Positions 1-64,000 of a stretch of DNA of 64,000 nucleotides are shown piece after piece. The stretch's first letter is position 1. Each line of letters opens with the position of its first letter. The stretch is from Streptomyces sp. NBC_01304 (lineage in GTDB: Bacteria; Actinomycetota; Actinomycetes; Streptomycetales; Streptomycetaceae), in the NCBI RefSeq assembly GCF_035975855.1, contig NZ_CP109055.1, positions 9,982,001-10,046,000 on the forward strand, read 5' to 3'. Below the pieces are notes generated by a model that saw nothing but the letters and a program-made list of their open reading frames with translations, did not search any database and was not told the DNA's origin. Position numbers and translations under genes: made by a program.

Positions 1-1822
1 TGACCGCAGTGCCCTGGTGGCGGGCCACATGGTTGGACATGACGTGCACGTTCCGGCACGTCTGGCCGACCAGGAACAGGCGCACGCTGCCGTCGGCGTT
101 GTAGTGCCGCCACGGCTCATTGATGCTGATGGCCGCGTACTGGCAGTTGGGGTTGCCGCTGTCCTGGATGCGGTTTTTCTCGATCCGAATGTTGCTGGTG
201 GGATGGGATTCCCAGCCGGTGAAGTACGGAGAGTGCACGATGATCGCGCCCTTGCTGCCCTCATCGATCCGCCCCAGCTTCGGGTGATCGTGGCTGGATG
301 CGAGCACGTTGTTGCGGATCAACGCACCGTCCACACCGATGAGTCGCACACCCGCGCCGAGGTAGTCGGCGACCGTGTTGTTCTCCACCGTCACGTTGCG
401 GTAGGTGGGCCCGTCCTTGATGCCGGCCGCGTGCCCGCCGACGAACACGGGCCACGGGCCTTGGGTGTCTGAGGGGCCCGTCCAGCAGTCGCGGACGGTC
501 AGTCCGTCGGTGGGGGTGCCGTCGTGCGCACCGCCTGCGCCTCCGGCCTTCAAGGCGCGGTCGATTTGGATGGCTTCGATGTAGGGCCAGCCGTGCGTGC
601 CCCACACGGTGCCCGCCCACTCGCCCGAAGTGGCCTCGTTGGGCGGCAGGTAGCCCTCGAAGCGGCAGTCTTCGACGAGTAGGTCTTTGTTGCCGGTGGA
701 GTCGACGGCATGGTTGCCGTACACGTTCAGGAAGCGGACGCCGCGGATCGTGCCGCCGCGTGAGTGGGAGAGTTCGAAGGTGGGGGAGTTCCAGTTCTTG
801 GCCTTCATCATCGAACCGTTGGCGTCGATGGTTCCGCCCTCGATCGTCCAGTACGAGGGCCCGTCATACCCGCCGAAGGTGTCGGTGGGCCCGAAGGTGA
901 CGACCATGGGGTACGGGGTGAATGCCCGCTGAATGACCGCGTCGTCGTCGAGGAGCAGGTGGACGCCCGTCTTCATGACCAGCATCGGCGTGCCGTACGT
1001 GCCGCCGCGTGAGGCGATGGCGAAGTTCCCGGCCGGGACCCGCACCGCGCCTTGGCCGCGTGCGGCGATTGTGTCGATGGCCTTCTGGATCGCGGCCGTG
1101 TTCGCCTGCGCGATCTCTAGCGTCGGCTGGTGGGTGTCGACAGCCCCGAAGTCGGTGATCCACACATCGTGATCGGGCAGGGGCGGTGTCACCCGGGATG
1201 CGTACTCGTCCTGCAGCGGATACGGCACCAAAGTGTGGCCGACGGCCTTGCCTTCCATCTGCGCCACGGTGTGCGTCGCCGCGCCCTCGGCGTTGCGGTA
1301 GCGGAACTCGAAGTGCACCGTCCGCGACCGGCCCGGCGGGATCCACATCGAGGCGTCCACCGTGCGGGTCTTGCGCCAGTCGAAACCGCCCGACCACACC
1401 GTCTGCGTCTCGTCCCAGCCGGGTACCGGCTCGTCGTCGTACCAGAAGCGGGTGTGGAAGACGGCGACGCCGTATTGGGGGATGTGGGCGTGGACGCGGA
1501 ACATGAGCAGGATTTCGGCGCGCATCGGCGCACACGAAGGGTTGTTGACCACGATCGGCTTGAATGTCGCGGTGCGGTGCGCTTTCGGTTTGACGTAGCC
1601 CCAGCCGCCTGCGGATTCCCAGTCCTGGTCGATGACGCCCATATCCCCGGGGGGCAGCCACAAGCCGTGCGGGTCGGCCATCAGCCCGTTGTCCTCGACC
1701 AGCTCGCCCGGATACGGCCACACTCCGGGGGCGGGGGCACGCAGCTGGAAATCGGCTGTCTCGTTGATCGTGAACGTGTTGGAGACACAGAGCTGGATCT
1801 GTGCGTTGTCCATCTGCGCCAT
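1..1822 (-). CDS. Tailspike with pectate-lyase-type beta-helix (partial, C-terminus off the left edge)
   Basis: This frame is open from an ATG at 1822 to the left edge, about 607 residues, with no stop. Residues about 25-55 carry a docking-type stretch (WPYPG, then NGLMADPHGLWLPP) shared with the neighbouring tail genes. Residues about 60-205 are homologous to the next gene upstream (common pieces are SGGF.WR and RYRNAEG). From residue 224 a pectate_lyase_3-type signature appears (DFGAVD, then AIQKAIDTIAARGQG and VRVPAG), followed by repetitive N/G/I-rich strands typical of a right-handed beta-helix. Such tailspikes bind and often cleave surface polysaccharide. It starts 2 nt after the preceding stop, so it is the distal gene of the tail-appendage operon. 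The substrate cannot be read from the sequence. Confidence 0.85.
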   Translation of the reverse strand, partial: MAQMDNAQIQLCVSNTFTINETADFQLRAPAPGVWPYPGELVEDNGLMADPHGLWLPPGDMGVIDQDWESAGGWGYVKPKAHRTATFKPIVVNNPSCAPMRAEILLMFRVHAHIPQYGVAVFHTRFWYDDEPVPGWDETQTVWSGGFDWRKTRTVDASMWIPPGRSRTVHFEFRYRNAEGAATHTVAQMEGKAVGHTLVPYPLQDEYASRVTPPLPDHDVWITDFGAVDTHQPTLEIAQANTAAIQKAIDTIAARGQGAVRVPAGNFAIASRGGTYGTPMLVMKTGVHLLLDDDAVIQRAFTPYPMVVTFGPTDTFGGYDGPSYWTIEGGTIDANGSMMKAKNWNSPTFELSHSRGGTIRGVRFLNVYGNHAVDSTGNKDLLVEDCRFEGYLPPNEATSGEWAGTVWGTHGWPYIEAIQIDRALKAGGAGGAHDGTPTDGLTVRDCWTGPSDTQGPWPVFVGGHAAGIKDGPTYRNVTVENNTVADYLGAGVRLIGVDGALIRNNVLASSHDHPKLGRIDEGSKGAIIVHSPYFTGWESHPTSNIRIEKNRIQDSGNPNCQYAAISINEPWRHYNADGSVRLFLVGQTCRNVHVMSNHVARHQGTAV

Positions 1823-1824
1823 GT

Positions 1825-2454
1825 TCAGGCCGCCTGGGGGAAGGGGACGAAAGCGATGCCGCACGGCCGCATCTCGATCGCCTGGATCCGTTGGATCACG
1901 TTGCCCTCCGCGTTCCTGTAGCGGAGGGCGGAGTGGATGGTGCGGGTCTGGCCGGGTTCCGCCCACGTGGAGCCGTCCACGATGAACGATTCACGCCACG
2001 TGAACCCGCCTGAGTAGGCGGTCGCGTACTCCTGCCAGGGCGTAGCGGCCTGCGTGTCGAACCAGACTTTCGCGTCGATCGCACCCACGTTGCCGACGCC
2101 CTTACCGCCGTACATGGTCACGTAACTGCGCATGTGGAGGAGCAGGTGGACGCGCATGCGGGCCCCGGACCGGTTCGTCACAGCGATGTCGTCGAAGGGG
2201 TACTCGGCAATCCCCTTCGGGGGGACCTCGACAACAGCCTGGTTGGCCTTCTCGTAGTTGTCAGGATTACGGCGGATCGCATACCGGTCCTGCGGCGGCG
2301 CCCACACCCCCAACGTGGGATCTTCGTACAGGCCGTTGAAGTCCCGGATAGGCGCGTCGTACGGCCAGGCGCCGGGGCGGGGCTGACGCAGCTGCAGAAT
2401 GCCTTGGTTGTCGGTGCCGAACGCGGGACCGGTACAGATCCGCTGCCCCGCCAT
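1825..2454 (-). CDS. Tail appendage protein, paralogue of the tailspike N-terminal region
   Basis: This 209-residue protein starts at the ATG overlapping the upstream stop (TGATG); a longer upstream reading is arginine-rich shadow sequence. An N-terminal docking-type stretch (WPYD, then NGLYEDPTLGVWAPP) is followed by a beta-rich domain. That domain aligns with residues 60-205 of the tailspike downstream, through MRVHLLLHMR, SGGFTWR, VDGSTW and ALRYRNAEG. The tailspike therefore looks like this protein plus a beta-helix. It is likely a structural adaptor at the tail tip. No enzymatic motif is seen. Confidence 0.75.
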   Translation of the reverse strand: MAGQRICTGPAFGTDNQGILQLRQPRPGAWPYDAPIRDFNGLYEDPTLGVWAPPQDRYAIRRNPDNYEKANQAVVEVPPKGIAEYPFDDIAVTNRSGARMRVHLLLHMRSYVTMYGGKGVGNVGAIDAKVWFDTQAATPWQEYATAYSGGFTWRESFIVDGSTWAEPGQTRTIHSALRYRNAEGNVIQRIQAIEMRPCGIAFVPFPQAA

Positions 2455-3245
2455 CACTGACCGCCCTCGACGGCTTCGACGTCGGACACGTCCTGGTCCT
2501 CGACGTCGCCCTGTTCCATGTCCCACGGCGCCGGGGGTTCGACAGAGATCATGGGCCTGGCCATCGCCGCCGCCGTACGGGCCGGGGAGGATCCCTGGCC
2601 GGTGGGCGGGGGCTGGCCCAGGAACCCGATCGCCGTCGTCCGGAACGTCAGGTCGACCGTCGAGTCGGGGCCCGGGTTCCAGTCGTATTTCCACCGGACC
2701 CAGAACCCCACCGCTCGGTTGAGGGCCCGTGTCTGGCCGGGCGGGATAGTGATGGTGAAGGGGAGGCAGCCGTGGAAGAACACGGCCCCGTAGTACTGGA
2801 CGTCAGCGCCGGTCAGGCGCGGCCAGTTCGACCCGGCAGATGGCGGCGGGTTCTCGTCCACCCAGAACATGGGCTCGGCCCATCCGCCGAGCTTCAACCC
2901 GCGGGCAATGCCGTTCGCCGCACAGTTGCCGACGACCACCAGTTCACTGGTCGTCGACGGGTTATGGATGTTCCACGGATAGTTGGGGCCCAGCCAGTAC
3001 CGTTTGTCGCCCACCGCGTAGGCGCCCTCGATGTTGATGAACTCCCAGTCCGGGGCGGAGCGGGCAGGGCTCATGGGCCGCATCTGGTAGTCCCACGACC
3101 ACACACCCCCGCCGTCATCGACGTGCGTGCCGTTCGCGGCGTTCAACGGCTGCTTGCCCGGCCACACCGCCTGAGTCGGACCCTTCACGTCAAGGACGCC
3201 GTCCTTGTAGGTCAGCGACTTGCCGTAGCAGTTCATGGAAACCAT
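2454..3245 (-). CDS. Tail appendage protein of unknown function
   Basis: This 263-residue protein starts at an ATG overlapping the previous stop (TGATG). It opens with MVSMNCYGKSLTYKDGVLDV, a divergent version of the short N-terminal stretch seen in neighbouring tail genes. The middle is rich in W, Y, G and P, including YPWNIHNPSTTSELVVVG and FFHGCLPFTITIPPGQTR, consistent with a beta-sandwich. The C-terminus is acidic and disordered (EQGDVEDQDVSDVEAVEGG). No known family was recognised. Position and coupling place it in the tail-tip or appendage set. Confidence 0.7.
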   Translation of the reverse strand: MVSMNCYGKSLTYKDGVLDVKGPTQAVWPGKQPLNAANGTHVDDGGGVWSWDYQMRPMSPARSAPDWEFINIEGAYAVGDKRYWLGPNYPWNIHNPSTTSELVVVGNCAANGIARGLKLGGWAEPMFWVDENPPPSAGSNWPRLTGADVQYYGAVFFHGCLPFTITIPPGQTRALNRAVGFWVRWKYDWNPGPDSTVDLTFRTTAIGFLGQPPPTGQGSSPARTAAAMARPMISVEPPAPWDMEQGDVEDQDVSDVEAVEGGQ

Positions 3246-3856
3246 CAGGAAGTGAGCCCTTCGAGGATGTGGGCGGCGAACATGACGGTCCAGTCGATGG
3301 TGATCGTCGCCCCGCTGGTGTTGGACACGTAGCAGGTCACGACCTCGTTGGAGAACGATCCGCCCGGCGGCACTTCCAACTGCACCGGTACATACGCCGC
3401 AAGGACACCGACCAGTCCTTCGTTCGCCGAAGCGAGGGCGATCGGATCCGTTGTCGGATGGCCTGCCACGGACATGCGCAGCTCCGTCGTCCCCGACCAG
3501 GCAGTTGCGCCGGTCACCGTGTAGGGGATGACCGCGGACCAGCCGCCCGACACGACGGCCGGACGCGTACCCGGGTTCCGCCACACCTGAGCGGGAATCT
3601 TCGGCCCCAGATCGTGAGCCCCACCCGTGGGGATGTCGACCGGCCCCGACAGATCGGCCGCATGCTGGATGTACGACATGCCGTAGACGGTGGCCGGCAG
3701 ATCGACGAACAGGCCGTCCTGGTCGTACTTGAGGCCGTTGCCCTCGGCGAGGGGGATGCCGGGGTAGGGCCATTTGCGTTGCTGGGCGCTGACTTTCAGA
3801 TCGCCCTCATTGGTGACCGCGAACAGGTCCGGGTTGTACGAGACTTCGTCGGCCAT
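3245..3856 (-). CDS. Tail appendage protein of unknown function
   Basis: This 203-residue beta-rich protein has the N-terminal pattern of the array: RKWPYPG, then NGLKYDQDGLFVDLP. The rest is Thr/Ser/Val/Gly-rich without cysteine clusters, and ends in GATITIDWTVMFAAHILEG, which resembles a jelly-roll strand. The ATG at 3856 lies 4 nt from the preceding stop, and the end overlaps the next start. It is probably a small tail-fibre or receptor-binding accessory protein. No catalytic motif is visible. Confidence 0.7.
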   Translation of the reverse strand: MADEVSYNPDLFAVTNEGDLKVSAQQRKWPYPGIPLAEGNGLKYDQDGLFVDLPATVYGMSYIQHAADLSGPVDIPTGGAHDLGPKIPAQVWRNPGTRPAVVSGGWSAVIPYTVTGATAWSGTTELRMSVAGHPTTDPIALASANEGLVGVLAAYVPVQLEVPPGGSFSNEVVTCYVSNTSGATITIDWTVMFAAHILEGLTS

Positions 3857-3860
3857 GACT

Positions 3861-4463
3861 TCACCCGCCCTTGACGGTGACAGCGGTCAAGGACAAGACA
3901 CGGCGGGCCTGCTTGATGGCCCACGGCCCGGATGCCTTCGAGTCGGCCCACACCCGGCCGTACACGGTGACCTTCCCGGTCGGTGGGACGGTCGTGCGGA
4001 ACGGCAGCGTGAACGATGTTTCCCACCACTCGGTGATCCCCGTACACGTATCCACGACCGGCCCCGTCGTCGGAACGCTGCTCTCTTGGATGGCGGCGCG
4101 GGCAAGGATCTGCCCCCACGAGTCGATATCGCCTTGGCGCTGCATCTGCAGGTGCACCCAGTAGGTGCCGGACACCAGCAGTGTTCCGGCGTGAGAGTTC
4201 GTGAAGCTCAACTGTGTGGCGCCGTAGGCGATCGACTTACCGGCCGCGAGGGTGCCGGTGCTGGTGGTGTCGGTCTTCTGCCCGTGCGCGGTCACCGCTG
4301 CCGGTGCCGCCCACAACCCTAGGTCGGGGTCGAGGTAGACGCCGACCTGAGCGGGCGGATGCGGCGGCCGGACGCCGTCACCAATCCGCACGTCCAGCTC
4401 GTTCTCGGTACCCACCCCGAGCATGGGCTGCAGGCACTTGTCGGGGATGATCGGGACGCCCAT
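3861..4463 (-). CDS. Tail appendage protein of unknown function
   Basis: This 200-residue protein begins MGVPIIPDKCLQPMLG and then carries the array motif as VGVYLDPDLGLWAAP near residues 40-55. The remainder is predicted beta-structure (YWVHLQMQRQGDIDSW, WETSFTLPFRTTVPP, GKVTVYGRVWAD). It is translationally coupled by a TGATG overlap with the upstream gene. It belongs with the tail-tip paralogue set. Its individual role is unknown. Confidence 0.7.
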   Translation of the reverse strand: MGVPIIPDKCLQPMLGVGTENELDVRIGDGVRPPHPPAQVGVYLDPDLGLWAAPAAVTAHGQKTDTTSTGTLAAGKSIAYGATQLSFTNSHAGTLLVSGTYWVHLQMQRQGDIDSWGQILARAAIQESSVPTTGPVVDTCTGITEWWETSFTLPFRTTVPPTGKVTVYGRVWADSKASGPWAIKQARRVLSLTAVTVKGG

Positions 4464-4975
4464 CAGGGAAGGTCTCCGAGGCGCACCATGTGGAAGTAGC
4501 CGCCGTTCTCGATGATGCCGTTCTGCGCGTACTGGACAGAGACCTTCTGCCCGGCGGCGATCTTCTCGGCGGCGGTGACGTTGTTCATCAGCATGGAACC
4601 GGTGTTGTTCAGCCGGACGCCACCCCAGGTGTTAGAGGTACCGCCGATGCGCAGATACGAGGAGCCCACCCGGTTGTCCCGGACCGTGGCAGTGGTCATC
4701 ATCTGGTAGACGCCAGCCTCGACAACGGTGATGGCGTCGGCGCCGACGGTGAACCCGGATGTTCCTGCGATCTTGGTGAGCGGCAGCGTCACCCACGCGG
4801 AGCCGGTCTCCGGGCCGGTCCCCAGCTTGCACGCAACATACTTCGTCGTCTCGGCCTGCTTCTGGCCGAAGAGCACTTCGAGCTTGTCGGCCAACTGCTT
4901 CCAGTACGGCACCCAGTTGGTCTTCGGGTCATCGCCCGTCAGATACGGGATCTTGAGCGTGGGGGTTTCCTTCAC
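4463..4975 (-). CDS. Probable C1q/TNF-like jelly-roll tail protein
   Basis: This 170-residue protein has a short helical start (NWVPYWKQLADKLEVLFGQ, about residues 20-38) followed by a compact beta domain. The order VVEAGVYQMMTTATVRDN, SSYLRIGG, MLMNNVTAAEKIAAGQKV, VQYAQNG resembles the strand order of C1q-like jelly-roll domains used in phage receptor-binding and collar proteins. It lacks the GLYxDPxGLW stretch of its neighbours. The family call rests on strand pattern only and would need structure prediction. Confidence 0.6.
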   Translation of the reverse strand: MKETPTLKIPYLTGDDPKTNWVPYWKQLADKLEVLFGQKQAETTKYVACKLGTGPETGSAWVTLPLTKIAGTSGFTVGADAITVVEAGVYQMMTTATVRDNRVGSSYLRIGGTSNTWGGVRLNNTGSMLMNNVTAAEKIAAGQKVSVQYAQNGIIENGGYFHMVRLGDLP

Positions 4976-5685
4976 GGCTTGCTCCAGTTCTCAACAACAT
5001 CGTGGACAGTGGCACCGGACGCGCCGGTGATCGCGGCCTCAACGGTTGCCCCGGCCGCGCCCGTGATCGCCTCACCGATCCGCTTGTCCCGCTTGCTCGT
5101 GTCGTCGGGGGCCGTAGCGATCCCGTTGAACACCACCCGGCAGTAATCCAGGCCCAACGGGACGTACAGGTCGTTGCAGACCTGCGGGTTCAGGTACAGG
5201 CGCAGCGTTTCCCCGCCGTTCAGCCACTCCGTCACCGGCCAGCACATGGCGCCCGCCCACACCGTGGGAACGCCGATCGAACCCGGCCGCCACCGCGACA
5301 CCAGCGCGGGCCGCGTGAACGGGTACAGGGCCGGATCCGCGTGCATACGGATCTCGCCCTGCGTCTTCGGTACCGTCGCCGACCACGACAGGGACCATGT
5401 TCCCGACACCATGAACGGCCGGGACGCGGACGGATTCTTGACCGTCACCGTGGGGGCTGGGACCGTCCACCAGCCGCCGGCATCGACCCTCGGCCCGGAC
5501 GCCGTCGATTGCGAGCCGGTGACGCTGGTGATGCCACCGGCCGGCTCGGCGGCAACGCGCAAGCCCAGCGGGTCGCGGTACAGGCCCGACGGCGTTCCCG
5601 GCGAACGCACGGCCTTGACGGGACCGGCGAGGCCGAGGAGACGGCCCTGGGCCAGCGTGAAATCGTTCGAGATACAGCCACGCAT
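4972..5685 (-). CDS. Tail appendage protein of unknown function
   Basis: This 237-residue protein carries the array motif near residues 30-48 (SPGTPSGLYRDPLGLRVAAE). A beta-rich core follows (RPFMVSGTWSLSWSATVP, GETLRLYLNPQVCNDLYVPLG). The C-terminus has two short Ala/Gly repeats (ITGAAGATVEAAITGASGAT), probably a flexible or collagen-like tail. The stop overlaps the next start by 4 nt. It is a structural tail-tip component by context and has no recognised enzymatic domain. Confidence 0.7.
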   Translation of the reverse strand: MRGCISNDFTLAQGRLLGLAGPVKAVRSPGTPSGLYRDPLGLRVAAEPAGGITSVTGSQSTASGPRVDAGGWWTVPAPTVTVKNPSASRPFMVSGTWSLSWSATVPKTQGEIRMHADPALYPFTRPALVSRWRPGSIGVPTVWAGAMCWPVTEWLNGGETLRLYLNPQVCNDLYVPLGLDYCRVVFNGIATAPDDTSKRDKRIGEAITGAAGATVEAAITGASGATVHDVVENWSKP

Positions 5686-5700
5686 CGGTATGCATCCCTC

Positions 5701-6537
5701 CTATCGGGCTTCTGCGGTCGCTGGGGTGAGGGTCCATGTGGCGCCGTCGAGGTCCACCCAGTTCGGGTAGCGTGATTCGTCCTGGACGACGGAGACGGTT
5801 TGGACGAAGGGCTTGGTGGAGGGGCGGTCGAAGCCGTGGGAGTGGTCGCCGCCGCTGATGCTGTGACCATGGCCGATCGTGTGGGTGTGAGCCGGTAGCT
5901 CAGGTGCAGCTGTGCTGCCGCTGTTACCGGGGTTGGCGCCTCCCAGGTTGTGGCTGTGACCCCTAGATGTGGTGTCGCCTCGCGTCCACACGTCCTCCTT
6001 GCCGACCTTCGTATTCAGGGCCGGTTGGGAGTAGCAGAAGATCCGCCCGTCCGGCTCCACATCAATACGGGTAGTCGGGGGTCGGTTGGGCCAGGCTTGG
6101 CAGGCGACCGCGAACCGCACCCGCTGTTCGGGCCGGTACTCCTCCGGCACCACAGCCAACGGCGTCTTACCGGTGTGCCAGCCAGGAGCGTTGATGGGCT
6201 CGCAATGCCCGGACAACCACACCCGGTTGCCCACCTTCGTGATGGAGCCCATGCCGCGTGCCAGGTGGAAGTCGACCACGGTCGGCGTGACCGCCGCGAA
6301 CAGTTCCTTGATCTGGTCGGTGGTCACCAACGGGGGGAACAGCTGGTGCTTCTTCCCGTCGGCGGTCTCCAAGTTGACGACGCCGGGGTTGTTTTCGTCC
6401 GTGGTGATGATGAACCCGCCACCCAGGACTGCGGTATCCGGATTCTCGAGACTGTCCAACCGCTCCTGTAGCTCTTTGAGGCGGTCGGGGAGGGCGAGTT
6501 CGTCGGGGGTTCCGGCTAGGGATTCGGCGCGTGCCAC
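5701..6537 (-). CDS. Tail fibre protein with coiled coil and HxH metal-binding tip
   Basis: A GTG start at 6537 (VARAESLAGTP) gives 278 residues and overlaps the preceding gene by 22 nt. Longer readings are arginine-rich and rejected. Residues about 10-35 form an amphipathic coiled coil (LPDRLKELQERLDSLENPD) suited to trimerisation. The C-terminal third has repeated histidine pairs (RGHSHNLGG, PAHTHTIGHGHS, GDHSHGF), the HxH pattern that coordinates iron in trimeric fibre tips. The central region is beta-rich. It is likely a receptor-binding or tail-tip fibre. Confidence 0.75.
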   Translation of the reverse strand: MARAESLAGTPDELALPDRLKELQERLDSLENPDTAVLGGGFIITTDENNPGVVNLETADGKKHQLFPPLVTTDQIKELFAAVTPTVVDFHLARGMGSITKVGNRVWLSGHCEPINAPGWHTGKTPLAVVPEEYRPEQRVRFAVACQAWPNRPPTTRIDVEPDGRIFCYSQPALNTKVGKEDVWTRGDTTSRGHSHNLGGANPGNSGSTAAPELPAHTHTIGHGHSISGGDHSHGFDRPSTKPFVQTVSVVQDESRYPNWVDLDGATWTLTPATAEAR

Positions 6538-7814
6538 CGCTGGTCCTCCTCGTCCTGGGCGTCGTTGTCGGCTGCGGCGGTCTCGTCGGTGGGGTCCTCG
6601 ACGTTCACCGATACTGGCTCCGCGGTGATCTCCACCCGTTCCCCGTTCTCGTCGAAGGTGACCACCACATCGGTCAGGCGTAGCGGGGTGAGGGCGGGGC
6701 GGATCCACGTCTCATCCAGATACAGGGCGATCCGCGCCCCGGGGATCAACTCGTCCATGGCGACGGGGGATCGGGCATGCAGCCGCTGCCCGGACATGCG
6801 CAGATAGTGCGGGTGCCGGCCGCGGGCCAGGCCCCGTTGTGCGGTGAGGGTGACTTCGTCGATGAGGCGGGTGCCGGACATGGATTTGAGCTGCCAGACG
6901 AGTCCGCGCCAGCCGGTTTCGGTTCCTCCGACGGTGGCGACGTTTGCCGGGGTGGAGGCGTTCACGGTGCGGCCGTCTGGCTTGGGTGTGACGTAGGTGT
7001 ATTCGTGCTCGAAGTCCCGGTCATCCGGGGGGATTTCGGGGAGCTTGTCCTCTACCGCCGAGGCAACTCCCTGCAACCCTTGAGCTTTCGCGGTGTACAT
7101 GGTGGCGGCGGTGTAGCCGTCGCGTTCCAGGACGAGGCCGCTGCTGCTGTCGCTGCCGGTGAAGTCTTCTTCGGTCAAACGCAGGACGCGGCCGAGTACG
7201 GAGTGTTGTTCGGGGCCGATGAGGATGGTGCGGGCCACGGTGGTGAGGTCGATGTGGTGCTGTGCGAGGGAGTGGACGCCGTCCCACGCGTACTCACACC
7301 ACGCCTGACCCCGGCGTGTGGCGGGGATGCCGGCGGGGGTGGGCTTGATGAATGCCAACGCGGCGGGGTCGTCGAGGGCGTAGGCCTCGTGCATGAGCCA
7401 TACCGCGAGGTCGGTGGCGTCGAGTGCTGATGCGCCGGTGTAGCGGTAGTCGAGGGGTACGGGGCGGACTTTCAGCCAGGCCAGCATGTCGTCTGCGGTG
7501 AGTTTCAGGCTGGTGCGGGTTTCCTGGTAGTCGACGAGTGGCCCGCACCAGACGGGCTGGTCCTCATCTCCCCGGTACAGGGTGATCTCGTACGCCCATT
7601 CCGGGTTGACGACGGTCGCCGGATCCAGTGCCTTTCGTAGTGGGCCGCAGACCGGTTTCGTGAGCAGGATTTCGCAGCGGGAGATGTCGTCGAGGGTGCG
7701 CGTCCACTTGATGACGGCCGGATCGGCGATGACGGCCGCGACCCCAGCAGCGGGGCCGCCCCGGTAGTGCAGGACGACCGTGTATGTGTCTGGGCATCCG
7801 AGAGCGCGGGGCAT
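6516..7814 (-). CDS. Minor tail protein, Gp37-like (ReqiPepy6) or baseplate hub type
   Basis: The 432 residues match the layout of actinophage Gp37-like minor tail proteins. There is an N-terminal beta domain (ISRCEILLTKPVCGPLRKAL, YEITLYRGDEDQPVWCGPLVDYQET, LTADDMLAWLKVRPV). A central helical part follows (DGVHSLAQHHIDLTTVARTIL), and then a hub-like C-terminal half ending in a very acidic tail (EDPTDETAAADNDAQDEED). It lies directly after the distal-tail gene with a TGATG overlap. It probably forms part of the tail-tip complex that initiates injection. Family assignment is by overall pattern. Confidence 0.7.
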   Translation of the reverse strand: MPRALGCPDTYTVVLHYRGGPAAGVAAVIADPAVIKWTRTLDDISRCEILLTKPVCGPLRKALDPATVVNPEWAYEITLYRGDEDQPVWCGPLVDYQETRTSLKLTADDMLAWLKVRPVPLDYRYTGASALDATDLAVWLMHEAYALDDPAALAFIKPTPAGIPATRRGQAWCEYAWDGVHSLAQHHIDLTTVARTILIGPEQHSVLGRVLRLTEEDFTGSDSSSGLVLERDGYTAATMYTAKAQGLQGVASAVEDKLPEIPPDDRDFEHEYTYVTPKPDGRTVNASTPANVATVGGTETGWRGLVWQLKSMSGTRLIDEVTLTAQRGLARGRHPHYLRMSGQRLHARSPVAMDELIPGARIALYLDETWIRPALTPLRLTDVVVTFDENGERVEITAEPVSVNVEDPTDETAAADNDAQDEEDQRWHAPNP

Positions 7815-10174
7815 CAGGCGGCCTCCCAGATCGCCGAGGCCGACACATCAACGATGGCGGTCACGGCCTCGGGGTCGACGATCGAACCCCGGTCGGCGAC
7901 CGCGACCACACACCACGCTTCAGCCGCACTGAAGGTGGGCAACTCGCGGATGGGGCGTCCGGCGTCGTTGTAGACCGGCACGTTCTCGTCCACGGAGCCG
8001 TCCGCGCAGGTCTTGGTGATGCAGCCCGCCCGCCCGTCCATGACCAGGGTGGTTCCGGCGCCGAGGTAGGGGACGCCGAACGTGGCGGCCAGATCACACT
8101 CGTCGAGTGTTTCCGGCGTGCAGGTGGCGCCGGGCTTGGACCGGTAGATACGGATGGACAGTTTCCGTGCCGGTTTCGCTCCGGTGGTGATGGTGATCGT
8201 CGGGGCGAAGCGGGTGTGTGTCGACATGACCGGCGTGGCCTTGCCGGTGGTGGCGTAGGCGGGGGTGAGGGTGGCGATGCAGGCGGCCGGATCCGTCGGC
8301 ACGGGCAGCATCGGCGGCGCCGTATGCACCGGGGCGGACGGGTCCGGGTCACACGATGCGCCCGGCAGAGGGGATGGCGGGACGGCGAGGAGTTCGGCCT
8401 TCCCTACCGGCTGCCAGTCCGGCACTTTCGCGCGCAGGATGACTTCCGGCATCGCATACACGGCCCCCGCCGGAGCCGTCCCGGACACGGTGCCCGTGCC
8501 AGGCTGACCGGTGGCGGATCCGACGTTGTTGCCGTCGGCGTCCTTGAACATGATCTGCGCGATCGCATCCGGGGCTTTCCCCAACTCCGAATGGAAGTCG
8601 ACGGCATGTCCGGGGCGTACGGGCCATCCGGGCATCGTGGGGTGCTTCCACTGCACGACCGCCCCAGCTGATGCCCCGACCACGCCGATGCGGCCTTCCC
8701 GGATGGCCATCTTCGCCGGGTTGGGGATGGCAGCCACCCTGAAGCGCCCGATCCGGGCGGCCCCGTCCGTCGCAGTCGACTGGTACAGCACATACGACAA
8801 CAGGCCGATGGTGCGCACGTTCTTGTGCATCTGGCCAGGACTGTTCGGATCCGCCGACGGCCCACTGGTGCCCTGCTCCGCCCAGCCCCGCAGATAGCCG
8901 GTGAACTTGCGGTACTCCGAGGACGCATCGAGCCTCCCCGAGGCCGCGCAGTAGTGCTGACGCGAATAGGCGTTCTGACCGACCGTGTTACACCAGTCGC
9001 CCTTCTCGTCATGTCCGGCCAGCCCAGTGTGGAAGACGTTGTCCCGGTCGGACGGCTTCACCGACGTCTTCAGCCACGCTTCTACCTTGTAGAGGGCTTT
9101 TCCGTCGTAGGCGACTTTCGTCTTCGACTCGGCGACCGCCCACGCCTTCCACTCCAGAGCCGTCCCGGCCGGGGCGCGCCCATCATCAACCCGTTCCGGT
9201 ACAGGCCCGTACGCGGCCGTCCACCGCTCCGGGTCCGACATGTCATCGTCAATGAGGGTGCGCTCCGCCAAATACAGGTCCCAGCCCAAAGTGGTGGTGC
9301 CGGTACCGGTCGACTGATCAGGCCCCAGCACATTGGACCGGCTCGTGTTGCACGACGCGGCAATCGTGCACATCCCGGAGTCGGCCGGGGTCCACTGCAC
9401 GCACTCGTCCATCACCGAAATCGTGCAGTCAATCGGATTGCCGGTCACCCCCGGCTGATGCGCCACCCACCCCTGACACGGCCACCTGGTCGGCGTCACA
9501 AACCCCATCTGGTCGGCGAGGGTGACGGGTTCGGCGTACAGCCACGGACGCCCGGCCACCAGAACGATCTCGAACTCGGCGGTGACAGGCCTGCCGCTGC
9601 CCTCACATGCTCCGGTGGACAGATACCGATACTCCGGACTGCTAGGCCAGTCCAGCAGCCCCACGTCATACAGGGTCAGATACGCACGCCGCTGCTCCTG
9701 CGCTGAAGCCGAGGGGTCGGGGCAATAGGCGAGGATGCGGGCAGTGGAACCGGCGCATCCCCCGCAACTGGTGTCCGGGTTGCGGTCGCTGTTGCTCATC
9801 TGCCAGGCCAGCCACGACATGCCGTACGACATGCCGGCATCGGATGCGGCCAGGGCCCGCAGCTTCAGTCCGATTTCCCGCTCACCGATGCGCAACGGGC
9901 CGAGCGCACTCCCGGCGTGAGCGAGTCTGGTCACGGACCGCTCGAAGGGGGCACGGTCGATGCCCGTCATCTCCAGACACCAAAACCCGAGGAACTCTTT
10001 GGATGCGGGGACTGCCTTGTCCCACCATGGTGGGTCGGCGAGCATGTCGCTGCCGGGGGCGGGGCACGGAGCGCATTTCCAGAATCCGCCGATGCCGGCT
10101 TGCTTCGCCAGCCGTTTGGCCATGGCGTTGTCGACGATGGGTACGCCGCCAAGTGCCAGGTATCCGGGATACAT
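7814..10174 (-). CDS. Large minor tail protein (distal tail region)
   Basis: The ATG at 10174 (MYPGYLALGGVPIVDNAMAK) gives 786 residues, 13 nt after the tape measure stop. The opening region is typical of actinophage minor tail proteins encoded right after the tape measure. It is unusually cysteine-rich for a tail protein (KCAPCPAPG, TSCGGCAG, CTIAASCNTS), which suggests disulphides or bound metal. The C-terminal half is beta-rich with carbohydrate-binding-like spacing. Its position (tape measure, then this gene, then Gp37-like) fits a Dit or tail-tip role. Confidence 0.7.
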   Translation of the reverse strand: MYPGYLALGGVPIVDNAMAKRLAKQAGIGGFWKCAPCPAPGSDMLADPPWWDKAVPASKEFLGFWCLEMTGIDRAPFERSVTRLAHAGSALGPLRIGEREIGLKLRALAASDAGMSYGMSWLAWQMSNSDRNPDTSCGGCAGSTARILAYCPDPSASAQEQRRAYLTLYDVGLLDWPSSPEYRYLSTGACEGSGRPVTAEFEIVLVAGRPWLYAEPVTLADQMGFVTPTRWPCQGWVAHQPGVTGNPIDCTISVMDECVQWTPADSGMCTIAASCNTSRSNVLGPDQSTGTGTTTLGWDLYLAERTLIDDDMSDPERWTAAYGPVPERVDDGRAPAGTALEWKAWAVAESKTKVAYDGKALYKVEAWLKTSVKPSDRDNVFHTGLAGHDEKGDWCNTVGQNAYSRQHYCAASGRLDASSEYRKFTGYLRGWAEQGTSGPSADPNSPGQMHKNVRTIGLLSYVLYQSTATDGAARIGRFRVAAIPNPAKMAIREGRIGVVGASAGAVVQWKHPTMPGWPVRPGHAVDFHSELGKAPDAIAQIMFKDADGNNVGSATGQPGTGTVSGTAPAGAVYAMPEVILRAKVPDWQPVGKAELLAVPPSPLPGASCDPDPSAPVHTAPPMLPVPTDPAACIATLTPAYATTGKATPVMSTHTRFAPTITITTGAKPARKLSIRIYRSKPGATCTPETLDECDLAATFGVPYLGAGTTLVMDGRAGCITKTCADGSVDENVPVYNDAGRPIRELPTFSAAEAWCVVAVADRGSIVDPEAVTAIVDVSASAIWEAA

Positions 10175-10187
10175 ACGGCGGCTCCCT

Positions 10188-13100
10188 TTAGATGGCTCGG
10201 GCGAGGCGGGCGACGGCGGCCATGGCGACTGCTTCGGGATCGCGGGCCGGGGTGTGGATGTGGATACCGCCCACATCGATACGTGTGCCAGTCCGAGGGT
10301 TCATCTGGCCTGCTTCCTTGGTGAGGCCGGACTGTTCCATCAGTTCCTGGCGTCTGGAGCGCTTGGAGGCGGAGAGCGGAATGACGACTTCGGGCCCGGC
10401 TTCGCCGATGAGGGCGTAGGTAGGGCCGGTAACGATCGCGCCGCGTGCGAGTCCGGGAATGAAGCTCCGGAGGGCGGAGGGGATGAGGTTCTTCACGCCG
10501 TCGATCAGTGAGCGGGCGGCTTGACCGGCGATGCTGGCGAGCTGTCCGGGGAGCTGCTTGACCTTGTCGACGATCCAGGTGATGGCGGAGGTTACGGTGC
10601 GTTTCGCTGCGTCCCAGGCGCGGGTCATCAGCCCCGACAAGGCGCTTCCCAGGCCGGACAGAGCACCGGTGATCATGGTGGGCAGGCGCTTGACGAAATT
10701 GACGATCTCGGTGACCTTCGACGAAACCACCGTGTAGCCGATCTGCCAGGCCGAGCGCAGGAGGCTGCCGATCATGCTGCCCAGCGACGACAGAATCTGC
10801 GACATGCGGGAGGGCAGCTTGCTGACGAAGTCGACGACCATCGACACCCCGGCCGATACCGCGCTGACGGCCAACTGCCACGCGGACTGCATCAGCTGCC
10901 ACAACAGCGGGCCCAGTGACATCAGCACCTGGCCGATCATTCCCGGCAGCTGCCCCATGACCTGCATCATCGACGTGATCAACGCCCAGGCGGCCTGGCC
11001 GCCGGCCTGCATCAGCTGGATCGGAAGCGACGCGAATGCCATCACGATTTTCATGAGGATTTCGCCCCAACTGAACGTTGAGACGGCCTCCTTCACGCCG
11101 TCGCCGACGGCCTTACCGGCGCTGCTTCCGGCGTTCTTGGCTTCGGGGCTCTCCGTGTCTGACTTGAAGAGGCTCCCGATCCACTCGGGGATTTTCTCGA
11201 TGAACTCGACGAGCTTCGCCTGCAGGGAATCGGCCCAGCCGTTGACGATGTTGGGGATCTCGTTGGCCCACTCGCTCATCTTGCGGGTGAGGGCATCGGT
11301 CCAGCCCTTGACGATGTCGGGCAGCTTGTCCGTCCACTCGACGAGCTTGTCTGTCGCGGACTGCATCCATTCGGTGATCTTCTCGGCGATCTTCGGTGCT
11401 GCCTGACTGATCGCGTCGGCGGCGGACTGCGCCCACCTTGCGATCACCCCGGGCACCTTCGACACGAACTCCGCGAGCCGTACTGCCGCTTGCTCCACCC
11501 AGTCCTGTACGGCGGCGCCGATCTCCATGGCCTTGCCTGCCGCTGCTGCGGTGATGGACCCCACCCAGCTGGTGACCAGGCCGGGGGCGCGGACGGTGAA
11601 CTTCGCCAGCTCTGTGACGGCGCCGGGAATCCATGCGGCCACGGCCGAAGCGATCCCGGCGGCCTTGCCGCGGATGGTGCGGGCCGCCTCGATCTCCCAC
11701 ATGGCGACCGCGACGGCGATGTCCATGGCCTTGTCGCGCAGCCAGCGGGCGGCCTGCGGTGCCCAGTCGGCGACCGCCCTGCCGATGTCGACAGCCGCTT
11801 CGCCCAGGCGTCTGGTGGCGGTGAGGACCCATTCCCACACAGCGGATGCGATCCTCGGCGCAGCTTCCTTGATCGCAGACCAGGCGGTTGTAGCCCAGCC
11901 GGCGATGATGCCGGGCAGGGCGGTGACGAAGCCGCGGAGCCTCGCCCACCCCGCCGCAGTCCACTCGCCGATCAGGGAGCCGAACTGTGCGGCGTATCCG
12001 CCGATGGCCTTCAGGCCGTCCCAGATCCAGCCCGGCAGTTTCCTCGCCAACCCTGCGATGGCCTGGAAGGCTTTGGCGGTCTGCGCCTTCAGCTTGTCCC
12101 AGTTGCCGGTCACGATGGAGATCAGAATGCCGAGGGGGCCGAGGATCACGGAGACCACCAGCGGCCAGTTCTCCACGATCCAGTCGAAGGCGGCCTTCAG
12201 ACCGGACCAGATTGCCCGGCCGATCGACGCGAAAGCCGAACCTACGGACTTTGCCACTGAAACGATCTTTGACCAGGCTGTCTGCAGCCATGTGGTGCGA
12301 GTCCACACAAAGTAGATCGCGACACCGATCGCGACGAGGAGCGCCCCGATCCCGGTCGAGATCAGCACGCCCTTGACGGTGATCCCCAGGGCGATGAACG
12401 CGGCCTTCAGGACCGCGATCGCAGACGCGATCTTCGCTGCGATGAGGATGACAGGGCCGAGTACGGCCGTGAACACCAGGAACCCGGATGCGGCTGCCTT
12501 GACCGGATCGGGCAGCCGGGTCATCCACCGCACGAACGTCGTCAGGCCGCCGACAACCTTCGTGAACGCAGACAGCAGCCCGGACTCGCCGATCGAGATG
12601 GCCAGACCTTCGGCCGCCGACTTCAGTGCGGTCATGCCGCCCTTGGCGCCCTGGTTCATGGTGTCGGCCATGCGTTTCGCGGAACCCTCGCTGTCGCGGG
12701 TCGCGTCGCGCATCCTGTTGATCGCGGGCAACCCCTGATCCAGGAGGGCCGCAAGCTGGGGGCCGCCCCGGGTTCCGAACATCTTCGTGGCCTGCGCGCC
12801 GGTGATTCCGGCCTTGGCCATGTCGTAGATGACGTCGATCATCGGGCGCATCTTCCCCGACGAGTCGGTCAGCGAGACACCGAGCTTGTCGAGCTGGGTC
12901 GTCACCTTCGCCGGGGCCGACTGCAGACCCAGCAGCACGTTCCTGAGGCTGGTTCCGGCCATAGAGCCTTGAATGCCCGCGTTGCCGAACAGGCCGATCA
13001 GGGCGGCCGTGTCGGAGAATTCCAGGCCCGCCTGTTTCGCGATGGGCCCGACATACTTGAACGATTCGCCGAGCATCGAAATGTCGACGTTGGCGTTCGA

Positions 13101-13949
13101 CATGGTCTTGGCGAGCACGTCGTTGACGCGTCCGAGCTGTTCGGCCTTGAAGCCATAGCCGGTCATGATGTTCGACGTGATGTCGGCCGCCTGGCCGAGG
13201 TCCATCTGTGCGGCAGCAGCCAACTGCAGCGTGGACGGCATCGCGGCCATGATCTGGTTCGTCTTCAACCCGGCCATGCCCAAAAAGCCCATGGCGTCGG
13301 CGGCTTCAGACGCAGAGAACTTCGTAGTGGCGCCGAGCTGTTTGGCGAGGTTGTTGAGCTGAGTGAACTCGGGACCGGTGGCGTTGGTGACCGCCTTCAC
13401 CCGGTTCATACCGGCCTCGAAGTTCGAGGACATCGCGATGATCCCGGCCGTCGCAACAGCCGCCGGGAGAGACAGGTTCCGGCTGATCGCAGATCCGGCC
13501 TTCGCCGCCGCCGAAGGCCCCTTGTTGATCTCGGTGGCCATGGCCGTGCCGACAGCAGACCAGCGCTGACGCACCGTCGACGCAGCCGTCCCGAGGGCGC
13601 TTGCGATCTGCGCGCCAGCAGTGCGGGCCGTCATGGTGGCCGTGTTCCATGCGCCGGAAAGGCCGGTCGCGATAGCGGTTCCGGCGTGGGTGAGGCCGGT
13701 GCGCATGGACGATCCGAAGCCCGTCGCCGCAGTGCGCCCGGCGGTAGCGGCACGGGTTGCGGTGTCCCGGCCGAGGCGGGACCCGAACGTCGTGGCCGCG
13801 GTCGTGGCCGCAGCTGTCATTCCGGCGCGGGTGGCCGTGTCGAAAGAGCGGGTAGCGGCGGTTCCGGCGGCGCGCATCTGTGCCTGCAGCTGGGGGCGCA
13901 GTCTTCGGGTGTCGGCCAGGATTTCCACGAACGCCGTCGCGAGCGCCAC
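10188..13949 (-). CDS. Tail tape measure protein
   Basis: 1253 residues from a GTG start preceded by an AAGGAG ribosome site. This is the longest gene in the window, directly after the tail chaperones. An Ala/Thr/Arg-rich N-terminus precedes a TP901/PhageMin_Tail-type core at about residues 165-430 (FEAGMNRVKAVTNATG, ATTKFSASEAADAMGFLG, MFGTRGGPQLAALLDQG). Strongly hydrophobic segments at about 490-560 (FLVFTAVLGPVILIAAK, GIGALLVAIGVAIYFVW) are typical membrane-inserting parts. Long Trp-rich helical repeats follow up to about residue 1150. Its length sets tail length, so a tail on the order of 190 nm would be expected from known scaling. No peptidase domain was recognised. Confidence 0.93.
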   Translation of the reverse strand: MALATAFVEILADTRRLRPQLQAQMRAAGTAATRSFDTATRAGMTAAATTAATTFGSRLGRDTATRAATAGRTAATGFGSSMRTGLTHAGTAIATGLSGAWNTATMTARTAGAQIASALGTAASTVRQRWSAVGTAMATEINKGPSAAAKAGSAISRNLSLPAAVATAGIIAMSSNFEAGMNRVKAVTNATGPEFTQLNNLAKQLGATTKFSASEAADAMGFLGMAGLKTNQIMAAMPSTLQLAAAAQMDLGQAADITSNIMTGYGFKAEQLGRVNDVLAKTMSNANVDISMLGESFKYVGPIAKQAGLEFSDTAALIGLFGNAGIQGSMAGTSLRNVLLGLQSAPAKVTTQLDKLGVSLTDSSGKMRPMIDVIYDMAKAGITGAQATKMFGTRGGPQLAALLDQGLPAINRMRDATRDSEGSAKRMADTMNQGAKGGMTALKSAAEGLAISIGESGLLSAFTKVVGGLTTFVRWMTRLPDPVKAAASGFLVFTAVLGPVILIAAKIASAIAVLKAAFIALGITVKGVLISTGIGALLVAIGVAIYFVWTRTTWLQTAWSKIVSVAKSVGSAFASIGRAIWSGLKAAFDWIVENWPLVVSVILGPLGILISIVTGNWDKLKAQTAKAFQAIAGLARKLPGWIWDGLKAIGGYAAQFGSLIGEWTAAGWARLRGFVTALPGIIAGWATTAWSAIKEAAPRIASAVWEWVLTATRRLGEAAVDIGRAVADWAPQAARWLRDKAMDIAVAVAMWEIEAARTIRGKAAGIASAVAAWIPGAVTELAKFTVRAPGLVTSWVGSITAAAAGKAMEIGAAVQDWVEQAAVRLAEFVSKVPGVIARWAQSAADAISQAAPKIAEKITEWMQSATDKLVEWTDKLPDIVKGWTDALTRKMSEWANEIPNIVNGWADSLQAKLVEFIEKIPEWIGSLFKSDTESPEAKNAGSSAGKAVGDGVKEAVSTFSWGEILMKIVMAFASLPIQLMQAGGQAAWALITSMMQVMGQLPGMIGQVLMSLGPLLWQLMQSAWQLAVSAVSAGVSMVVDFVSKLPSRMSQILSSLGSMIGSLLRSAWQIGYTVVSSKVTEIVNFVKRLPTMITGALSGLGSALSGLMTRAWDAAKRTVTSAITWIVDKVKQLPGQLASIAGQAARSLIDGVKNLIPSALRSFIPGLARGAIVTGPTYALIGEAGPEVVIPLSASKRSRRQELMEQSGLTKEAGQMNPRTGTRIDVGGIHIHTPARDPEAVAMAAVARLARAI

Positions 13950-13974
13950 CGGGATTCTCCTTCCTGATCGTGGT

Positions 13975-14586
13975 CTAGGTGCGGGTCAGTGCTGCCATCT
14001 GGTTCATCGCGGCGCTGAAAGCTGCCTCTTCGGCCGGGTCCGGGACGGACAGGTCATCGAGTAGGTCTGTGCTGTCAGGCAGGGCGAGGGGAGCCCATAC
14101 CTGGGATTCGAGCCGCGCGATGCCCTGCTCGGTCTTGCCGTCCTTGTCGGGCTCAACGGTGGCGCGCAGCAGATGCCACATGAGGGCCAGCACCCGCCGG
14201 ACCGGCATGGTGAGGGGGTCGGTGCCACCGCACTCGGTGGCCACCCATGGGTCGAAGTGGAGCCACTGGGCGCGGATGCTTGCCGCGAGACGTACCGCCG
14301 CAGGCCAGGACAGTGCACACACGTGCTCCGCGAGAGCGAGGGTGATGGCGTGGACGTCGTCGAGGTCGAAGGCGTCGTCCACGTCGGCCAGGCGCAGACA
14401 CCAGGTGTCGAACCCGTCCACCTTCTGGGCGATGGCCCACCAGTCGCTGGTGGAGAGCACGCCGATCCACCAGTCCGCCGGCTGTTCGGGCAGACCGTAT
14501 GGTTCTGCGTCGACATCGATGGCGAGGAACCCGGTGTGCGGGGGCCATGCGGGTTCGGTGGGGGCAGCGTCATCGGGGGTGGTCAC
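13975..14586 (-). CDS. Tail assembly chaperone, downstream partner (gpT-like)
   Basis: 203 residues, read from a GTG whose sequence overlaps the stop of the upstream chaperone (GCGTGACC). It sits directly before the tape measure gene, the standard place for the second tail chaperone. The protein is acidic, helical and Trp-rich (PADWWIGVLSTSDWWAIAQ). It lies in the -1 frame relative to its partner. It could be made by coupled re-initiation or as a fusion through -1 frameshifting; no canonical slippery heptamer is visible at the junction. Confidence 0.7.
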   Translation of the reverse strand: MTTPDDAAPTEPAWPPHTGFLAIDVDAEPYGLPEQPADWWIGVLSTSDWWAIAQKVDGFDTWCLRLADVDDAFDLDDVHAITLALAEHVCALSWPAAVRLAASIRAQWLHFDPWVATECGGTDPLTMPVRRVLALMWHLLRATVEPDKDGKTEQGIARLESQVWAPLALPDSTDLLDDLSVPDPAEEAAFSAAMNQMAALTRT

Positions 14587-14996
14587 GCCTTCTTTGTGCG
14601 GCGCTGAGCGCGGTTGGGTCCGGGGGCTTCGGATCCCATGGCGGCGAAGGCGCGGTTGACGTCCGGGGACCAGGTTTCGATGAGCGTGTTGATGACCTTG
14701 GAGACGTCCTCGTAGTCGAGGTCGTCATCGAGGTCACGCAGGCGGCTTTCGAGCCACGCGGCATCGGCGCCGGAGAGGCATACGTCGCCGAACACGCCGA
14801 AGGCGTAGGCCTTTTCCGCGTCGGAGGAGCCTGGGGCCGCGCAGGTGGCCAGGCGCGCCCACATGGCCTTCTTGGGGCAGCGTGCGGTGACGGTGCGTCC
14901 GTCCCAGTCGAAGGTGATGGGGCTGGGGGTGTTCTTCTGGTCCTTCTTGGGGGTGGTGAAGGACAGCGGGGCGGTGGTGGTGTCGGTGGTGGGCAT
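14583..14996 (-). CDS. Tail assembly chaperone, upstream partner (gpG-like)
   Basis: The ATG at 14996 has a strong ribosome site (GGAGG, 7-nt spacing), giving 137 residues; it was preferred over a TTG 36 nt upstream. The product has a flexible Thr-rich start, a beta-hairpin (ITFDWDGRTVTARC) and a helical, acidic remainder (LESRLRDLDDDLDYEDVSKVINTLIE), ending NRAQRRTKKA. Two tail chaperones before a tape measure are universal in siphoviruses. The stop codon overlaps the start of the second chaperone. Confidence 0.7.
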   Translation of the reverse strand: MPTTDTTTAPLSFTTPKKDQKNTPSPITFDWDGRTVTARCPKKAMWARLATCAAPGSSDAEKAYAFGVFGDVCLSGADAAWLESRLRDLDDDLDYEDVSKVINTLIETWSPDVNRAFAAMGSEAPGPNRAQRRTKKA

Positions 14997-15022
14997 ATGG
15001 GTTCCTCCCGGCTCGGCGGTCG

Positions 15023-15052
15023 CCTCAGGCAACGATTAACGGTTGCCTGAGG
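15023..15052 (-). terminator. Intergenic hairpin upstream of the tail chaperones
   Basis: Perfect 11-bp inverted repeat (CCTCAGGCAAC / GTTGCCTGAGG, 8-nt loop) covering the stop codon of the preceding gene and lying 27 nt before the chaperone ATG. It has no T-run. It could be a partial terminator or attenuator that lowers chaperone and tape measure transcription relative to head genes, or an mRNA-stability element. Confidence 0.5.
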
Positions 15053-15464
15053 AAACGACTGGCCAGGGCGAAGCCGTCCGCAGCGCCCGCTCCAGGAACC
15101 TCACCGGCGGTGTTCCACGCACCTGCCGGGCATAGACGAACCCCTTGGAACCCTTCGGCTTGAACCGCAGAAACTGGGAACGCCGCGGCCGGATGGGGCC
15201 CCGGCCCGCATACACACCGGTCCCCTTCTCCTGATAGATCGCGTACGGAAGATCGGTGCCGATCCGCGCCGTGATCCGCCCCGGGACCGCGACCGTCGTC
15301 GACCGGATCGACGCCCGCAGACGGCCGTTGTTCACCGGAGCGTTCACCTTCGCCTGGGATTCCACGCGCTTCCCGGCAGTGCGTACCGCCGTCACAAGCG
15401 GCGAACCGGGCGCGGTCAGCAGCCGCCCCAGTTCCGCCTCGTTGATGACCACCCGGACCGGCAT
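15036..15464 (-). CDS. HK97 gp10-like neck or tail-completion protein
   Basis: The 142 residues have the HK97-gp10 family layout: an N-terminal helix (LVTAVRTAGKRVESQAKVNAP), then NNGRLRASIRSTTVAVPGR, RIGTDLPYAIYQEKGTGVYAG, and a final helix (RFLERALRTA). This family forms the neck or tail-completion ring joining head and tail. It is coupled by a TGATG overlap to the short gene upstream and lies just before the chaperones, as expected. Confidence 0.8.
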   Translation of the reverse strand: MPVRVVINEAELGRLLTAPGSPLVTAVRTAGKRVESQAKVNAPVNNGRLRASIRSTTVAVPGRITARIGTDLPYAIYQEKGTGVYAGRGPIRPRRSQFLRFKPKGSKGFVYARQVRGTPPVRFLERALRTASPWPVVSSGNR

Positions 15465-15637
15465 CAGACCTCCCGGATCTCTTCGACCAGGCCGAGTTCG
15501 AGCGCGGCCCGGTTCGCGAGCGTCAGTGGCCAGTTGGTGAGCACCGTGCCGACCGGCGGGGCGCCCGCGTACGGGATGCGGATACGGACGGTGACCCGGT
15601 CCACGGGCTTGGCCAACGGCATGGTCTGGTCAGGCAT
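15464..15637 (-). CDS. Small head-tail region protein (57 aa)
   Basis: A 57-residue product (MPDQTMPLAKPVDRVTVRIR to EEIREV) starts at an ATG preceded by GGAGT. It overlaps its upstream neighbour by 8 nt and its downstream neighbour through TGATG, so it is locked into the operon. It is beta-rich at the start with a C-terminal helix (LTLANRAALELGLVEEI). No family was recognised; it may be a connector accessory protein. Confidence 0.6.
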   Translation of the reverse strand: MPDQTMPLAKPVDRVTVRIRIPYAGAPPVGTVLTNWPLTLANRAALELGLVEEIREV

Positions 15638-16226
15638 GGGGTACTCCTCGCACCAGCGGGGGCAGGATCAGATTCGCCTCACCCGTAGCGATCACCGTCA
15701 GCACGCCGCCCGCGCACCCGCCGGCCGGGCCCACGGGCCGCCATGCGTCGGCGCGGAGCTGGTATTCGCCGGGAAGGTCTTCGACGTTGCAGCAGAACAC
15801 CGCCATGCGCAGCAGTTCCTCGTCCGCGAGGAAGTCGTAGGCCTCTTGTGAGAGGACGTCACACGGGGGTGCGGAGCCGTCTTCGGTGAGGGCAATGCAG
15901 CGGTGCACGCCGATTTCCATGACGACGTTCAGCGTGCCGGAGGGGCAGTTGTCCGCGGAGATGAGGCCCAGTCCGGTGCCGGAGGCGTCTTGGGGGGAGA
16001 TGGACTGCACCCGTCCCCACAGGTGGCCGTCTTTGGACTGGTCGGGGCAGGGGCAGCCGCATCCGTCCATCGGCAGCAGATCGGCCTGATGGCGCAGGCA
16101 GCATTCGCAGACTTCGAACCCGGCCCTGGTGAACATGGTGCAGGCGCAGGTGACCAGGTGCGCGAGGATCCGGCCGATCCGAGAGAGCGGCCGGTCGGAT
16201 TTCAGGGGTGGGGGCAGACCGGTCAT
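15630..16226 (-). CDS. Cysteine-rich head-tail connector region protein
   Basis: 198 residues from an ATG that overlaps the upstream stop by 4 nt (ATGA). It holds about ten cysteines within residues 26-58 (CACTMFTRAGFEVCECC, DGCGCPCPDQ) plus CCN and GGCAGG later, unusual for a phage connector and suggestive of zinc binding. The rest is beta-rich (VVMEIGVHRCIALTEDG). By position it could be a head-closure or tail-terminator protein. No family was recognised. Confidence 0.65.
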   Translation of the reverse strand: MTGLPPPLKSDRPLSRIGRILAHLVTCACTMFTRAGFEVCECCLRHQADLLPMDGCGCPCPDQSKDGHLWGRVQSISPQDASGTGLGLISADNCPSGTLNVVMEIGVHRCIALTEDGSAPPCDVLSQEAYDFLADEELLRMAVFCCNVEDLPGEYQLRADAWRPVGPAGGCAGGVLTVIATGEANLILPPLVRGVPHA

Positions 16227-17077
16227 CGCATCCACCTGCCGTATCCGGCACTCGGCCACGTTTCGACGCGTCCGGCGGGGGTGATGTCGGGGCTGTAGAC
16301 GCCGGGCTTGCGCAGTTGCCGCTTCGGGTTGACGGCGGACAGCCACTGATCGACCCCCGAAATGCCGGTCTTGCCTTCGGCATAGAACTGGGCGGGGTCG
16401 ATTTCCCAGGACACGCCGTCACGGGTGACCTGCGTGACGTTGAAGGGGATGTCGCACTTGCCCTTGGCGCAGGCCTTCGCCAGCTGCTGGGCGAGAATCC
16501 CCACCGCCCGCTGGCCGCCCGGCGGTACGGGCTCTCCGCGCAGGTAGATGACCGCCCATGTCCCGTACTCGGTATAGGACTTGGTGAGGTCCTGGCAGGT
16601 CGGCCACTCACGGCCGTCACAGCGCACCAGGGTCTGCTTGTCGTAGAGCCGGTACGCGGAGCCGTCGTCGGGAAGTTTGATGCCGTCGACCCACACGGCG
16701 GCAATCTCACCGGCCGGGCCCGGCAGCACGATTTTGGAGACGACGGCCGCACAGTCGCATGCGTCGCGGTCGCACTGCTGGCAGCGGAAGTTGAACCACT
16801 CACCGCCCACCAGCGCAGGGATCCAACCTGTCCCGGAACCCCAGTACCCGGTCCCGGGACAGGTGGAGCACGGGTTGCCGCAGCACCGCTTGCACGGACG
16901 CAGGGCAACCGCGCACTGGCCGAAGCGCCGCCCGGACAAGGCCCAGATGATCTCTACAGCGGTGGCGAGCGCACTGGCCCACACCTGCGGCAAAAACTCA
17001 TCAGGTTTCGCGCATGTGGTGTCTGCGGTCCAGCCGCACCACTGGTTGTCCTCGTCCGGGACGATCGCCTCAGCCAC
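16223..17077 (-). CDS. Head-tail adaptor-like protein, cysteine-rich
   Basis: 284 residues. The N-terminal helix region (LPQVWASALATAVEIIWALSG) resembles head-tail adaptor proteins. It is interrupted by a cysteine-rich insert (PCKRCCGNPCSTCPGTGYWG, then CQQCDRDACDC) that looks like two zinc knuckles. The C-terminal half contains a DNA- or portal-facing domain with VWVDGIKLPDDGSAYRLYD and Trp-rich strands. It sits between the FN3 tail protein and the connector genes, coupled to the latter. Adaptor role is inferred from position and the N-terminal helices. Confidence 0.6.
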   Translation of the reverse strand: MAEAIVPDEDNQWCGWTADTTCAKPDEFLPQVWASALATAVEIIWALSGRRFGQCAVALRPCKRCCGNPCSTCPGTGYWGSGTGWIPALVGGEWFNFRCQQCDRDACDCAAVVSKIVLPGPAGEIAAVWVDGIKLPDDGSAYRLYDKQTLVRCDGREWPTCQDLTKSYTEYGTWAVIYLRGEPVPPGGQRAVGILAQQLAKACAKGKCDIPFNVTQVTRDGVSWEIDPAQFYAEGKTGISGVDQWLSAVNPKRQLRKPGVYSPDITPAGRVETWPSAGYGRWMR

Positions 17078-17083
17078 AGCCGG

Positions 17084-17866
17084 TCAGCTGTCCGCCGTCT
17101 TGATTGGCGTCTTTGCCTTGACCGGGTCCCCGTCGCTGTAACCGCCTGCCCCGGACTTCGGGGTGACGGTGACGGTGTACTCGGTCTTGGCGGTAAGGCC
17201 GGTGAACTCGCCCTTGGGATGTTCGGTTGTGCCGGTCCACTTGTAGGTGCCGACCGGTGTAGTGGGCTCTGTCTTGGTGCCGCAGATGACCGTGTACCCG
17301 GCCGCGTCCGCCTTGGCGTGCTCGACCTTGGGCCACTTCACCGAAAGCTTTGTGGCTTCCGGCTCCGCGTCCTTCACGATCTGCGCCGCATCCGGGCCAG
17401 TCAGCTTGGTCAGCTTCGCGGTCTTGACCGCCACCGACCCCTCATCGGAGTCCGAGTGCTGCTTGAGGTCCCCGAGGGCGGTGACCTTCACCGTGTACGA
17501 GGTATCCGCCTTCGCCCCGGTGACGCTGACCGACGGCTTGCCCGGAGTGGTGACGTCGACCTTGGAGACAACCCGGCCGTCGTCCGGAGCAACGGTGACC
17601 GTGTACCCGGCATCGCCCTTCATCGCATCCGCATCCGGGACGGCAGGCCATTCGGCGGCGAAGGCGGCCGTCGTCGGCGTGCCCTTCGCCACCGGCACCG
17701 GAGTGGTCAGCTTCGGCAGGCTCTTGGTGTCGGCCGTGGTCTTCACCTCGGCGGAGTCGGCCCGGTTCTTGCTGTGGGCCTTCAGCTTGATGGTGTAGTT
17801 GGTGCCCGGCTTCAAATCCGGGATCGCCGTCTTGGTGGTGGGCGCGTCGACGATGACGGTGGGCAT
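17084..17866 (-). CDS. Virion protein of three fibronectin type III domains
   Basis: 260 residues, essentially all FN3-like. Three modules carry the typical closing pattern: LKPGTNYTIKLKAHS, KADTSYTVKVTALG and LTAKTEYTVTVTPKS. Each is preceded by a YTVTV or YTVI strand and a Trp (FAAEWPAV, LSVKWPKV). FN3 or Ig-like domains on phage virions usually decorate capsid or tail and give weak adhesion to cell surfaces. It starts at the overlapping stop of the major tail gene, whose own C-terminus is a related domain, so it may have arisen by duplication from it. Confidence 0.8.
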   Translation of the reverse strand: MPTVIVDAPTTKTAIPDLKPGTNYTIKLKAHSKNRADSAEVKTTADTKSLPKLTTPVPVAKGTPTTAAFAAEWPAVPDADAMKGDAGYTVTVAPDDGRVVSKVDVTTPGKPSVSVTGAKADTSYTVKVTALGDLKQHSDSDEGSVAVKTAKLTKLTGPDAAQIVKDAEPEATKLSVKWPKVEHAKADAAGYTVICGTKTEPTTPVGTYKWTGTTEHPKGEFTGLTAKTEYTVTVTPKSGAGGYSDGDPVKAKTPIKTADS

Positions 17867-18702
17867 CAGTGAGTCTCCTCTGCGGTGACCTCATACGTTT
17901 CGGCGGAGGTGACGGGATTCCACTCGACCGACAGGCTCGTTGCTTCGCTGCCGGTGGTGGGGGTGGCCTTCAGGCCGGTCGGCGGATCCAGGGGATGGGT
18001 GTCCTTGTGCAGGGGCTGCGCCCCGCACTTGGGTTCCGGAGGCTCGACGTTCGTCTCGAACATGATCATGGGCTGTGTCGGTGAGACGGGGGCGAGGAGC
18101 GGGCCCGGCTTGTCATCCGCGCCCAGCAGCACGTTGTACGGTCCAACGCCCCAACCTGCATCTACCTTTGACTTCCCGGTGAGCGTGAAGCTGACGGCCT
18201 CGTTACCGATCTCAATGTCACTGGGGGTACCGCCGGTCACCCAAGGAAGCAGCAGGTAACCGTACTTGCCGCCGACATTGCCCTCACCATCGACACACTT
18301 CGCCGACGACTTCATGCCCGTCCACACCTCGATGGCCGCGCCACGGTCGCAGGACACGTTCTGGTCGACGCGGAAGCCGATGATGTTGCCCTTGCCGTCC
18401 CGTTCCAGGACCCAGGTCGGGTTCATCATCTGCACCAGCGTGGGATCGATGTTGCAGAACGCGATCTCCACGTTGATCCACTTGATTTGCGGGCACGCCG
18501 GGTCCGCGACGCAGGTCTCACCGGCGAAGTTCTTGACGAGGATGTCTTCGCCCTCGTCGATCTCGAAGCTGTACTTGACGGTGATGACGCCCTTGGTGAC
18601 CACGGTGGTGAGGTCGCCGTAGTCGACGTTGCCGCACTTGGTCAGCCGGGTGGCGCGCAGACGCCGGCCCCGGACGGGGGCAAAGCATGAAACCTCAGCC
18701 AT
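17866..18702 (-). CDS. Major tail protein with C-terminal FN3/Ig-like domain
   Basis: The ATG at 18702 (MAEVSCFAPVRGRRLRATRL) gives 278 residues. Residues 1-200 have the tube-protein pattern: a beta-barrel with KGVITVKYSFEIDEGEDILVKN, NIDPTLVQMMNPTWVL and EVWTGMKSSAKC. The last 60 residues (PPTGLKATPTTG to YEVTAEETH) form an FN3-like add-on, common on siphovirus tail tubes where it projects outward. The start overlaps the preceding gene by 8 nt. Confidence 0.8.
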   Translation of the reverse strand: MAEVSCFAPVRGRRLRATRLTKCGNVDYGDLTTVVTKGVITVKYSFEIDEGEDILVKNFAGETCVADPACPQIKWINVEIAFCNIDPTLVQMMNPTWVLERDGKGNIIGFRVDQNVSCDRGAAIEVWTGMKSSAKCVDGEGNVGGKYGYLLLPWVTGGTPSDIEIGNEAVSFTLTGKSKVDAGWGVGPYNVLLGADDKPGPLLAPVSPTQPMIMFETNVEPPEPKCGAQPLHKDTHPLDPPTGLKATPTTGSEATSLSVEWNPVTSAETYEVTAEETH

Positions 18703-19678
18703 CGCCGGGGCCTTCCTTCTTGGTGGGGGTGATCGTGACCGTGTAGTAGTCCGCGCCGGGTACTGGATCCCAGCTGGCATCCAGCTGGTGCTGTTCGTTT
18801 CCGGGATGCGGCACGACCTTCAAGCCGGTCGGCGCGGGGCCGGGGACGATCGGGTACGGGTTGGTGAGGGTGACCTTGAAGTGCGGGCAGTCGAACGCCA
18901 CCTGGAAGGCCCGCTCATGGATGGCCATCGCCAGGTTGGTGCGGAAATCGATGCCGCCCGGCGGCTCGAGAGGCACGATGGGGCCGCGGCGTACGGTGAC
19001 CGGTCCGGTCGCGTACAGGGCGAGGTCGTGGCCTTGGCTTGGGGCGGTGTAGCCGCCGCCGAACGCCCAGACGCTTCCGGCGGGGGTGGTGAGCCGGTTG
19101 CCTTCGCGGACGGTCAGCATGTTTTCCGCGAGGATCGGAATGAGGATGCGCGGGGCGTGGATGACCAGCTGCCCCGACGACGCGGCAGCGCCCGCGTACT
19201 CCAGCAGTCCGAGGGCGGCGGCGAGCTGTTCACCGAGCGGCTTGTCCTTGCCGATCGTCGCCCACGACGTGATGTCCTCGGCGCCCTCACCGAGATGCGG
19301 ATAAGCGCCCGCATCCCCGGTCCACAACGCCCGTTCCACCAGCGTCTGTTCGGACGCAGCGAGACGGGCCGCCGCACGCGGGCCGGCATCGGTGAACCCG
19401 ACCCGGTCACATTCGATTCCGGCGTAGGCGATGAAGGGGCGGCCGAAGTTGTGGTCGATGCCGGGGGTGAGTTTGCGGTCCGGGACCGGCACTGTGGGGT
19501 CGATGCACGGCGCGGGCCACAGACCTCCGGTGGCACACGTGTCGGTAGACCACCAGTAGTCGCGGTTCAGCTTCAGCTTGGCGTCGTCGATGACGGTAGC
19601 GGCGGAGTAGAGGCCGAAGCGGCGGGGCGGGGCCGGGGCAAGACTGATTTCGTCGAGTCCGGCCGGTGGTGTTGTCAC
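18695..19678 (-). CDS. Head-associated structural protein with C-terminal FN3 tail
   Basis: 327 residues encoded immediately after the major capsid gene. Residues 1-280 show a mixed fold (LVERALWTGDAGAYPHLG, LGEQLAAALGLLEYAGAA, GQLVIHAPRILIPILAEN) vaguely like an HK97-type or linocin-like shell protein. The C-terminal 50 residues (PAPTGLKVVPHPG to YYTVTITPTKK) are FN3-like. It may be a second capsid, cement or portal-vertex protein. Position favours a head function, but no family was firmly recognised. Confidence 0.55.
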   Translation of the reverse strand: MTTPPAGLDEISLAPAPPRRFGLYSAATVIDDAKLKLNRDYWWSTDTCATGGLWPAPCIDPTVPVPDRKLTPGIDHNFGRPFIAYAGIECDRVGFTDAGPRAAARLAASEQTLVERALWTGDAGAYPHLGEGAEDITSWATIGKDKPLGEQLAAALGLLEYAGAAASSGQLVIHAPRILIPILAENMLTVREGNRLTTPAGSVWAFGGGYTAPSQGHDLALYATGPVTVRRGPIVPLEPPGGIDFRTNLAMAIHERAFQVAFDCPHFKVTLTNPYPIVPGPAPTGLKVVPHPGNEQHQLDASWDPVPGADYYTVTITPTKKEGPGDG

Positions 19679-19706
19679 AGCGTGTTCACCCCCTCCTTCT
19701 CGGGGA

Positions 19707-19762
19707 GGGGCCCCGCCTCGCCACCACGGGGGGAGGTGGCATGCACGATGAGGCGGGGCCCC
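19707..19762 (-). terminator. Terminator or attenuator after the major capsid gene
   Basis: A perfect 13-bp inverted repeat (GGGGCCCCGCCTC / GAGGCGGGGCCCC) encloses a smaller GCCACC/GGTGGC hairpin in the 100-nt gap between the capsid gene and the next head gene. Such a structure can end most transcripts after the highly expressed capsid gene. Confidence 0.7.
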
Positions 19763-19778
19763 GGCCTAGAGGTGGGGG

Positions 19779-21749
19779 TCAGGCTGCGGGGCAGATCAGG
19801 GCGGCGTTGTCGGGTCCGCCCGTCATGCCGTTCGGGCAGAGATCGATCTGCAGCATCCGCGCGTCACCGCAGCGCGTCTGCAAGCAGTACGCCTCTTCCG
19901 TGAACAGGGAGATCATCTTGTTCTGCCCGAGAAGGGTGGAGTCGTAGATCCCACCGTCGAGATTCAGGATGTCCTGGCGGGCCTGGATGAAGTACCCGGC
20001 CGTGTACAACATGATCTTCGCGGTGGAGGGCCAGGTGGTGGCCTTCGGGTCGATGTTCTGCCAGTCGTACACGTACTGCGGGCGGATACCGCGCGAGGTG
20101 AACCAGGCGTTGATCCGGGAATCCGGTACGTCGATCAGGTCAACGCCGGTCCGCTTGGCCAGGTCGGAGCGGATGATGCCGGGCAGCCAGTACGGCATGA
20201 CCGCTTCCAGCGTCGAGCCGCGGGACAGGCGGTGCTTGTACCGCATGTCCTCAACCATGACCTCGATCGCACCCAGCAGTCCGGCCGTCGCGCCCGGCCC
20301 GTAGGCAGCCTGCCCGGCGGAGAACGGGATCGGCTCTGCGGCAGGCTTGGCGGCGTCTTCGAGGTGGCCGGTCTTGGGGTCGATCTGCCGGCCGGTCTGC
20401 CCCTTGAGCAGGGCCTGCTGGCGGTCGACGGCGGCAGCGAACTTATAGATCTCCGATGCGGGGATCTTCGCTTCCATCCGGGCCAGAGTGTCCGCGTTGA
20501 TCAGGTGCTGGTGAGCGACCAACAGGCGGGCGATCCACTCACGGATCAGCTCGGGCCACGTGTGATTAAGCATGATATCGGTCTTAATACACAGACCTCG
20601 GGGCGTAAGCCTGCACTCTGCCCATTCCGGACAGGGGATTTCGAGGCAAGGCTTCGGATTATCAGCCCGCGCCTGGTCCTTCTCCTGCTTCGTCTTCTTC
20701 GGGTCGAAGAGCGTCTTGCCGGGCTCCGGGCGGTCCTTGAGGAGTCCACCCGGGTTCGGGCCCTTCGACGGGTCCGACATGGGAAGGTCGCCCCAGTCCC
20801 AGATACCGCCGCCCAGCTGCGTGTACACGTCCGTGAAGGACGGGGTGATCGGCCAGCGCAGCCCGCCCCGGCGCACAGTGATCGCCGGAACGTCCACGAT
20901 GCCATCCAGCGACGCGAGGTCGGGGCACAGGGTATAGATCGTCTCGCTCGGAGAACACCAGATGTCGGTGGCCGGTGCGCCCCCCACACCGGTGGCGGCG
21001 ATCAGCGAACCGTTCGTGAGACGCCGCTCGTTGGTGGCGTGCTCGATCGTCTTCCACGTCTCCGCATCCGACGATCCGTCCGTCACCAGCGACGGATCCC
21101 GGTCCAACGTGAACTGCGCGATATGGACGCCCGAACTGCCCGACGGGATACGGCCCAGAGCAGTCATCCGGTTCTGCGCCGCCTCGGCAACCGCCGTCAG
21201 GTCGGTGAGGCGCTGGCCTGCCGGGGTGTTGGGAATGTCAGCGGCGGCGATCATCGACCAGCCGGTTTCCACAACGGTGCCGGTCTTCACGTCGTCGTTG
21301 CGCATCCGCCCGAACGGAACCGCCGCCTTCGACGCGGCCGCGACCGGCACCCGCTCATCGGCAACCGGCGTGGTCTCGGCAGGCGCAGCGTCAGCAGCCG
21401 GAGCGTCTTCGGTGACCGGATCCGGCGCCGGGGGAGTGGTGGGTGCGTTCGGGGCCGGGGTAGAGGCCTGCTCGACTTCTTCGGCCAGACTCCGGATCCG
21501 GTCCGCGCGGGCGGCAGCCTCTACACGCCGGTTGGTGACGGACTTGATGATGTTGGCAAGCTGCTCAAGCTCCACCAGCTCGGCATCCGTACGGTCGCCG
21601 TCAGCCTCATGCAGCGCCTTGAACGCTTCCGTCGCCGACTTCTGAACGGCTTCGAGGTCATCGGCTGCGGACAGCTGGTCGTGGAGGGCCTGTGCGGCGT
21701 CGTCGGCTTCGGCGAGCTTTCCGAGCAGATCCCGGATATTCACGGTCAT
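19779..21749 (-). CDS. Major capsid protein with N-terminal coiled-coil extension
   Basis: The ATG at 21749 (MTVNIRDLLGKLAEADDAAQ) gives 656 residues, roughly twice a minimal HK97 subunit. Residues 1-90 are helical and acidic like an HK97 delta or scaffold domain. Residues 95-145 are a Pro/Ala-rich linker, where a maturation protease could cut. The shell domain follows, with TLEAVMPYWLPGIIRSDL and YVYDWQNIDPKAT near the C-terminus. About 70 residues (about 335-405: PSKGPNPGGLLKDRPEPG, then KPCLEIPCPEWAEC) look like an insertion with two cysteine pairs. Terminators flank the gene on both sides, so it is probably transcribed on its own at high level. Confidence 0.85.
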   Translation of the reverse strand: MTVNIRDLLGKLAEADDAAQALHDQLSAADDLEAVQKSATEAFKALHEADGDRTDAELVELEQLANIIKSVTNRRVEAAARADRIRSLAEEVEQASTPAPNAPTTPPAPDPVTEDAPAADAAPAETTPVADERVPVAAASKAAVPFGRMRNDDVKTGTVVETGWSMIAAADIPNTPAGQRLTDLTAVAEAAQNRMTALGRIPSGSSGVHIAQFTLDRDPSLVTDGSSDAETWKTIEHATNERRLTNGSLIAATGVGGAPATDIWCSPSETIYTLCPDLASLDGIVDVPAITVRRGGLRWPITPSFTDVYTQLGGGIWDWGDLPMSDPSKGPNPGGLLKDRPEPGKTLFDPKKTKQEKDQARADNPKPCLEIPCPEWAECRLTPRGLCIKTDIMLNHTWPELIREWIARLLVAHQHLINADTLARMEAKIPASEIYKFAAAVDRQQALLKGQTGRQIDPKTGHLEDAAKPAAEPIPFSAGQAAYGPGATAGLLGAIEVMVEDMRYKHRLSRGSTLEAVMPYWLPGIIRSDLAKRTGVDLIDVPDSRINAWFTSRGIRPQYVYDWQNIDPKATTWPSTAKIMLYTAGYFIQARQDILNLDGGIYDSTLLGQNKMISLFTEEAYCLQTRCGDARMLQIDLCPNGMTGGPDNAALICPAA

Positions 21750-21806
21750 GCGGGTCGTCTCCTGCAACGTCGACCACACCCGCATGTCGGGGTGTGGTGG
21801 GGGGTT

Positions 21807-21889
21807 GCAAGAGCGCCGCTCACGTAGTCGGGTCCCGCGCTACACGTTCAGTTATGGGGCAAGAAGCCCGCTCACATGTCGGGTCCCGC
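21807..21889. repeat. Two imperfect ~31-bp direct repeats upstream of the capsid gene
   Basis: Copies at 21807-21838 and 21859-21889 share GCAAGA, CGCTCAC and GTCGGGTCCCGC, with start-to-start spacing of 52 nt. A weaker half-copy (CGCATGTCGGGG) lies at 21781. They fill the region between an intrinsic terminator and the capsid start, so they are candidates for activator or repressor sites in a capsid promoter. Confidence 0.6.
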
Positions 21890-21910
21890 CAGATGATGTT
21901 GATGGTAGCC

Positions 21911-21947
21911 CAGCCCCCTTGAACACTGCCGGTGTTCAAGGGGGCTG
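21911..21947 (-). terminator. Intrinsic terminator between the biosynthetic cassette and the capsid gene
   Basis: Perfect 16-bp stem (CAGCCCCCTTGAACAC / GTGTTCAAGGGGGCTG) with a 5-nt loop, lying 14 nt after the stop of the small membrane protein gene. It should stop transcription arriving from the polyketide cassette before the capsid gene. Confidence 0.8.
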
Positions 21948-21960
21948 TCTCTGCCGGGTC

Positions 21961-22116
21961 TTACGCGTCGACGTCACCAGACGTCGGCGCGACGCGCTCT
22001 GCCGGCTTCCTGGCGGGCAGATGCCGGAGCCCGGCCTTGAATCCGGCCTGGATCAGATCCCACAGGATGAGTCCGACCACGACTGCGATGGCGGTGTCCC
22101 AGTTGATGCTGTCCAC
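21961..22116 (-). CDS. Small single-pass membrane protein (51 aa)
   Basis: A GTG start at 22116 has an AAGGAGA ribosome site 7 nt upstream. The product is one hydrophobic helix (WDTAIAVVVGLILWDLIQAG) followed by a basic tail (KAGLRHLPARKPAER), giving a predicted N-out, C-in membrane protein. It is the last gene before the 16-bp terminator and follows the SnoaL-like gene by about 105 nt. A holin-like, membrane-anchor or phage accessory role is possible; nothing specific was recognised. Confidence 0.6.
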   Translation of the reverse strand: MDSINWDTAIAVVVGLILWDLIQAGFKAGLRHLPARKPAERVAPTSGDVDA

Positions 22117-22221
22117 GATGGTTCTCCTTGTCTTGGTGTGGTCGCCGCGGTGAAGAGCGCGGCGGTGAGTTCGGCCAGGTTCAGGGCGCACTCTGTTCCG
22201 TTAAGGAACCGGGCGGTGCGT

Positions 22222-22569
22222 TCAGGTGATGAGCGGGGTGCCGGTGTAGGCGTTTTCCCAGTGCTCAACAATCAGCCCGTCCCTGAAGCGCCACAGGCCG
22301 CATACCGGCACGTTGATGCGGTCGGGAAGGTCGGCGGTGAGGGTGCCGGTCATCGTGCCGAAGTGCTTGCCTGCGGTGAGGTGGTCGACGGTGATGCGCA
22401 TGGTGTTCTTCGACAGGCGCATCAGCGCCTTCTCGTGCGTCACGACGGCCTTGATGCCGGTCAACGTGTGGCCGTCGACCCGGTGCAGCACAACATCGGG
22501 GTCGAGGAACGGTTCGATGCCGGTCAGGTCGGCGTAGACGGCGGCGAGGGTCAGCGCGTTGGGGTGCAT
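22222..22569 (-). CDS. SnoaL/NTF2-like protein in the polyketide cassette
   Basis: The ATG at 22569 lies 1 nt after the reductase stop and gives 115 residues. The fold signature is clear: an N-terminal helix ending in FLDPDVVLHRVDG, a middle helix (GIKAVVTHEKALM), and the final strands CGLWRFRDGLIVEHWENAY, the C-terminal pattern of SnoaL/NTF2-like proteins. Family members include polyketide cyclases, hydratases and ligand-binding proteins. Together with the upstream synthase and reductase it would act on an aromatic polyketide. Cyclase versus binding role cannot be told from sequence alone. Confidence 0.8.
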   Translation of the reverse strand: MHPNALTLAAVYADLTGIEPFLDPDVVLHRVDGHTLTGIKAVVTHEKALMRLSKNTMRITVDHLTAGKHFGTMTGTLTADLPDRINVPVCGLWRFRDGLIVEHWENAYTGTPLIT

Positions 22570-22570
22570 G

Positions 22571-23491
22571 TCAGGCCTCCGTAGCGGTGGTGGGGCGCCA
22601 CGGGGCGAACTTCGCGCAATGGGCCTCAACGCGCTGCCAGTCCGCCTCCGACAGGTCGACGGCGAAAGCGCGCATGTTGTCGTCGAGATGCGCGATCGAC
22701 GTAGTCCCGGGGATCAGCAGCGTGTTCGGTGCCACCCGCAGCAGCCAGGCCAGGGCGAGGGGTGCGGCGTTCACCCCGAAGTACGGGGCGATCTCTTCGA
22801 GATGGCCGATGAGTTCGCCGTGCCCGAGGGGGAACCACGGGATGAACACGATCCCGTTGTCGACCGCGTAGTTGAGGGTGGGGCGGGCGTTCTGGTCGGC
22901 GAGGTTGAACAGGCACTCCACTGCCACGATGTCCGCGTGATGCGCCGCCACATCCAGCTGATCGGGCGGCACGTCAGGCTGACCGGACAAGCCGATGTGG
23001 CGGATCTTCCCTGCCCGCTGCAACTCGACCAGGACACCGAACTGCTCCTCCAGCGGAACGAGCGGGTCGATGCGGTGCAGCTGGTACAGGTCGATCGTCT
23101 CGACGCCCAGGCGCAGCAGACTGACCTCGACTTGTTGGCGGAGGTATTCGGGGCGTCCGAGGGCCTGAATGTAGGGGGCCCGGTCATCGGAGTGGACCCA
23201 GTCGTCTGGGCCGGTGCGGAGCATGCCGCCCTTCGTGGCGATCACCAGCTGCTCGGGGTACGGGTGCAGGGCCTTGCGGATGAGTTCTTCGTTGTAGCCG
23301 GGCCCGTAGGAGTCGGCGGTATCAATGAACGTCACCCCCGCCTCATGCACCGCATACCTGAGGAGACGGATAGCCGCTTCGTGGTCGGCGGGCGGCCCCC
23401 ACATGCCGGGGCCGGTCAAGTGCATGGCGCCGTAGCCGATACGGCCAACGGTGTTGTCGCCGAGACGCAGCGTGGGAGGAGAAGTGTTCAT
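22571..23491 (-). CDS. Aldo/keto reductase of the polyketide cassette
   Basis: 306 residues with the complete AKR catalytic tetrad: Asp57 and Tyr62 in FIDTADSYG, Lys87 in ATKGG, His139 in LYQLHR. The C-terminal NADP-binding stretch LLIPGTTSIAHLDDNM is also present. These enzymes are cytosolic NADPH-dependent carbonyl reductases on a TIM barrel. The start overlaps the synthase stop by 4 nt (ATGA), so it is translationally coupled to it. It probably reduces the polyketide product or an oxidised derivative such as flaviolin; that substrate is inferred. It is normal length and looks intact. Confidence 0.9.
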   Translation of the reverse strand: MNTSPPTLRLGDNTVGRIGYGAMHLTGPGMWGPPADHEAAIRLLRYAVHEAGVTFIDTADSYGPGYNEELIRKALHPYPEQLVIATKGGMLRTGPDDWVHSDDRAPYIQALGRPEYLRQQVEVSLLRLGVETIDLYQLHRIDPLVPLEEQFGVLVELQRAGKIRHIGLSGQPDVPPDQLDVAAHHADIVAVECLFNLADQNARPTLNYAVDNGIVFIPWFPLGHGELIGHLEEIAPYFGVNAAPLALAWLLRVAPNTLLIPGTTSIAHLDDNMRAFAVDLSEADWQRVEAHCAKFAPWRPTTATEA

Positions 23492-24543
23492 GCGTCCTGC
23501 CAGAGGGAGAGGGAAGCTTCGGCGGTGATGCCGGGACCGAACCCGGCCAACAGGCCCCGCGCACCATCGGCCGGGGGATCGTCGAAGAGGCGGGCAGCGG
23601 TCGCCAGCACCACGCAGGAGGCGATGTTCCCGCAGCTCTCCAACGTGGCACGGGAGTTCGCGAACGCCTCAGGATCCACGTTCAGGTGGAAACACAAGTC
23701 GTCGAGGATGCGCGGGCCGCCGGCATGGATGACGTAGTAGTCGAGCTTCGTCGCATCCCACTGCTCGGCCTGGGCCAACGTGTGGAGCATGGGGGCGAGC
23801 ATCGACATGGTGCCGGGCACCCGCTTGTCGAGCTGGAAGTGCCAGCCGGTGTCCTTGACCTTGTAGCTGATCCAGTCTTCGGTGTCGGGAACGAGGTGGG
23901 CGGCGCCGCGTACGAGGCGCATGCCGCGCCCGTTGCCGTCACCGCGGACCACGCAGGCGGCCATGGCGTCGCCGAACAGTCCGTCCGAGAGCAGCGACCC
24001 GACGTCGATGTCTGATGGCTGGTAGACGAGGGAGCAGAATTCGACGGCGACGACCAGGACGTGAGAGCCGGGGTGCGCGTTCGCGTAGTCGTGGGCGCGG
24101 TTGATCGCGGCCCCACCAGCCGCGCACCCGAGTTGAGCGATCGGGATTTGCGTGGTGTCGGGCCGGAAGCCCAGATTGTTGATCATCCAGGCGGTGAGTG
24201 GCGGCATCGTGAACCCGGTACACGACACGAACACGATCGCCGACACCTCATCGGCGCCCACCCCCGCGCTGGCGAGAGCATCAGTCACCAGCTGGGGCAG
24301 CTGCGTCTTCGCCGTCTCGGTAAAGACCCGCGTACGTTCCTCCACCCCGTCATGGCGCAGCGTCTGATAGAGCGGCCTGATCAGATGCCGCTTCCGCACA
24401 CCCGTATTGCCGATCAGCCGCGCCGCCAACGCATGCTGCGGATGATCGGCGTGCATGACGTCGGCGAGGGCGAGGGTCTGTTCCCGGCTGATCGTGTGCG
24501 GCGGCAGCCACACGGCCGGACGGCACAGGACGGCGCCTGTCAT
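23488..24543 (-). CDS. Type III polyketide synthase, RppA-like (tetrahydroxynaphthalene synthase)
   Basis: The ATG at 24543 (MTGAVLCRPAVWLPPHTISR) overlaps the stop of the phage gene upstream (TGATG) and gives 351 residues, normal for the family. The chalcone-synthase-fold triad is intact: Cys140 in QLGCAAGGAAINRAHDY, His273 in YVIHAGGPRILDDL, Asn306 in ESCGNIAS. The Gly-rich C-terminal loop GFGPGITAE is also present. Cys108 (SCTGFTMPPLTAW) matches the cysteine linked to malonyl starter use in bacterial RppA. RppA joins five malonyl-CoA into 1,3,6,8-tetrahydroxynaphthalene, which oxidises to flaviolin and pigments. The exact chain length is inferred. It is embedded between phage head genes, which is highly unusual. 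Confidence 0.93.
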   Translation of the reverse strand: MTGAVLCRPAVWLPPHTISREQTLALADVMHADHPQHALAARLIGNTGVRKRHLIRPLYQTLRHDGVEERTRVFTETAKTQLPQLVTDALASAGVGADEVSAIVFVSCTGFTMPPLTAWMINNLGFRPDTTQIPIAQLGCAAGGAAINRAHDYANAHPGSHVLVVAVEFCSLVYQPSDIDVGSLLSDGLFGDAMAACVVRGDGNGRGMRLVRGAAHLVPDTEDWISYKVKDTGWHFQLDKRVPGTMSMLAPMLHTLAQAEQWDATKLDYYVIHAGGPRILDDLCFHLNVDPEAFANSRATLESCGNIASCVVLATAARLFDDPPADGARGLLAGFGPGITAEASLSLWQDA

Positions 24544-24758
24544 CAGCTGTTGTTCCCGGGGTCGAAGGGTTCCCACGATCCGGTGCCGGCCATCGCGATA
24601 GCGGCGTCGGCTTGCTGCCAGGTGTCGAAGACGGACTTGGAGCCGTCGTGGAACGTCACCCGGTATTTGACGGGGCGTCCGTCGTGGGTGACGGTCTCGG
24701 TCTCTCCGCCCTGGGTGACGCGGGTGGTGTACCGGGGTGAGGATCCGCAGCAGCCCAT
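24543..24758 (-). CDS. Small CGS-type phage protein (71 aa)
   Basis: 71 residues beginning MGCCGSSPRYTTRV and containing a short beta domain (VKYRVTFHDGSKSVFDTWQQ, then ADAAIAMAGTG). Similar small proteins with an N-terminal CCGS and an F-x-D/G-K-x-F hairpin are frequent beside head genes in actinophages. It overlaps the protease stop at one end and the polyketide synthase start at the other (TGATG both times). It is therefore the phage gene to which the biosynthetic cassette is coupled. Confidence 0.65.
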   Translation of the reverse strand: MGCCGSSPRYTTRVTQGGETETVTHDGRPVKYRVTFHDGSKSVFDTWQQADAAIAMAGTGSWEPFDPGNNS

Positions 24759-26164
24759 CAGAGGTTTCCTCCGAGCTTCAGGGCGGCGTCCACGCGGGCT
24801 TTCTGCCATGCGGCTTCGGTCTGGCGGACCTGTGCGGCCAGCGTGGCGGCAGTGTGGCGGCGTGCGGCCAGGGCGTCCATTTCCTCGAGGAGTTCCGCGG
24901 CGAGGGCCTTGGTGTCCACGGTCGCCGTCGTCGTGGGCGCGGGCCGCCAGGCGGTGGAGATGAACGTGGTGAGGCGCTGGCTGGTGCCGTACGCGTAGGC
25001 CCGCTGGCGTGGAATCTTGATGGCCGGGTTGTTCGTGGCGAGGGCGGCGATGAGTTCGGTGTGGCCGCCGACTTCCCTCCAGTCCCCCGACAGTGGGGAG
25101 CGGCGTAGCTTCGCGGCCATCTGCTCGTCCGCTTCGGGGGTGAGGGCTCCGGCGAGCCAGATGCCGTGCGCGTCTTCTCCGGCACGCACGATGGCAACCG
25201 CGTTGCCGGTGTCGGCGTAGTGGGCGGATGCCCGGTGTGCGGACAGGGGGATGTCGGCGTGCGGGGTGTCGAGGCAGATGGTTCCGACGGGGAGGGTGTC
25301 GCCTTCCTCGGTGAGGACACTGCCCAGGTGAAAGAACTGGTAGCCGCTTGAACTGCGGGGTGCGTAGCGGCCGTTGGAGACGTGAGCGCGCCGCCAGTCG
25401 GCGAGATGCCCGAATACGCGGCCGTCGTCGGTGACTGTGATGCCGGTGGGTTCGGTGAGCTGTGGGTCGTCGAACCATGCCTTCGGCGGGGCCACGGGCG
25501 TGCGGGGGCTGGCGGCGGCGATCAGGGCATGTGTTGCACTGGCAGCCGTCTTCTTCTTGGGCCTTGGATTCTTAGACGCCACTCGGGGCTTGTCTTTCGA
25601 ATCGTCGGAATCATCGCCGTCGTTGTCGTCGTCTGTGTCGCCCCGGGCGCCGTCGTCGTCCTGGTCTTCGTCTTGGTCGTCGTCGGTGGGGCGGCGGGAG
25701 CGGATCCGGTCCCCTTCCGCGAAGGCGGGGTGTCCGACCAGGGTGGCTCCGGCGACCTTCCAGCCGGTGAACACTTCCACCAGCTGCCCGTCCTCGTCCT
25801 CGTCGATCTCGAACGCGGACGGGTCCAGATCCAGCGATGCCCAGCCGAGATAGCCGCGCTCCACCTTCGAGGCAACGGCCTGCGCCTGTGCGTCCATCGG
25901 GTCGTAGCGGCCCGCCCCCCACACCACCGTGTCTCCGGAGCCGTCCGATGCCTCCCGGTACTCAAGGTGGTCGATCAACCCGATGGCGATGGCTCCGTCG
26001 TGTCCGGGGGCGGCCTTCTCCTGCCAGTACAGCGGCACGGGCAGCGGGCGTGCGTCGAGTGTGCTCTGGGCGGCCAGGCGGCGCCCGTCAGCGCTGTTGC
26101 GGTCGACGCGGCCCAAGGGTCCTTCCCAGTATTCGATGACCTGGGACTCAAGTGCTGTGGCCAA
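24758..26164 (-). CDS. Head maturation protease (prohead protease fusion)
   Basis: 468 residues. The N-terminal ~170 residues follow the actinophage capsid maturation protease pattern (AIAIGLIDHLEYREASDGSG, RGYLGWASLDLDP, GWKVAGATLVGHPAFAEGD). A very acidic Asp-rich linker (about 172-195) is followed by a basic patch (KNPRPKKKTAAS), which may act as an internal scaffold. A second domain (about 215-400) and a C-terminal coiled coil (LAAELLEEMDALAARRHTAA) complete it. It lies between MuF and the capsid, as in HK97-like phages. No separate scaffold gene is seen, so this protein and the capsid N-terminus may share that job. Confidence 0.7.
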   Translation of the reverse strand: MATALESQVIEYWEGPLGRVDRNSADGRRLAAQSTLDARPLPVPLYWQEKAAPGHDGAIAIGLIDHLEYREASDGSGDTVVWGAGRYDPMDAQAQAVASKVERGYLGWASLDLDPSAFEIDEDEDGQLVEVFTGWKVAGATLVGHPAFAEGDRIRSRRPTDDDQDEDQDDDGARGDTDDDNDGDDSDDSKDKPRVASKNPRPKKKTAASATHALIAAASPRTPVAPPKAWFDDPQLTEPTGITVTDDGRVFGHLADWRRAHVSNGRYAPRSSSGYQFFHLGSVLTEEGDTLPVGTICLDTPHADIPLSAHRASAHYADTGNAVAIVRAGEDAHGIWLAGALTPEADEQMAAKLRRSPLSGDWREVGGHTELIAALATNNPAIKIPRQRAYAYGTSQRLTTFISTAWRPAPTTTATVDTKALAAELLEEMDALAARRHTAATLAAQVRQTEAAWQKARVDAALKLGGNL

Positions 26165-26170
26165 AATGGG

Positions 26171-26965
26171 TCACCTTCTTCGGGAAGACCCGCCCGGAGA
26201 GGGCAGGAGGAGTGGGGAGTCCTTGTCGAGTTCCAGCAGCACGCACCGGCAGTGGATCGTGGTCCCGGGTGAGCCGTTGGGATCTCCGGGGTAGCGGAGC
26301 ATTTCCCCGCCCACCAGGAACGGGGTGCCGGTGGGTACGGTCTGGTAGTTCGCCATCCGGTGCGCGGCGCGGGTGCGGCCGTCCATCGTGGAGCGCCACT
26401 GGGACTGCGAGCGGATCCCGGTGAGCTTCTGCCACGCCGTTGCCCCGTCCAAGGTGGCGGCGTTGTATCCGGCGACCGATTCGGTGACGGCTGTTGCGTT
26501 GATCCACCCCGCCCAGGCTTCGACGTTGAGCAGTGCGAGGAGCTGTTCCTCGCGCTTGGCGGTGCGCGGCATGGCCAGCAGTGCGCGCAGGGCGGCGGCG
26601 ATCCGGTCGGGAAGTTCCGACTCGGCCAGACGCTTGCGTACCTGGGCGAGGAACAGGGGCCTGGAGGTGTCCGGGCTCATGCCCGCGGTCTGCTCCGTGT
26701 ACTGCTCGTCGTAGGCGGCGCCCAGCGGCGGAAGCATGTATGTGTCGACGCCGTCTTCCCATGAGGCGGCGCCGTGGGTGGCGGCCAGAAGCGGCAGGCT
26801 GGTGGCGAAGGTGCCGTCGGGAGTTCCGGTCCACTCATGGAGAGAGAGCGTGTCGGGGGCGCGCTGCAGGTAGGTGCCCACCAGCTGCCGGGCGGCCCTG
26901 GCCAGCGTGGTTTCGGTGCGGCCGATTTTCCGGTGCGCCCGGTCAAGGGCCTGGTCGTCGCTCAT
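26171..26965 (-). CDS. MuF-like minor head protein
   Basis: 264 residues with the MuF C-terminal signature: GIRSQSQWRSTMDGRTRAAH, then FLVGGEMLRYPGDPNGS and IHCRCVLLEL. The N-terminal half is helical. MuF proteins sit on the portal or inside the head and are often ejected. It overlaps the portal stop by 4 nt, the canonical portal-MuF order. No toxin domain is attached to this copy. Confidence 0.88.
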   Translation of the reverse strand: MSDDQALDRAHRKIGRTETTLARAARQLVGTYLQRAPDTLSLHEWTGTPDGTFATSLPLLAATHGAASWEDGVDTYMLPPLGAAYDEQYTEQTAGMSPDTSRPLFLAQVRKRLAESELPDRIAAALRALLAMPRTAKREEQLLALLNVEAWAGWINATAVTESVAGYNAATLDGATAWQKLTGIRSQSQWRSTMDGRTRAAHRMANYQTVPTGTPFLVGGEMLRYPGDPNGSPGTTIHCRCVLLELDKDSPLLLPSPGGSSRRR

Positions 26966-28767
26966 GCCGCATGCCCGGCCTGCTTGAGCGCGGCGTGCAG
27001 GGCGCGCCGTCGGTGCGGCAGGCCGGAGACGAGCAGGTGCCGGGTGTAGGCGTCCAAGGTGTCGACGACCGTGCGGGGAAGCCGGTCACGGACCGTGTCC
27101 CACACTCCCGACAACAGGTCGTCGACCTGGTCGTGCTTCGGCGACCACACGGTGTGCACATCGTGTGATGGCATCCGGCCCAGCGTGGCCGGTGCGCCAG
27201 GACGGTGCCGTCTGCGCTCGCCGGCCTTCTCCAGGGCGTGGAGGACGGCCATGTCGGCGAGGACGGCATAGCCGGACGGCTTGTTGGTGCCGTCCTCGAG
27301 TTCGGGTGGCCTGCTGGGCTGGTCGGGCAGCTCCCGGTTCTCCCGGTCCGGGAGCTGCCCGCCGTCCTCTGCTGCCCGCTCCACCTGGACGCTGCCGGGC
27401 CCGTCAGCGGGGGCCGTAGAGGTATCGATGCCGAACTCGTTCAGGACGAGTGGGGCAAGTTGGGGGATGTGGGCGAGGTCCCACAGCAGTTGGTCGCGGC
27501 GTTCTTTGGTGGTGGGGTAGTCGCTCTCGCCGAATCCGCGTTCGCGCAGGAGGGCTTCGCGGGAGATGAGGCCCTTGTCGTAGAGGGTTTGGGCCTCTTC
27601 GATGGTGGTGGACTGGTCGGTGAGATCTTGCGTGTTCGCTGCGAGTACGTAGCCGTCGGGATCAATGCCCGCTTCGAGGAGCATCGGCGCGAGGAACGCT
27701 TCGGTCAGTGCGTGGCAGATCAGGGAGAGTTCCGGCTTGACGTGCAGGTCTACGGCCTGCCGGTTCAGGAGCCAGCCGGTCCAGTGGTTGACGTCGGCCA
27801 TGCCGAGGATGATTTCGGGTGGGACGTCCATGCCGAGGGCGAGTTTCCGCAGGGCCATTTCGGCGAGTTCCGCGGTGCGTTCGTCGAAGGGTGTGGAGAA
27901 GCGGAGGTGTTCGAACTTTCCGGTAGCGGCATCGTCGACGCGTACGACGATGGGGACGACGGCGGAGGCGTCCTCGCGGTTGTTCATCGGGGTGACCATG
28001 GCGCGGGTCATCTCGGCGATGAACGGGTCGTCGTGAACGTCCTCCGCTGCCTGCTGCGGGCTTGCGGGCAGAACGGTCGCGGACTCGGGGACGATGAGCA
28101 TGCCGTTGCCTGCGAGGCGGGAGTCGACTTCCGCCAACACGCGCTGGTCTAGGGCGCAGAGTTTCGCCAGGTCGGTCTGCAGGGCGCGCGTGGGCGAATC
28201 GGCCTGCCAGTTCTGTCGCGGGTGCGGGCGCCAGATGCGGGCGACCATGGAAGCTTCGGGGTCGAGCTCGATGCGTTCGGTCTCACCGACCTGAAGGAGG
28301 GTGCGTCCGGCGCGGACGGTGATCTCGTCCGAGCAGACGGCCCGCCACTGCGCGGTGCCGGACTGGGAGTCGTCCCAGCCGACGAGGAACGTTTCGCCCG
28401 GGAGGGCGAGGTGGGTGGACATCCGGGTGAGGAGTTCGGACTGCCCGGCCTGCCCTCCGGCGAGCGTGGCGAGGATGCTGTCCAGTCGCGGATCGTCGTC
28501 GGCGGGTTCGGGGTCGCCGTTGCCGGTGGGGTCTTCGCGGCCGATGTAGAGGCGGGCCCGGGAGCAGGCTTTGGCTTTCCAGTCGATACCGAACCTGAGC
28601 GGGCCGACCTGGTCGTAGTAGGCCCACACCTTGTGTTGCCAGTCCTGGGGGCGCACAGCGGTGCGGATGGACTTCTGGTCGATCAGTGCGGCGGAGGCGA
28701 TGAGGGCGCGAGTGGCGCGCTGCGCGGGCTGGGTGCGGGTACGGAATGACAGGCGCGGCAACGCCAC
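26962..28767 (-). CDS. Portal protein
   Basis: 601 residues from a GTG start. A basic N-terminus is followed by the portal wing and stem regions (FGIDWKAKACSRARLYIG, LALPGETFLVGWDDSQ), a clip-like central part (LRFSTPFDERTAELAEMALRKLALGMD, DVNHWTGWLLNRQAVD), and a long helical C-terminal extension. The pattern NHWTGWLLNRQAV is typical of actinophage portals. The dodecameric portal is the DNA gate and docking site for terminase. Placement before MuF and protease supports the call. Confidence 0.88.
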   Translation of the reverse strand: MALPRLSFRTRTQPAQRATRALIASAALIDQKSIRTAVRPQDWQHKVWAYYDQVGPLRFGIDWKAKACSRARLYIGREDPTGNGDPEPADDDPRLDSILATLAGGQAGQSELLTRMSTHLALPGETFLVGWDDSQSGTAQWRAVCSDEITVRAGRTLLQVGETERIELDPEASMVARIWRPHPRQNWQADSPTRALQTDLAKLCALDQRVLAEVDSRLAGNGMLIVPESATVLPASPQQAAEDVHDDPFIAEMTRAMVTPMNNREDASAVVPIVVRVDDAATGKFEHLRFSTPFDERTAELAEMALRKLALGMDVPPEIILGMADVNHWTGWLLNRQAVDLHVKPELSLICHALTEAFLAPMLLEAGIDPDGYVLAANTQDLTDQSTTIEEAQTLYDKGLISREALLRERGFGESDYPTTKERRDQLLWDLAHIPQLAPLVLNEFGIDTSTAPADGPGSVQVERAAEDGGQLPDRENRELPDQPSRPPELEDGTNKPSGYAVLADMAVLHALEKAGERRRHRPGAPATLGRMPSHDVHTVWSPKHDQVDDLLSGVWDTVRDRLPRTVVDTLDAYTRHLLVSGLPHRRRALHAALKQAGHAA

Positions 28768-28780
28768 AACCAGACCCCCT

Positions 28781-29179
28781 CTACTTCTTGTCGCCGGGCT
28801 GGTGGTGGCGGGCGATGAGGCCGGTGAGTTCGGAGACGGCCAGCACGGTCAGCGCGTACCAGGCCCATGTGGGAAGGCTGGTCCAAGGGCCGGGAGTAAT
28901 GCCGGACAAGGTCCAGAGCACGGGCACGGCGGCTGCGGTGAGCCAGAAGCCGGCACACCAGGCGCAGGTGAGGAAGCCGTACAGGCCGCGTTTTTGGGCG
29001 GTGTCGATGAGGGCTGCGGTATCGGTGCGCTCGGGCATGACCAGGCGGGTCTTGGCGACCTGTCGGGTGAGGAGCGTTTCGCGTAGCCGGTTGGTGATGG
29101 TGTCGTGTGAGAGGACGCGCAGTACGCGGGCCAGGGCGAGGGCCAGGGCGGCGTGGAGGGCGGCGTACGACAGCACCAT
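28781..29179 (-). CDS. DUF1360-like membrane protein
   Basis: 132 residues with about three or four hydrophobic segments: LSYAALHAALALALARVL, GLYGFLTCAWCAGFWLTAAA and WAWYALTVLAVSELTGLI. The CAWCAGFW motif with a preceding ALIDTAQKRGLYG is characteristic of DUF1360-type membrane proteins, which also occur in actinophages. Function is unknown. It sits just upstream of the portal and is the first gene after a terminator, so it probably has the promoter for the head operon in front of it. Confidence 0.75.
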   Translation of the reverse strand: MVLSYAALHAALALALARVLRVLSHDTITNRLRETLLTRQVAKTRLVMPERTDTAALIDTAQKRGLYGFLTCAWCAGFWLTAAAVPVLWTLSGITPGPWTSLPTWAWYALTVLAVSELTGLIARHHQPGDKK

Positions 29180-29406
29180 GCGACTGAGGGTAATGGTCTT
29201 GGAGTGTTACCGCACACACTCGCCTTGTGGAGTCCTCACAAGAATTGATCATGAATTGATCGTAGAACCCCGAGCTGAGAGCGCAATTCGCTGAGAGTGT
29301 TTGTTGTGATCAAACAGTCTTGAGGTGGGCCACGCTCATCCGGCATTGAACACTCTGCGTGATACCGGTGGGTTGGTGGCACAGCACTGCGCAGCACGGC
29401 ACGGCA

Positions 29407-29439
29407 CCGGGGCATCCCTTCGCCGAAGAGATGCCCCGG
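29407..29439 (-). terminator. Terminator after the FN3 protein genes
   Basis: Perfect 10-bp stem (CCGGGGCATC / GATGCCCCGG) with a loop that folds further through CTTCG/GAAG, 15 nt after the stop of the long FN3 gene. The rest of the 274-nt gap to the DUF1360-like gene contains two GAATTGATC copies, near 29240 and 29251, and probably the promoter of the portal operon. Confidence 0.65.
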
Positions 29440-29453
29440 GGCCGGACCCAGCG

Positions 29454-30905
29454 TCAGCCCTCCGCCGGGGCCGTCGAAATGTTCTTCGCCACCACAGGCA
29501 GCGACGGCGACATCCCCGAGGCGGTGGCGGTCAGGGTGACGTCGTAGGCAGTGGCGACTTCCAGACCGGTGAACGCCGCTTCCGCCTTGGCGTGCTCCAC
29601 ACTGACCTGGCCCTGAATCTTGCTTCCGACGCCGTCGGAGCGCATCGCCCACGCCGCATACGAGGTCCCGGACACCTTGGCCCAGTCGACGGTGAACGCG
29701 GAGCGCGTAACCGTCCCATCCTTCACGACCGGCATTTCCGGTGTCGGGGTACGCCCGGGGGTGACGGTGACCTTGTCGGACTGCAGCGACCACACCATCG
29801 TGGAATCGCCGTTCAGCGCGGTGATCCGGTAGTAGTAGTCACCGGCCGGCAGATCACTGTTCTTGAAGCTGATCGTGTCCTTCGTGGCGTGCTGGACGGT
29901 GGTCCACGAGCCGCCGTCCTTACGGCGCTCGATGTCATAGCCCGTCGTGTCTTTCTTCCCGGACGTCCACGTCACGGTGGCCTCGCCCGGCCCGGTCGAC
30001 GTCGCGACCGGCTTCGACGGGGTTTCGGGGAACACGATCGTCAGCACCGGCGACGACTCGGAGTCGAGAATCCCGTTGACCGCGTACAGGGCGAAGCTGA
30101 CCTTCCCCGACCTAAAGGCCGTCAAAGGCTTACAGGTTGCGCCGGTGGCGTCCTTCGCAACGGTTTCCTTGATGGGCCAGCCGTTGCCCTGCCCGTCGCA
30201 CTCCCACCTGAGGGCGGTGATCGTGTCGGGGTGTGGGTAGGCGTCCCACTTCAGCTCGACCATGTTCGGGGTGGCGGTCACACCGGCGAGGCGGGGCGCT
30301 GCCGGTGCGGCGGGCTTCGTCATGCTGGTGGTGATCGTGGCGGTGCCCTCGCCGGAGTCGGTGCGGTCGGTGCCGTCGCCCTTGGCGACCACGTGCACTG
30401 TGTATGTGGTGCCCGGCGCTGCGCCGGTGACGGTGACGAACGGCGTGGCCGGGCTGGTGACGTCGACTGCGGAAACAGCCGGCCCGGCCGGGGTGAGCGT
30501 GACCGTGTACCCGTTGGAGCCCTTGGAGGGGTCCACACCCACCACAGACGCCCACTGCACCGCGAACTCATGGTCCTTCACCGCGCCGTGGGCGGTGATG
30601 TTCTGCGGGACGGTGAGGGGGCGTCCCTTGAGGACGTAGCGGGCGTCCCCGGTCTGGATGCTGATGCCGCCGGTTTCCTGCACGGTCACGTGGTGCGGGT
30701 TCGCATGGTCAGCCACGTGCTGGATGAACGTGAGCATCGGCGTGTACGTGAGGAGCTTCGCGACGACGTCGTTGATCTTCGCGTAGTCGGCGAGGATCTT
30801 GGCCAGCTCCGTGTGGGTGACCGCATCGATCTGGGCGGCGGTCACCTGGTGCGGGTTGTTGTGATCGGCGAGGTGATCCGTGATCGGATCGCGTGCGCCG
30901 CTCAC
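29454..30905 (-). CDS. FN3-repeat virion protein with HNNPHQVT tail-fibre repeats
   Basis: 483 residues. The N-terminus carries two copies of the tail-fibre repeat seen in many phages (ADHNNPHQVTAAQIDA and ADHANPHHVTVQE). It continues with about four FN3-like modules recognisable by GTTYTVHVVAKG, VSFALYAVNG, DYYYRITALNG and TAYDVTLTATA. Such proteins usually form fibres or surface decorations. It overlaps the upstream gene by 4 nt and is the last of four FN3-bearing genes placed between terminase and portal. No enzymatic domain is seen. Confidence 0.8.
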   Translation of the reverse strand: MSGARDPITDHLADHNNPHQVTAAQIDAVTHTELAKILADYAKINDVVAKLLTYTPMLTFIQHVADHANPHHVTVQETGGISIQTGDARYVLKGRPLTVPQNITAHGAVKDHEFAVQWASVVGVDPSKGSNGYTVTLTPAGPAVSAVDVTSPATPFVTVTGAAPGTTYTVHVVAKGDGTDRTDSGEGTATITTSMTKPAAPAAPRLAGVTATPNMVELKWDAYPHPDTITALRWECDGQGNGWPIKETVAKDATGATCKPLTAFRSGKVSFALYAVNGILDSESSPVLTIVFPETPSKPVATSTGPGEATVTWTSGKKDTTGYDIERRKDGGSWTTVQHATKDTISFKNSDLPAGDYYYRITALNGDSTMVWSLQSDKVTVTPGRTPTPEMPVVKDGTVTRSAFTVDWAKVSGTSYAAWAMRSDGVGSKIQGQVSVEHAKAEAAFTGLEVATAYDVTLTATASGMSPSLPVVAKNISTAPAEG

Positions 30906-31516
30906 TTCGGGGTCGCCTTCAGCTGCACGGGCTTGGCATCGAGATAGTTCGGCGGCGTGCCCAGTGCGGTGATGGTGAGCGTGTACTCGGTGCCGGTCGT
31001 GCAGCCCGTCACCGTTACATCCGTGTTGAAGCCCGTTTCGCTGCGGACGATCTTCCCGATCTTGGGTCCGGTCGGGGTCACGGTCAGCGTGTAGCCCTGG
31101 TCACCGCGATGAGTGTTCGTGCCGAGAGCGTGCTGCCACTCTGCAGTGAACGAGGTAGCAGTGACGCTCTTGATACCCGGGCGGCTGATAGCGATCTGTT
31201 CGGGCAGTTCGCTGTAGTTCTCCAGGCCCTGGAGTCGTGCGTCGAGCGCTTCCAGCTTGTTGAGCACCGTCTGCAGGTCGCCCTTGGACGCTACGTCGGC
31301 GGACTTGGCGTAGAGGGACAGCAGCTGTTGGATCTGTTCGGTCTTCGCGTATGGGTCGAGGTCTGACTTTTTCGCGTAGTCCTTGGCGGCGTCGGCCTTG
31401 GCGAGATAGTCGGTCTTGGCCTTGGCTTCCTTGAGGTAGTCGGCGGCGAAGTGCGGGTCGCCGGTGTCGTTGACGTGGCGGTCAAGTGCGTCGTCGAAAG
31501 CCTTGTCTGAGGTCAT
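30902..31516 (-). CDS. Coiled-coil plus FN3 virion protein
   Basis: 204 residues. The first half is a Lys/Asp/Ala-rich coiled coil with repeated short units (AKTDYLAKADAAKDYAKKSD, LQTVLNKLEALDARLQGLEN). The second half is one FN3 module (SFTAEWQHAL, GYTLTVTPTGPKIGKI, TGTEYTLTITALG). The junction LQGLENY and the FN3 share sequence with the next gene (LHGIENYA), so the two are paralogues. Probably a trimeric fibre or decoration protein. Confidence 0.75.
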   Translation of the reverse strand: MTSDKAFDDALDRHVNDTGDPHFAADYLKEAKAKTDYLAKADAAKDYAKKSDLDPYAKTEQIQQLLSLYAKSADVASKGDLQTVLNKLEALDARLQGLENYSELPEQIAISRPGIKSVTATSFTAEWQHALGTNTHRGDQGYTLTVTPTGPKIGKIVRSETGFNTDVTVTGCTTGTEYTLTITALGTPPNYLDAKPVQLKATPK

Positions 31517-31531
31517 AGCGGTCTCCTGATG

Positions 31532-32008
31532 TCAGGCGGGGGTGATCGTCTTATGGACTGGGTCGGAGTCCGTGAAGTTCGGCGGGGTGCCGAAGGAGGA
31601 GACCGTGAACGTGTACTCGGTGCCCGACGTGCAACCGGTGACAGCGGCCTGGACCGTGGCCGAGTCTTTCTTCGTCACCTTTTCGACCTTCGGCCCGGCC
31701 GGGGTGACAGTGATCTTGTATCCGCTGTCGCCCTTCTTCGGGTCCGCGCCACTCGTGATGTTCCAGACGGCGGTAAACGCGGTGGCGGAGGTCTTGTTCA
31801 GCTCCAGGCGGGCGATGTCGAGCTTGCGGGGAGCTCCCGCATAGTTTTCGATGCCGTGCAGCCGGGCCAGGACGTTGTCCATGTCCGTCTGCGTGGCGGC
31901 GGCCTTTGCGAGGCCGGTCAGCCACGTCAGGTAGGCGTTGAGAGTGGAATCCCAGTCCTTATCGCCCTTCGCTGGCAGCTTGGGCTCGTTCGGCAGCTCT
32001 TCAGCCAT
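31532..32008 (-). CDS. Short FN3 virion protein, paralogue of its neighbour
   Basis: 158 residues with a helical N-terminal 60 residues (WDSTLNAYLTWLTGLAKAAA, NVLARLHGIENYA) followed by one FN3 module (AFTAVWNITSG, GYKITVTPAGPKVEKV, GTEYTFTVSSFGTPPNF). The FN3 is close to that of the next gene, including TPPNF/TPPNY at the same place, indicating tandem duplication. The start overlaps the upstream gene by 8 nt. Confidence 0.75.
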   Translation of the reverse strand: MAEELPNEPKLPAKGDKDWDSTLNAYLTWLTGLAKAAATQTDMDNVLARLHGIENYAGAPRKLDIARLELNKTSATAFTAVWNITSGADPKKGDSGYKITVTPAGPKVEKVTKKDSATVQAAVTGCTSGTEYTFTVSSFGTPPNFTDSDPVHKTITPA

Positions 32009-32528
32009 CGGTGCCTCCGTACGGGGTGTCGCCGTATCCGCCCGCGCCGTACGTGTCGTTGGCGTGCGTGGTCACGTCGAGGGTGGCGGGGTCGGATGTT
32101 TTCGTTTTGGTGCCGTCGCCGTCTGCCTTCACGCTCACCGTGTAGACGGTCCCGGCCTGGGCGCCGGTCAGGGTGGCGAACGGCCTGTCGGGGGTGGTGA
32201 AGTCGAGCTTTCCGACGGTGATGCCCTTGGCTTCGCCGCCGCCCTTCAACGTGACCGTGACTTCGTAGCCGTGATCACCATGCTTGGCATCAACGCCCTT
32301 GACGGCGTCGAACTCGACGGCGAACGACGTCTTCGTGTGCTTGCCGTGTTCCGTCAAGTGGGCTGGTTTCGGCAGCCGCTTGATGCCGTCGGGGGCGGTG
32401 CGGGCGGTGGTGGTGGCGGGCTTGGAGCACTGGCCGTAGCGGCAGGCGCTCACGGTGATGGTGTATTCGGTGTCGGGGTCGAGGTGGGTGAGGGCGCGGT
32501 GAGGGTCCGCGGTGATGATGTCGGGCAC
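32001..32528 (-). CDS. FN3 virion protein, first of the array
   Basis: A GTG start at 32528 has a strong AGGAGGGG site 7 nt upstream; longer readings are proline/arginine shadow. The 175 residues contain a partial FN3 start (LDPDTEYTITVSACRYGQC) and a full FN3 (SFAVEFDAVKGVD, GYEVTVTLKGGGEAKG, AGTVYTVSVKADGDG), ending in a Gly/Tyr-rich tail (NDTYGAGGYGDTPYGG). It is the first gene after the terminase terminator. Likely a head or tail decoration protein. Confidence 0.75.
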   Translation of the reverse strand: MPDIITADPHRALTHLDPDTEYTITVSACRYGQCSKPATTTARTAPDGIKRLPKPAHLTEHGKHTKTSFAVEFDAVKGVDAKHGDHGYEVTVTLKGGGEAKGITVGKLDFTTPDRPFATLTGAQAGTVYTVSVKADGDGTKTKTSDPATLDVTTHANDTYGAGGYGDTPYGGTDG

Positions 32529-32559
32529 TGGTTGGCCCCTCCTGCGGGTGGGTGGGGGT

Positions 32560-32598
32560 GGGCCCCGGCCGCTCGGGTCGGCTGGGCGGCCGGGGCCC
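32560..32598 (-). terminator. Terminator after the terminase genes
   Basis: Perfect 13-bp inverted repeat (GGGCCCCGGCCGC / GCGGCCGGGGCCC, 13-nt loop) between the terminase stop and the FN3 gene array. Confidence 0.75.
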
Positions 32599-32663
32599 TG
32601 GGGCGGCCAGGAGGAACTAGCCACAAACACACAGTAATCGGGTGATCATTAACGGTGGTGGTA

Positions 32664-34184
32664 TCAGTACAGGCCCAGCCGTACCGGACCCACCACACCC
32701 GGAACCTGCGACGTCGACACCCCTACCGCAGAACCCATCGCACGCCCCGACCGCGGCGCCTTCAACAAGTCCCACGCCATATGTACCGACGCGTCAATAC
32801 GTCCCGGACTGTCCGGAGATCCGGGCATGAACCCGCACCACTCATCGACGAGTTCAGGCATGTACGCCCCGAGCCGGATCCGGTCCTCGGCCAGTGCCTG
32901 AGCGATGGGCTCTGCCCGCAACACCTTCGACTTCCGCGACACCACACCGTGCAGATACGGCTCCGGCCGGTCGTACGGGTTATCGCCATCAGCCAGGCTC
33001 CAACTGCTCCTGAGCGCCGCCCATGAGGTTTTGATGACCGCCCGCACCTGATCGCCGCCATAGTTCTTCTCATAGACCACCCGGTCCGCGTCAATTTCCG
33101 CGACCAGCTCACAGACCAAGCGAGCCCACTTCTCCGTGGGCATCACCGCAGTCAAGTCATGCGTCCACCACAGCCGTCCGTCCGTTGCCATGTGGCCGCC
33201 GACGATGCCGCAGGTGTCCCGGCCGCCGCCGGACGGGTCGATCGCCACGGCCGCCCGTACTACCCCGGGTGATCCTCCGGGATGGGTCTGGCGTTCCATC
33301 AACTCATCCGTGACCAGGGCTCCTTCACGGGGTTTCGGGTTGCCCATGTAGAGGGCTCCCCAGTCCCGCGGCGTGGATTCTGAACGTCGGTCGGCCCAGT
33401 AGGCGCGCAGCTGATCCGTGTCGTCGGGGAGCTTGGGGTGCGGCAGCGGAACCCCGGGGGCACGCCCGAGAGGATCGGCGCCGCCGGTCAGTGCGTGGTC
33501 GGCGAACGCGGGCAGGTGGATGACTTTCCACCGCCCGCCGTCTTCGGTACGGCCCTGGCGTTTCAGGACACGTCCGGCCAAGTCGTCAGGATGCCAGCGT
33601 GTCTGGATCAGACAGACCGGCGCCCCGGGGGAGAGGCGGGACAGTGCCGTGGAAGACCACCAGTCCCAGACTGCGTCGCGCAGACGCAAAGAGTCAGCTT
33701 CCGCCCGGTCCTTGTGGGGATCGTCGCAGATCAGCAGATCGGCACCGTGTCCGGTGAGCCCTCCGCCGACACCTGTGGCACGCAGGCCGCCTCCCGTCGT
33801 GGTCCACCAGTCGGCTTTGGTCGTTGAGCCTTCTGCCATGGTCAGGTTCCAGCGTGCCCCGTGCTCCCGCACGATGCGGCGGGCGGCTACCGAGTGCGTC
33901 AGCGCAAGATCTTTGCCGTAGGCGGCGATGACGACGCGGTGTCGGGGATGGTTTGCCATCCACCACACGGGCAGATGGATGGCCGCAAGCTCGCTTTTTC
34001 CTGCGCGTGGCGGGGTGGTGATCAGCAGCCGGTCATAGTCCGAGCCCAGCCGGGCCAGTGCTTCTCCGATGTGCAGGGTGTGGGCCCGCAGCTGGAACGC
34101 CCGGTCAATGCTTTTCGCAAGAAATGCTGGGTTGTCCCAGGCCAGTGCCCGCTGAGTGAACTCGACATCATCAGCCAGGTTCAA
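32664..34184 (-). CDS. terL: Terminase large subunit
   Basis: 506 residues with all hallmarks of TerL. The Walker A-like motif is TTPPRAGKSELA (about 56-67), Walker B is DLLICDDPHK (about 149-158), and a coupling motif QTRWHPDDLAGRVL follows (about 194-207). The C-terminal RNase-H-like nuclease begins at AAVAIDPSGGGRD (Asp316). It packages DNA into the prohead through the portal as an ATP-driven motor. The start overlaps the small-subunit stop by 4 nt. Confidence 0.95.
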   Translation of the reverse strand: MNLADDVEFTQRALAWDNPAFLAKSIDRAFQLRAHTLHIGEALARLGSDYDRLLITTPPRAGKSELAAIHLPVWWMANHPRHRVVIAAYGKDLALTHSVAARRIVREHGARWNLTMAEGSTTKADWWTTTGGGLRATGVGGGLTGHGADLLICDDPHKDRAEADSLRLRDAVWDWWSSTALSRLSPGAPVCLIQTRWHPDDLAGRVLKRQGRTEDGGRWKVIHLPAFADHALTGGADPLGRAPGVPLPHPKLPDDTDQLRAYWADRRSESTPRDWGALYMGNPKPREGALVTDELMERQTHPGGSPGVVRAAVAIDPSGGGRDTCGIVGGHMATDGRLWWTHDLTAVMPTEKWARLVCELVAEIDADRVVYEKNYGGDQVRAVIKTSWAALRSSWSLADGDNPYDRPEPYLHGVVSRKSKVLRAEPIAQALAEDRIRLGAYMPELVDEWCGFMPGSPDSPGRIDASVHMAWDLLKAPRSGRAMGSAVGVSTSQVPGVVGPVRLGLY

Positions 34185-34711
34185 GACGCCGCCTTGCCCT
34201 CCAGGGCGCGCAGTTCATCGGTATCGACATCGAGCAGCGCGGCCGGATCCTTTCCGCCCACCGCGGACCCGATCCGCGCCATGGCCTCAGCGACCATGCG
34301 GGCTCGCTCGGCGGGGTCGGCCGGCACTGCTGCGATCTGGATGGGTTCACCGTTCGAGCCGGACAGGGCAACATGCTGGGGGGCGTCCAGGCCGAAGAGC
34401 TTTACACGCCGGTCGATGACCTTCAACGCCACCTCCACAGCCTTGACCTCGCCCTTCAATGCCGTTCCCCACACGGCCTCCTGGAGCTGGTCCAGGCGCA
34501 TGGCTTCCACCGAACGGAGTTCTTCGGCGGCCTGCTCTACCTGCTTCCGGTTGGCTTCCAGGGCGCGCTTGATATCCATGTGTGCGGCGGCCGGGGAGGC
34601 GTAGCCGAGGGTGTCGGCGATGGTCTGGAACTGTTTGCCTGCTAGGCGCATGTCGACGGCAAGGGCGCGCCGTTTGGCGGTTTTGGCTTGCTGGGCTTTG
34701 GAGGCTGCCAT
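34181..34711 (-). CDS. terS: Terminase small subunit
   Basis: 176 residues. The N-terminus contains a helix-turn-helix (DMRLAGKQFQTIADTLGYAS, then PAAAHMDIKRALEA). A coiled-coil oligomerisation region follows (KQVEQAAEELRSVEAMRLDQ), then AVEVALKVIDRRVKLFGLDAP, a stretch common in actinophage small terminases. It recognises the packaging site and recruits the large subunit, with whose gene it overlaps. Confidence 0.85.
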   Translation of the reverse strand: MAASKAQQAKTAKRRALAVDMRLAGKQFQTIADTLGYASPAAAHMDIKRALEANRKQVEQAAEELRSVEAMRLDQLQEAVWGTALKGEVKAVEVALKVIDRRVKLFGLDAPQHVALSGSNGEPIQIAAVPADPAERARMVAEAMARIGSAVGGKDPAALLDVDTDELRALEGKAAS

Positions 34712-34722
34712 TTCAGCGGGTC

Positions 34723-34935
34723 CTATTGATCAGCGGGTGCGGTGTTGTTGGGGCGCATGCCGCGTCGTCGCATGGGGGTGTCGGCTTCGGTGAGGAGTTT
34801 GTGGATGAAGCCGTAGGAGCGGCGGTGTTGGTGGGCGAGGTCGCGTACGGAGGAGCCGGTTTGGTAGGCGGTTTTGAGGTTGGTGGCGAGGGTGGCTCGA
34901 TCTGCACCCCGCATGTGACGTTGTGTATTGGTCAT
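34723..34935 (-). CDS. Small helix-turn-helix protein
   Basis: 70 residues from the ATG at 34935. A longer version would run into the divergent secreted-protein gene. The HTH reads ATLATNLKTAYQTGSSVRDL, then SYGFIHKLLTEADTPMRRRG. This GxSxRxLAxxxxxSYGxVHxLLxEAxTPMRxRG pattern is common in small Streptomyces and actinophage DNA-binding proteins. It lies 11 nt before the terminase small subunit gene. It may regulate late genes or assist packaging-site recognition. A related HTH protein is encoded at 39025-39249. Confidence 0.65.
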   Translation of the reverse strand: MTNTQRHMRGADRATLATNLKTAYQTGSSVRDLAHQHRRSYGFIHKLLTEADTPMRRRGMRPNNTAPADQ

Positions 34936-35014
34936 GGAACTGATCGTAACTGGGCTGGTGTGACGGTGGGTTGACCGCACGTATCGGACAAATTGATCAC
35001 GCGTTAGGTCGGTC

Positions 35015-35251
35015 ATGAACCGAAAGATTCTCGCCACCGCCGCCCTCACCGCCGCCTCTCTCGCCGCCGCGATCGCCCCCGCGTCCGCCACCGGCTACGT
35101 CGACCACGACGACCTGATCAACACCGGCTCCAACAGCTCCGGCGACTACGTGGACGTCGACCTCGACCCCAACGCCGTCCACGTCCACGACCTCCTGGCC
35201 CCGGGCGCCGTGTCCATCAACGACATCGACGTCCTCACGAACGGCCTCTGA
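35015..35251 (+). CDS. Small secreted protein, cargo gene 1
   Basis: 78 residues with a clear Sec signal peptide (NRKILATAALTAASLAAAIA, cleavage after ASA near residue 25). The mature part is short, acidic and His/Asp-rich (TGYVDHDDLINTGSNSSGDY). Homologues were not recognised; the mature chain has no cysteine. It is the first of a plus-strand group opposed to the phage late genes, a position typical of lysogeny-expressed cargo. The next gene starts at its stop (TGATG). Confidence 0.65.
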   Translation: MNRKILATAALTAASLAAAIAPASATGYVDHDDLINTGSNSSGDYVDVDLDPNAVHVHDLLAPGAVSINDIDVLTNGL

Positions 35252-35472
35252 TGCCCTCCAAGCTGACCGCTCTCGCGCTGACCAGCGCCGCCGCCACGGC
35301 CGCAGCGCTCGGGTTCATCGCCGCCCCCGCCCAGGCCGCCGCCCTGCCAGACATCCCCGTCGCCGGTGATGCGCTCGGCCCGATCGCTGACACCGTCGAA
35401 GGCGTTACCGGCCTCAACACGACGGGCCTGCCCGGCGGCAACACGTCGCTGCTCGACGCGGGCCTGCTCTAG
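35251..35472 (+). CDS. Small secreted protein, cargo gene 2
   Basis: 73 residues: a signal peptide (LTALALTSAAATAAALGFIA, cleavage near AQA) and a mature part of about 40 residues rich in Gly, Leu and Pro (ALPDIPVAGDALGPIADTVE, ending in NTSLLDAGLL). It is translationally coupled to the preceding secreted protein. No family was recognised; the mature part looks like a short hydrophobic, possibly surface-active peptide. Confidence 0.6.
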   Translation: MPSKLTALALTSAAATAAALGFIAAPAQAAALPDIPVAGDALGPIADTVEGVTGLNTTGLPGGNTSLLDAGLL

Positions 35473-35496
35473 CCCACGCTCCCAAGGAGGCACGGC

Positions 35497-35811
35497 ATGC
35501 GCCGCGTACTGACCGCACTCACCGTCATCGCCATGAGCACCATCGGACTCACCGCCACGGCGACAACCGCCCAGGCGGACGGCTATCCGTTCGGCTGCTC
35601 CACCGTCACCGCCACCCCCGACAGCAGCAGCCTGGTAAGCCTGAACTGCAGCAGCGGCCCCATCACCTCAGGCCACATCGCGAACGCCGACGTCATCGAA
35701 GAAGGCCAGGATCACACTCCGATGCATGCGTGGGTGTGCAACGACGTCGACGCCCGCACGGTGGTAGGTGCTATCGCGATCGAGGGTCACGGCTGCGTCC
35801 AGCAGAGCTGA
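35497..35811 (+). CDS. Small secreted cysteine-containing protein, cargo gene 3
   Basis: 104 residues with an AAGGAGG ribosome site. The signal peptide (RRVLTALTVIAMSTIGLTAT, cleavage after AQA) precedes a mature domain of about 75 residues with four cysteines (PFGCSTV, LNCSSG, VCND, HGCVQQ) likely forming two disulphides. Function unknown. The third member of a secreted-protein group within the prophage. Confidence 0.65.
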   Translation: MRRVLTALTVIAMSTIGLTATATTAQADGYPFGCSTVTATPDSSSLVSLNCSSGPITSGHIANADVIEEGQDHTPMHAWVCNDVDARTVVGAIAIEGHGCVQQS

Positions 35812-35827
35812 CCGGCCACAGTTCACC

Positions 35828-35868
35828 GTGGAGGGCCCTCCTGACTTGCTGACGGGAGGGCCCTCCAC
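35828..35868 (+). terminator. Terminator after secreted cargo gene 3
   Basis: Perfect 14-bp inverted repeat (GTGGAGGGCCCTCC / GGAGGGCCCTCCAC, 13-nt loop) starting 17 nt after the stop. Each arm is itself nearly palindromic. Confidence 0.7.
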
Positions 35869-35872
35869 GTCG

Positions 35873-36037
35873 TTGTGGCAGGCGTGGCGCTATGGATGGG
35901 GGCCGCTGGTCCTCGCCGCCTACATCACGGCCGTCACGCTGGCCGGGCCGCCGCTCATCTGCTGGCTGTGGTGGCGGGCGTGGCGACGTAACAAGCATGT
36001 CCGCGCCACCACCCCGAAGGAAAGGACACGCTCATGA
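35873..36037 (+). CDS. Small membrane protein, cargo (start uncertain)
   Basis: This reading frame ends in an ATGA overlap with the next gene. From a TTG at 35873 it gives 54 residues, and a GTG at 35828 is also possible. It contains one hydrophobic span (GPLVLAAYITAVTLAGPPLI) and then a Trp/Arg-rich basic tail (CWLWWRAWRRNKHVRATTPK). The coupling to a convincing secreted protein supports it being real. The upstream hairpin overlaps any earlier start, so the TTG is preferred. Confidence 0.45.
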   Translation: MWQAWRYGWGPLVLAAYITAVTLAGPPLICWLWWRAWRRNKHVRATTPKERTRS

Positions 36038-36423
36038 ACAAGCACCTGCGCAACACCGCCGCCGCCTTCATCGCCACCCTCACTCTCGTCTGCGCACAGG
36101 CGGCAGGCGCCGCCCCGGCGCTCGCCGAGACCCCCGCATGCGGCCAGGCCACGGCGGACTACGTCGGCAAGTCGTACGGATCTGCCGTCAACAGCCCCGC
36201 GTACAGCTTCGAGGCGGACGGCAAGGCGTACCGGATGGGTGGCGGGGAGTGGGGCAACGAACAGACCGAGGGAACGTATGAGGCGAAGCCGGAAGGCCTC
36301 TCCGCCACCTTCAACGGCCACACCGTCACGTTCATTGCCCGTATCTGCGATGACCAGACAGCCACCCCGAAGGCGATTCTCGACACCGTCAACAATGCGG
36401 TCGTCATCTACCAGCGCCTATAA
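36034..36423 (+). CDS. Small secreted protein, cargo gene 4
   Basis: 129 residues. The signal peptide NTAAAFIATLTLVCAQAAG is cleaved near ALA-ET. The mature part of about 95 residues has two cysteines (PACGQ, RICDD) and alternating beta-type sequence (YSFEADGKAYRMGGGEWGNE, then FNGHTVTFIARI). No family recognised. It is the last plus-strand gene of the group and runs into a bidirectional terminator. Confidence 0.65.
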   Translation: MNKHLRNTAAAFIATLTLVCAQAAGAAPALAETPACGQATADYVGKSYGSAVNSPAYSFEADGKAYRMGGGEWGNEQTEGTYEAKPEGLSATFNGHTVTFIARICDDQTATPKAILDTVNNAVVIYQRL

Positions 36424-36431
36424 CCGCGGGC

Positions 36432-36473
36432 GTAGAGGGGCGCGGCCCGAAGGATTGGGCCACGCCCCTCTAC
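36432..36473. terminator. Bidirectional terminator between convergent genes
   Basis: 17-bp stem with one mismatch (GTAGAGGGGCG.GGCCC / GGGCC.CGCCCCTCTAC), 8-nt loop, centred between the plus-strand secreted gene and the minus-strand gene that follows. It can serve both directions. Confidence 0.75.
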
Positions 36474-36482
36474 GAGCCGCGG

Positions 36483-37181
36483 CTAGATGTTGCGGTAGTA
36501 CAGGTCCACGGTCCCGTTGGACCCGCTCCCGTCAACGATCTTCACGCGCTCCGGCTCGTCCGTCGTCCACGGAATCTTGTCGACGACTCCCGACTCGGTG
36601 ACCAGCTTGATGCTGTGCATCCGCAGCAAAGGCTCAGGCGGATACAGGTCATCCGACGTGAACTTCCACGCCTCAACGGCCTGCATGACCTCATCGGCCG
36701 CAAACGGCCACACCACCGACACGGACGTGTCGTCCGGGTAGCCCTCGAATGCCACCTTGTACGTGTACCGGTCGCTGATCGGATCCTTATCGGTCAGCGT
36801 GACCGTGCCCGTCAGGACCGTGCCGGGCAGGATGTTATTGACCTGCCTGCCCTGCTTGATCTCAATGTTGTCGAACCGGTTACTGATCGCCGTGGTGTGG
36901 AGCATCCACCCGTTGCTGCTGTAGCCGTAGCCCAACACAGGCTGGACAACACCCCAGCCGGCACCTGTCTGCAGACCGGGCCACAGGTACAGCATGGCGT
37001 CGTCCTTCTTACCCGTAGGGGCGGGCGGGACGGTGAACGTGGTGGAGTACGAGGTGATGATGTCGTGGCTGTAGTAGGCGGCTGCGGTGCGGAACTTCGG
37101 CTCGCCCATACCGAGTCGGGACGATAGGGCGGACATGGTGGAGAGGGGCCGGTGGGGGGTTACGTCATCGCTCATGATCAC
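36483..37181 (-). CDS. Beta-sandwich protein of unknown function
   Basis: 232 residues without a signal peptide. The core (YYSHDIITSYSTTFTVPPAP, MLYLWPGLQTG, GVVQPVLGYGYSSNGWML) resembles concanavalin-A-like or G1-peptidase-fold proteins found in secreted fungal and actinobacterial proteins. The equivalent of a catalytic residue was not identified. It then runs SDRYTYKVAFEGYPDDTSVS and ends in VDLYYRNI. It is a monocistronic minus-strand gene in the cargo zone. A lectin-like, ligand-binding role is the simplest guess; fold assignment is tentative. Confidence 0.55.
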   Translation of the reverse strand: MIMSDDVTPHRPLSTMSALSSRLGMGEPKFRTAAAYYSHDIITSYSTTFTVPPAPTGKKDDAMLYLWPGLQTGAGWGVVQPVLGYGYSSNGWMLHTTAISNRFDNIEIKQGRQVNNILPGTVLTGTVTLTDKDPISDRYTYKVAFEGYPDDTSVSVVWPFAADEVMQAVEAWKFTSDDLYPPEPLLRMHSIKLVTESGVVDKIPWTTDEPERVKIVDGSGSNGTVDLYYRNI

Positions 37182-37313
37182 TCCAATTGCGGGGGACAGT
37201 CGTTACCCGCGGATGATCTCTGCGATGTCTCGTCGGTCGTGGGTGAAGTGGGCTGGTTCACCCGTAGGGGCGGGGACCGATCCTCGGGCCACGCCCCCGC
37301 GTACGCGCCGTGA

Positions 37314-37940
37314 TCACCAGGCGCGGCTACGGTCCGCCTTCACCATGCGCACGTCGCTGCCCGCGCCCTTCCCCTTCAGGAAGATCGCTTCTTCCTTCAC
37401 CGTCTGTCCCGGCTCGACATTCGACACGAGTACGTAGGTGTCATCCACCCGGGTGCCGTCCTTGTCGACCAGCTCGAGCTGGACCGAGTAGGTCGACGGC
37501 TCGGACGAGTGATTCGTGATCGTTACCGGCACCTTGAACATGCCGTGCTCGCTCACACCCTTCGCCTGGTCGACCTTCACATCGTCGCGGGGATCGTTTG
37601 TCTTGTTGCCCGACGACGTGCGGCCCTGCTTCTCCGCATGGCCCTGAGCCTCGGGCTGGGCGGCCTCGTCGGACGTCTTCTTGTCGACGCTGGCTGCACT
37701 CGGCTTCGACGACGCCTCACTCTTGTCCGTGCTCCCGGTGTTGCCGAGTGCGGCACTGGCGATGACCAGGCCGGCGAATCCGGCGGCGCAGCCGATGAGG
37801 ATCTTCTTGCCGCGGCCCATCTTCTTCTTCGGGGGCTGGGGCGCTCCCCACGGCTGCTGGGGTGCGGTCGGGGTTCCCCACTGGGCGCCGGAGGAGTCGG
37901 GGTGGTTCTGCGGCTGCTGGGGCGTCTGTGAGGCGTTCAT
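37314..37940 (-). CDS. Membrane-anchored FxLYD-like protein
   Basis: 208 residues. A Pro/Gln/Gly-rich cytoplasmic start (about 1-36) is followed by a basic stop (KKKMGRGKK), one membrane helix (ILIGCAAGFAGLVIASAALG), and a Ser/Lys/Asp-rich linker. The external domain from about residue 120 (FKVPVTITNHSSEPSTYSVQ, VDDTYVLVSNVEPGQT) matches the FxLYD type common in Streptomyces. These proteins are of unknown function and cell-envelope located. Probably expressed in the lysogen. Confidence 0.7.
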   Translation of the reverse strand: MNASQTPQQPQNHPDSSGAQWGTPTAPQQPWGAPQPPKKKMGRGKKILIGCAAGFAGLVIASAALGNTGSTDKSEASSKPSAASVDKKTSDEAAQPEAQGHAEKQGRTSSGNKTNDPRDDVKVDQAKGVSEHGMFKVPVTITNHSSEPSTYSVQLELVDKDGTRVDDTYVLVSNVEPGQTVKEEAIFLKGKGAGSDVRMVKADRSRAW

Positions 37941-38022
37941 GGGTGTCGACTTTACGGGCGTATTACATGCGTCCGGGGTTGGCGTCGGTCCCGTCCTGCG
38001 GGGCCGAAAGGCCTCTCCTTGG

Positions 38023-38691
38023 CTACGTGTGGTTGGGGGCGCTGACGGCGTCGAGCGGGACGTTCGGGCAGTCTTCGGCGTAGTCGGTGAGGGTGTCGGC
38101 TTCGGCCTGGTCGACGGCCAGACCCCAGCGGAGCTTGGTGGCCGTCCATTCGGTGATGTACCGGCAGGCGGCAGGCTCGTACGGGGGCATCCACTGGGCC
38201 GGGTCCTTGTCGGACTTGGCCCTGTTGGAGTGCGCGGTGACCATGACGAGACTGGTGTCCACGCCTAGATCGTTCGCGTAAGCCTCACGCCGCTCCGGAG
38301 TCCACGTGTCGGCCCCAGAGTTGAACGCCTCCTTCAAGGGGACGAGGTGGTCGAGGTCGAGCTGGTGCGCGGGATCGCCGTGGACGGTGGTGTCGTCGTA
38401 GTAGCTGTACCAAGTACCCGACAGGATCTTGCAGTCTTTGCCCACGACGATCGGGCCCGTTGCCTCGGCCTTGAGGGCTTCCTGCCTCGTGTCGCAGCCG
38501 TCATGATCCGAATCCGTCCAGTGATGGAACAGAGTCCGCTTGTAGCCCTCTTCGACTTCGGGAGCGACGGTCAGCAGGTGCACGGCCTGGCGCAGCTGTA
38601 CCGGGGGCGGCGGGGCGGCCTGGGCGGTGGTGGGGGCGAAGGCCGCGGCGAGGAGGCCGGCAGTGGCGGTGAGGTGGAGTGCGGTGCGCAT
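38023..38691 (-). CDS. Secreted HNH/DUF1524-type nuclease
   Basis: 222 residues. An N-terminal signal peptide (TALHLTATAGLLAAAFAPTT, cleavage near AQA) precedes an HNH nuclease of the GmrSD/DUF1524 C-terminal type. The metal site lies in DLDHLVPLKEAFNSGAD (His115), followed by TAHSNRAKSDKDPAQWMPP (His154, Asn156, Lys162), with CRYITEWTATKLRWGL after. Similar secreted HNH proteins are widespread in Streptomyces and degrade DNA outside the cell. Phage-encoded HNH proteins next to terminase are usually cytoplasmic, so the signal peptide marks this one as cargo. Confidence 0.85.
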   Translation of the reverse strand: MRTALHLTATAGLLAAAFAPTTAQAAPPPPVQLRQAVHLLTVAPEVEEGYKRTLFHHWTDSDHDGCDTRQEALKAEATGPIVVGKDCKILSGTWYSYYDDTTVHGDPAHQLDLDHLVPLKEAFNSGADTWTPERREAYANDLGVDTSLVMVTAHSNRAKSDKDPAQWMPPYEPAACRYITEWTATKLRWGLAVDQAEADTLTDYAEDCPNVPLDAVSAPNHT

Positions 38692-38743
38692 GCCGCTTGT
38701 TGTAGTCGCGGTGGTGGAGTCGATGGGGCAGGCGCGCCGCTGA

Positions 38744-39028
38744 TCAACCCTGGCGGCCGGTCTCCTTGGTGGTGCAGGTGTCGCAGCGCACGGTGATGTT
38801 CTGGCCGCACAGGGTCTGGGTGGTGTGACAGTCGCAGGAGTCCGCGGGTGCGGTGGCGGCCGGGTGGGCGGTCTTGCGTAGCAGTGCGGTGAGTTGGGCG
38901 GTGGCGGCGGCCATGCGGCGGAAGTCGTGGTCCATGGCTTTGGTGTTGGCGGTGAGTTTCCCGATCCACCAGGCGAGGACGGTGATGGCGATTGCGATGG
39001 CCCAGTCGCCGACGGAACCCCAGTTCAC
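38744..39028 (-). CDS. Small membrane protein with zinc-knuckle tail
   Basis: 94 residues. One N-terminal membrane span (DWAIAIAITVLAWWIGKLTA), a helical amphipathic stretch (DHDFRRMAAATAQLTALLRK), and a cysteine-rich tail (DSCDCHTTQTLCGQNITVRC, then DTC) that could bind zinc. The start overlaps the stop of the upstream HTH gene by 4 nt. No family recognised. Confidence 0.6.
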   Translation of the reverse strand: MNWGSVGDWAIAIAITVLAWWIGKLTANTKAMDHDFRRMAAATAQLTALLRKTAHPAATAPADSCDCHTTQTLCGQNITVRCDTCTTKETGRQG

Positions 39029-39249
39029 TGCTGCTCCAGGCGGGAGACTAGAAGCTCGACACGTGAATGCCGGCCTGGAGGGCGCATGGGGGTTCCGGCG
39101 AGCTTGAGGAGGCGGCGTACGGGCTGGGTAGATACGTGGAGCTGCTCGGCGAGTTCCACGAGGGTGGCTCCTCGTTCGTACCGGTAGCGCAGTTCGGCAG
39201 CCAGTGCCTGCTCGTTGAGGGTCTGGCGTCTGACGGCCCAGTCGGTCAT
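39025..39249 (-). CDS. Small helix-turn-helix protein
   Basis: 74 residues from ATG 39249, overlapping the upstream regulator by 4 nt. Its HTH (LAAELRYRYERGATLVELAE, then STQPVRRLLKLAGTPMRPPG) is the same type as the protein encoded at 34723-34935 (shared pattern Y..G....LA......V..LL..A.TPMR..G). Probably a DNA-binding accessory regulator. Confidence 0.6.
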   Translation of the reverse strand: MTDWAVRRQTLNEQALAAELRYRYERGATLVELAEQLHVSTQPVRRLLKLAGTPMRPPGRHSRVELLVSRLEQQ

Positions 39250-39572
39250 GTGCGCCTCTGGTGAGAGGGGATAGTGCTTCCGCAGGAATTGCACGTGAAC
39301 CCGACAGGAGGCGTGTCCTGGCACGTCGAGCAGCGTGGCCCGTCGAGCAGTTCCCTTACGGGGATCTTGAACACGGCTGCTGCTGCATACACCAAATCAA
39401 CGGGCACGTTGCGAACCCGGGAGCCTTCCATGTTCGCGAGGGCTGACCGCAGTGTCGAATAGCCGTGTTGCTTCATTCCATCGGCCAGGGCTTGGACGCT
39501 CATGTTTCTGGTCTTGCGGTTCTGCCGGATTCGGTCGATGACAGCGGCAGACCGACAGCTTGGTTGGGCCAT
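39246..39572 (-). CDS. XRE-type regulator with C-terminal zinc ribbon
   Basis: 108 residues. An N-terminal Cro/C1-type HTH (AVIDRIRQNRKTRNMSVQAL, GYSTLRSALANMEGSRVRNV) has the usual helix spacing, followed by VDLVYAAAAVFKIPVRELLDG. A four-cysteine zinc ribbon (CSTCQDTPPVGFTCNSC) closes the protein. It heads a block of coupled small genes and may be a phage regulator separate from the repressor candidate at 44.6 kb. Confidence 0.7.
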   Translation of the reverse strand: MAQPSCRSAAVIDRIRQNRKTRNMSVQALADGMKQHGYSTLRSALANMEGSRVRNVPVDLVYAAAAVFKIPVRELLDGPRCSTCQDTPPVGFTCNSCGSTIPSHQRRT

Positions 39573-39832
39573 CAGGCGGCTTCGCCGATGCGGGTCAGCC
39601 ATTCGTTGAGGGTGTCGCGCAGCCGTACCGCGTCGGGTGCGGTGACGGCAATGTGCACGTAGTGGCCTTCGAGCGCGTACGCGGTGAACGCCAACCGGCG
39701 CAGCTTGTCGACGGGGGCATGCTCGCTCGGCAGGATGTGGGCGGTCTTGTTGTTCGCGTACGTGTCGCACTGGGCCAGGCGCTCCAACAGGGCGCGGTCC
39801 ATGGTGGTTTCGATGCCGGCTGGTTCGGTCAC
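39572..39832 (-). CDS. Small protein of unknown function (86 aa)
   Basis: Read from a GTG that overlaps the upstream stop (GTGA). The 86 residues contain a helical start (MDRALLERLAQCDTYANNKT) and a beta-alpha end (AFTAYALEGHYVHIAVTAPD, then AVRLRDTLNEWLTRIG). Upstream readings are proline/arginine-rich shadow. The downstream gene starts at its stop. No family recognised. Confidence 0.55.
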   Translation of the reverse strand: MTEPAGIETTMDRALLERLAQCDTYANNKTAHILPSEHAPVDKLRRLAFTAYALEGHYVHIAVTAPDAVRLRDTLNEWLTRIGEAA

Positions 39833-40026
39833 GGCTGCTTGTCTCCGGTGGTGGTGTGGCGTGGTTGGCGGCGTAGGCCGCTGTGGCGTTCGATGCGGGT
39901 CAGGCGGCGGTCGTGCCAGACCAGTACGCCGCAGACCATGAGGATGCCGATGGCGCGGAGGAGTTCGGTGGTCACGGATGTGTTCAACGAACGCTGTCGG
40001 ACAGGGTGTTGGCGCGGTGCGGACAT
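39829..40026 (-). CDS. Small membrane protein (65 aa)
   Basis: 65 residues with one hydrophobic span (ELLRAIGILMVCGVLVW) between basic flanks (RQHPVRQRS and HDRRLTRIERHSGLRRQPRH). It starts the coupled small-gene block and overlaps the next gene by 4 nt. No family recognised. Confidence 0.5.
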   Translation of the reverse strand: MSAPRQHPVRQRSLNTSVTTELLRAIGILMVCGVLVWHDRRLTRIERHSGLRRQPRHTTTGDKQP

Positions 40027-40160
40027 GGTGGTTGCACCTTGCTGAGATGAACCAGCGAACCAGCACAGGCGCGGGCCCTTACTGCCGGTGGAGTGGCAAA
40101 TGGCTGTTGCTCTACTGCGTATAGCAAACGTTTATGCCGCTGGGGTTAGGTGGACAACAG

Positions 40161-40193
40161 CCGGCCCCCGCCACTACGGATGGCGGGGGCCGG
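40161..40193 (-). terminator. Intrinsic terminator after the 40265-40849 gene
   Basis: Perfect 13-bp stem (CCGGCCCCCGCCA / TGGCGGGGGCCGG) with a 7-nt loop, 72 nt beyond the stop of the neighbouring minus-strand gene. It separates early genes from the cargo block. Confidence 0.75.
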
Positions 40194-40264
40194 TGCGGTT
40201 GTGCGGTAGATGCTGAGCAGCGGTGGTCTCAGTACCGCTGTTCACCGTCCACCAAGGTCACGGT

Positions 40265-40849
40265 TCAGTGTGTTTCGCGTCCGATGCCGTGGATGTGTCC
40301 GAGGGCGAGCGCGGTCACCTGCGGGCCGAGCGTCGCGTAATCGACGCCCGCAGCTGAATCGCCCTTCAACTTGCCGCCGGGCGGTTGTACGGCCCACCGT
40401 GGCTCTAAAGAGCCGGAGGTGTGCAGGACGGTGGTGATGGTGCCTGTGAAGTCGACGGCGAACAACTGGCGGAAACCGGCGTCTGCGTTGTCGAGGGCGA
40501 ACATGTCGCCGTCTTCGAACTCGGCGACTACGACGGCGCCCACCCGGTAGTCGGGTGCGCCTGCATAGGTGTCGAATGGCTGCAGTTGAGTGTGCGGAAG
40601 GTCTGGGGCGATGACGTGTTCCGTGTACCAGTCGAGCTCTTCAAGGCTCGTCAGGTGCAGGGATTCGGGGTGTGGGCGGCTGGTGAGGATGCCGCCCGCG
40701 GTGAAGCCCGGGGCGGGCTGCCAGTCGAGGACGTATGTCGTCAGCATCGTCCCAGTGGAGTGACGGTGGTGTTGCGTATCGAGGGAGATCAGGCAGCGCA
40801 GTAGATGATCCGTGTCGCTGCCGGCCTCGATAGCCATGTGTGGCGCCAT
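40265..40849 (-). CDS. Phage protein of unknown function (194 aa)
   Basis: An ATG at 40849 follows a good AAGGAGG site and gives 194 residues. The protein mixes helical and beta regions (MAIEAGSDTDHLLRCLISLD, MLTTYVLDWQPAPGFTAGGI, SLEELDWYTEHVIAPDLPHT, AVVVAEFEDGDMFALDN) and has no membrane span. No family was recognised. It has its own upstream gap of 178 nt, presumably with a promoter, and its own terminator. Confidence 0.6.
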   Translation of the reverse strand: MAPHMAIEAGSDTDHLLRCLISLDTQHHRHSTGTMLTTYVLDWQPAPGFTAGGILTSRPHPESLHLTSLEELDWYTEHVIAPDLPHTQLQPFDTYAGAPDYRVGAVVVAEFEDGDMFALDNADAGFRQLFAVDFTGTITTVLHTSGSLEPRWAVQPPGGKLKGDSAAGVDYATLGPQVTALALGHIHGIGRETH

Positions 40850-41027
40850 GGCGGGAGACCTCCTTATGTGTGAAGGGGTTGGCAACGCTTAAACTGCGCT
40901 GGTTTGTCCTAGGTGTATGCGTTAAGAGTCGGGTTCACTCGCACGGTACGTGGTGGCTGAAACGCGGTTGCCCGGAACGGGTGCGTCCGGCTGAATCAGT
41001 GTGGGGGTTGCAGGCGGTCAGCAACTC

Positions 41028-41453
41028 TTACTTGTCGGTTTGCCGGTCGGCAGGGGACTCCCGGTAGGGCGCTTGTGGGCCCTGGTTGCCGGTGATGTGG
41101 GCCCACCATCCGGCGCACACCAGGTAGCCGACAGGAACGCCGTCGAGCGTGGCGGTGGGTTGGTAGGCACCGTTGATGATGTTCATGCCGTGATGGCAGT
41201 AGAAGACCCGCTCGCCGGTGCGCAGGCCGGATAGTTCGTAGTCGTGTTCTTGCTCGGGGGAGCCTTCTCGGAAGGCGCAGTCGGAGCAGGGTGAGCGCAT
41301 GACGGCTGGGGGGCGGGGGAGGGGGACGGCGAGGTTTTCCCAGCCCCGGATGTCGTCGGTTACGCCGGTGTGGGCGCAGTGGTGGCAGTCGGCTTCTTGG
41401 GGGCAGCCTTGGCAGACGGGGCACACGTAGCGGGTCAGGTAGACGTCGCTCAC
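41028..41453 (-). CDS. Zinc-knuckle phage protein of unknown function
   Basis: Read from a GTG overlapping the upstream stop, 141 residues. The N-terminus is a four- to six-cysteine cluster (YVCPVCQGCPQEADCHHC), followed by SPCSDCAFREGSPEQEHDYE and FYCHHGMNIINGAYQP. The metal-binding pattern is strong but the family is unknown. It is the last gene of the early coupled chain that begins with the replication initiator candidate. Confidence 0.6.
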   Translation of the reverse strand: MSDVYLTRYVCPVCQGCPQEADCHHCAHTGVTDDIRGWENLAVPLPRPPAVMRSPCSDCAFREGSPEQEHDYELSGLRTGERVFYCHHGMNIINGAYQPTATLDGVPVGYLVCAGWWAHITGNQGPQAPYRESPADRQTDK

Positions 41454-41752
41454 GACGGCTGCTGCTCCAGCTTGGTGAGACGTTGCAGCCGCTCGTATTT
41501 GGTGTCGGTGTCGTGTCCGTCCCATACGACGTCCGGGGTGTGGGGCACGTGGTCGAAGAACTCGGCGAAGTCGGCCGCGGCGATATGCCACGACATTTGG
41601 CCTGCCGGGGTGTGGATGTACACGACGGCCCAGGCAGGTTCTGCGGGGTCGTTGTAGGCGTAGCCGGATGGGTAGCGGGCGGCGAGGTTCGCGACGAGGA
41701 CGGCTCGTTCCCGGTAGATGCTGGCGGTTACGACGTCGAGGGGGATGGTCAC
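41450..41752 (-). CDS. Early phage protein of unknown function (100 aa)
   Basis: 100 residues, beta-rich in the middle (EPAWAVVYIHTPAGQMSWHI) and ending VVWDGHDTDTKYERLQRLTK. The WDGHxTxxKYxRL ending is familiar from small actinophage proteins of unknown function. Coupled to both neighbours by 4-nt overlaps. Confidence 0.6.
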   Translation of the reverse strand: MTIPLDVVTASIYRERAVLVANLAARYPSGYAYNDPAEPAWAVVYIHTPAGQMSWHIAAADFAEFFDHVPHTPDVVWDGHDTDTKYERLQRLTKLEQQPS

Positions 41753-41955
41753 GGCTGCTCCGGGCGTTGGTCGAGGTGGGGGATGAGTTGGGCTGCTGTG
41801 CGTAGGGCGTTGGCGATGTTTTCGAGGACGCGGGCGGTTTCCTCGACGACGTCGGTCAGGGTGTCGGTGTCGTCGTAGTGGACGGTGGCGATGGGCGCCG
41901 TGTCTGAGTCCTGGTAGCCGATGAGCACGGTGATGGGGATGGTTCGGGGGTTCAT
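41749..41955 (-). CDS. Early phage protein of unknown function (68 aa)
   Basis: 68 residues, starting MNPRTIPITVLIGYQDSDTA and continuing TDVVEETARVLENIANALRT, an acidic helix. It overlaps both neighbours by 4 nt. No family recognised; the tight overlaps are the main support. Confidence 0.55.
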   Translation of the reverse strand: MNPRTIPITVLIGYQDSDTAPIATVHYDDTDTLTDVVEETARVLENIANALRTAAQLIPHLDQRPEQP

Positions 41956-42248
41956 GCGGCGGCTTTCTTGCGGGCGGCGGATGCGGTGGCGGTTTTGCGG
42001 TTGACGGCTTTGCGGCAGTCGGGCCGGTAGCGGGCGGAGACGGCCATGCCGGGCGGCAGGTAGTCGCGGCAGCCGCATGCGCACAGGCGGCCGGGCGGGG
42101 GGTCGTCGGGGCGGTCGCACATGTTCTGGACCGCGTACGGCCAGGACGGCAGGCGGGGCAGGGCGTTGATGCGGTCGAGCCATGTCTGGGCCCAGGCGAC
42201 GGATTCGGCGTGGCGGGCGAGGAGTCCCCACCGGTCGGCGGCGGTCAT
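41952..42248 (-). CDS. Early phage protein with zinc ribbon-like motif
   Basis: 98 residues from ATG 42248. The C-terminal half contains GRLCACGCRDYLPPGMAVSA, then RYRPDCRKAVNRKTATASAA: three or four cysteines, then a very basic tail. This suggests a small nucleic-acid-binding protein. The N-terminal part is helical (WGLLARHAESVAWAQTWLDR). Coupled to the WhiB-like gene upstream. Confidence 0.55.
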   Translation of the reverse strand: MTAADRWGLLARHAESVAWAQTWLDRINALPRLPSWPYAVQNMCDRPDDPPPGRLCACGCRDYLPPGMAVSARYRPDCRKAVNRKTATASAARKKAAA

Positions 42249-42499
42249 GTGAGGGCGTCCTGTGGCTCGAAGCGGGCTAGAGCGGATCGGGCGGTGATCC
42301 CTTCGCGGATCATGCGGGTCCGCTGGTGGGCACTGAAGCCACCCCACACGCCGTGCTGTATCGGCATCGACAACGCTTCGTCGAGGCAGGCTTCACGTAC
42401 CGGGCAGCGTTGGCAGACCTGCTTCGCCGCGTGCATCGTCTCGACGTCGGAGGTGAAGAACAGTTCCACGTCGTGGCCCTCGCAGGCCGGGCCGCTCAC
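42245..42499 (-). CDS. Phage WhiB-like regulator
   Basis: A GTG start gives 84 residues. The four iron-sulphur cysteines are conserved (Cys6, Cys29, Cys32, Cys38: ACEGHDVELFF, KQVCQRCPVREACLD). So is the GVWGG turn (50-54), followed by a basic C-terminal region. WhiB-like proteins bind a [4Fe-4S] cluster and the primary sigma factor. Phage-encoded copies are known to shift host transcription, for example blocking host WhiB activity. It lies in the early gene chain. Confidence 0.85.
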   Translation of the reverse strand: MSGPACEGHDVELFFTSDVETMHAAKQVCQRCPVREACLDEALSMPIQHGVWGGFSAHQRTRMIREGITARSALARFEPQDALT

Positions 42500-42780
42500 C
42501 GGGCTTCCCTCGGGCGGGTTCCGCGTCGGCGGCCGTTGCAGAGCAGGCAGCGGGTGTCGCCGGGTTGGGGTTCGGGTTCGACGGGTCCTGCGGGGTGGGT
42601 GAGGCATCCCGTGGCGGTGGGCCGGTAGAGGCCCTGTGCGGCCCGCAGGGCGGCTTTCAGGGCGCCGATGAGCTCGTCGCATGCGGCGGGGTGCGGGGAG
42701 GCGTACAGGAGGCGTCCCAGGCGTTGGGTGGTGTCGAGATGCGTGCGGAGGGTTTCGTAGTCGGGGCGCGGGGCGGTCAT
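42496..42780 (-). CDS. Early phage protein of unknown function (94 aa)
   Basis: 94 residues: two helices (YETLRTHLDTTQRLGRLLYA, DELIGALKAALRAAQGLYRP) and a C-terminal Cys-x2-Cys (TRCLLCNGRRRG) with basic tail. It overlaps the WhiB-like gene by 4 nt. No family recognised. Confidence 0.55.
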   Translation of the reverse strand: MTAPRPDYETLRTHLDTTQRLGRLLYASPHPAACDELIGALKAALRAAQGLYRPTATGCLTHPAGPVEPEPQPGDTRCLLCNGRRRGTRPREAR

Positions 42781-42787
42781 CGGTGTC

Positions 42788-42985
42788 CTAGTGGGTGTCG
42801 TGGCGGCGAAGTTCGGCGGCCAGCTCGGCGAGTTCCGTCCATTCCTGGCCGGGTCGGAGCGCGAAGAGATGCCCGGTCTTGGTGCCGTCCGGGGCGGTGA
42901 ACGTGACCGTGCACGCGGTGGTGTTGTCCAGGACGCGGGAGTGCAGCCACCAACGCCGTACAGCCTTCTCGAGCCGGGTGTTCAT
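42788..42985 (-). CDS. Early phage protein of unknown function (65 aa)
   Basis: 65 residues from ATG 42985, overlapping the upstream stop by 4 nt. Basic N-terminus (MNTRLEKAVRRWWLHSRVLD), then a beta hairpin (CTVTFTAPDGTKTGHLFALR) and a final helix. No family recognised. Confidence 0.5.
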   Translation of the reverse strand: MNTRLEKAVRRWWLHSRVLDNTTACTVTFTAPDGTKTGHLFALRPGQEWTELAELAAELRRHDTH

Positions 42986-43284
42986 GCGGACTCCTCTGGG
43001 AACTTCTCGGCGTCGTCGTCGAGTCGGTCGCGCACATAGCCCTCGTAGCCACTCCCACATGTAGGGCACTGGGCCACGGCTTTGATGAGGTCAGCGGCGG
43101 CGAGTTCGTCGAGGGCCGCGGTTATGTCGTCCTCGCTGCTCGACGTGTAGGAACTCAGTGGTCCCGGTGTCCAGCGCACGTTGGGCGGAAGCTCCAGAAG
43201 CAGCAGCATCATGCCGAAGGCCGGGAGCGATACACGGGAGTCCTTCTCTTGCATGCGGCGGAGGACGTCGAGTCGCGTGGTCAT
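42982..43284 (-). CDS. Early phage winged-helix-like protein
   Basis: 100 residues. The layout MTTRLDVLRRMQEKDSRVSL, MMLLLLELPPNVRWTPGPLS, DDITAALDELAAADLIKAVA resembles a winged helix, followed by a Cys-x2-Cys (CPTCGSGYEGYVRD). It probably binds DNA. Coupled to both neighbours. Confidence 0.55.
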   Translation of the reverse strand: MTTRLDVLRRMQEKDSRVSLPAFGMMLLLLELPPNVRWTPGPLSSYTSSSEDDITAALDELAAADLIKAVAQCPTCGSGYEGYVRDRLDDDAEKFPEESA

Positions 43285-43538
43285 GGAGTCTCCGGGTTGA
43301 AGAGTGCCGGCTGTATGGCGTTGCTGGTGGTCTTGGTGCTGCGTATTCGGCTGGGCATTGGAACCGGTGGGGGGACGGCGTAGGGGCGTGCGTCGGGTGG
43401 CCAGGGTTTGTCGGGGTGGACGGTCTCCAGGTGCGCTCCCAGACCGGTCACGCCGTTCTGCGTGGTGGCGCCGCAGCGGTGGGGGCAGCGGTACAGCCAG
43501 GTCTCGCCGGGCTTCAGGTGGGCCGGGTAGTGGCTCAT
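43281..43538 (-). CDS. Early phage C2H2 zinc-finger-like protein
   Basis: 85 residues from ATG 43538. A C2H2-type finger (YRCPHRCGATTQNGVTGLGA, then HLETVH) is followed by a proline-rich tail (VPPPVPMPSRIRSTKTTSNA). It overlaps the initiator gene by 4 nt, so it is made together with it. A DNA-binding early protein is likely. Confidence 0.6.
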   Translation of the reverse strand: MSHYPAHLKPGETWLYRCPHRCGATTQNGVTGLGAHLETVHPDKPWPPDARPYAVPPPVPMPSRIRSTKTTSNAIQPALFNPETP

Positions 43539-44458
43539 GAGGCTTCCTTGCGGGATTGAGCGACCACGAACGGGAGCTTGACGCGTTTGGCGGGCGTCCA
43601 CGCGCTCACGTGCGCACGCGCATCCTGTGGTTGCTGTTCCGGCATCAGGTCGTCTCGTTCCCCACCAATCAGCTCAGCCACGGGTACGTGTAGGCCGGGG
43701 GCGGGGTCCGGAGGAGCCCCCGGACTTGTGGCGCAAGGAGCCGTAGGCGACGCAGCCCCGAAGGGGCCCGTAGTAGCGACCGTAGGGAGCGGAGCGGGCG
43801 CACTGCCGGTGGAGGACTCCTGGAGCAGGGAGTAAGGGAGTACCTGCGGGGGGTGGGAGTAGGAGTTCATCGGCGGCATTGCCGATTTAACCGGCGGCAT
43901 TGCCGATCTAATCGGCGGCAGTGCCGATTCGTAATCGGCGGCGTTGCCGGTTTGAATCGGCGGCGTTGCCGGTTTAATCGGCGGCAGTGCCGATTCAGAT
44001 CGGCGGCGTTGCCGATTAGCTTCGAGATCGTCACGCCGGGTTGCGATGCGCTTGCGCTCGGCTTCACGCTGAGCGAGCAGGGCCGGGGACGGTTCTATAC
44101 AGACCTGCTCGCCGGTCTCGGCGTGCATCTCATGGACGTGGTCCACGCGTAGCGCCCAGTCGCCGTACGCGGCGCCAGCCCCCTTGCGCGGGGCGCGGAG
44201 CTCCACCAGCCATCCGCGCTCGGTGAGCTCGTCAATGTCACGCGCTACCGTCCGCGCACTCGCCTTGGCCCTGGGCAGGTTGCCGTAGGCCGTCTCGACG
44301 TGCCGTCCGCCCTTTCCGTCCGCCCAGGACTTCACCGCCAGGGCGACGGCGGTCAGGGTCGGTCCCCGGCCGAGAGCAGGACAGACGCCGGTTTCGTCCC
44401 GCCAGTCCTTGAGGACCTGAGCGGAACGATCCTTCGGGCTGGGGGGCTTGTCGTTCAT
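43535..44458 (-). CDS. Replication initiator-like winged-helix protein carrying iterons in its gene
   Basis: The ATG at 44458 gives 307 residues. Residues about 36-105 form a winged helix (LTAVALAVKSWADGKGGRHV, KASARTVARDIDELTERGWL). A charged coiled coil follows (LLAQREAERKRIATRRDDLE). Residues about 155-197 are an (SALPPI)-type repetitive linker (SALPPIKPATPPIQT, ESALPPIRSAMPPVKSAMPP) produced by seven DNA repeats. The remainder is Pro/Ala-rich and poorly structured. It is the first gene of the divergent early operon. A DNA-binding domain with palindromic iterons inside the gene is the arrangement of lambda O, so a replication initiator is proposed; no ATPase or helicase domain is present. 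Confidence 0.65.
   Translation of the reverse strand: MNDKPPSPKDRSAQVLKDWRDETGVCPALGRGPTLTAVALAVKSWADGKGGRHVETAYGNLPRAKASARTVARDIDELTERGWLVELRAPRKGAGAAYGDWALRVDHVHEMHAETGEQVCIEPSPALLAQREAERKRIATRRDDLEANRQRRRSESALPPIKPATPPIQTGNAADYESALPPIRSAMPPVKSAMPPMNSYSHPPQVLPYSLLQESSTGSAPAPLPTVATTGPFGAASPTAPCATSPGAPPDPAPGLHVPVAELIGGERDDLMPEQQPQDARAHVSAWTPAKRVKLPFVVAQSRKEAS
43869..44016. repeat. Seven tandem palindromic iterons, candidate phage origin
   Basis: Seven 18-bp units start at 43869, 43890, 43911, 43934, 43956, 43977 and 43999, spaced 21-23 bp (about two helical turns). The consensus ATCGGCGGCRNTGCCGAT has inverted ends ATCGGC/GCCGAT. Two units end in GCCGGT and one begins with ACCGGC; the rest are near identical. 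They lie inside the winged-helix gene. The units are too short and their gaps (3-5 nt) too small for a CRISPR array. Confidence 0.8.
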
Positions 44459-44562
44459 GGCCGGAACGCTACACATACCTAACCCTGTTGAGCAAATCTC
44501 AACATTCTATGCGGTAGCCTCAACGTAAAGCAGATGTGCAGAACCATGGAGAGGTAAGTACG
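44459..44562. promoter_or_regulatory. Divergent immunity-region promoter with operator
   Basis: The 104-nt gap between the minus-strand early operon and the plus-strand HTH gene holds a perfect 7-bp inverted repeat (TGTTGAG, 5-nt centre, CTCAACA) at 44486-44504. A further half-site CTCAACG lies near 44519. Spacing and position fit repressor binding that would control both divergent promoters. Confidence 0.6.
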
Positions 44563-44886
44563 ATGAGCGGCATGGCAGTGATCGCGGAGAAGTTGACCGA
44601 GGACGAAATCAAGTTCAGCCGGTCGGTGAAGGTGGCCGCCAAGCTGGTCGGCATCACCTACGAGGAGCTTGGCTTTGCCATGCGTCCCACCAAGCCCGTC
44701 TACAAGGGCGAGGTGAGCAAGCGCATCGAGGGTGCGACCAAGTGGTCGCTGCGCGAGATGTACTACCTGCGCCGACTGTTCGGCGCCACCGCAGATCAGA
44801 TGACTCAGGGTGTCGGATGGACCGACCACATGGACATCGAAGCGGTGCGTGAGCGGCTGTTGGTACTCCACCGGGAGTACGTGTGA
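44563..44886 (+). CDS. Candidate phage repressor (HTH protein)
   Basis: An ATG at 44563 preceded by GAGAGG gives 107 residues. The HTH region reads SVKVAAKLVGITYEELGFAM, then KGEVSKRIEGATKWSLREMY, and RLFGATADQMTQGVGW. It is the only plus-strand gene next to the divergent early operon and reads away from it toward the host genes. Being single, small and opposed to the initiator gene across a palindromic operator, it is the best candidate for the immunity repressor. No peptidase domain for SOS cleavage is present. Confidence 0.6.
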   Translation: MSGMAVIAEKLTEDEIKFSRSVKVAAKLVGITYEELGFAMRPTKPVYKGEVSKRIEGATKWSLREMYYLRRLFGATADQMTQGVGWTDHMDIEAVRERLLVLHREYV

Positions 44887-44938
44887 TCACTGCGCCCGGC
44901 TGACGCCCCGCACCAGCCGCTCGGTCTAGCGTGGCGGC

Positions 44939-46204
44939 ATGGATGAGCAGCGCACACACAGCGGCGACGGTCCGCTCCGCGGCCGGGGCGGGCCCGCGCC
45001 GTGGCGGCACGGGCCGGCGGCCCTTCGGCGGTGGGAGGAGTGGGTCGAGCGGCGCGGTCTGCCGTGGGCCTCGACGCTGGCCGTGACCGTGTTCGTGCAG
45101 GTGGGGTCGGGTTTCGCGGAGCACGCTCAGCTCGAGTACCGGGCCAAGCTCGATGTGTTCGCGCGCCTGCTGCTGCTCGTCGCCTCGCTGCTGCTCCTGC
45201 TGCGCCATCGCCATCCGGTGCCCGTCGTGTACGGAGTGGCCGCGGCGACCATGGTCTATCTCGGGGCGGGCTATCCGTACGGGCCGGTGTTCTTCTGTGT
45301 CGCGCTCGGTGTGTTCGCCGCGATCGTGGCGGGTCGGCGGTGGGCGGCCTGGGGCGCCATCGGCATGCTGTGGCTCGGCCACCTGCTGATCGCGCACTGG
45401 CTGTACCGCTGGCTGCCGCCCGGCACGGACCACGGTGCCTCCTGGGGCGGTGAACTGGTCGTCGCCGCCTGGGTGGTGGCCATCGCCGCCGTCGCCGAGC
45501 TCGCCCGCAACCGTCGCGAGCAGTGGGCCAAGGAGCGCGTCGAGCGCGAGCAGGCCGCCAAGCGCCGCGCCGACGAGGAACGCCTGCGCATCGCCCGTGA
45601 GCTGCACGACGTACTGGCCCACTCGATCTCCGTCATCAATGTCCAGGCGGGCGTCGGCCTCGCCCTGCTCGACTCCGACCCGGAGCAGGCCCGCACCGCG
45701 CTCACCACCATCAAGTCGGCGAGCAAGGAGGCCCTCGGCGAGGTCCGCCAGGTCCTCGACACCCTGCGCGCCCCGGGCGAGGCCCCGCGCGCCCCGGCCC
45801 CGGGCCTTGACCGGCTGCCGGAACTCGTCCAGCAGGCCGCGAGCGCCGGACTCACCGTGGATCTCGCGACGGAAGGGAAGCGGGTCGAGCTTCCGCCGAG
45901 CACGGATCTGGCCGCGTTCCGGATCGTGCAGGAGGCACTGACCAACGTCGTACGTCACTCGGGATCGCGCCACGCGCGCGTGGTGGTCCGTTACGACGGC
46001 CGCAGGAACCTGGAGCTGAGCGTCGACGACGACGGGCCCGCGAGCCGGGGCGACGCAGGTGGCAGCGGCAACGGCCTTGCCGGAATGCGGGAGCGCGCGG
46101 CCGCGCTGGGTGGCACGATCGAGGCGGGCTCCCGCGCGGACGGCGGTTTCCGGGTGCGGGCCGTACTCCCGCAGCGCCATGAAGCGAAAGAGGGCTCCCC
46201 GTGA
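44939..46204 (+). CDS. Histidine kinase, NarL/HisKA_3 type
   Basis: 421 residues. About four or five membrane spans occupy residues 45-190 (LLLLVASLLLLL, VALGVFAAIVAG, ELVVAAWVVAIAAVAELA). A dimerisation coiled coil is followed by the phospho-acceptor motif ARELHDVLAHSISVINVQAG (His223). The ATP domain has EALTNVVRHSGSRHA, VDDDG and GNGLAGMRERAAALGG. It is membrane-located and phosphorylates the response regulator encoded next, with which it overlaps by 4 nt. Host chromosomal gene, 52 nt after the last phage gene; the ligand is unknown. Confidence 0.92.
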   Translation: MDEQRTHSGDGPLRGRGGPAPWRHGPAALRRWEEWVERRGLPWASTLAVTVFVQVGSGFAEHAQLEYRAKLDVFARLLLLVASLLLLLRHRHPVPVVYGVAAATMVYLGAGYPYGPVFFCVALGVFAAIVAGRRWAAWGAIGMLWLGHLLIAHWLYRWLPPGTDHGASWGGELVVAAWVVAIAAVAELARNRREQWAKERVEREQAAKRRADEERLRIARELHDVLAHSISVINVQAGVGLALLDSDPEQARTALTTIKSASKEALGEVRQVLDTLRAPGEAPRAPAPGLDRLPELVQQAASAGLTVDLATEGKRVELPPSTDLAAFRIVQEALTNVVRHSGSRHARVVVRYDGRRNLELSVDDDGPASRGDAGGSGNGLAGMRERAAALGGTIEAGSRADGGFRVRAVLPQRHEAKEGSP

Positions 46205-46866
46205 TCCGCGTACTGCTCGCCGACGACCAGTCCTTGGTCCGGGCCGGCTTCAAGGCACTGCTCGATGCCCAGCCGGACATCGAGGTGGCGGCGGAGGCGG
46301 CCGACGGCGAGGAAGCGGTCCGCATGGTGCGCCAACTACGCCCGGACGTCGTCCTGATGGACATCCGCATGCCGCTCCTCGACGGCCTCGCCGCCACCCG
46401 GCAGATCACCGCGGACGCGGACCTCGCGGACGTCAAGGTGGTCATGCTCACCACCTTCGAGATGGACGAGTACGTCTTCGAAGCGCTCCGCAACGGCGCC
46501 TCGGGCTTCCTGGTCAAGGACACCGAACCGGAGGAACTGCTGCGTGCGGTACGGGCGGTGGTCGAGGGCGACGCCCTGCTCTCGCCCGGCGTGACCCGCA
46601 GGCTGATCGGCGAGTTCGCCGCCCGCTCCAAGGAGCCCGCGGCCGCCGATTCGCTCGGCGAACTCACCGAACGCGAGCGGGAGGTGATGGCCTTGGTGGG
46701 CATCGGCCTGTCGAACGAGGAGATCGCCCGCCGCCTTGTCGTCTCGCCGCTCACCGCCAAGACCCATGTGAGCCGCACCATGATCAAGCTGGGCGCCCGG
46801 GACCGTGCCCAACTGGTCGTCCTCGCCTATGAGTCGGGGCTGGTGCGGCCGGGCTGGCTGGGCTGA
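46201..46866 (+). CDS. Response regulator, NarL/LuxR type
   Basis: 221 residues from a GTG that overlaps the kinase stop (GTGA). The receiver domain has LLADDQ (acidic pocket), the phosphorylation site Asp54 (VVLMDIRMP), the conserved Thr in LTTFEMDEYV and Lys in FLVKDTEPEEL. The C-terminal LuxR HTH is LTEREREVMALVGIGLSNEE, then SPLTAKTHVSRTMIKLGARD. It is the partner of the kinase upstream and activates or represses unknown targets. Confidence 0.93.
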   Translation: MIRVLLADDQSLVRAGFKALLDAQPDIEVAAEAADGEEAVRMVRQLRPDVVLMDIRMPLLDGLAATRQITADADLADVKVVMLTTFEMDEYVFEALRNGASGFLVKDTEPEELLRAVRAVVEGDALLSPGVTRRLIGEFAARSKEPAAADSLGELTEREREVMALVGIGLSNEEIARRLVVSPLTAKTHVSRTMIKLGARDRAQLVVLAYESGLVRPGWLG

Positions 46867-46922
46867 GGCGGGGTCCAGCCGTTCGGATGCGGCCGGAGTC
46901 GTACGCGTACGACCGGAGGCCC

Positions 46923-47225
46923 CTAAGCGTCGGGCCGGTGGTGGTACGCCGGGCGGTCGTGCGGCCCGCCGGGCTCGTACACCCCTGAGCGGACCGCGTC
47001 CCGCCAGCGCCACAGCACGCGGACGAGACGTACGACGAAGACCACCGGCGCGAGCGTCGTCGCGACGAGGAGCAGGGCGTGGCGCGGGCCGCCCGACAGA
47101 TCGAAGACCAGCGCGGGTGCCACGACGAGGCCGAAGACGGCCGCGGCGGCCAACAGCGCCGACACCAGCGCGAAGATGATCTCGACGGTCGCGGCGTCAC
47201 GCGCGGCCTGTGAGCGGTTCCCCAT
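46923..47225 (-). CDS. DUF6332-like membrane protein
   Basis: 100 residues with two hydrophobic spans (FALVSALLAAAAVFGLVVAP, ALLLVATTLAPVVFVVRLVR) and a charged N-terminus (SQAARDAATVEI). The layout matches small Streptomyces proteins of the DUF6332 type. Function unknown. It converges on the response regulator gene. Confidence 0.6.
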   Translation of the reverse strand: MGNRSQAARDAATVEIIFALVSALLAAAAVFGLVVAPALVFDLSGGPRHALLLVATTLAPVVFVVRLVRVLWRWRDAVRSGVYEPGGPHDRPAYHHRPDA

Positions 47226-47270
47226 GCGGGAAGTGAAACAGCGCGGCGCGCGGCGGGCAAGGAAAGTCGG

Positions 47271-47305
47271 CGGCGCCCGGCGGGAGGAAGACCCGCCGGG
47301 CGCCG
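47271..47305 (-). terminator. Terminator of the MFS efflux gene
   Basis: Perfect 14-bp stem (CGGCGCCCGGCGGG / CCCGCCGGGCGCCG) with a 7-nt loop, 12 nt after the transporter stop. Confidence 0.8.
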
Positions 47306-47316
47306 CGTGGTCGGGC

Positions 47317-48846
47317 TCAGTCGCGGGCAGCGGCCACGCGCTCGGCGGCCGGCTCCTCCCGTGCCGCGTCCTGGCCCTGGTCCTGGATCTGACCCTGGTC
47401 CTGTACCGACTTGGCGACCACGAGCGACGGCTGCGTACGACGTCCGCGCAGCCCGGTCAGCGTGAGCAGCAGCCCCGCCAACGCGACCGCGGTGACCACG
47501 ACGAGCCCCGGCCGGAAGCTGTCGAGCACGTCCTGCGGCGACTGCGAGCCCTCGTTCCCGGACGCCGTGACCACTGCGGTGACGACGGCCAGGAAGATCG
47601 CGCCGCCCACCTGGACCGAGGTGTTCAGCAGGCCCGAGACCATGCCCTGCTCGTGGTCCTCGACCCCGTTGGTGGCCTGGATGTTGAGCGAGGGGAAGAC
47701 CAGCGCGCAGGCGGCGCCGATCAGCAGCATGGAGGGCAGGATCACGGCGACGTACTGCGGGGTGAGGCTGATCCGCAGGAACAGCGCATAGCCGACGACC
47801 ATCGCCGCGAAGCCCGCCACGATCACGCGCGGGGTGCCGAACCGGTCGACCAGGCCGCCGATCTTCGTCGACGAGAGCGCGACCAGGGCGCCCGCGGGCA
47901 GGAAGGCCAGCGCGGTCTGCAGTGCGGACCAGCCGAGCAGCGACTGCATGTACTGGGTCACCATGAACTGGAACGAGACGTACGAGCCGAAGAAGGTCAT
48001 CGCGCCGAGATTGGCCCTGATCTGCGAGCCCGAGCGCAGCACCCCGAGCCGGATCAGCGGGCTCGCGGAGCGCCGCTCGATCGTGACGAACGCGGCGAGG
48101 AGCAGTGCGGCGGCCAGGAACGAGAGCAGGGTGCGGGCGGAGGCCCAGCCGGCCTCGGGGGCCTGTACGACGGTGAAGACGAGGAGCAGCATCGCCGCGG
48201 TGCCGGTGATGGCGCCCGGGATGTCGTAGCCGCCGGCGGACTTGTCGCGCTCGCTGTGCGGGATCAGCTTCAGGCCGATGACCAGGGCGATCAGCGCGAT
48301 CGGGGCGGGCAGCAGCATGGTCATGCGCCAGCTGACCTCGGTGAGCAGGCCGGACAGGACCAGGCCCATGGAGAACCCAGTCGCGGCGCAGGTGGTGTAG
48401 ATGGCGAGGGCGCGGTTGCGTACCGGGCCCTCGGCGAACGTCGTGGTGATGATCGACAGGCCGGCGGGCGCGGTGAACGCGGCGCTCAGGCCCTTGATGA
48501 AGCGACTGGCGATGAGCAGCGGGCCGGAGTCCACGAACCCGCCGAGCAGCGAGGCCAGCGCGAAGACGGCGAGGGCGATGAGGAAGACCCGGCGTCGGCC
48601 GAGCAGGTCGGCCGCGCGGCCGCCGAGGAGCAGCAGGCCGCCGTAGCCCAGGATGTAGCCGCTGACGATCCACTGCAGGGTCGAGGTGGACAGGTTGAGG
48701 TCGCTGCCGATGGAGGGCAGCGCGACGCCGACCATGGAGACGTCGAGTGCGTCCAGGAACATCGCGGCGCAGAGCACGAGCAGCGTGCCCCACAGACGGG
48801 GAGTCCAACGCTCCGTGACAGCAGGGGTGTTGAGCGGAGAGGTCAT
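47317..48846 (-). CDS. DHA2-family MFS drug efflux transporter
   Basis: 509 residues from ATG 48846, with 14 predicted membrane spans, the number for DHA2 pumps. Motifs include LDALDVSMVGVALPSIGSDL at the first span, ADLLGRRRVFLIAL in loop 2-3, and TGFSMGLVLSGLLTEVSWRM, the antiporter-type motif C region. It is a plasma-membrane proton antiporter for drugs or small molecules. The divergent MarR gene 87 nt away, with a palindrome between, indicates MarR control and a drug-response function. Confidence 0.9.
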   Translation of the reverse strand: MTSPLNTPAVTERWTPRLWGTLLVLCAAMFLDALDVSMVGVALPSIGSDLNLSTSTLQWIVSGYILGYGGLLLLGGRAADLLGRRRVFLIALAVFALASLLGGFVDSGPLLIASRFIKGLSAAFTAPAGLSIITTTFAEGPVRNRALAIYTTCAATGFSMGLVLSGLLTEVSWRMTMLLPAPIALIALVIGLKLIPHSERDKSAGGYDIPGAITGTAAMLLLVFTVVQAPEAGWASARTLLSFLAAALLLAAFVTIERRSASPLIRLGVLRSGSQIRANLGAMTFFGSYVSFQFMVTQYMQSLLGWSALQTALAFLPAGALVALSSTKIGGLVDRFGTPRVIVAGFAAMVVGYALFLRISLTPQYVAVILPSMLLIGAACALVFPSLNIQATNGVEDHEQGMVSGLLNTSVQVGGAIFLAVVTAVVTASGNEGSQSPQDVLDSFRPGLVVVTAVALAGLLLTLTGLRGRRTQPSLVVAKSVQDQGQIQDQGQDAAREEPAAERVAAARD

Positions 48847-48933
48847 GCGGAGCACACTACATGCACGTGCATCCAATGCAAGGGAAATTAATTCCGATGC
48901 AACAAAGGGCGGATTCTCTGCTAACGTGCGCTC
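48847..48933. promoter_or_regulatory. MarR/efflux divergent promoter with palindromic operators
   Basis: The 87-nt gap holds a perfect 12-bp palindrome (ATGCACGTGCAT) at 48861-48872. A second imperfect one follows (CCAATGCA, centre AGGGAAATTAATTCC, GATGCAAC), spanning about 48873-48903. Both share the TGCA core, as expected for MarR dimers repressing both genes. Confidence 0.65.
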
Positions 48934-49323
48934 ATGGCGGCGAAGAAGGTCGAACGGCTGCTCGTGGACCAGTGGCGGGACATCCTCGCGGTGCACGCCA
49001 GGACGATGTGTGAGCTCGATCGCGAGCTGCACCAACACGGCCTGGGTGCCAGCGACTTCGAGGTCCTGGACTTTCTGGCGCAGGGCGAGAACCCCTCGTA
49101 CCGGGTGCAGGAGATCGCTGCCCGGGTGCATCTGAGCCAGAGCGCCCTGTCGCGGCTGATCGCGCGCCTGGAGAAGGAGGGCCTGGTCTACCGCGGCATG
49201 TGCAGCGAGGACCGGCGCGGCGTGAAGGTGGCGCTCACCGACCGGGGGCGCGAGCTGTATACGGAAGTACGGCCGCTGCAGCGGGCGGTGCTCGCGCGGA
49301 TGCTGGCGGAACCGCCCGCCTGA
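48934..49323 (+). CDS. MarR-family transcriptional regulator
   Basis: 129 residues with the family's winged helix: HQHGLGASDFEVLDFLAQG, RVQEIAARVHLSQSALSRLI (recognition helix), EKEGLVYRGMCSEDRRGVKV (wing with DRRG), and a C-terminal dimerisation helix (PLQRAVLARML). Divergent from the DHA2 efflux gene, which it probably represses until an antibiotic or phenolic ligand binds. Confidence 0.9.
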   Translation: MAAKKVERLLVDQWRDILAVHARTMCELDRELHQHGLGASDFEVLDFLAQGENPSYRVQEIAARVHLSQSALSRLIARLEKEGLVYRGMCSEDRRGVKVALTDRGRELYTEVRPLQRAVLARMLAEPPA

Positions 49324-49363
49324 CCTCGGGCCGCGATGCGTGTCAGACGGTCGACGGCGTGCG

Positions 49364-50116
49364 TCAGATGCCCGACTTCTCCCGCCACAGCCGGGCCAGT
49401 TCGGCGTCGCCGCTGACGTGCGGCAGGGGCGCCCGGTTCCACAGCGCCAGGTAGAGCCGCGCCGCGGGCCCGCTCAGCTCGCAGTCCGCATCTCCGCCTT
49501 GCCCGTCGGCGCCGCGCGTGGTGACGGGCGGCTCCTCACTCAGGCGTACGGTCCACACCGCATCCGCATCCGCATCCGTGTCCGTTGCCCGCACCCGCAG
49601 CGTCCGCGGCTTCTCGGTACGCACCCGGCTGCGCGAGCGCGCGTGAAAGCCGCGCAGCAACTCGTCGATGCCGTCCGCCGCCAGGGCCGCATCGACGGTC
49701 GCCCGGTCGGTGCCGCGCTGCGCCGACTCGGCGTCCACCCGGTGCACCGTCGTCTCGTGCGCCTGGCGCCGCGCCCAGAACGCCCGCGGCGACGGCGCCG
49801 GCAGGAACGCCCAGCACTCCAGGTCGTCCGGCGCCGCCTCGAGCGCGTCGACCAGCGCGGAGTGCGCCGCGCGGTACCAGGCGAACAGCTCGGCCCCGTC
49901 CAGGTCAGGCCCGTCCTCCAGAGGCCGGGGCGACTTGTGCCCCTCGGCCACGAAAGCGGTGGCCCAGAGGTGCACCGCGCCCGTGTGCCGCACCAGGTCG
50001 TGGACCTGCCAGTCGGGGCAGGTGGGTACGGGGGCGTCGGGGCCGGCCGCCTCGGCGAAGTCGGCGAGCGACTGGCCCGCTTGGCGGAGGTGGGTGAGGT
50101 GAGCGGCAATCTCCAT
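49364..50116 (-). CDS. Maleylpyruvate isomerase-family (mycothiol-dependent, DinB-like) protein
   Basis: 250 residues from ATG 50116; an ATG 18 nt upstream is possible. The N-terminal DinB/MDMPI domain is recognisable by ADFAEAAGPDAPVPTCPDWQ, then HDLVRHTGAVHLWATAFVAE and RRQAHETTVHRVDAESAQRG (metal-binding histidines). The C-terminal half (residues about 165-250) is the SCP2-like domain often fused to it. Members use mycothiol as cofactor in actinobacteria. The substrate is not evident from context. Confidence 0.75.
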   Translation of the reverse strand: MEIAAHLTHLRQAGQSLADFAEAAGPDAPVPTCPDWQVHDLVRHTGAVHLWATAFVAEGHKSPRPLEDGPDLDGAELFAWYRAAHSALVDALEAAPDDLECWAFLPAPSPRAFWARRQAHETTVHRVDAESAQRGTDRATVDAALAADGIDELLRGFHARSRSRVRTEKPRTLRVRATDTDADADAVWTVRLSEEPPVTTRGADGQGGDADCELSGPAARLYLALWNRAPLPHVSGDAELARLWREKSGI

Positions 50117-50181
50117 GGTCGGAGTGTGCCGCATGAAGTGGGCCTGAGGGCAGGGGGTTTGTGGAGCGCGGGACGGTGGCC

Positions 50182-50316
50182 GCGGGCCGGATCGCGTACC
50201 CGGAAGTCCTGTGTCAGGCGGGGCGCTGCCCGCCCGGCGAGTGTGCCGTCGCCGGACGCGGTGCACAGGCCGATCAGGCCGAAGACCGCGGTGATCCACT
50301 TCGTGCGTCCGTCGAG
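50182..50316 (-). pseudogene. Remnant of an MFS transporter gene
   Basis: A 45-codon fragment (LDGRTKWITAVFGLIGLCTA, then SGDGTLAGRAAPRLTQDF) closely matches the middle of the truncated transporter gene at 55867-56850 (LDGRTKWIVAIFGLIALCTA, YGEGALAEWGALHLTQDL). No start, no upstream half and no continuation are present. It lies in a 489-nt gap that otherwise holds nothing recognisable, and is best read as a degraded duplicate. Confidence 0.7.
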
Positions 50317-50605
50317 ACGGGACGGCCGTCGGGATCCGTGTGTCCATCGAGTCGCCTGCGGCCGTCGACTCCGGCCCGCCGAACTCGGCAACGGTGTTCC
50401 GCACGGGACACCGTCTGGTGGAGGGCGCCTTCGACCGACACGGGGTCAACTGGCGATGCCCCGCTGCGCACTGCTGATCGCACTCATGCGTGTGCGGTTC
50501 GGTCGCGCCCGAAGTCGCTGCCCACCGTGGGCGTCGGCGTTGTCACGGGGGTGCCGACCGGTGAGCGCCCGCGGTGCGTCTGATGCCGCGGGCAGGACGG
50601 GATCG

Positions 50606-51652
50606 TCACCGTGGCGAAGGGGCATGTGCGGCGGTGGTCTGCGGGGGTGGTGTCAGCTCGATCAGGAAGTCCTGGTCGCCGGCACCGGAGCAGCGGCCCT
50701 GGACGGCCTCCGCTCCGTCCTTGGTGTCTTGGCGGCGCAGGCTCAGACATTGGTTGGTGATGATCGGGCGAATGCGGAAGTGGGCTGCGGCAGAGGGGCC
50801 GAAACGTTCGACGCGGAACTGTTGGGCGCGGTTGTCGTCGGCACAGTCGTCACGGGGCTCGAGCAAGTCGCGGCCCGGCCCGTTCTGCAGGACGGTGAGG
50901 CAGCCGATGCCGTACTTCGGCTGGTGCCACTGGATCTGCACGATGTCCCTGCCCAGCGGTTCGAGGAACACCTGCGGCAGGGCGTCCTTCGTGCAGAGGC
51001 GTTGGGCGACGACGGCGGACTCGTACCGGCCGGTGCGGTCCCTGCCTTCGGTGAGGCACAGCTCGGGTGTGCGAGCGGGGTGGATTCGTGCCCAGCTGCC
51101 CACGGCCGGCATGCGCAGCCCGGCCACCGGCATCGCGGGCAGGGCGGCCGGTGTCGACGAGTCGTGGAGCAGGCCGCTCACGCCGAAGGTGCCCGCGATC
51201 CCGATGCCCGCGGCGCCGAGCAAGCCTGCCGCCCGGCGCCACCGCGAGGGGCGTATGGGGGCAGGCGCACGGGAGGGTGCAACGGCAGGATCGGCGTAGC
51301 CATCGGCACCGGTGGATGTGGACGGGGACGTGGACGTGGGCGCGGCGGTGGCGATGCGGCGGCGCGCCTCGACCCACTGGCGTACCTCTTCGTCGCCGAG
51401 GCCGCACGCGCGGGTGAAGGCGTCGACGAACTGCTCGCGGGGCAGGGTGACGCGGCCGAGCGTGGTGGCGATCGTGCTGGCCGGGAGTGTGTCGGCTTGC
51501 GCGTTGGCCTTGCCCTCGAGCTGGCGGTAGGTCAGTCCGGACCAGAGCCGGAGCGTGCGCAGCGCTGCCGTGAACTCAGCTGGAGTGCGGACCAGTGCGG
51601 GCGGTGGTGATACCTCCGGCGGCTCGGCAATGCCGTCTCCCTTCTGACCCAT
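50606..51652 (-). CDS. XRE-family regulator with transmembrane segment and extracytoplasmic lectin-like domain
   Basis: 348 residues. An N-terminal helix-turn-helix (FTAALRTLRLWSGLTYRQLE, LPASTIATTLGRVTLPREQF, RACGLGDEEVRQWVEARRRI) is typical of Streptomyces XRE proteins. A proline-rich linker and one membrane span (AAGLLGAAGIGIAGTFGVSG, about 134-152) follow. The external region (about 190-340) has repeated short strands and cysteines (RTPELCLTEG, QRLCTKD, IGCLTVLQNG, QCLSLRRQ, QGRCSG), like a ricin-type beta-trefoil. It may sense an external glycan or peptide. The signal and target are unknown. Confidence 0.75.
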   Translation of the reverse strand: MGQKGDGIAEPPEVSPPPALVRTPAEFTAALRTLRLWSGLTYRQLEGKANAQADTLPASTIATTLGRVTLPREQFVDAFTRACGLGDEEVRQWVEARRRIATAAPTSTSPSTSTGADGYADPAVAPSRAPAPIRPSRWRRAAGLLGAAGIGIAGTFGVSGLLHDSSTPAALPAMPVAGLRMPAVGSWARIHPARTPELCLTEGRDRTGRYESAVVAQRLCTKDALPQVFLEPLGRDIVQIQWHQPKYGIGCLTVLQNGPGRDLLEPRDDCADDNRAQQFRVERFGPSAAAHFRIRPIITNQCLSLRRQDTKDGAEAVQGRCSGAGDQDFLIELTPPPQTTAAHAPSPR

Positions 51653-51978
51653 TACTTCAGCATGACCTCACAGGCTGTGGCTGGTCACGGCCCAAACCGG
51701 CCGTGTTCGCATGTGTTTGGAACACAGGTGAGCGCTGTTCCGAAGAGACGCGAACGCTGCATCGCCTTGTTGGCCCGGTGGCCGTGCGGACAGTCTCGGC
51801 ATCGGCAGGCTTCGGCAGGCATCGGCAGGCTTCGGTTGCTGCTCGGGGGGCGCACCGGTGGCACGTCCGGACGCGCCAGTTGCGGGCGTTCGCTGCCACT
51901 TCACGCCGAAGACCGGCCCGAGGAAGGGCGAGCCCGACCTCGATGCATTCATCCACACACCGATCTTGAAGGAGCATC
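51653..51978. other. Intergenic region with a short tandem repeat
   Basis: A 326-nt gap between two divergent genes. It contains a tandem pair of about 20 bp (GCATCGGCAGGCTTCGGCAG, then a copy with its last three bases changed) near 51799-51838, and probably the promoters of both flanking genes. The secreted-protein gene downstream has a GAAGGAG site just before its ATG. No gene was found here. Confidence 0.4.
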
Positions 51979-52275
51979 ATGCGTACCCGTACATGGTTCG
52001 CCGGCCTTGCGGTGGGAGCCGCACTCTTCGCCGGTGGTCCGGTCGCCGCTGCACAGGCGGCTCCCGCGCCGTCCCAGACCGGCACGACATCGACCGTCTC
52101 AGGAGAGGGTGCTGCAGCCAGTGCGTCGGTGCCCCGCACGTACACCGACGTCGGCACCTACCGCACCAAGGCCGCGTGTGAGGCGGACGGGAGGGCTTCC
52201 GTCTACTCCGACTGGTACTGCAAGAGGAGCAGCACGACCAGTAACTATCACCTCTGGGTGAACCTGGACTCGTAG
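51979..52275 (+). CDS. Small secreted protein of unknown function
   Basis: 98 residues with a Sec signal peptide (TWFAGLAVGAALFAGGPVAA, cleavage after AQA). A Ser/Thr/Ala-rich stretch is followed by a compact C-terminal domain of about 45 residues (YTDVGTYRTKAACEADGRAS, then WYCKRSSTTSNYHLWV) with two cysteines. A strong AGGAG site precedes the ATG and a 15-bp terminator follows the gene. Similar small exported proteins are common in Streptomyces. No function recognised. Confidence 0.7.
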   Translation: MRTRTWFAGLAVGAALFAGGPVAAAQAAPAPSQTGTTSTVSGEGAAASASVPRTYTDVGTYRTKAACEADGRASVYSDWYCKRSSTTSNYHLWVNLDS

Positions 52276-52316
52276 GTCCCCTGACGGCCCGGCCGACTGA
52301 ACGGGGGAGCGTCTTC

Positions 52317-52358
52317 GCTTTGCTGTGGGGCTGACACCTGCCGGCCCCACAGCAAAGC
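52317..52358 (+). terminator. Terminator after the secreted-protein gene
   Basis: Perfect 15-bp stem (GCTTTGCTGTGGGGC / GCCCCACAGCAAAGC) with a 12-nt loop, 41 nt after the stop. Confidence 0.8.
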
Positions 52359-52456
52359 AAGAACCTGGACCCAGGCCGGGCATTGCAGCTCATGCCCGCA
52401 GCGCCGGGCGAACTCCCGGGCTGCCCGGGCGAGTTGAGCCACTAGCATTGCCGGGC

Positions 52457-53950
52457 ATGGACGCAGACCGCTCCCGACGGGTGCTCGACGCGTGGCAGAC
52501 CTTTCTGGCCGGCAAGCCCCGGGCCTCGGACCCGCTCGGCCTCTTCCGGGACGTGGCCGCATCGGTACCGGCGTACCGCGACTTCCTGCACCGACGCGGC
52601 ATCGACCCGGCCACCGTGCGAACCCTCGACGACTTCCGTCGGCTGCCGCTGCTCACCAAGGAGAACTACCACCGCCGCCATCCGCTGCCGCAGCTGTGCC
52701 GCGACGGCCGTCTCGACGGGTGCGACATGGTCGCGGTGTCCTCCGGATCCACCGGGGAACCCACCTTCTGGCCCCGCTTCGTCACCGACGAACTGGCCGT
52801 GGCGGCCCGCTTCGAGCAGGTCTTCCGGGACGGCTTCCGCGCGGGCGGGCGCACGACGCTGGCCGTGGTGTGCTTCCCGCTCGGCACCTGGGTGGGCGGG
52901 CTCTACACCACCGCCTGCGTACGGCATCTCGCGGCCAAGGGCTATCCGGTCACGGTCGTCGCGCCGGGCAACAACAAGGCCGAAATCCTGCGCGTCGTAC
53001 CGGAGTTGGGCCGCCACGTCGAGCAGGTCGTGCTGCTCGGCTATCCGCCCTTCATCAAGGACGTCATCGACTCCGGACTCGCCGCCGGCATCGACTGGTC
53101 ACGCTACGCGCCGAAACTGGTGCTGGCCGGTGAGGTGTTCAGCGAGGAGTGGCGTGACCTGGTCGCCGAACGCGCCGGAATGCGGGACATCTGCCGTGAC
53201 GCGGCATCGCTGTACGGCACGGCGGACGCGGGCGTGTTGGGCAACGAGACCCCGCTGTCGGTTTCCCTGCGCCGCTTCCTCGCCGGGAAACCGGAGGCGG
53301 CCCGCGAGCTGTTCGGCGAGTCGAGGCTGCCCACGCTGGTCCAGTACGACCCGGCAAGCCGGTACTTCGAATCCGTCGACGGCACCCTGCTGTTCTCCGG
53401 CGACAACGGGATCCCGCTGATCCGCTACCACATCGCCGATGAGGGCGGCGTCCTCGGACACGACGAGCTGCTGGACTTCTGTGTCCGGCACGGCTTCGAT
53501 CCGGCGGGTGCCTCGGGCTGCGTTCCCGGCGATCCCGACGCTCCCCAGGCGGATGTTCCCGACGCGCCGCCCATGCCCTTCGTGTACGTCTTCGGGCGCT
53601 CGCAGTTCACCGTCTCCTACTTCGGCGCCAACGTGTACCCCGAGAACATCTCGGTGGGGCTCGAACGGGCCGCGGTGAGCGGCTGGGTGAGCGGGAGGTT
53701 CGTCCTGGAGACGGTCGAGGACGCCGACCGTGACGCGCGGCTGCGGGTGACCGTGGAACAGGCGCCCGGGCAGGTGCCGGACCCGGCGGCCATCGCCCGG
53801 TCGATCATGACGGAACTGCTTCGCCTCAACAGCGAGTACGCCCACTACGTGCCCACGGAGCGGCAGTTGCCCGAGGTGGTGGTCCGGCCGGCCGGCGATC
53901 CCGAGTACTTTCCGGTCGGGGTCAAGCACCGGTACGTACGACGGCACTGA
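52457..53950 (+). CDS. PaaK-like adenylate-forming (CoA ligase type) enzyme
   Basis: The ATG at 52457 (MDADRSRRVL) gives 497 residues. It has the phenylacetate-CoA ligase layout: RRLPLLTKENYH, the P-loop-like SSGSTGEPTFWPR (95-107), SRYAPKLVLAGEVFSEEWRD, SLYGTADAGVLG, then LIRYHIADEGG and the C-terminal FGRSQFTVSYFGANVYPENI, where related enzymes bind adenylate. It activates an aryl or short-chain acid as AMP ester and passes it to CoA or a carrier. No biosynthetic partner lies nearby, so the substrate is unknown. Confidence 0.82.
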   Translation: MDADRSRRVLDAWQTFLAGKPRASDPLGLFRDVAASVPAYRDFLHRRGIDPATVRTLDDFRRLPLLTKENYHRRHPLPQLCRDGRLDGCDMVAVSSGSTGEPTFWPRFVTDELAVAARFEQVFRDGFRAGGRTTLAVVCFPLGTWVGGLYTTACVRHLAAKGYPVTVVAPGNNKAEILRVVPELGRHVEQVVLLGYPPFIKDVIDSGLAAGIDWSRYAPKLVLAGEVFSEEWRDLVAERAGMRDICRDAASLYGTADAGVLGNETPLSVSLRRFLAGKPEAARELFGESRLPTLVQYDPASRYFESVDGTLLFSGDNGIPLIRYHIADEGGVLGHDELLDFCVRHGFDPAGASGCVPGDPDAPQADVPDAPPMPFVYVFGRSQFTVSYFGANVYPENISVGLERAAVSGWVSGRFVLETVEDADRDARLRVTVEQAPGQVPDPAAIARSIMTELLRLNSEYAHYVPTERQLPEVVVRPAGDPEYFPVGVKHRYVRRH

Positions 53951-53967
53951 AGCAGCGCGGGCGCAGA

Positions 53968-53985
53968 CGGCAGGATTGCCTGCCG
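53968..53985 (+). terminator. Weak hairpin after the ligase gene
   Basis: 7-bp stem (CGGCAGG / CCTGCCG) with a 4-nt loop, 18 nt after the stop. Without a U-tract it may only be partly effective. Confidence 0.35.
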
Positions 53986-54144
53986 GTAGCGCGGGCGCGG
54001 GCCGGGCAATGGCTGGACCCTGACCTGGAGTTCAGGCAGGTCATCCCGCCCGGCTGTCGTCGGCCGCTGCGAGGAGTGGGGCGCTTGGTGCGATAGTGTC
54101 TTGCTCAATTATCGCGCATACGTTCCGTTTCCCGGGGGGGGATC

Positions 54145-55008
54145 ATGAAGTTTGCTGTGCGTTCGAAGGCGGCGACTGCCGCTGCCGTGCTGGCCGCGAC
54201 CTTGTTGGCCGGCGGCGCTGTCGGCTGTTCATCCGCGAAGGATGACAAGTCCGGCAAGTCCACCGGGCAGGACAAGTCCGAGCAGTCGCCGAAGATGGAG
54301 CCGGCCGCTGCCGTGAAGCAGGCCGTGGTCAAGGCGGAGAAGTTCACCTCCTTCTCCTACCGCCTCAAGGGCGAGGCACCGGGCAAGGACGGCGGCAAGG
54401 TCAGCGGCGAGGCCTCGATGAACCTGAAGCCCCTGACCGTGTCGATGAAGATGACCGGCGGTGGCGAAACCTTCCAGATCCGGATCATCGGCGACGCCAT
54501 GTACATGGGTACCGGCAAGCCCGACCCGGACCTGGACGGCAAGAGCTGGATGAAGTTCCCGATGGACGGGATGGACAAGGGCGGCAGCCCGGCCGAGGGC
54601 AGCCCCGCGGACAAGAACCCGGCGTCCGAGGCCGGGCTGATGGAAGGCGCCGAGGACGTCAAGCTGGTCGGCGAGGAGAAGGTCGACGGCGTACAGACGA
54701 CGCACTACGCGGGCACCGTCACCCTCGACGAGATGCGCAAGAGCCTCAAGGACAAGAGCGCCGACGTGCGCAAGAGCCGGGAGAAGAACCTCAAGGAGTA
54801 CGAGGAGCTCGGCCTCGACAAGCTCACCATGGACCTGTGGATCGACGGCGACGGCCACGCCAAGCAGGTCCGCACCCGGGGCACCACGGACGAGGGTCCG
54901 CTGGACATGAAGATGACCTTCTTCGACATCAACAAGCCGGTCAAGGTCACGGCCCCGCCTGCCGCGCAGGTGGCGGATCTGTCCGAGATGTTGAAGGGCG
55001 AGGGCTGA
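54145..55008 (+). CDS. Lipoprotein, LppX/LprAFG-like
   Basis: 287 residues. A signal peptide with lipobox (AATLLAGGAVGCSSAKDDKS, lipidated Cys28) is followed by a Lys/Ser/Asp-rich linker. The main domain (SFSYRLKGEAPGKDGGKVSG, then FQIRIIGDAMYMGTGKPD, MDLWIDGDGHAKQVRTRGTT) matches the half-barrel lipoproteins that bind lipids or glycolipids in actinobacteria. It is anchored on the outer face of the membrane. Monocistronic, with its own terminator. Confidence 0.82.
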   Translation: MKFAVRSKAATAAAVLAATLLAGGAVGCSSAKDDKSGKSTGQDKSEQSPKMEPAAAVKQAVVKAEKFTSFSYRLKGEAPGKDGGKVSGEASMNLKPLTVSMKMTGGGETFQIRIIGDAMYMGTGKPDPDLDGKSWMKFPMDGMDKGGSPAEGSPADKNPASEAGLMEGAEDVKLVGEEKVDGVQTTHYAGTVTLDEMRKSLKDKSADVRKSREKNLKEYEELGLDKLTMDLWIDGDGHAKQVRTRGTTDEGPLDMKMTFFDINKPVKVTAPPAAQVADLSEMLKGEG

Positions 55009-55035
55009 GCGGAACAGCTCTGACAGCAGTCCCTG

Positions 55036-55062
55036 GGCGCGGCGCACTTGGTGCGCCGCGCC
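55036..55062 (+). terminator. Terminator after the lipoprotein gene
   Basis: Perfect 12-bp stem (GGCGCGGCGCAC / GTGCGCCGCGCC) with a 3-nt loop, 27 nt after the stop. Confidence 0.85.
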
Positions 55063-55370
55063 TTGCCTTGCCCTGTCCTGCCTTGCTGCGGCTGCGGCTG
55101 CGAGGCGGCTTCCTCGTCACGCCTCAGCGAAGTCTGGCCGTTCTCGTCGAATCTTGATGACCGGCGGGTTCGTCTAAACAGACATTGCGTGCCCTGGCCA
55201 GGACGTGGTGCCGGGCGGCAGAGGCGGGCGGGGCCGCGCATCCACTGCGCGGTGCGGTTCTGGCCACTGGCCGAGGTGCTCTCTGTCGGCCCGCCTTTCG
55301 CTGCAGGAGGTTGACGGCCGGAGTCGGTCGCGACCGCGACCGCGGCACGCATCAGGCGAAGGAGCGAGCC
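55063..55370. other. Intergenic region, no gene seen
   Basis: 308 nt between the lipoprotein terminator and the next ATG. No convincing reading frame, RNA gene or repeat was seen; it probably contains the promoter of the downstream gene, whose ATG has a GAAGGAG site. Confidence 0.35.
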
Positions 55371-55805
55371 ATGGGAACCCTGCCCGACGGCATCTACCGC
55401 ATGAGCCTCGACGAACAGCAACGCCTCACCATCATGGACGAGGGGTCCGTCGTCCTCTTACCCGCCCAGGACGAAGGGCAGGAGTTCGAGGTGCGGTGCT
55501 CCAGCGGGGACGACTACTCCATCACCATGCCCACCCGCATCTGGCCCGCCCGATACCTGTGCTACGACGCAGCCGGGGCACCCCCGCACAAGGGCGACAG
55601 GGTCCGCCTTCGGGTGAGTGAATTCCCCCCTTGCCAGTGGAAGATCACCCAAGGTTCGCGGCAGGGAAACTTCACCATCGTCGTTTCCGGAGTCGACCTG
55701 ACGATGGGAATCGCGCCGGTCAAGGTCTACCCGCCGTGGCTGGAGCTGACGTCCACCGCCGACGAGGGACGTGGCTGGAATTTCGAATTCGTCCGCGAGC
55801 CGTAG
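55371..55805 (+). CDS. Possible I66-type serine protease inhibitor (beta-trefoil)
   Basis: 144 residues without signal peptide, start chosen for its GAAGGAG site. The sequence (LPDGIYRMSLDEQQRLTIMD, EFEVRCSSGDDYSITMPTRI, KITQGSRQGNFTIVVSGVDL) has the repeating G-x-Y, hydrophobic-loop and W strand pattern of beta-trefoil proteins. It resembles the I66-family inhibitors described from fungi and actinobacteria. No specific inhibitory loop can be identified. It is a single gene ending in a terminator shared with its convergent neighbour. Confidence 0.5.
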   Translation: MGTLPDGIYRMSLDEQQRLTIMDEGSVVLLPAQDEGQEFEVRCSSGDDYSITMPTRIWPARYLCYDAAGAPPHKGDRVRLRVSEFPPCQWKITQGSRQGNFTIVVSGVDLTMGIAPVKVYPPWLELTSTADEGRGWNFEFVREP

Positions 55806-55815
55806 CCTCGTGACG

Positions 55816-55846
55816 CGCCTCGGCCGTGCCGGGTACGGCCGAGGCG
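55816..55846. terminator. Bidirectional terminator
   Basis: Perfect 12-bp stem (CGCCTCGGCCGT / ACGGCCGAGGCG) with a 7-nt loop between the convergent inhibitor-like gene and the truncated transporter gene. Confidence 0.75.
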
Positions 55847-55866
55847 GCGTCAGGTTCCGCCGAGCA

Positions 55867-56850
55867 TCAGGCGGTGGCCACGCGCCGGGTCGCGTACCCG
55901 GTCAGCGCGGCGATCGCGGCCAGGGCCGCCACACTCGTCAGAGCCACCGGCAGCGACAGCCAGTCGGCCATGAAGCCGATCGCAGGCGGCCCGAGCAGCA
56001 TGCCGCCGTAGCCGAGCGTGGACGCGGCCGCGACTCCGCTCGGCCCGGCCAGGGCACCCGCGCGCTCGATGGCCACCGGGAAGATGTTGGCAAGGCCGAG
56101 GCCGGTCACGGTGAACCCGGCCAACGCCACCCACAGGTTGGGCGCGAGCGCCCCGACGAGCATGCCCACGGCCGCCGTGCTGCCGCCCGCGACCAGGGTC
56201 CGGGTCCGGCCGAGCCGCTCGAGCAGTGTGGTGCCGGTGAGCCGCCCGACGGCCATGGCCAGCGCGAACACCGAGTACCCGGCGGCCGCGACGCCGGGGT
56301 TCGCGGCGAGGTCCTGCGTCAGATGCAGCGCTCCCCACTCGGCGAGCGCGCCCTCGCCGTAGGCGGTGCACAGCGCGATCAGCCCGAAGATCGCGACGAT
56401 CCACTTCGTCCGTCCGTCGAGTCGCGTCCGTCCGTGGAGTCGCGTACGTCCGTCGAGTCGCGTACCGCCGTCGACTTCTGCGCGGCCCTCGGGATGCGTA
56501 CCTCCCTCGGATTCGGTACGTCCCTCGGATTCCGTACGTTCCTGACCGCGCGCCCCGTCCCTCGCGGCCCGCTCCCGCTCGGGCGGTACGGGCACCGCGT
56601 GCCGCAGCAGCGTCGGCGCGACGGCCGCCGTCACCAGGAGGCCGATCACCGTGAGGCCGAGCAGGTGCCGGACGGGGGAGAGGTGCCCGGAAACCAGCCC
56701 GCCGAGCCCGGCGCCGACCATGCCGCCCAGACTGAACGCCGCGTGGAAGCTGGGCATCACGGGGCGTCGCAGCGCCTGCACCAGGTCGACGGCCGCGCTG
56801 TTCATCGCCACATTGATCCCTCTCAATGCCCTACCAAACACGAAGACGTG
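55867..56850 (-). pseudogene. 5'-truncated MFS transporter gene
   Basis: The frame encodes the last about 330 residues of an MFS protein. It begins at FVFGRALRGINVAMNSAAVD, which corresponds to about the third or fourth membrane span, and continues through MVGAGLGGLVSGHLSPV and about eight further spans (WIVAIFGLIALCTAYGEGAL, LVAGGSTAAVGMLVGALAPN) to a normal C-terminus. The N-terminal about 80-100 residues are missing and replaced by unrelated reading. The long cytoplasmic loop is built from hexapeptide repeats. It is probably not functional. A degraded copy of its middle lies at 50182-50316. Confidence 0.75.
56412..56538. repeat. 18-bp tandem repeats within the MFS loop
   Basis: Three copies of an 18-bp unit (GTCCGTSGAGTCGCGTMC at 56412, 56430 and 56448) encode TRLDGR/TRLHGR. 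Two copies of a second 18-bp unit (TCCCTCGGATTCSGTACG at 56503 and 56521) encode RTESEG. They lengthen the central cytoplasmic loop in multiples of six residues, which suggests replication slippage. Confidence 0.75.
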
Positions 56851-56934
56851 AAGGCCAGTTGAGGTGACGGCCCCAGACCGCTGCTCGGTGCAAGGTTGAA
56901 CGTCAGGAGGCTGACGACCGGGCCATGGCACTGA

Positions 56935-57195
56935 GTCTTGACCGGCCGGGATCTCCTCGTTGTCGCAGGAGGCGACTTCCGCGACGCGGACGAAGAACCC
57001 GGGGTCGGACTTGCTCTCGTCCCAGTCGTCCGAGATGCCGATCAAGTCGACGTCCCTGGCGCACGGTTCGTGGACGATGCCGCGGCTGGCACGGTCTGGT
57101 TGCCTGCGATGTCGAGCCACTGGCCGTCCGCGCGGAGCGTCCCGAAGCAGTCGCGGACGTCCGGGTACGGGTCGGGAAGGCGCTTGGATGCTCAC
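56935..57195 (-). pseudogene. Frameshifted gene remnant of unknown family
   Basis: Two adjoining frames read like one protein: DPYPDVRDCFGTLRADGQWL, then DIAGNQTVPAA in one frame; ARDVDLIGISDDWDESKSDP, then FFVRVAEVASCDNEEIPAG in the next. Codon bias and composition are protein-like, but no single frame spans both and there is no clear start. It lies between the truncated transporter and the immunity genes. Likely a broken gene; family not recognised. Confidence 0.45.
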
Positions 57196-57307
57196 GGACA
57201 TCGGGCGGGGTGCCTTGCCCGATGGCGTTGGAAGGACTGTTGATCAGGCGTACTTCAACACACATCGGACAGGCGATCGCAGCGCGCCGTGTCCCGGGTG
57301 GGGTAAC

Positions 57308-57598
57308 TCAATCCTCTTCGTCGCTCCGCTCCAGAACCAACCCAACGGATCCGCGCGCGAGGCCGTTGCTGTCCTCGAGGTGCAGATGGCTCCCGTCGGG
57401 AACACCGGCCGTCGCGAGCGTAAGCAGGTGGCCAGCCAGTGTCCTGAGCCCTGCCGCGTTTGCCTCGATCACGACCTCACTACTGAGGTTCCGGACCTCG
57501 ACACGTGCACCTTCTTCCCATTTGAAGACCTGTGCGACACCGTCGGTCACGACCGTGACCTCGATACCCTCGGCTGGGGGACTGCCATCGGAAGTCAT
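57308..57598 (-). CDS. Imm32-like immunity protein
   Basis: 96 residues: an acidic start, a beta strand pair (FKWEEGARVEVRNLSSEVVI) and the Imm32-type segment EANAAGLRTLAGHLLTLATA, then DGSHLHLEDSNGLARGS. This family protects against polymorphic toxins. The start overlaps the preceding immunity gene by 4 nt. No toxin gene is in view, so it is an orphan copy. Confidence 0.7.
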   Translation of the reverse strand: MTSDGSPPAEGIEVTVVTDGVAQVFKWEEGARVEVRNLSSEVVIEANAAGLRTLAGHLLTLATAGVPDGSHLHLEDSNGLARGSVGLVLERSDEED

Positions 57599-58020
57599 GG
57601 AAAGACATCATGCCCACCCTGGAGCGTCTTGCCTCCAGTACATAGGCCCGGCGAGGCACCCAAGGGGGAACAAGGAGCGCTCTGACCTGCGCGCATCGCC
57701 CCTTCGCCGCTGTCCGCCTTTGCGCCTTCAGCCCATAGGCGGAACATCGTGAGCACCTCAGTGAGGTTGCCCGGGCCGCACGAGGCTTCAAAGCGTCGTT
57801 CCTGGACGCGGGTGAAGATCCAGTCAGTTTCGCTGCGCCGAACGCTCTCTGCCGAGTAGTCCCTGTCCTCCAGCGAGGTTTTCTCAAGATCGATAGCAAC
57901 CGTCCACCCAGGGTTGTCGAGTGGTCCGATCTTGATGCCCCACGAGTGCTCCCAATCACCGTCGCACTGTTCGGTGTACCACCGCTGGAGCCAGTCGAAG
58001 GAGTGCTCGGTGCTGTTCAT
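57595..58020 (-). CDS. Imm53-like immunity protein with odd C-terminal extension
   Basis: 141 residues. Residues 1-98 fit the Imm53 family: FDWLQRWYTEQCDGDWEHSW, then GIKIGPLDNPGWTVAIDLEK, DWIFTRVQERRFEASCGPGN and LTEVLTMFRLWAE. The last about 40 residues (KADSGEGAMRAGQSAPCSPL onward) look unrelated and low in structure, perhaps read-through into what was once intergenic DNA. Coupled to the Imm32-like gene. Likely a leftover of a polymorphic-toxin locus. Confidence 0.75.
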   Translation of the reverse strand: MNSTEHSFDWLQRWYTEQCDGDWEHSWGIKIGPLDNPGWTVAIDLEKTSLEDRDYSAESVRRSETDWIFTRVQERRFEASCGPGNLTEVLTMFRLWAEGAKADSGEGAMRAGQSAPCSPLGASPGLCTGGKTLQGGHDVFP

Positions 58021-58236
58021 GGCTGGGATCCTAAGCGCCGCACTGAGCGTGGGCGAGTGCTTAGAAGTGACTGATCTTCTCTGGCGCGATCATGGCTCTG
58101 ACCTGCCGATTAGTGGAGTCAGATCACCTTGGGGGCTGTTTCTCTGGGCATTCTCCGGAACCGCTCATTCCGCACTCCGGCGCGGATTCTTCGCCACCAT
58201 CTGACGCCACCAAATCTTGGTGGCTATTCTGGTTGC

Positions 58237-58428
58237 ATGACCGTGATGACGCTGCGCATCCCCGATGACCTAGATCCCTCGATCCGCGCGGGCGCCGAGG
58301 CGGCCGGCCTCTCGCTCAACGCCTACATCGTGCGCGCCGCCCGCCGACAGGCGGTACTCGACGGCGCGCAGCGCCTCGCCGCGCTCGGCCTCGGTGACGA
58401 CCTGGCAGGCGAGGGCGACACCCTATGA
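58237..58428 (+). CDS. Ribbon-helix-helix antitoxin
   Basis: 63 residues beginning MTVMTLRIPDDLDPSIRAGA, the typical RHH beta strand and first helix, followed by EAAGLSLNAYIVRAARRQAV (second helix). The C-terminus is flexible and acidic (GLGDDLAGEGDTL), as needed to cover the toxin. It overlaps the MazF-like gene by 4 nt and should autoregulate the operon. Confidence 0.8.
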   Translation: MTVMTLRIPDDLDPSIRAGAEAAGLSLNAYIVRAARRQAVLDGAQRLAALGLGDDLAGEGDTL

Positions 58429-58721
58429 GGCGGGGCGAGAATTGGACGCTCGCCGATGGCCGCAGTGTTTTGGTGGTCTCGCTCGATGGCCTTGAGGAGT
58501 CGTTCGGGGCGGTCCTCGCGATCGTGCTGCATCCCTCGGGGCGGTATCCGGACACCGCGATGTCTGTGGTCATCGGGGACCCGATGCCGTGCACGGCGGT
58601 CGCTGTGAACCTTCAGCAGCTCCGGGTGGCGCGGTTCGATGGGGCCACGCTCGTTGGGGCAGTGAGCTCTGAAGCGATGGCGCGCGTCGATGCGGCCTTG
58701 CGGGCGGTACTCGACCTTTAG
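58425..58721 (+). CDS. MazF/PemK-like toxin
   Basis: 98 residues, close to MazF size. The sequence LADGRSVLVVSLDGLEESFG, LAIVLHPSGRYPDTAMSVVI, CTAVAVNLQQLRVARFDGAT has the PemK/MazF beta-barrel order. The family's GDIV loop and active-site Arg are not conserved in classic form. Being the second gene after a RHH antitoxin supports an RNA-cleaving toxin. Function is inferred. Confidence 0.65.
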   Translation: MRRGENWTLADGRSVLVVSLDGLEESFGAVLAIVLHPSGRYPDTAMSVVIGDPMPCTAVAVNLQQLRVARFDGATLVGAVSSEAMARVDAALRAVLDL

Positions 58722-58867
58722 TCGGTCGCATGCATGGTTGGGGTGACTCGATCAAGTCAGCAGCACGTGCTTTCCAGACGTTGTTTCATGCCTCCGGCGC
58801 GGGTCAGTGGTGCGTTCGGCAGTGTGGCAGGTGGAGAACGCCAACTGACGCTGAACTGGGGGAACCT

Positions 58868-59440
58868 GTGATCGTCCGGCGATACATAGACGCGGATGAC
58901 GAGCTGGGTCAGCACCTCGCCCGCGAGCTCAACACACCGGTGGACTGGCCCGAGGAAGGGCTGAGTGCGGGGCGCGTTGCGCAGATCGCTGCTGCGGCAG
59001 CCTGCGATGTGTCCTACAACCAAGCGGCGAACGGTCACCTGGTCGACCTCTTCGCCTCGCTCCCGTTGCCTGGCACGCCTGAAGGCCGGGAGTTCTGGCA
59101 TGAGATGACTCTCGCGGGAGGTCAGGCTGCCTGGAACGTCGTTCCCGCCAATGCGGGGGGCCCGTTCTTCGAGTACCTGATCAACGGGAACGAAGGCGGA
59201 ATTGCTAGCCGTGTCCTCAGCTTTTTCTCCGAGCTCGACCAACGGCAGCGCGAGGCAGTCGCAGAGCTGATCGGTGGCGCTCTGGACAACGGCATGTTCT
59301 CTGGCAGCGCCAGCTACCTCGGACGGCTGTGGCTCCAGGACGCTGAAACGGCGGCCTGGCATGTCGCGCTCGCCAGCAACGCGGCACAGGAAGGCGAGGA
59401 AGGCCGCAAGCGATTCCTTGAAGCCTGGCGCAACGCGTAG
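58868..59440 (+). CDS. Protein of unknown function (190 aa)
   Basis: A GTG start (VIVRRYIDADDELG) with a GGGGGA site gives 190 residues; an upstream ATG at 58730 would add 46 residues of low plausibility. The protein is acidic and mainly helical (SAGRVAQIAAAAACDVSYNQ, VLSFFSELDQRQREAVAELI, RLWLQDAETAAWHVALASNA). No family was recognised. It is the last host-side gene before the tRNA-derived attachment site. Confidence 0.6.
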   Translation: MIVRRYIDADDELGQHLARELNTPVDWPEEGLSAGRVAQIAAAAACDVSYNQAANGHLVDLFASLPLPGTPEGREFWHEMTLAGGQAAWNVVPANAGGPFFEYLINGNEGGIASRVLSFFSELDQRQREAVAELIGGALDNGMFSGSASYLGRLWLQDAETAAWHVALASNAAQEGEEGRKRFLEAWRNA

Positions 59441-59494
59441 GTGCGTTCGGTGACGTGCAGTGGAGCGCCCGGATTAGCAGGAGAATTAGCAAGC

Positions 59495-59542
59495 GGGACG
59501 AAGGAGGCCCCATCCGGAACCGGATGGGGCCTCCTTCGTCCC
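59495..59542. terminator. Very strong terminator beside the attachment site
   Basis: Perfect 23-bp inverted repeat with a 2-nt loop (arms 59495-59517 and 59520-59542; core GGCCCCATCCGG). It lies 3 nt beyond the tRNA 3' end, where the native tRNA terminator would be expected, and could also end the plus-strand gene upstream. Confidence 0.85.
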
Positions 59543-59545
59543 GGG

Positions 59546-59588
59546 AGCCGCCTTCGGCATTCGAACCCGAGACCTACGCATTACGAGT
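59546..59588 (-). other. Attachment-site copy: 3' half of tRNA-Thr(CGU)
   Basis: 43 nt read on the minus strand as the anticodon loop CTCGTAA, the 3' side of the anticodon stem TGCGT, a T-arm with GGTTCGAAT, and the acceptor strand AAGGCGGCT. The 5' half is absent: homology stops at the anticodon loop. The innermost T-stem pair is broken (G opposite G), so this is not a working tRNA. A lone 3' half is the usual by-product of tyrosine-integrase insertion into a tRNA gene. The orientation predicts an intact tRNA on the minus strand to the right of the window. Confidence 0.75.
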
Positions 59589-59732
59589 TGTCGGATCTTG
59601 GTCCGGGGACGTGCAGGGACGTACGGAACAGCAGGTCAAGCAGGCTTCGGGACGGCACCGGACGGAACTGCGGAGCCAATCGCGAACGAGACCACGAGTG
59701 AGACCGCCATGGTTCCTCGGCCTGGAGCGTTG

Positions 59733-60461
59733 CTACGTGAAGCTCGCGTACAGGATCGCTATGACGATGCCGAACAGAATGCCGGCGCCGAAGAATCGAC
59801 GTCGTCCTTCCCAGTCCGGAAGGACTATCGGTGGGGGCGGGGTCACTCTCGCCTCGACCCGACTCGCGACCTCCATGAGCGACATGGTTACCTGCTGCAG
59901 TTTGGCCATCTGGCTGCCGTCGCCCGTCTTCAGGTCTCCGATCCCCCGGGTTGTCTCGTTGAGCCCAACCAGGCTGCCCTCTAACCGAGCGACGAGGCCG
60001 TTGAGGTCATCGCCACGGTCTTGAGCGAGAACCACTTCCAGGCGGCTGACGAGCGGGAGGAGATCCGCGACGTTGAGCTTGGATGCAGCAATGTTCAGTT
60101 GACGGGCGACGTCCTCGTTGATGCCGTGACTGGCGTTGGTGAGCAGGTGAGCAACATCTTCGTTGATCCGGTAGGAGGCACGCGAGATCTGGCGGGCGAC
60201 GTCCTCGTTGATACTCCGGGCTGCCAATGACAGTTGGCTGACCGTGTCAGGCGAGATGACACCATCCCGCAGGGCGTCTTCGAGTAGCCGCGCCATCTGG
60301 GGCGCCGACTTCCCCAACTTCGCGAGCGTTTTCTTCGTTTGCGGGTCAATTTCGTGGTGGATGTTGATGTCGCCGTGGTGGTCACGGCCGACAAACGCAC
60401 CGTCGCCGTAGTTGTTCTGAACAGTGCGCTGCTCCGGGGGCCCTGGGTTGTCGGTGTTCAC
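59733..60461 (-). CDS. Membrane protein with N-terminal amyloid-like motif
   Basis: 242 residues. Residues 16-34 (NNYGDGAFVGRDHHGDINI) nearly repeat the C-terminal motif of the overlapping upstream gene. Residues about 80-135 hold three copies of a 15-16-residue helix repeat (SINEDVARQ, RINEDVAHL, GINEDVARQ). A longer coiled coil follows (LEVVLAQDRGDDLNGLVARL), and a C-terminal membrane span (FFGAGILFGIVIAILYASFT). A receptor or pore-forming partner in an amyloid-signalling pair is a reasonable model. No enzymatic domain is present. The family was not otherwise recognised. Confidence 0.65.
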   Translation of the reverse strand: MNTDNPGPPEQRTVQNNYGDGAFVGRDHHGDINIHHEIDPQTKKTLAKLGKSAPQMARLLEDALRDGVISPDTVSQLSLAARSINEDVARQISRASYRINEDVAHLLTNASHGINEDVARQLNIAASKLNVADLLPLVSRLEVVLAQDRGDDLNGLVARLEGSLVGLNETTRGIGDLKTGDGSQMAKLQQVTMSLMEVASRVEARVTPPPPIVLPDWEGRRRFFGAGILFGIVIAILYASFT

Positions 60462-60844
60462 CGGTCACCCCGGGTGTTGATGTTGATGTCGCCGTAGTGA
60501 TCGCTTCCGATGAAGGCTCCGGAGCCGTGGTTGTGCTGCGACCCGATGTTGATTGTCTTCGTCGGCGCTGTTTTCTTGAGTTCATCAATGTCGGCCCGGG
60601 CGTCAGGATGAGCATCGAGAAAGGCCGCGAACAGCTCAGCCCAGGTGTCGGTAATGGCGCGCTCGGTGATCTCACGCCGGGCCAGGTCCGCTGTGTGCTC
60701 GTCCAGCGTCTGCAGGGCGGTGCTCTCCTCTTGCGCAGTGCCGTGGCGACGGAAGATGGCCGAGATCCGGTTGCGTAAGGCTCCTACCTGCTCCTGTAGT
60801 AGGTAGGAGAGGACGCCGCTGGCGGCTCCTGTACTCACGGCCAT
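60458..60844 (-). CDS. Helical protein with C-terminal amyloid-like motif
   Basis: The ATG at 60844 (MAVSTGAASGVLSYLLQEQV) gives 128 residues. Residues 1-95 are helical with a small hydrophobic start and alternating charges (LRNRISAIFRRHGTAQEEST, WAELFAAFLDAHPDARADID). The end (104-122, HNHGSGAFIGSDHYGDINI) matches the N-terminal motif of the next gene. The genes overlap by 4 nt, so they are co-translated. The arrangement of helical domain plus C-terminal motif is that of effectors in bacterial amyloid-signalling pairs. Confidence 0.65.
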   Translation of the reverse strand: MAVSTGAASGVLSYLLQEQVGALRNRISAIFRRHGTAQEESTALQTLDEHTADLARREITERAITDTWAELFAAFLDAHPDARADIDELKKTAPTKTINIGSQHNHGSGAFIGSDHYGDININTRGDR

Positions 60845-61626
60845 GACCGCTTCTCCGTACGTGTGACGGTTCCCCCTTCGGCTGGTGGGTTGGCGCACCC
60901 AAGCGGGCCGTACGACATGCTTCGGGGCCGTACCTCACGCCAGAGCTGATTGACCGTACTGGTGGTAGCAACGCAAGGGCCTGACATTTCGAGACGCTGG
61001 CCGAAACCCATTGGTCAACCAAGCTCACGAGCACCGGAGATGCGTCAACTGCCGATGCGCCATGCCCGGTGACATCCCGGGGTCAGGTCGTGGCATCCGG
61101 TGGTCCCCAAGAGGGCACAGCCTTCTTGATCCACTCCCTGCTCACTCCCAAAGGGCCGGCAGGGGGCCCGCCTCGGCAACCGCAAATGCCCTGCAGTCGT
61201 CCTCGTGCACATGACCAATACACCTGATCCGATGCCCGATTGGCCACAGGGCTAGGCAGTGATCGCGTACTGCGCGATCCGGGACTTGCGCAGGTCAAAA
61301 GCCTGGCTTCGAGTGGTCTCACGCAGGTGAGCGTTCGGGGCTTCGGAGAAGATCTTCTCCCAGATTCCTCCCAACCACGCAGAGGCATGGCTGGCTGTCC
61401 GGGGAGGTGGGGCTCCAGGGCGCCAGGCGGATTCGCAGCGTCCGCGGCTCGCTACGCACCTTCGTCCTGGGCGGACGCTGAGCCTGTGGAGAGAGCGAAG
61501 ACGCGACAAACTCAGTCGACGGACGGAAGAGGCGCCCCTGGCAATCTTCCCAACTCAGGCACAACCCAGCAGCATCAGGCCTAACGTGGTGGTTGGTTGC
61601 AGGCTCAAGACGTTGGGGAGGCGCAC
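60845..61626. other. Intergenic region of the island, no gene supported
   Basis: 782 nt between divergent genes. Several short reading frames occur but are Arg/Pro/Ser-rich, lack ribosome sites and look like noise. The right end (61612-61629) carries the GGGGAGG ribosome site of the following gene. Base composition falls gradually toward the AT-richer gene that follows. Confidence 0.4.
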
Positions 61627-64000
61627 TTGAAGCCGTTGACAAAGGATGAACTTCTGACCGCATATTCAGATGCGGAAGAGCGGCAGAAAATTTTCCGCCT
61701 AGCCATCCTTAGTGACTTTCTGAGCTACTGCTTGATCGCGCGAGACTATAAACCGTCAACCAACCTGAACAACCAAATCAAGCTGACACCGTACGGGAAC
61801 GATAAGGTTCAGGCATTTGCTCGCAAGAGGATACCGATCCCAGAAGCACGCGCGATCTGCTTTCTTGAATTCTCCTGGATTCACCTACTCGTCGATGTGA
61901 AAGAGACAGATGTCGCGGCGGTTCAAGGCGTCATCAGTCAGCAAATTAGAGATAGGGCAATCTATTTCCCGTTCGTATTTGGTCGGGAGCTGTACGATCG
62001 AGCATACGAAAATCTGGATCCCGAGAAAAGGTCATTGGATCCTTCTGATACATTGGATTTCCTGAAGGATACGCCCCAGGGTGTCTTTCAGATGCACGAA
62101 TTCGTCACCGGGCCGTTCGGTCTACTCAACAGCAAGCAGTTGCGCTTCTTTCAGCCTCAGCGTCACGCCGGACTGCTGCACTGTGGGGATGTAAGTTGTC
62201 ACGAAATCCACAATGTTGATTTCGCGACTGCATCAGAGGCGCCCATAAATAAGCATCGCGGTCAGGCAGTGCGTACCCTTCAAAGGGACAGTGAGATCCC
62301 AAGTGCATGGGCATCGTTCATTTCAGACATTTTTTCTGAGACGGTACACCCTGCCCGGGATAATGTGAGTGAGACTCTGATACCCATTTTGGGCGACTGT
62401 CTCACCGGAGTCGAAATTCGTGAACTAACGGCCTGGCTTCTGGATAATACGCAGGGAGATCTCCGCGCAGTTTGCGCTTCCCTCGGATTGCAGGGCCCTT
62501 CAAAGAGCATAGTGGGTTCAATGGGGCGTGCCGAGCTCATGCAACTTTGTTTGACGATGAGCGACAGGGAAATAACGCAAGGGATTGACACCCTAGTCCA
62601 CGAAAGTGTAGTCGAGATTCCAAGGACTGAGATTCGTCGACCGCCGATCAATGGCGATTCGGTCTTCGGCACCTTCCGGATGAGTGCGGAGATTGGAAAT
62701 CACGGGGTCAGGATTCGCTCTGAAGCTATGCATCTAGCTCCCCTGCGGTTGCGAAATCTAGTCGAGCGCATGTATCGACTTTCGGACGAGGCCGATAGAG
62801 ACGAGTTGGAGTGGCAGCTTCGGGCCGCTAGCGGTGAAACCCTGGAAGCTCGTCTTGAGAACTATCTCATGGACCACTCCCCGAAAACGGTAGTCCAGAA
62901 TCTCGTACTGGCGCGAAAAAGCAACGTCATTACAGCTTGCGAGCTTCTTTCATTGCGCGAGGGCGCTCAGGAGAGTGAGGACTTCATCGCGCTTGTTCTC
63001 TGGAAGCTTGGTTTCGCCTCTGAAACCAGCGGGGATCCGCACGCCGACTTTTGGCGACATCATGAGGAGATGGAGAAAATGTCACGCATGGGGCCGGGCG
63101 GCCCCATGTCGCCATCCGTTGAAGAGATAAGAAAGGCGGCCGGCGCATACTTTCCGGCATTGGAGAACGTGCTGGAAGATGCCCTGTGTTTCTCGATCTG
63201 GGCCCTATCTCACGATCACGTGAACGATCGTAAACCATTCATATTCGAACCAAGTCGACAACTCGAAAAGTCTTTCGAGTGGCTTCAGGCTGCGGTATCC
63301 AGATCTGGCGATAGCGAACTGTTGTTCGGTGAAAAGAACACGCTGTACCCGCTATGTCGGGGCTTCCAGTGCTTGGCGTCGGAGCTAAAGAGGCTGGCCG
63401 CAGAACGAGATAACCACGTGCGCCCTGCGTCCGAGTTCCCTGATTGGGTAAGTCACCAATCTCTGCAGCGTTTTCCATTTGAGCACCTAATCCCGTTTCT
63501 TGACTTGACGGACGACTCTCGCGAGGCTGTTCTAGGGAATCTTCACGAGATCAGTCGCATGCTAGTTTCAGGGAAGGTTTGCGAAACCAGGAACGACCTG
63601 CTTCATGGCGGGCGGAAAGATATCAGCCTTGCCAATGTGCGAGCGAGCCTGAGCGCGATCCGGAGCGCAGTTCAACTCTTGGAGGACTGTGGATTCGCGC
63701 GCGTCACCTTTGCCACGTCGAACCGACGCTCCGACGGATACGGGAGGTCGATTACGACGCTCAGAAACATGCGTGGAGCAACGCTAGACATGCACAACCC
63801 TTCACCATTCAGCTGGTTGGGGCTTCCTAGTACTGGTGGCGAGGTGCATATAATGACAGCAGCCTGCTTTTCTGCGCCAAATGACTTTCTTCGGTTCCAG
63901 TCTGAAAGCAATTCTCCCTACACTGAAATGTGGGGAGATTTTCCGAAGAGGAAACCTCGTTCCCAAAGGGTGGGACACGCCCTTGAGGGGGTGACTGGCG
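61627..64000 (+). CDS. Large HEPN-motif protein, candidate defence gene (partial, open at right edge)
   Basis: A TTG start with GGGGAGG 5 nt upstream opens a frame of at least 791 codons that reaches the window end without a stop. The protein starts LKPLTKDELLTAYSDAEERQ. Residues 655-660 read RNDLLH in the context CETRNDLLHGGRKD, the Rx4H motif of HEPN RNase domains, preceded by a long helical region (PFLDLTDDSREAVLGNLHEI). Earlier parts (about 1-640) are mixed helical with no recognised domain. Codon use is visibly AT-richer than in neighbouring host and phage genes, supporting recent acquisition. Abortive-infection type defence is proposed. Confidence 0.7.
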   Translation, partial: MKPLTKDELLTAYSDAEERQKIFRLAILSDFLSYCLIARDYKPSTNLNNQIKLTPYGNDKVQAFARKRIPIPEARAICFLEFSWIHLLVDVKETDVAAVQGVISQQIRDRAIYFPFVFGRELYDRAYENLDPEKRSLDPSDTLDFLKDTPQGVFQMHEFVTGPFGLLNSKQLRFFQPQRHAGLLHCGDVSCHEIHNVDFATASEAPINKHRGQAVRTLQRDSEIPSAWASFISDIFSETVHPARDNVSETLIPILGDCLTGVEIRELTAWLLDNTQGDLRAVCASLGLQGPSKSIVGSMGRAELMQLCLTMSDREITQGIDTLVHESVVEIPRTEIRRPPINGDSVFGTFRMSAEIGNHGVRIRSEAMHLAPLRLRNLVERMYRLSDEADRDELEWQLRAASGETLEARLENYLMDHSPKTVVQNLVLARKSNVITACELLSLREGAQESEDFIALVLWKLGFASETSGDPHADFWRHHEEMEKMSRMGPGGPMSPSVEEIRKAAGAYFPALENVLEDALCFSIWALSHDHVNDRKPFIFEPSRQLEKSFEWLQAAVSRSGDSELLFGEKNTLYPLCRGFQCLASELKRLAAERDNHVRPASEFPDWVSHQSLQRFPFEHLIPFLDLTDDSREAVLGNLHEISRMLVSGKVCETRNDLLHGGRKDISLANVRASLSAIRSAVQLLEDCGFARVTFATSNRRSDGYGRSITTLRNMRGATLDMHNPSPFSWLGLPSTGGEVHIMTAACFSAPNDFLRFQSESNSPYTEMWGDFPKRKPRSQRVGHALEGVTG

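Follow-up and report, generated by a model that had tools for sequence, protein, structure and literature searches.

Within the head operon of a prophage, between the gene of the head-maturation protease and that of the major capsid protein, three enzyme genes are present, encoding a type III polyketide synthase (PKS) of the RppA type, an aldo/keto reductase (AKR) and a SnoaL-like protein. It is a little more probable than otherwise that this cassette is a bacterial module, likely captured whole in the pre-capsid slot of the prophage, and that it is made together with the portal and protease genes, giving a reduced, dehydrated polyhydroxynaphthalene during phage expression.

The window, that is, the whole stretch of 64,000 nucleotides that was analysed, lies within a 10.66-Mb contig, one of the four in the assembly. 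The prophage is about 66 kb long and is located in the chromosome, likely of a Streptomyces. No repeat longer than 17 bp was found between its ends as an attachment site, and there is one 12-bp candidate. All the features described below are on the minus strand, including the large terminase (32664..34184; PF03237, PHROG 38) and the tape measure protein (10188..13949; PF10145, 4.4e-50). Upstream of the cassette, in the same operon, are the portal protein (26962..28767; PHROG 776 portal protein, 1.7e-140) and a MuF-like head morphogenesis gene (26171..26965), which matches PHROG head morphogenesis and 'portal protein' families, and Pfam Phage_Mu_F under its cut-off. These are followed by the head maturation protease (24758..26164), named after PHROG 18402 'head maturation protease' (4.7e-50); several relatives carry the annotation of a maturation protease at this position. 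The stronger PHROG matches of this gene are to an unnamed family (4.5e-80) and, as the best named one, to a family called 'portal protein' (2.6e-71), which is also matched by the MuF-like gene.

Next comes a small gene of 71 aa (24543..24758), which starts with MGCC and whose best PHROG match has an E value of merely 0.077. It likely corresponds to the small cysteine gene found behind the protease in relatives, as judged by its N-terminal cysteine pair and its position, matched in 12 of the 14 annotated relatives and in further loci. The PKS gene (351 aa; 23488..24543, from the ATG at 24543 to the stop at 23488), the AKR gene (306 aa; 22571..23491; PF00248, 208 bits) and the gene of the SnoaL-like NTF2-fold protein (115 aa; 22222..22569, ATG at 22569; PF12680, 45 bits when a longer 135-aa reading was scanned) are all open, and their order and flanking phage genes are as the initial annotation had described them. 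Beyond the cassette are a 51-aa ORF (21961..22116) with one membrane helix by eye, no Pfam match and a best PHROG E of 0.017, and a perfect 16-bp inverted repeat (21911..21947), which separates the cargo from the major capsid gene (656 aa; 19779..21749; NCBIfam NF033847, 446.9 bits against a cut-off of 75; PHROG 777). The region 21749-22222 has an RNA folding z of -4.26, and strong hairpins are found at the position of the repeat in several relatives, not in all; the repeat is possibly an attenuator or a processing site. The order of protease, small cysteine gene and capsid is that of an actinophage protease-capsid lineage with the PHROG 777 capsid, and the host-type enzyme genes have phage genes on either side, as is expected of phage auxiliary metabolic cargo.

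In this actinophage lineage, the interval between protease and capsid is a variable slot for cargo. Among 80 related IMG/VR loci, 69 could be measured, and the gap exceeds 900 bp in 36 of these. In one related prophage (G010), the slot holds a murC gene that is 96% identical to the chromosomal murC of its host, and is therefore a recent capture; in another locus (G002), it holds a pentapeptide-repeat gene. It had been supposed that the cassette occupies the place of a scaffold gene. This was not supported, as the place is taken in relatives by the small cysteine gene and other DNA of varying length; no scaffold is annotated at this place in the relatives viewed, and there is no sign of a displaced one. 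Apart from the question of expression, the interval can be read as a cargo slot, and a scan of actinophages should uncover more captured enzymes, murC being one.

The cassette is a bacterial three-gene module and not an invention of the phage, as its three genes are adjacent, on one strand and in the one order that is also seen in bacteria. The same genome carries a second copy in the same order (C1:3229706-3232202; PKS 67%, AKR 67% and SnoaL 48-50% identity), near relaxase and tyrosine recombinase genes. The same order is found in G108 (66, 69 and 47%, respectively), L009 (M. simulans), L019 (Luteimonas) and L084 (Streptomyces sp. TRM70350), while L024 has the three genes in a different order. 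Overall, the bacterial modules share about 60-67% (PKS), 60-69% (AKR) and 44-50% (SnoaL) identity with the phage copy, and they differ from it in lying in bacterial contexts. A further sign of linkage is that 14 of the 64 AKR matches listed share their longest-contig size with one of the 120 PKS matches listed, as counted by eye and then recounted.

The synthase looks intact. It has the Pfam chalcone synthase N and C domains and FAE1_CUT1_RppA, and the catalytic triad C140, H273 and N306, together with Cys108, is present at the positions given by the initial annotation. C108 is invariant in 10 of 10 aligned proteins and presumably corresponds to the second active-site cysteine, Cys106, of the S. 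coelicolor enzyme. The best solved structure is 1u0m, matched over the full length (E 2.6e-135, 454.6 bits; next structure 131.4 bits); this is the S. coelicolor RppA, or 1,3,6,8-tetrahydroxynaphthalene synthase, although its PDB record is titled a putative polyketide synthase. The phage PKS shares the catalytic Cys, His and Asn and the extra Cys108 with RppA, but it is phage-borne and lacks the C-terminal tail present in most of the nine relatives aligned. Its identity to the relatives among the matches listed is at most 67%, and it still keeps the triad and 123 of the 126 near-invariant RppA columns, so the enzyme is diverged yet constrained, and apparently functional. Among 121 other RppA-type proteins, the median misses none of these columns and seven miss at least three. 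The unusual residues of the phage PKS at such columns, F234W, F269Y and G346S, could alter the product.

The genome has three further PKS homologues (61-67% identity), and an origin of the cassette PKS as a recent copy of a host RppA was rejected because the best in-genome identity is 67%. In the PKS tree, the phage PKS pairs with P0021, its closest relative among the matches listed, from a 22,555-bp metagenome contig; both have long branches, of which the tree program warns. No sign of P0021 being a second phage copy was seen, as no contig of its size occurs with the 120 protease relatives listed out of 517. The phage AKR falls inside the AKR clade of the module, on a long branch and without a resolved place. 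In disagreement with the PKS tree, its partner there is not the AKR from a contig sized like that of P0021.

The AKR residues D57, Y62, K87 and H139, which we take to be the AKR tetrad, are invariant in eight of eight aligned sequences, and the protein is 59-67% identical to the seven module AKRs in the alignment. The AlphaFold2 model of the SnoaL-like protein (pLDDT 89.5) has a fold that matches ketosteroid isomerase (KSI)/SnoaL; the matches listed include SnoaL, KSI, limonene epoxide hydrolase and TerC, among others. Scytalone dehydratase is absent among the matches listed in either fold comparison, so the protein is not put forward as one; the NTF2 fold agrees with it. An AKR-SnoaL_2 fusion occurs in one metagenome protein (P0164). 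In fungal dihydroxynaphthalene-melanin synthesis, a tetrahydroxynaphthalene synthase, a reductase and an NTF2-fold dehydratase act in turn. The cassette has the same succession of enzyme types, the likeness here being one of predicted functions, but the fungal pathway uses a type I PKS and a short-chain reductase (SDR), whereas the phage has a type III PKS and an AKR. The pairing of a reductase with an NTF2-fold protein suggests that tetrahydroxynaphthalene, once made, is reduced and dehydrated. Thus, of the product proposed earlier, namely tetrahydroxynaphthalene, flaviolin or a melanin, the RppA-like synthase stands, while its partners suggest a reduced or dehydrated product instead of these plain ones.

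Integration of the cassette at the level of translation holds for one junction. The PKS start overlaps the stop of the 71-aa gene (TGATG), and this is the only phage-specific overlap. The four-base overlap of the AKR start with the PKS stop (ATGA) is present in three of the six other module copies compared (G108, L084 and L019; not L094, L009 and L024), so it was probably inherited and is no evidence of phage integration. By eye, the PKS has no ribosome-binding site of its own. Neither a sigma-70 type promoter nor a T-tailed terminator turned up on the cassette strand in a scan of 19500-28900 that covered one promoter type, so a transcript shared with the phage genes is a prediction. The opposite strand is used by seven of the 20 cargo ORFs scanned in related viral loci, so a position in the slot need not imply co-expression. 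In codon usage, PKS and AKR tend towards the late genes of the phage, with overlapping phage and host distributions, and SnoaL is near neutral.

What was observed directly is the order of the genes, the conservation of the active sites, the occurrence of the module in bacteria, this genome among them, and the variability of the slot; the favoured course of events builds upon these observations. The module would have entered between the small cysteine gene and the pre-capsid hairpin, displacing nothing. It would be transcribed by readthrough from the upstream late genes, and the PKS translated by re-initiation from the 71-aa gene. The PKS would turn malonyl-CoA into 1,3,6,8-tetrahydroxynaphthalene, the AKR would reduce one ring and the NTF2-fold protein would remove water, much as in fungal dihydroxynaphthalene-melanin synthesis with another reductase family. 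In the least certain step, the product, once oxidised, might be a quinone or pigment and serve to protect the infected mycelium or to act on neighbours. Counted against this explanation are the single phage carrier, the weaker constraint on SnoaL, the overlapping codon usage and the indirect case for the transcript, as well as F234W/F269Y/G346S, the opposite-strand cargo of relatives and the disagreement of the AKR and PKS trees. A wider proposal is put forward tentatively, being possible but on the doubtful side: that a temperate actinophage has a reductive naphthalene polyketide pathway of its own, an analogue of melanin synthesis built from bacterial enzymes, within its particle-building operon, by way of a capsid-boundary slot where the phage family repeatedly acquires host metabolic genes. 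If expressed, the cassette would give a virus a natural-product pathway of several steps linked to its virion genes, widening the view of phage effects on host chemistry.

The other virus records searched provide no close parallel. Four IMG/VR scans, three with a PKS query and one with an AKR alignment, found no relative. In the phage collection, there was no SnoaL match, and the sole PKS match was the synthase of Streptomyces phage ZL12. A type III PKS in a phage is thus not new in itself. However, the distant ZL12 enzyme (31% identity) lies in a different place, beside a regulator and with other neighbours, so the cassette PKS does not belong to its type. The ZL12 synthase and the PhlD-type PKS of Streptomyces plasmids are 31-36% identical to the cassette enzyme and lie beside a regulator, and the stretches viewed around them show no annotated AKR or SnoaL; on plasmid NZ_CP109332, about 40 kb separate a PKS of the PhlD type from a related capsid gene. 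Biosynthetic genes were reported in 13 of 2112 actinobacterial prophages, and type III PKSs only in prophages from plasmids (PMC10023795); the cassette is likewise prophage-borne, but chromosomal and in a head operon. The literature searched contained no described example of such a polyketide cassette in a phage head operon, in line with the initial annotation.

Neither the other virus records searched nor the related phage loci examined contain the three-gene set. This single occurrence favours a rather unlikely alternative, in which the module was caught by chance in a tolerant slot and is useless to the phage, its frames not yet decayed. The unrelated genes that the slot holds in relatives, including the recent murC copy, also fit, and so does SnoaL, whose phage gene looks to be under weaker constraint (dN/dS about 0.69 when set against the second copy, and 0.26 between L094 and L084). 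Against it stand the preserved columns and catalytic residues of the diverged PKS and a similar constraint on the AKR; dN/dS against the second in-genome copy is about 0.31 for PKS and 0.35 for AKR, with dS near saturation. If it took place inside the phage, such divergence is too long for an unused gene, although it may predate the capture. Absence from related phages together with an inactive enzyme had been named as pointing to a one-off insertion without phage function; the absence was seen in the loci examined, whereas an inactive enzyme is not what the sequence suggests.

Prophage-borne biosynthetic genes are often regarded as cargo that benefits the host. Expression of the module in the lysogen instead of the lytic cycle, with a product of use to the host, would agree with this and with the same module lying in bacterial chromosomes near a relaxase and a recombinase. 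It is nevertheless improbable, given the lack of a promoter-like site in the above scan, the overlap of the PKS start with the stop of a head-operon gene and the three other PKS homologues already in the genome. A mis-join of bacterial module DNA into the prophage is extremely unlikely even though the cassette is found in one genome only, as the window lies inside a single large contig, the coding frames join with base precision at the 71-aa gene, the second in-genome module, being merely 67% identical, is not the source, and, as a weaker point, the protein lists give two contigs for the PKS and one, of 3,363 bp, for a shorter but identical AKR reading.

In the literature searched, no description of the RppA-AKR-SnoaL module or of its product was found, and the module offers a small, testable bacterial pathway. 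By eye, some of its copies have additional neighbours, namely a methyltransferase in L094, and an FAD oxidase and an SDR in L084.

The cassette lies on the minus strand and comprises an RppA-type type III polyketide synthase (PKS; 24543-23488), an aldo/keto reductase (AKR; 23491-22571) and a SnoaL-like NTF2-fold protein (SnoaL; 22569-22222). The initial annotation had described these three genes from the sequence, and a check of the ORFs, domains and order in the window bears it out. The best solved structure for the PKS is 1u0m (454.6 bits; next structure, 131.4 bits), the tetrahydroxynaphthalene synthase of S. coelicolor. When 5.8 billion proteins were searched and the 7,998 candidates richest in shared words were scored, identity to relatives was at most 67%, self excluded, among the 120 matches listed of the 1,722 that reached E 1e-100. 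An alignment that included 121 others (119 listed matches and two further PKSs of the same genome) gave 126 columns with conservation of at least 98%. The phage PKS keeps 123 of them and departs at F234W, F269Y and G346S; in a leave-one-out control, the median other PKS misses none, and 7 of the 121 miss three or more. By its sequence, the phage PKS is thus diverged but constrained. The AKR keeps, in alignment, the four residues of the AKR tetrad. The structure model of SnoaL (pLDDT 89.5) has a ketosteroid isomerase/NTF2 fold. Among phage-borne biosynthetic genes, the cassette is a real and unusual cargo that is probably functional.

The cassette occupies the interval between the head maturation protease gene (26164-24758) and the major capsid gene (21749-19779). 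This gap was compared with that of 13 annotated phages and plasmid pSTRVI02 of S. violaceusniger. The protease annotation is not universal in these relatives, and where the upstream gene carries another label (hypothetical in Margaery, pSTRVI02 and PIS 136, 'portal' in OSmaximus, 'RNA ligase' in Nordenberg and MuF-like in Arbiter), it was taken by position. The 14 relatives have gaps of 295-1,021 bp; in the window the gap is 3,008 bp. In 12 of the 14, the interval holds a small gene whose product has two paired cysteines at its N terminus. The 71-aa MGCC gene of the window fits this gene by position and start; no PHROG profile matches the 71-aa gene well. Extra genes were also observed, namely an RNA ligase in Clown and an HNH endonuclease in OSmaximus and Nordenberg, all on the protease side of the small gene adjoining the capsid gene.

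In the genus survey, a related capsid was found at E 1e-15 or better in 7 of 101 genomes, the source genome included. Six capsid loci from five of these (G002, G010, G085 twice, G090 and G102) were compared, and G067 was represented by its plasmid counterpart (L105). In two of the six, cargo separates the small gene from the capsid gene: a pentapeptide-repeat protein in G002 and MurC in the prophage of G010 (L154:7946-9355; G010 C2:6183949-6185355). This MurC shares 96% identity with the murC of the G010 chromosome and represents a host gene captured recently into the position that the cassette has in the window.

The slot was further viewed in IMG/VR, where the 80 top-ranking of 522 capsid relatives were taken. 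These include near-duplicates (e.g., L187/L188, L212/L213, L217/L218 and L228/L243) and a match to the G002 prophage (L171; capsid identity 100%). Positions for protease as well as capsid were obtained at 69 of the 80 loci, and 65 of the 69 hold a small gene fitting the cysteine pattern, which is a loose one applied without a chance control. With start codons set by rule, the gap exceeds 900 bp in 36 of the 69 loci and 3,000 bp in 13. A scan of 20 among the longer cargo ORFs gave Pfam matches at E 0.01 or better for 13; those of the L192 amidase and the L215 Stealth CR2 fall short of the cut-off that Pfam sets. The domains include tail-fibre type, receptor-binding propeller, amidase, TROVE/VWA, integrase, Stealth CR2, Ig-like, RTX repeat, polysaccharide lyase and endo/exonuclease/phosphatase; none of the 20 matched a PKS. 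Seven of the 20 and the capsid gene are on different strands. Opposite-strand TROVE/VWA (Ro-like) proteins occupy this capsid-side slot in two viral contigs, at L206:2517-4136 and L237:2514-4145.

The three genes also occur together in bacteria. The source genome carries a second copy (C1:3229706-3232202) with the order unchanged and identities of 67, 67 and 48-50% for PKS, AKR and SnoaL, respectively. Since a relaxase and a tyrosine recombinase lie nearby (L094:3267-14582, C1 ~3.225-3.237 Mb), this copy is probably on a mobile element as well. Among 80 PKS loci kept of 108 in genome contigs, viewed with flanks of up to 6 kb, some ending at contig ends, a close AKR and a SnoaL homologue are linked at four (L009, L019, L024 and L084). 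In the genus survey, AKR at E 1e-95 or better was found in 2 of 101 genomes, the source genome and G108, and G108 holds the complete module; when 14 window proteins were compared with the 17 kb around it, only the three cassette proteins matched. Matched by eye and recounted, 14 of the 64 AKR matches listed have a longest contig of the same length as that of one of the 120 listed PKS matches; the pairs include P0122, the top AKR match besides self, with PKS P0021. A metagenomic protein of 456 aa (P0164) is an AKR fused to a SnoaL_2 domain. The four-base PKS/AKR overlap is present in G108, L084 and L019 and absent in the second copy (L094), L009 and L024. The bacterial modules and the recurrence of this overlap thus indicate that the module probably entered the phage as one unit, overlap included.

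Some type III PKS relative is found in 194 of 72,556 plasmid records, 13 of them at 60-80% identity. Three plasmid PKSs were viewed; two are inside larger clusters without the AKR-SnoaL pair, and one is of the PhlD type. In phage ZL12 and a Streptomyces plasmid of similar size (L100, L104), a type III or PhlD-type PKS comes after a regulator. Another plasmid, NZ_CP109332, has a PKS of this kind ~40 kb from a capsid gene that belongs to the window phage's family. The IMG/VR scans gave no match to the cassette PKS or AKR in other viruses, and queries with PKS and SnoaL found no other cassette among 50,697 phage records. Among the open-licence papers listed by literature searches, none was seen to describe a type III PKS associated with a phage or with capsid genes, or an RppA-AKR-SnoaL module. 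One report gives putative biosynthetic clusters in 13 of 2,112, with type III PKSs restricted to plasmid prophages (PMC10023795). Another describes annotated prophage genes as mostly of replication and capsid functions, a metal-uptake gene being an exception (PMC9903846), and no phage-encoded polyketide pathway was found in passages of a third (PMC12360287).

Codon usage and selection bear indirectly on use of the cassette by the phage. The codon score per codon is +0.015 for PKS, +0.020 for AKR and -0.003 for SnoaL, the mean being 0.013 for phage late genes (sd 0.016, n=23) and -0.016 for host genes (sd 0.026, n=47), with the second copy at about -0.02. PKS and AKR therefore score closer to the late genes of the phage than to those of the host or to the second copy, but the distributions overlap. 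Against the second copy, with synonymous sites near saturation, dN/dS is ~0.31 for PKS, ~0.35 for AKR and ~0.69 for SnoaL; the last value counts against strong constraint on the SnoaL gene.

By eye, the PKS lacks a ribosome-binding site of its own, and its start overlaps the 71-aa gene at the stop codon, so re-initiation from that gene would be the natural reading of its translation. The 71-aa gene in turn overlaps the protease stop. Between cargo and capsid lies a perfect 16-bp inverted repeat (21911-21947), and the predicted fold of 21749-22222 is more stable than that of shuffled sequences (z -4.26). Strong hairpins, called without a shuffle control, occur at the same place in several relatives and are absent in others. 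Because a scan of the cassette strand found no T-tailed terminator, the repeat is regarded as a possible attenuator or processing site. Given the start/stop overlaps upstream and the hairpin before the capsid gene, the cargo would form the tail of the portal-protease transcript.

The product of RppA is tetrahydroxynaphthalene, and reduction followed by loss of water is known from scytalone dehydratase and TerC. TerC is among the fold matches of the SnoaL model. As the AKR adjoins an NTF2-fold protein and is once found fused to it, the AKR might reduce the RppA product, from which the NTF2-fold protein would then remove water.

The window corresponds to C1:9982001-10046000 of a 10.99 Mb genome in 4 contigs. 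The late region of the phage, with genes for terminase, portal, MuF-like protein, protease, capsid and tape measure, runs on the minus strand from ~44.5 kb down to ~1.8 kb; a few short plus-strand ORFs, at 35.0-36.4 kb and 0.7-1.6 kb, are the exception. An integrase (L106:18483-19595; PF00589, PHROG 1) is ~66 kb left of the right-hand switch to host-like genes near 44.9 kb. The prophage ends are approximate, since the search for an attachment repeat there gave nothing convincing, only a 12-bp candidate. In the terminase-portal interval (29454-32528), several proteins look, by eye, repeat-rich and fibronectin-like, and this is an unusual location for such genes. The GC content falls from 0.62-0.74 at 44-61 kb to 0.53-0.58 at 61001-64000, and the latter stretch is possibly a further foreign island beyond the prophage.
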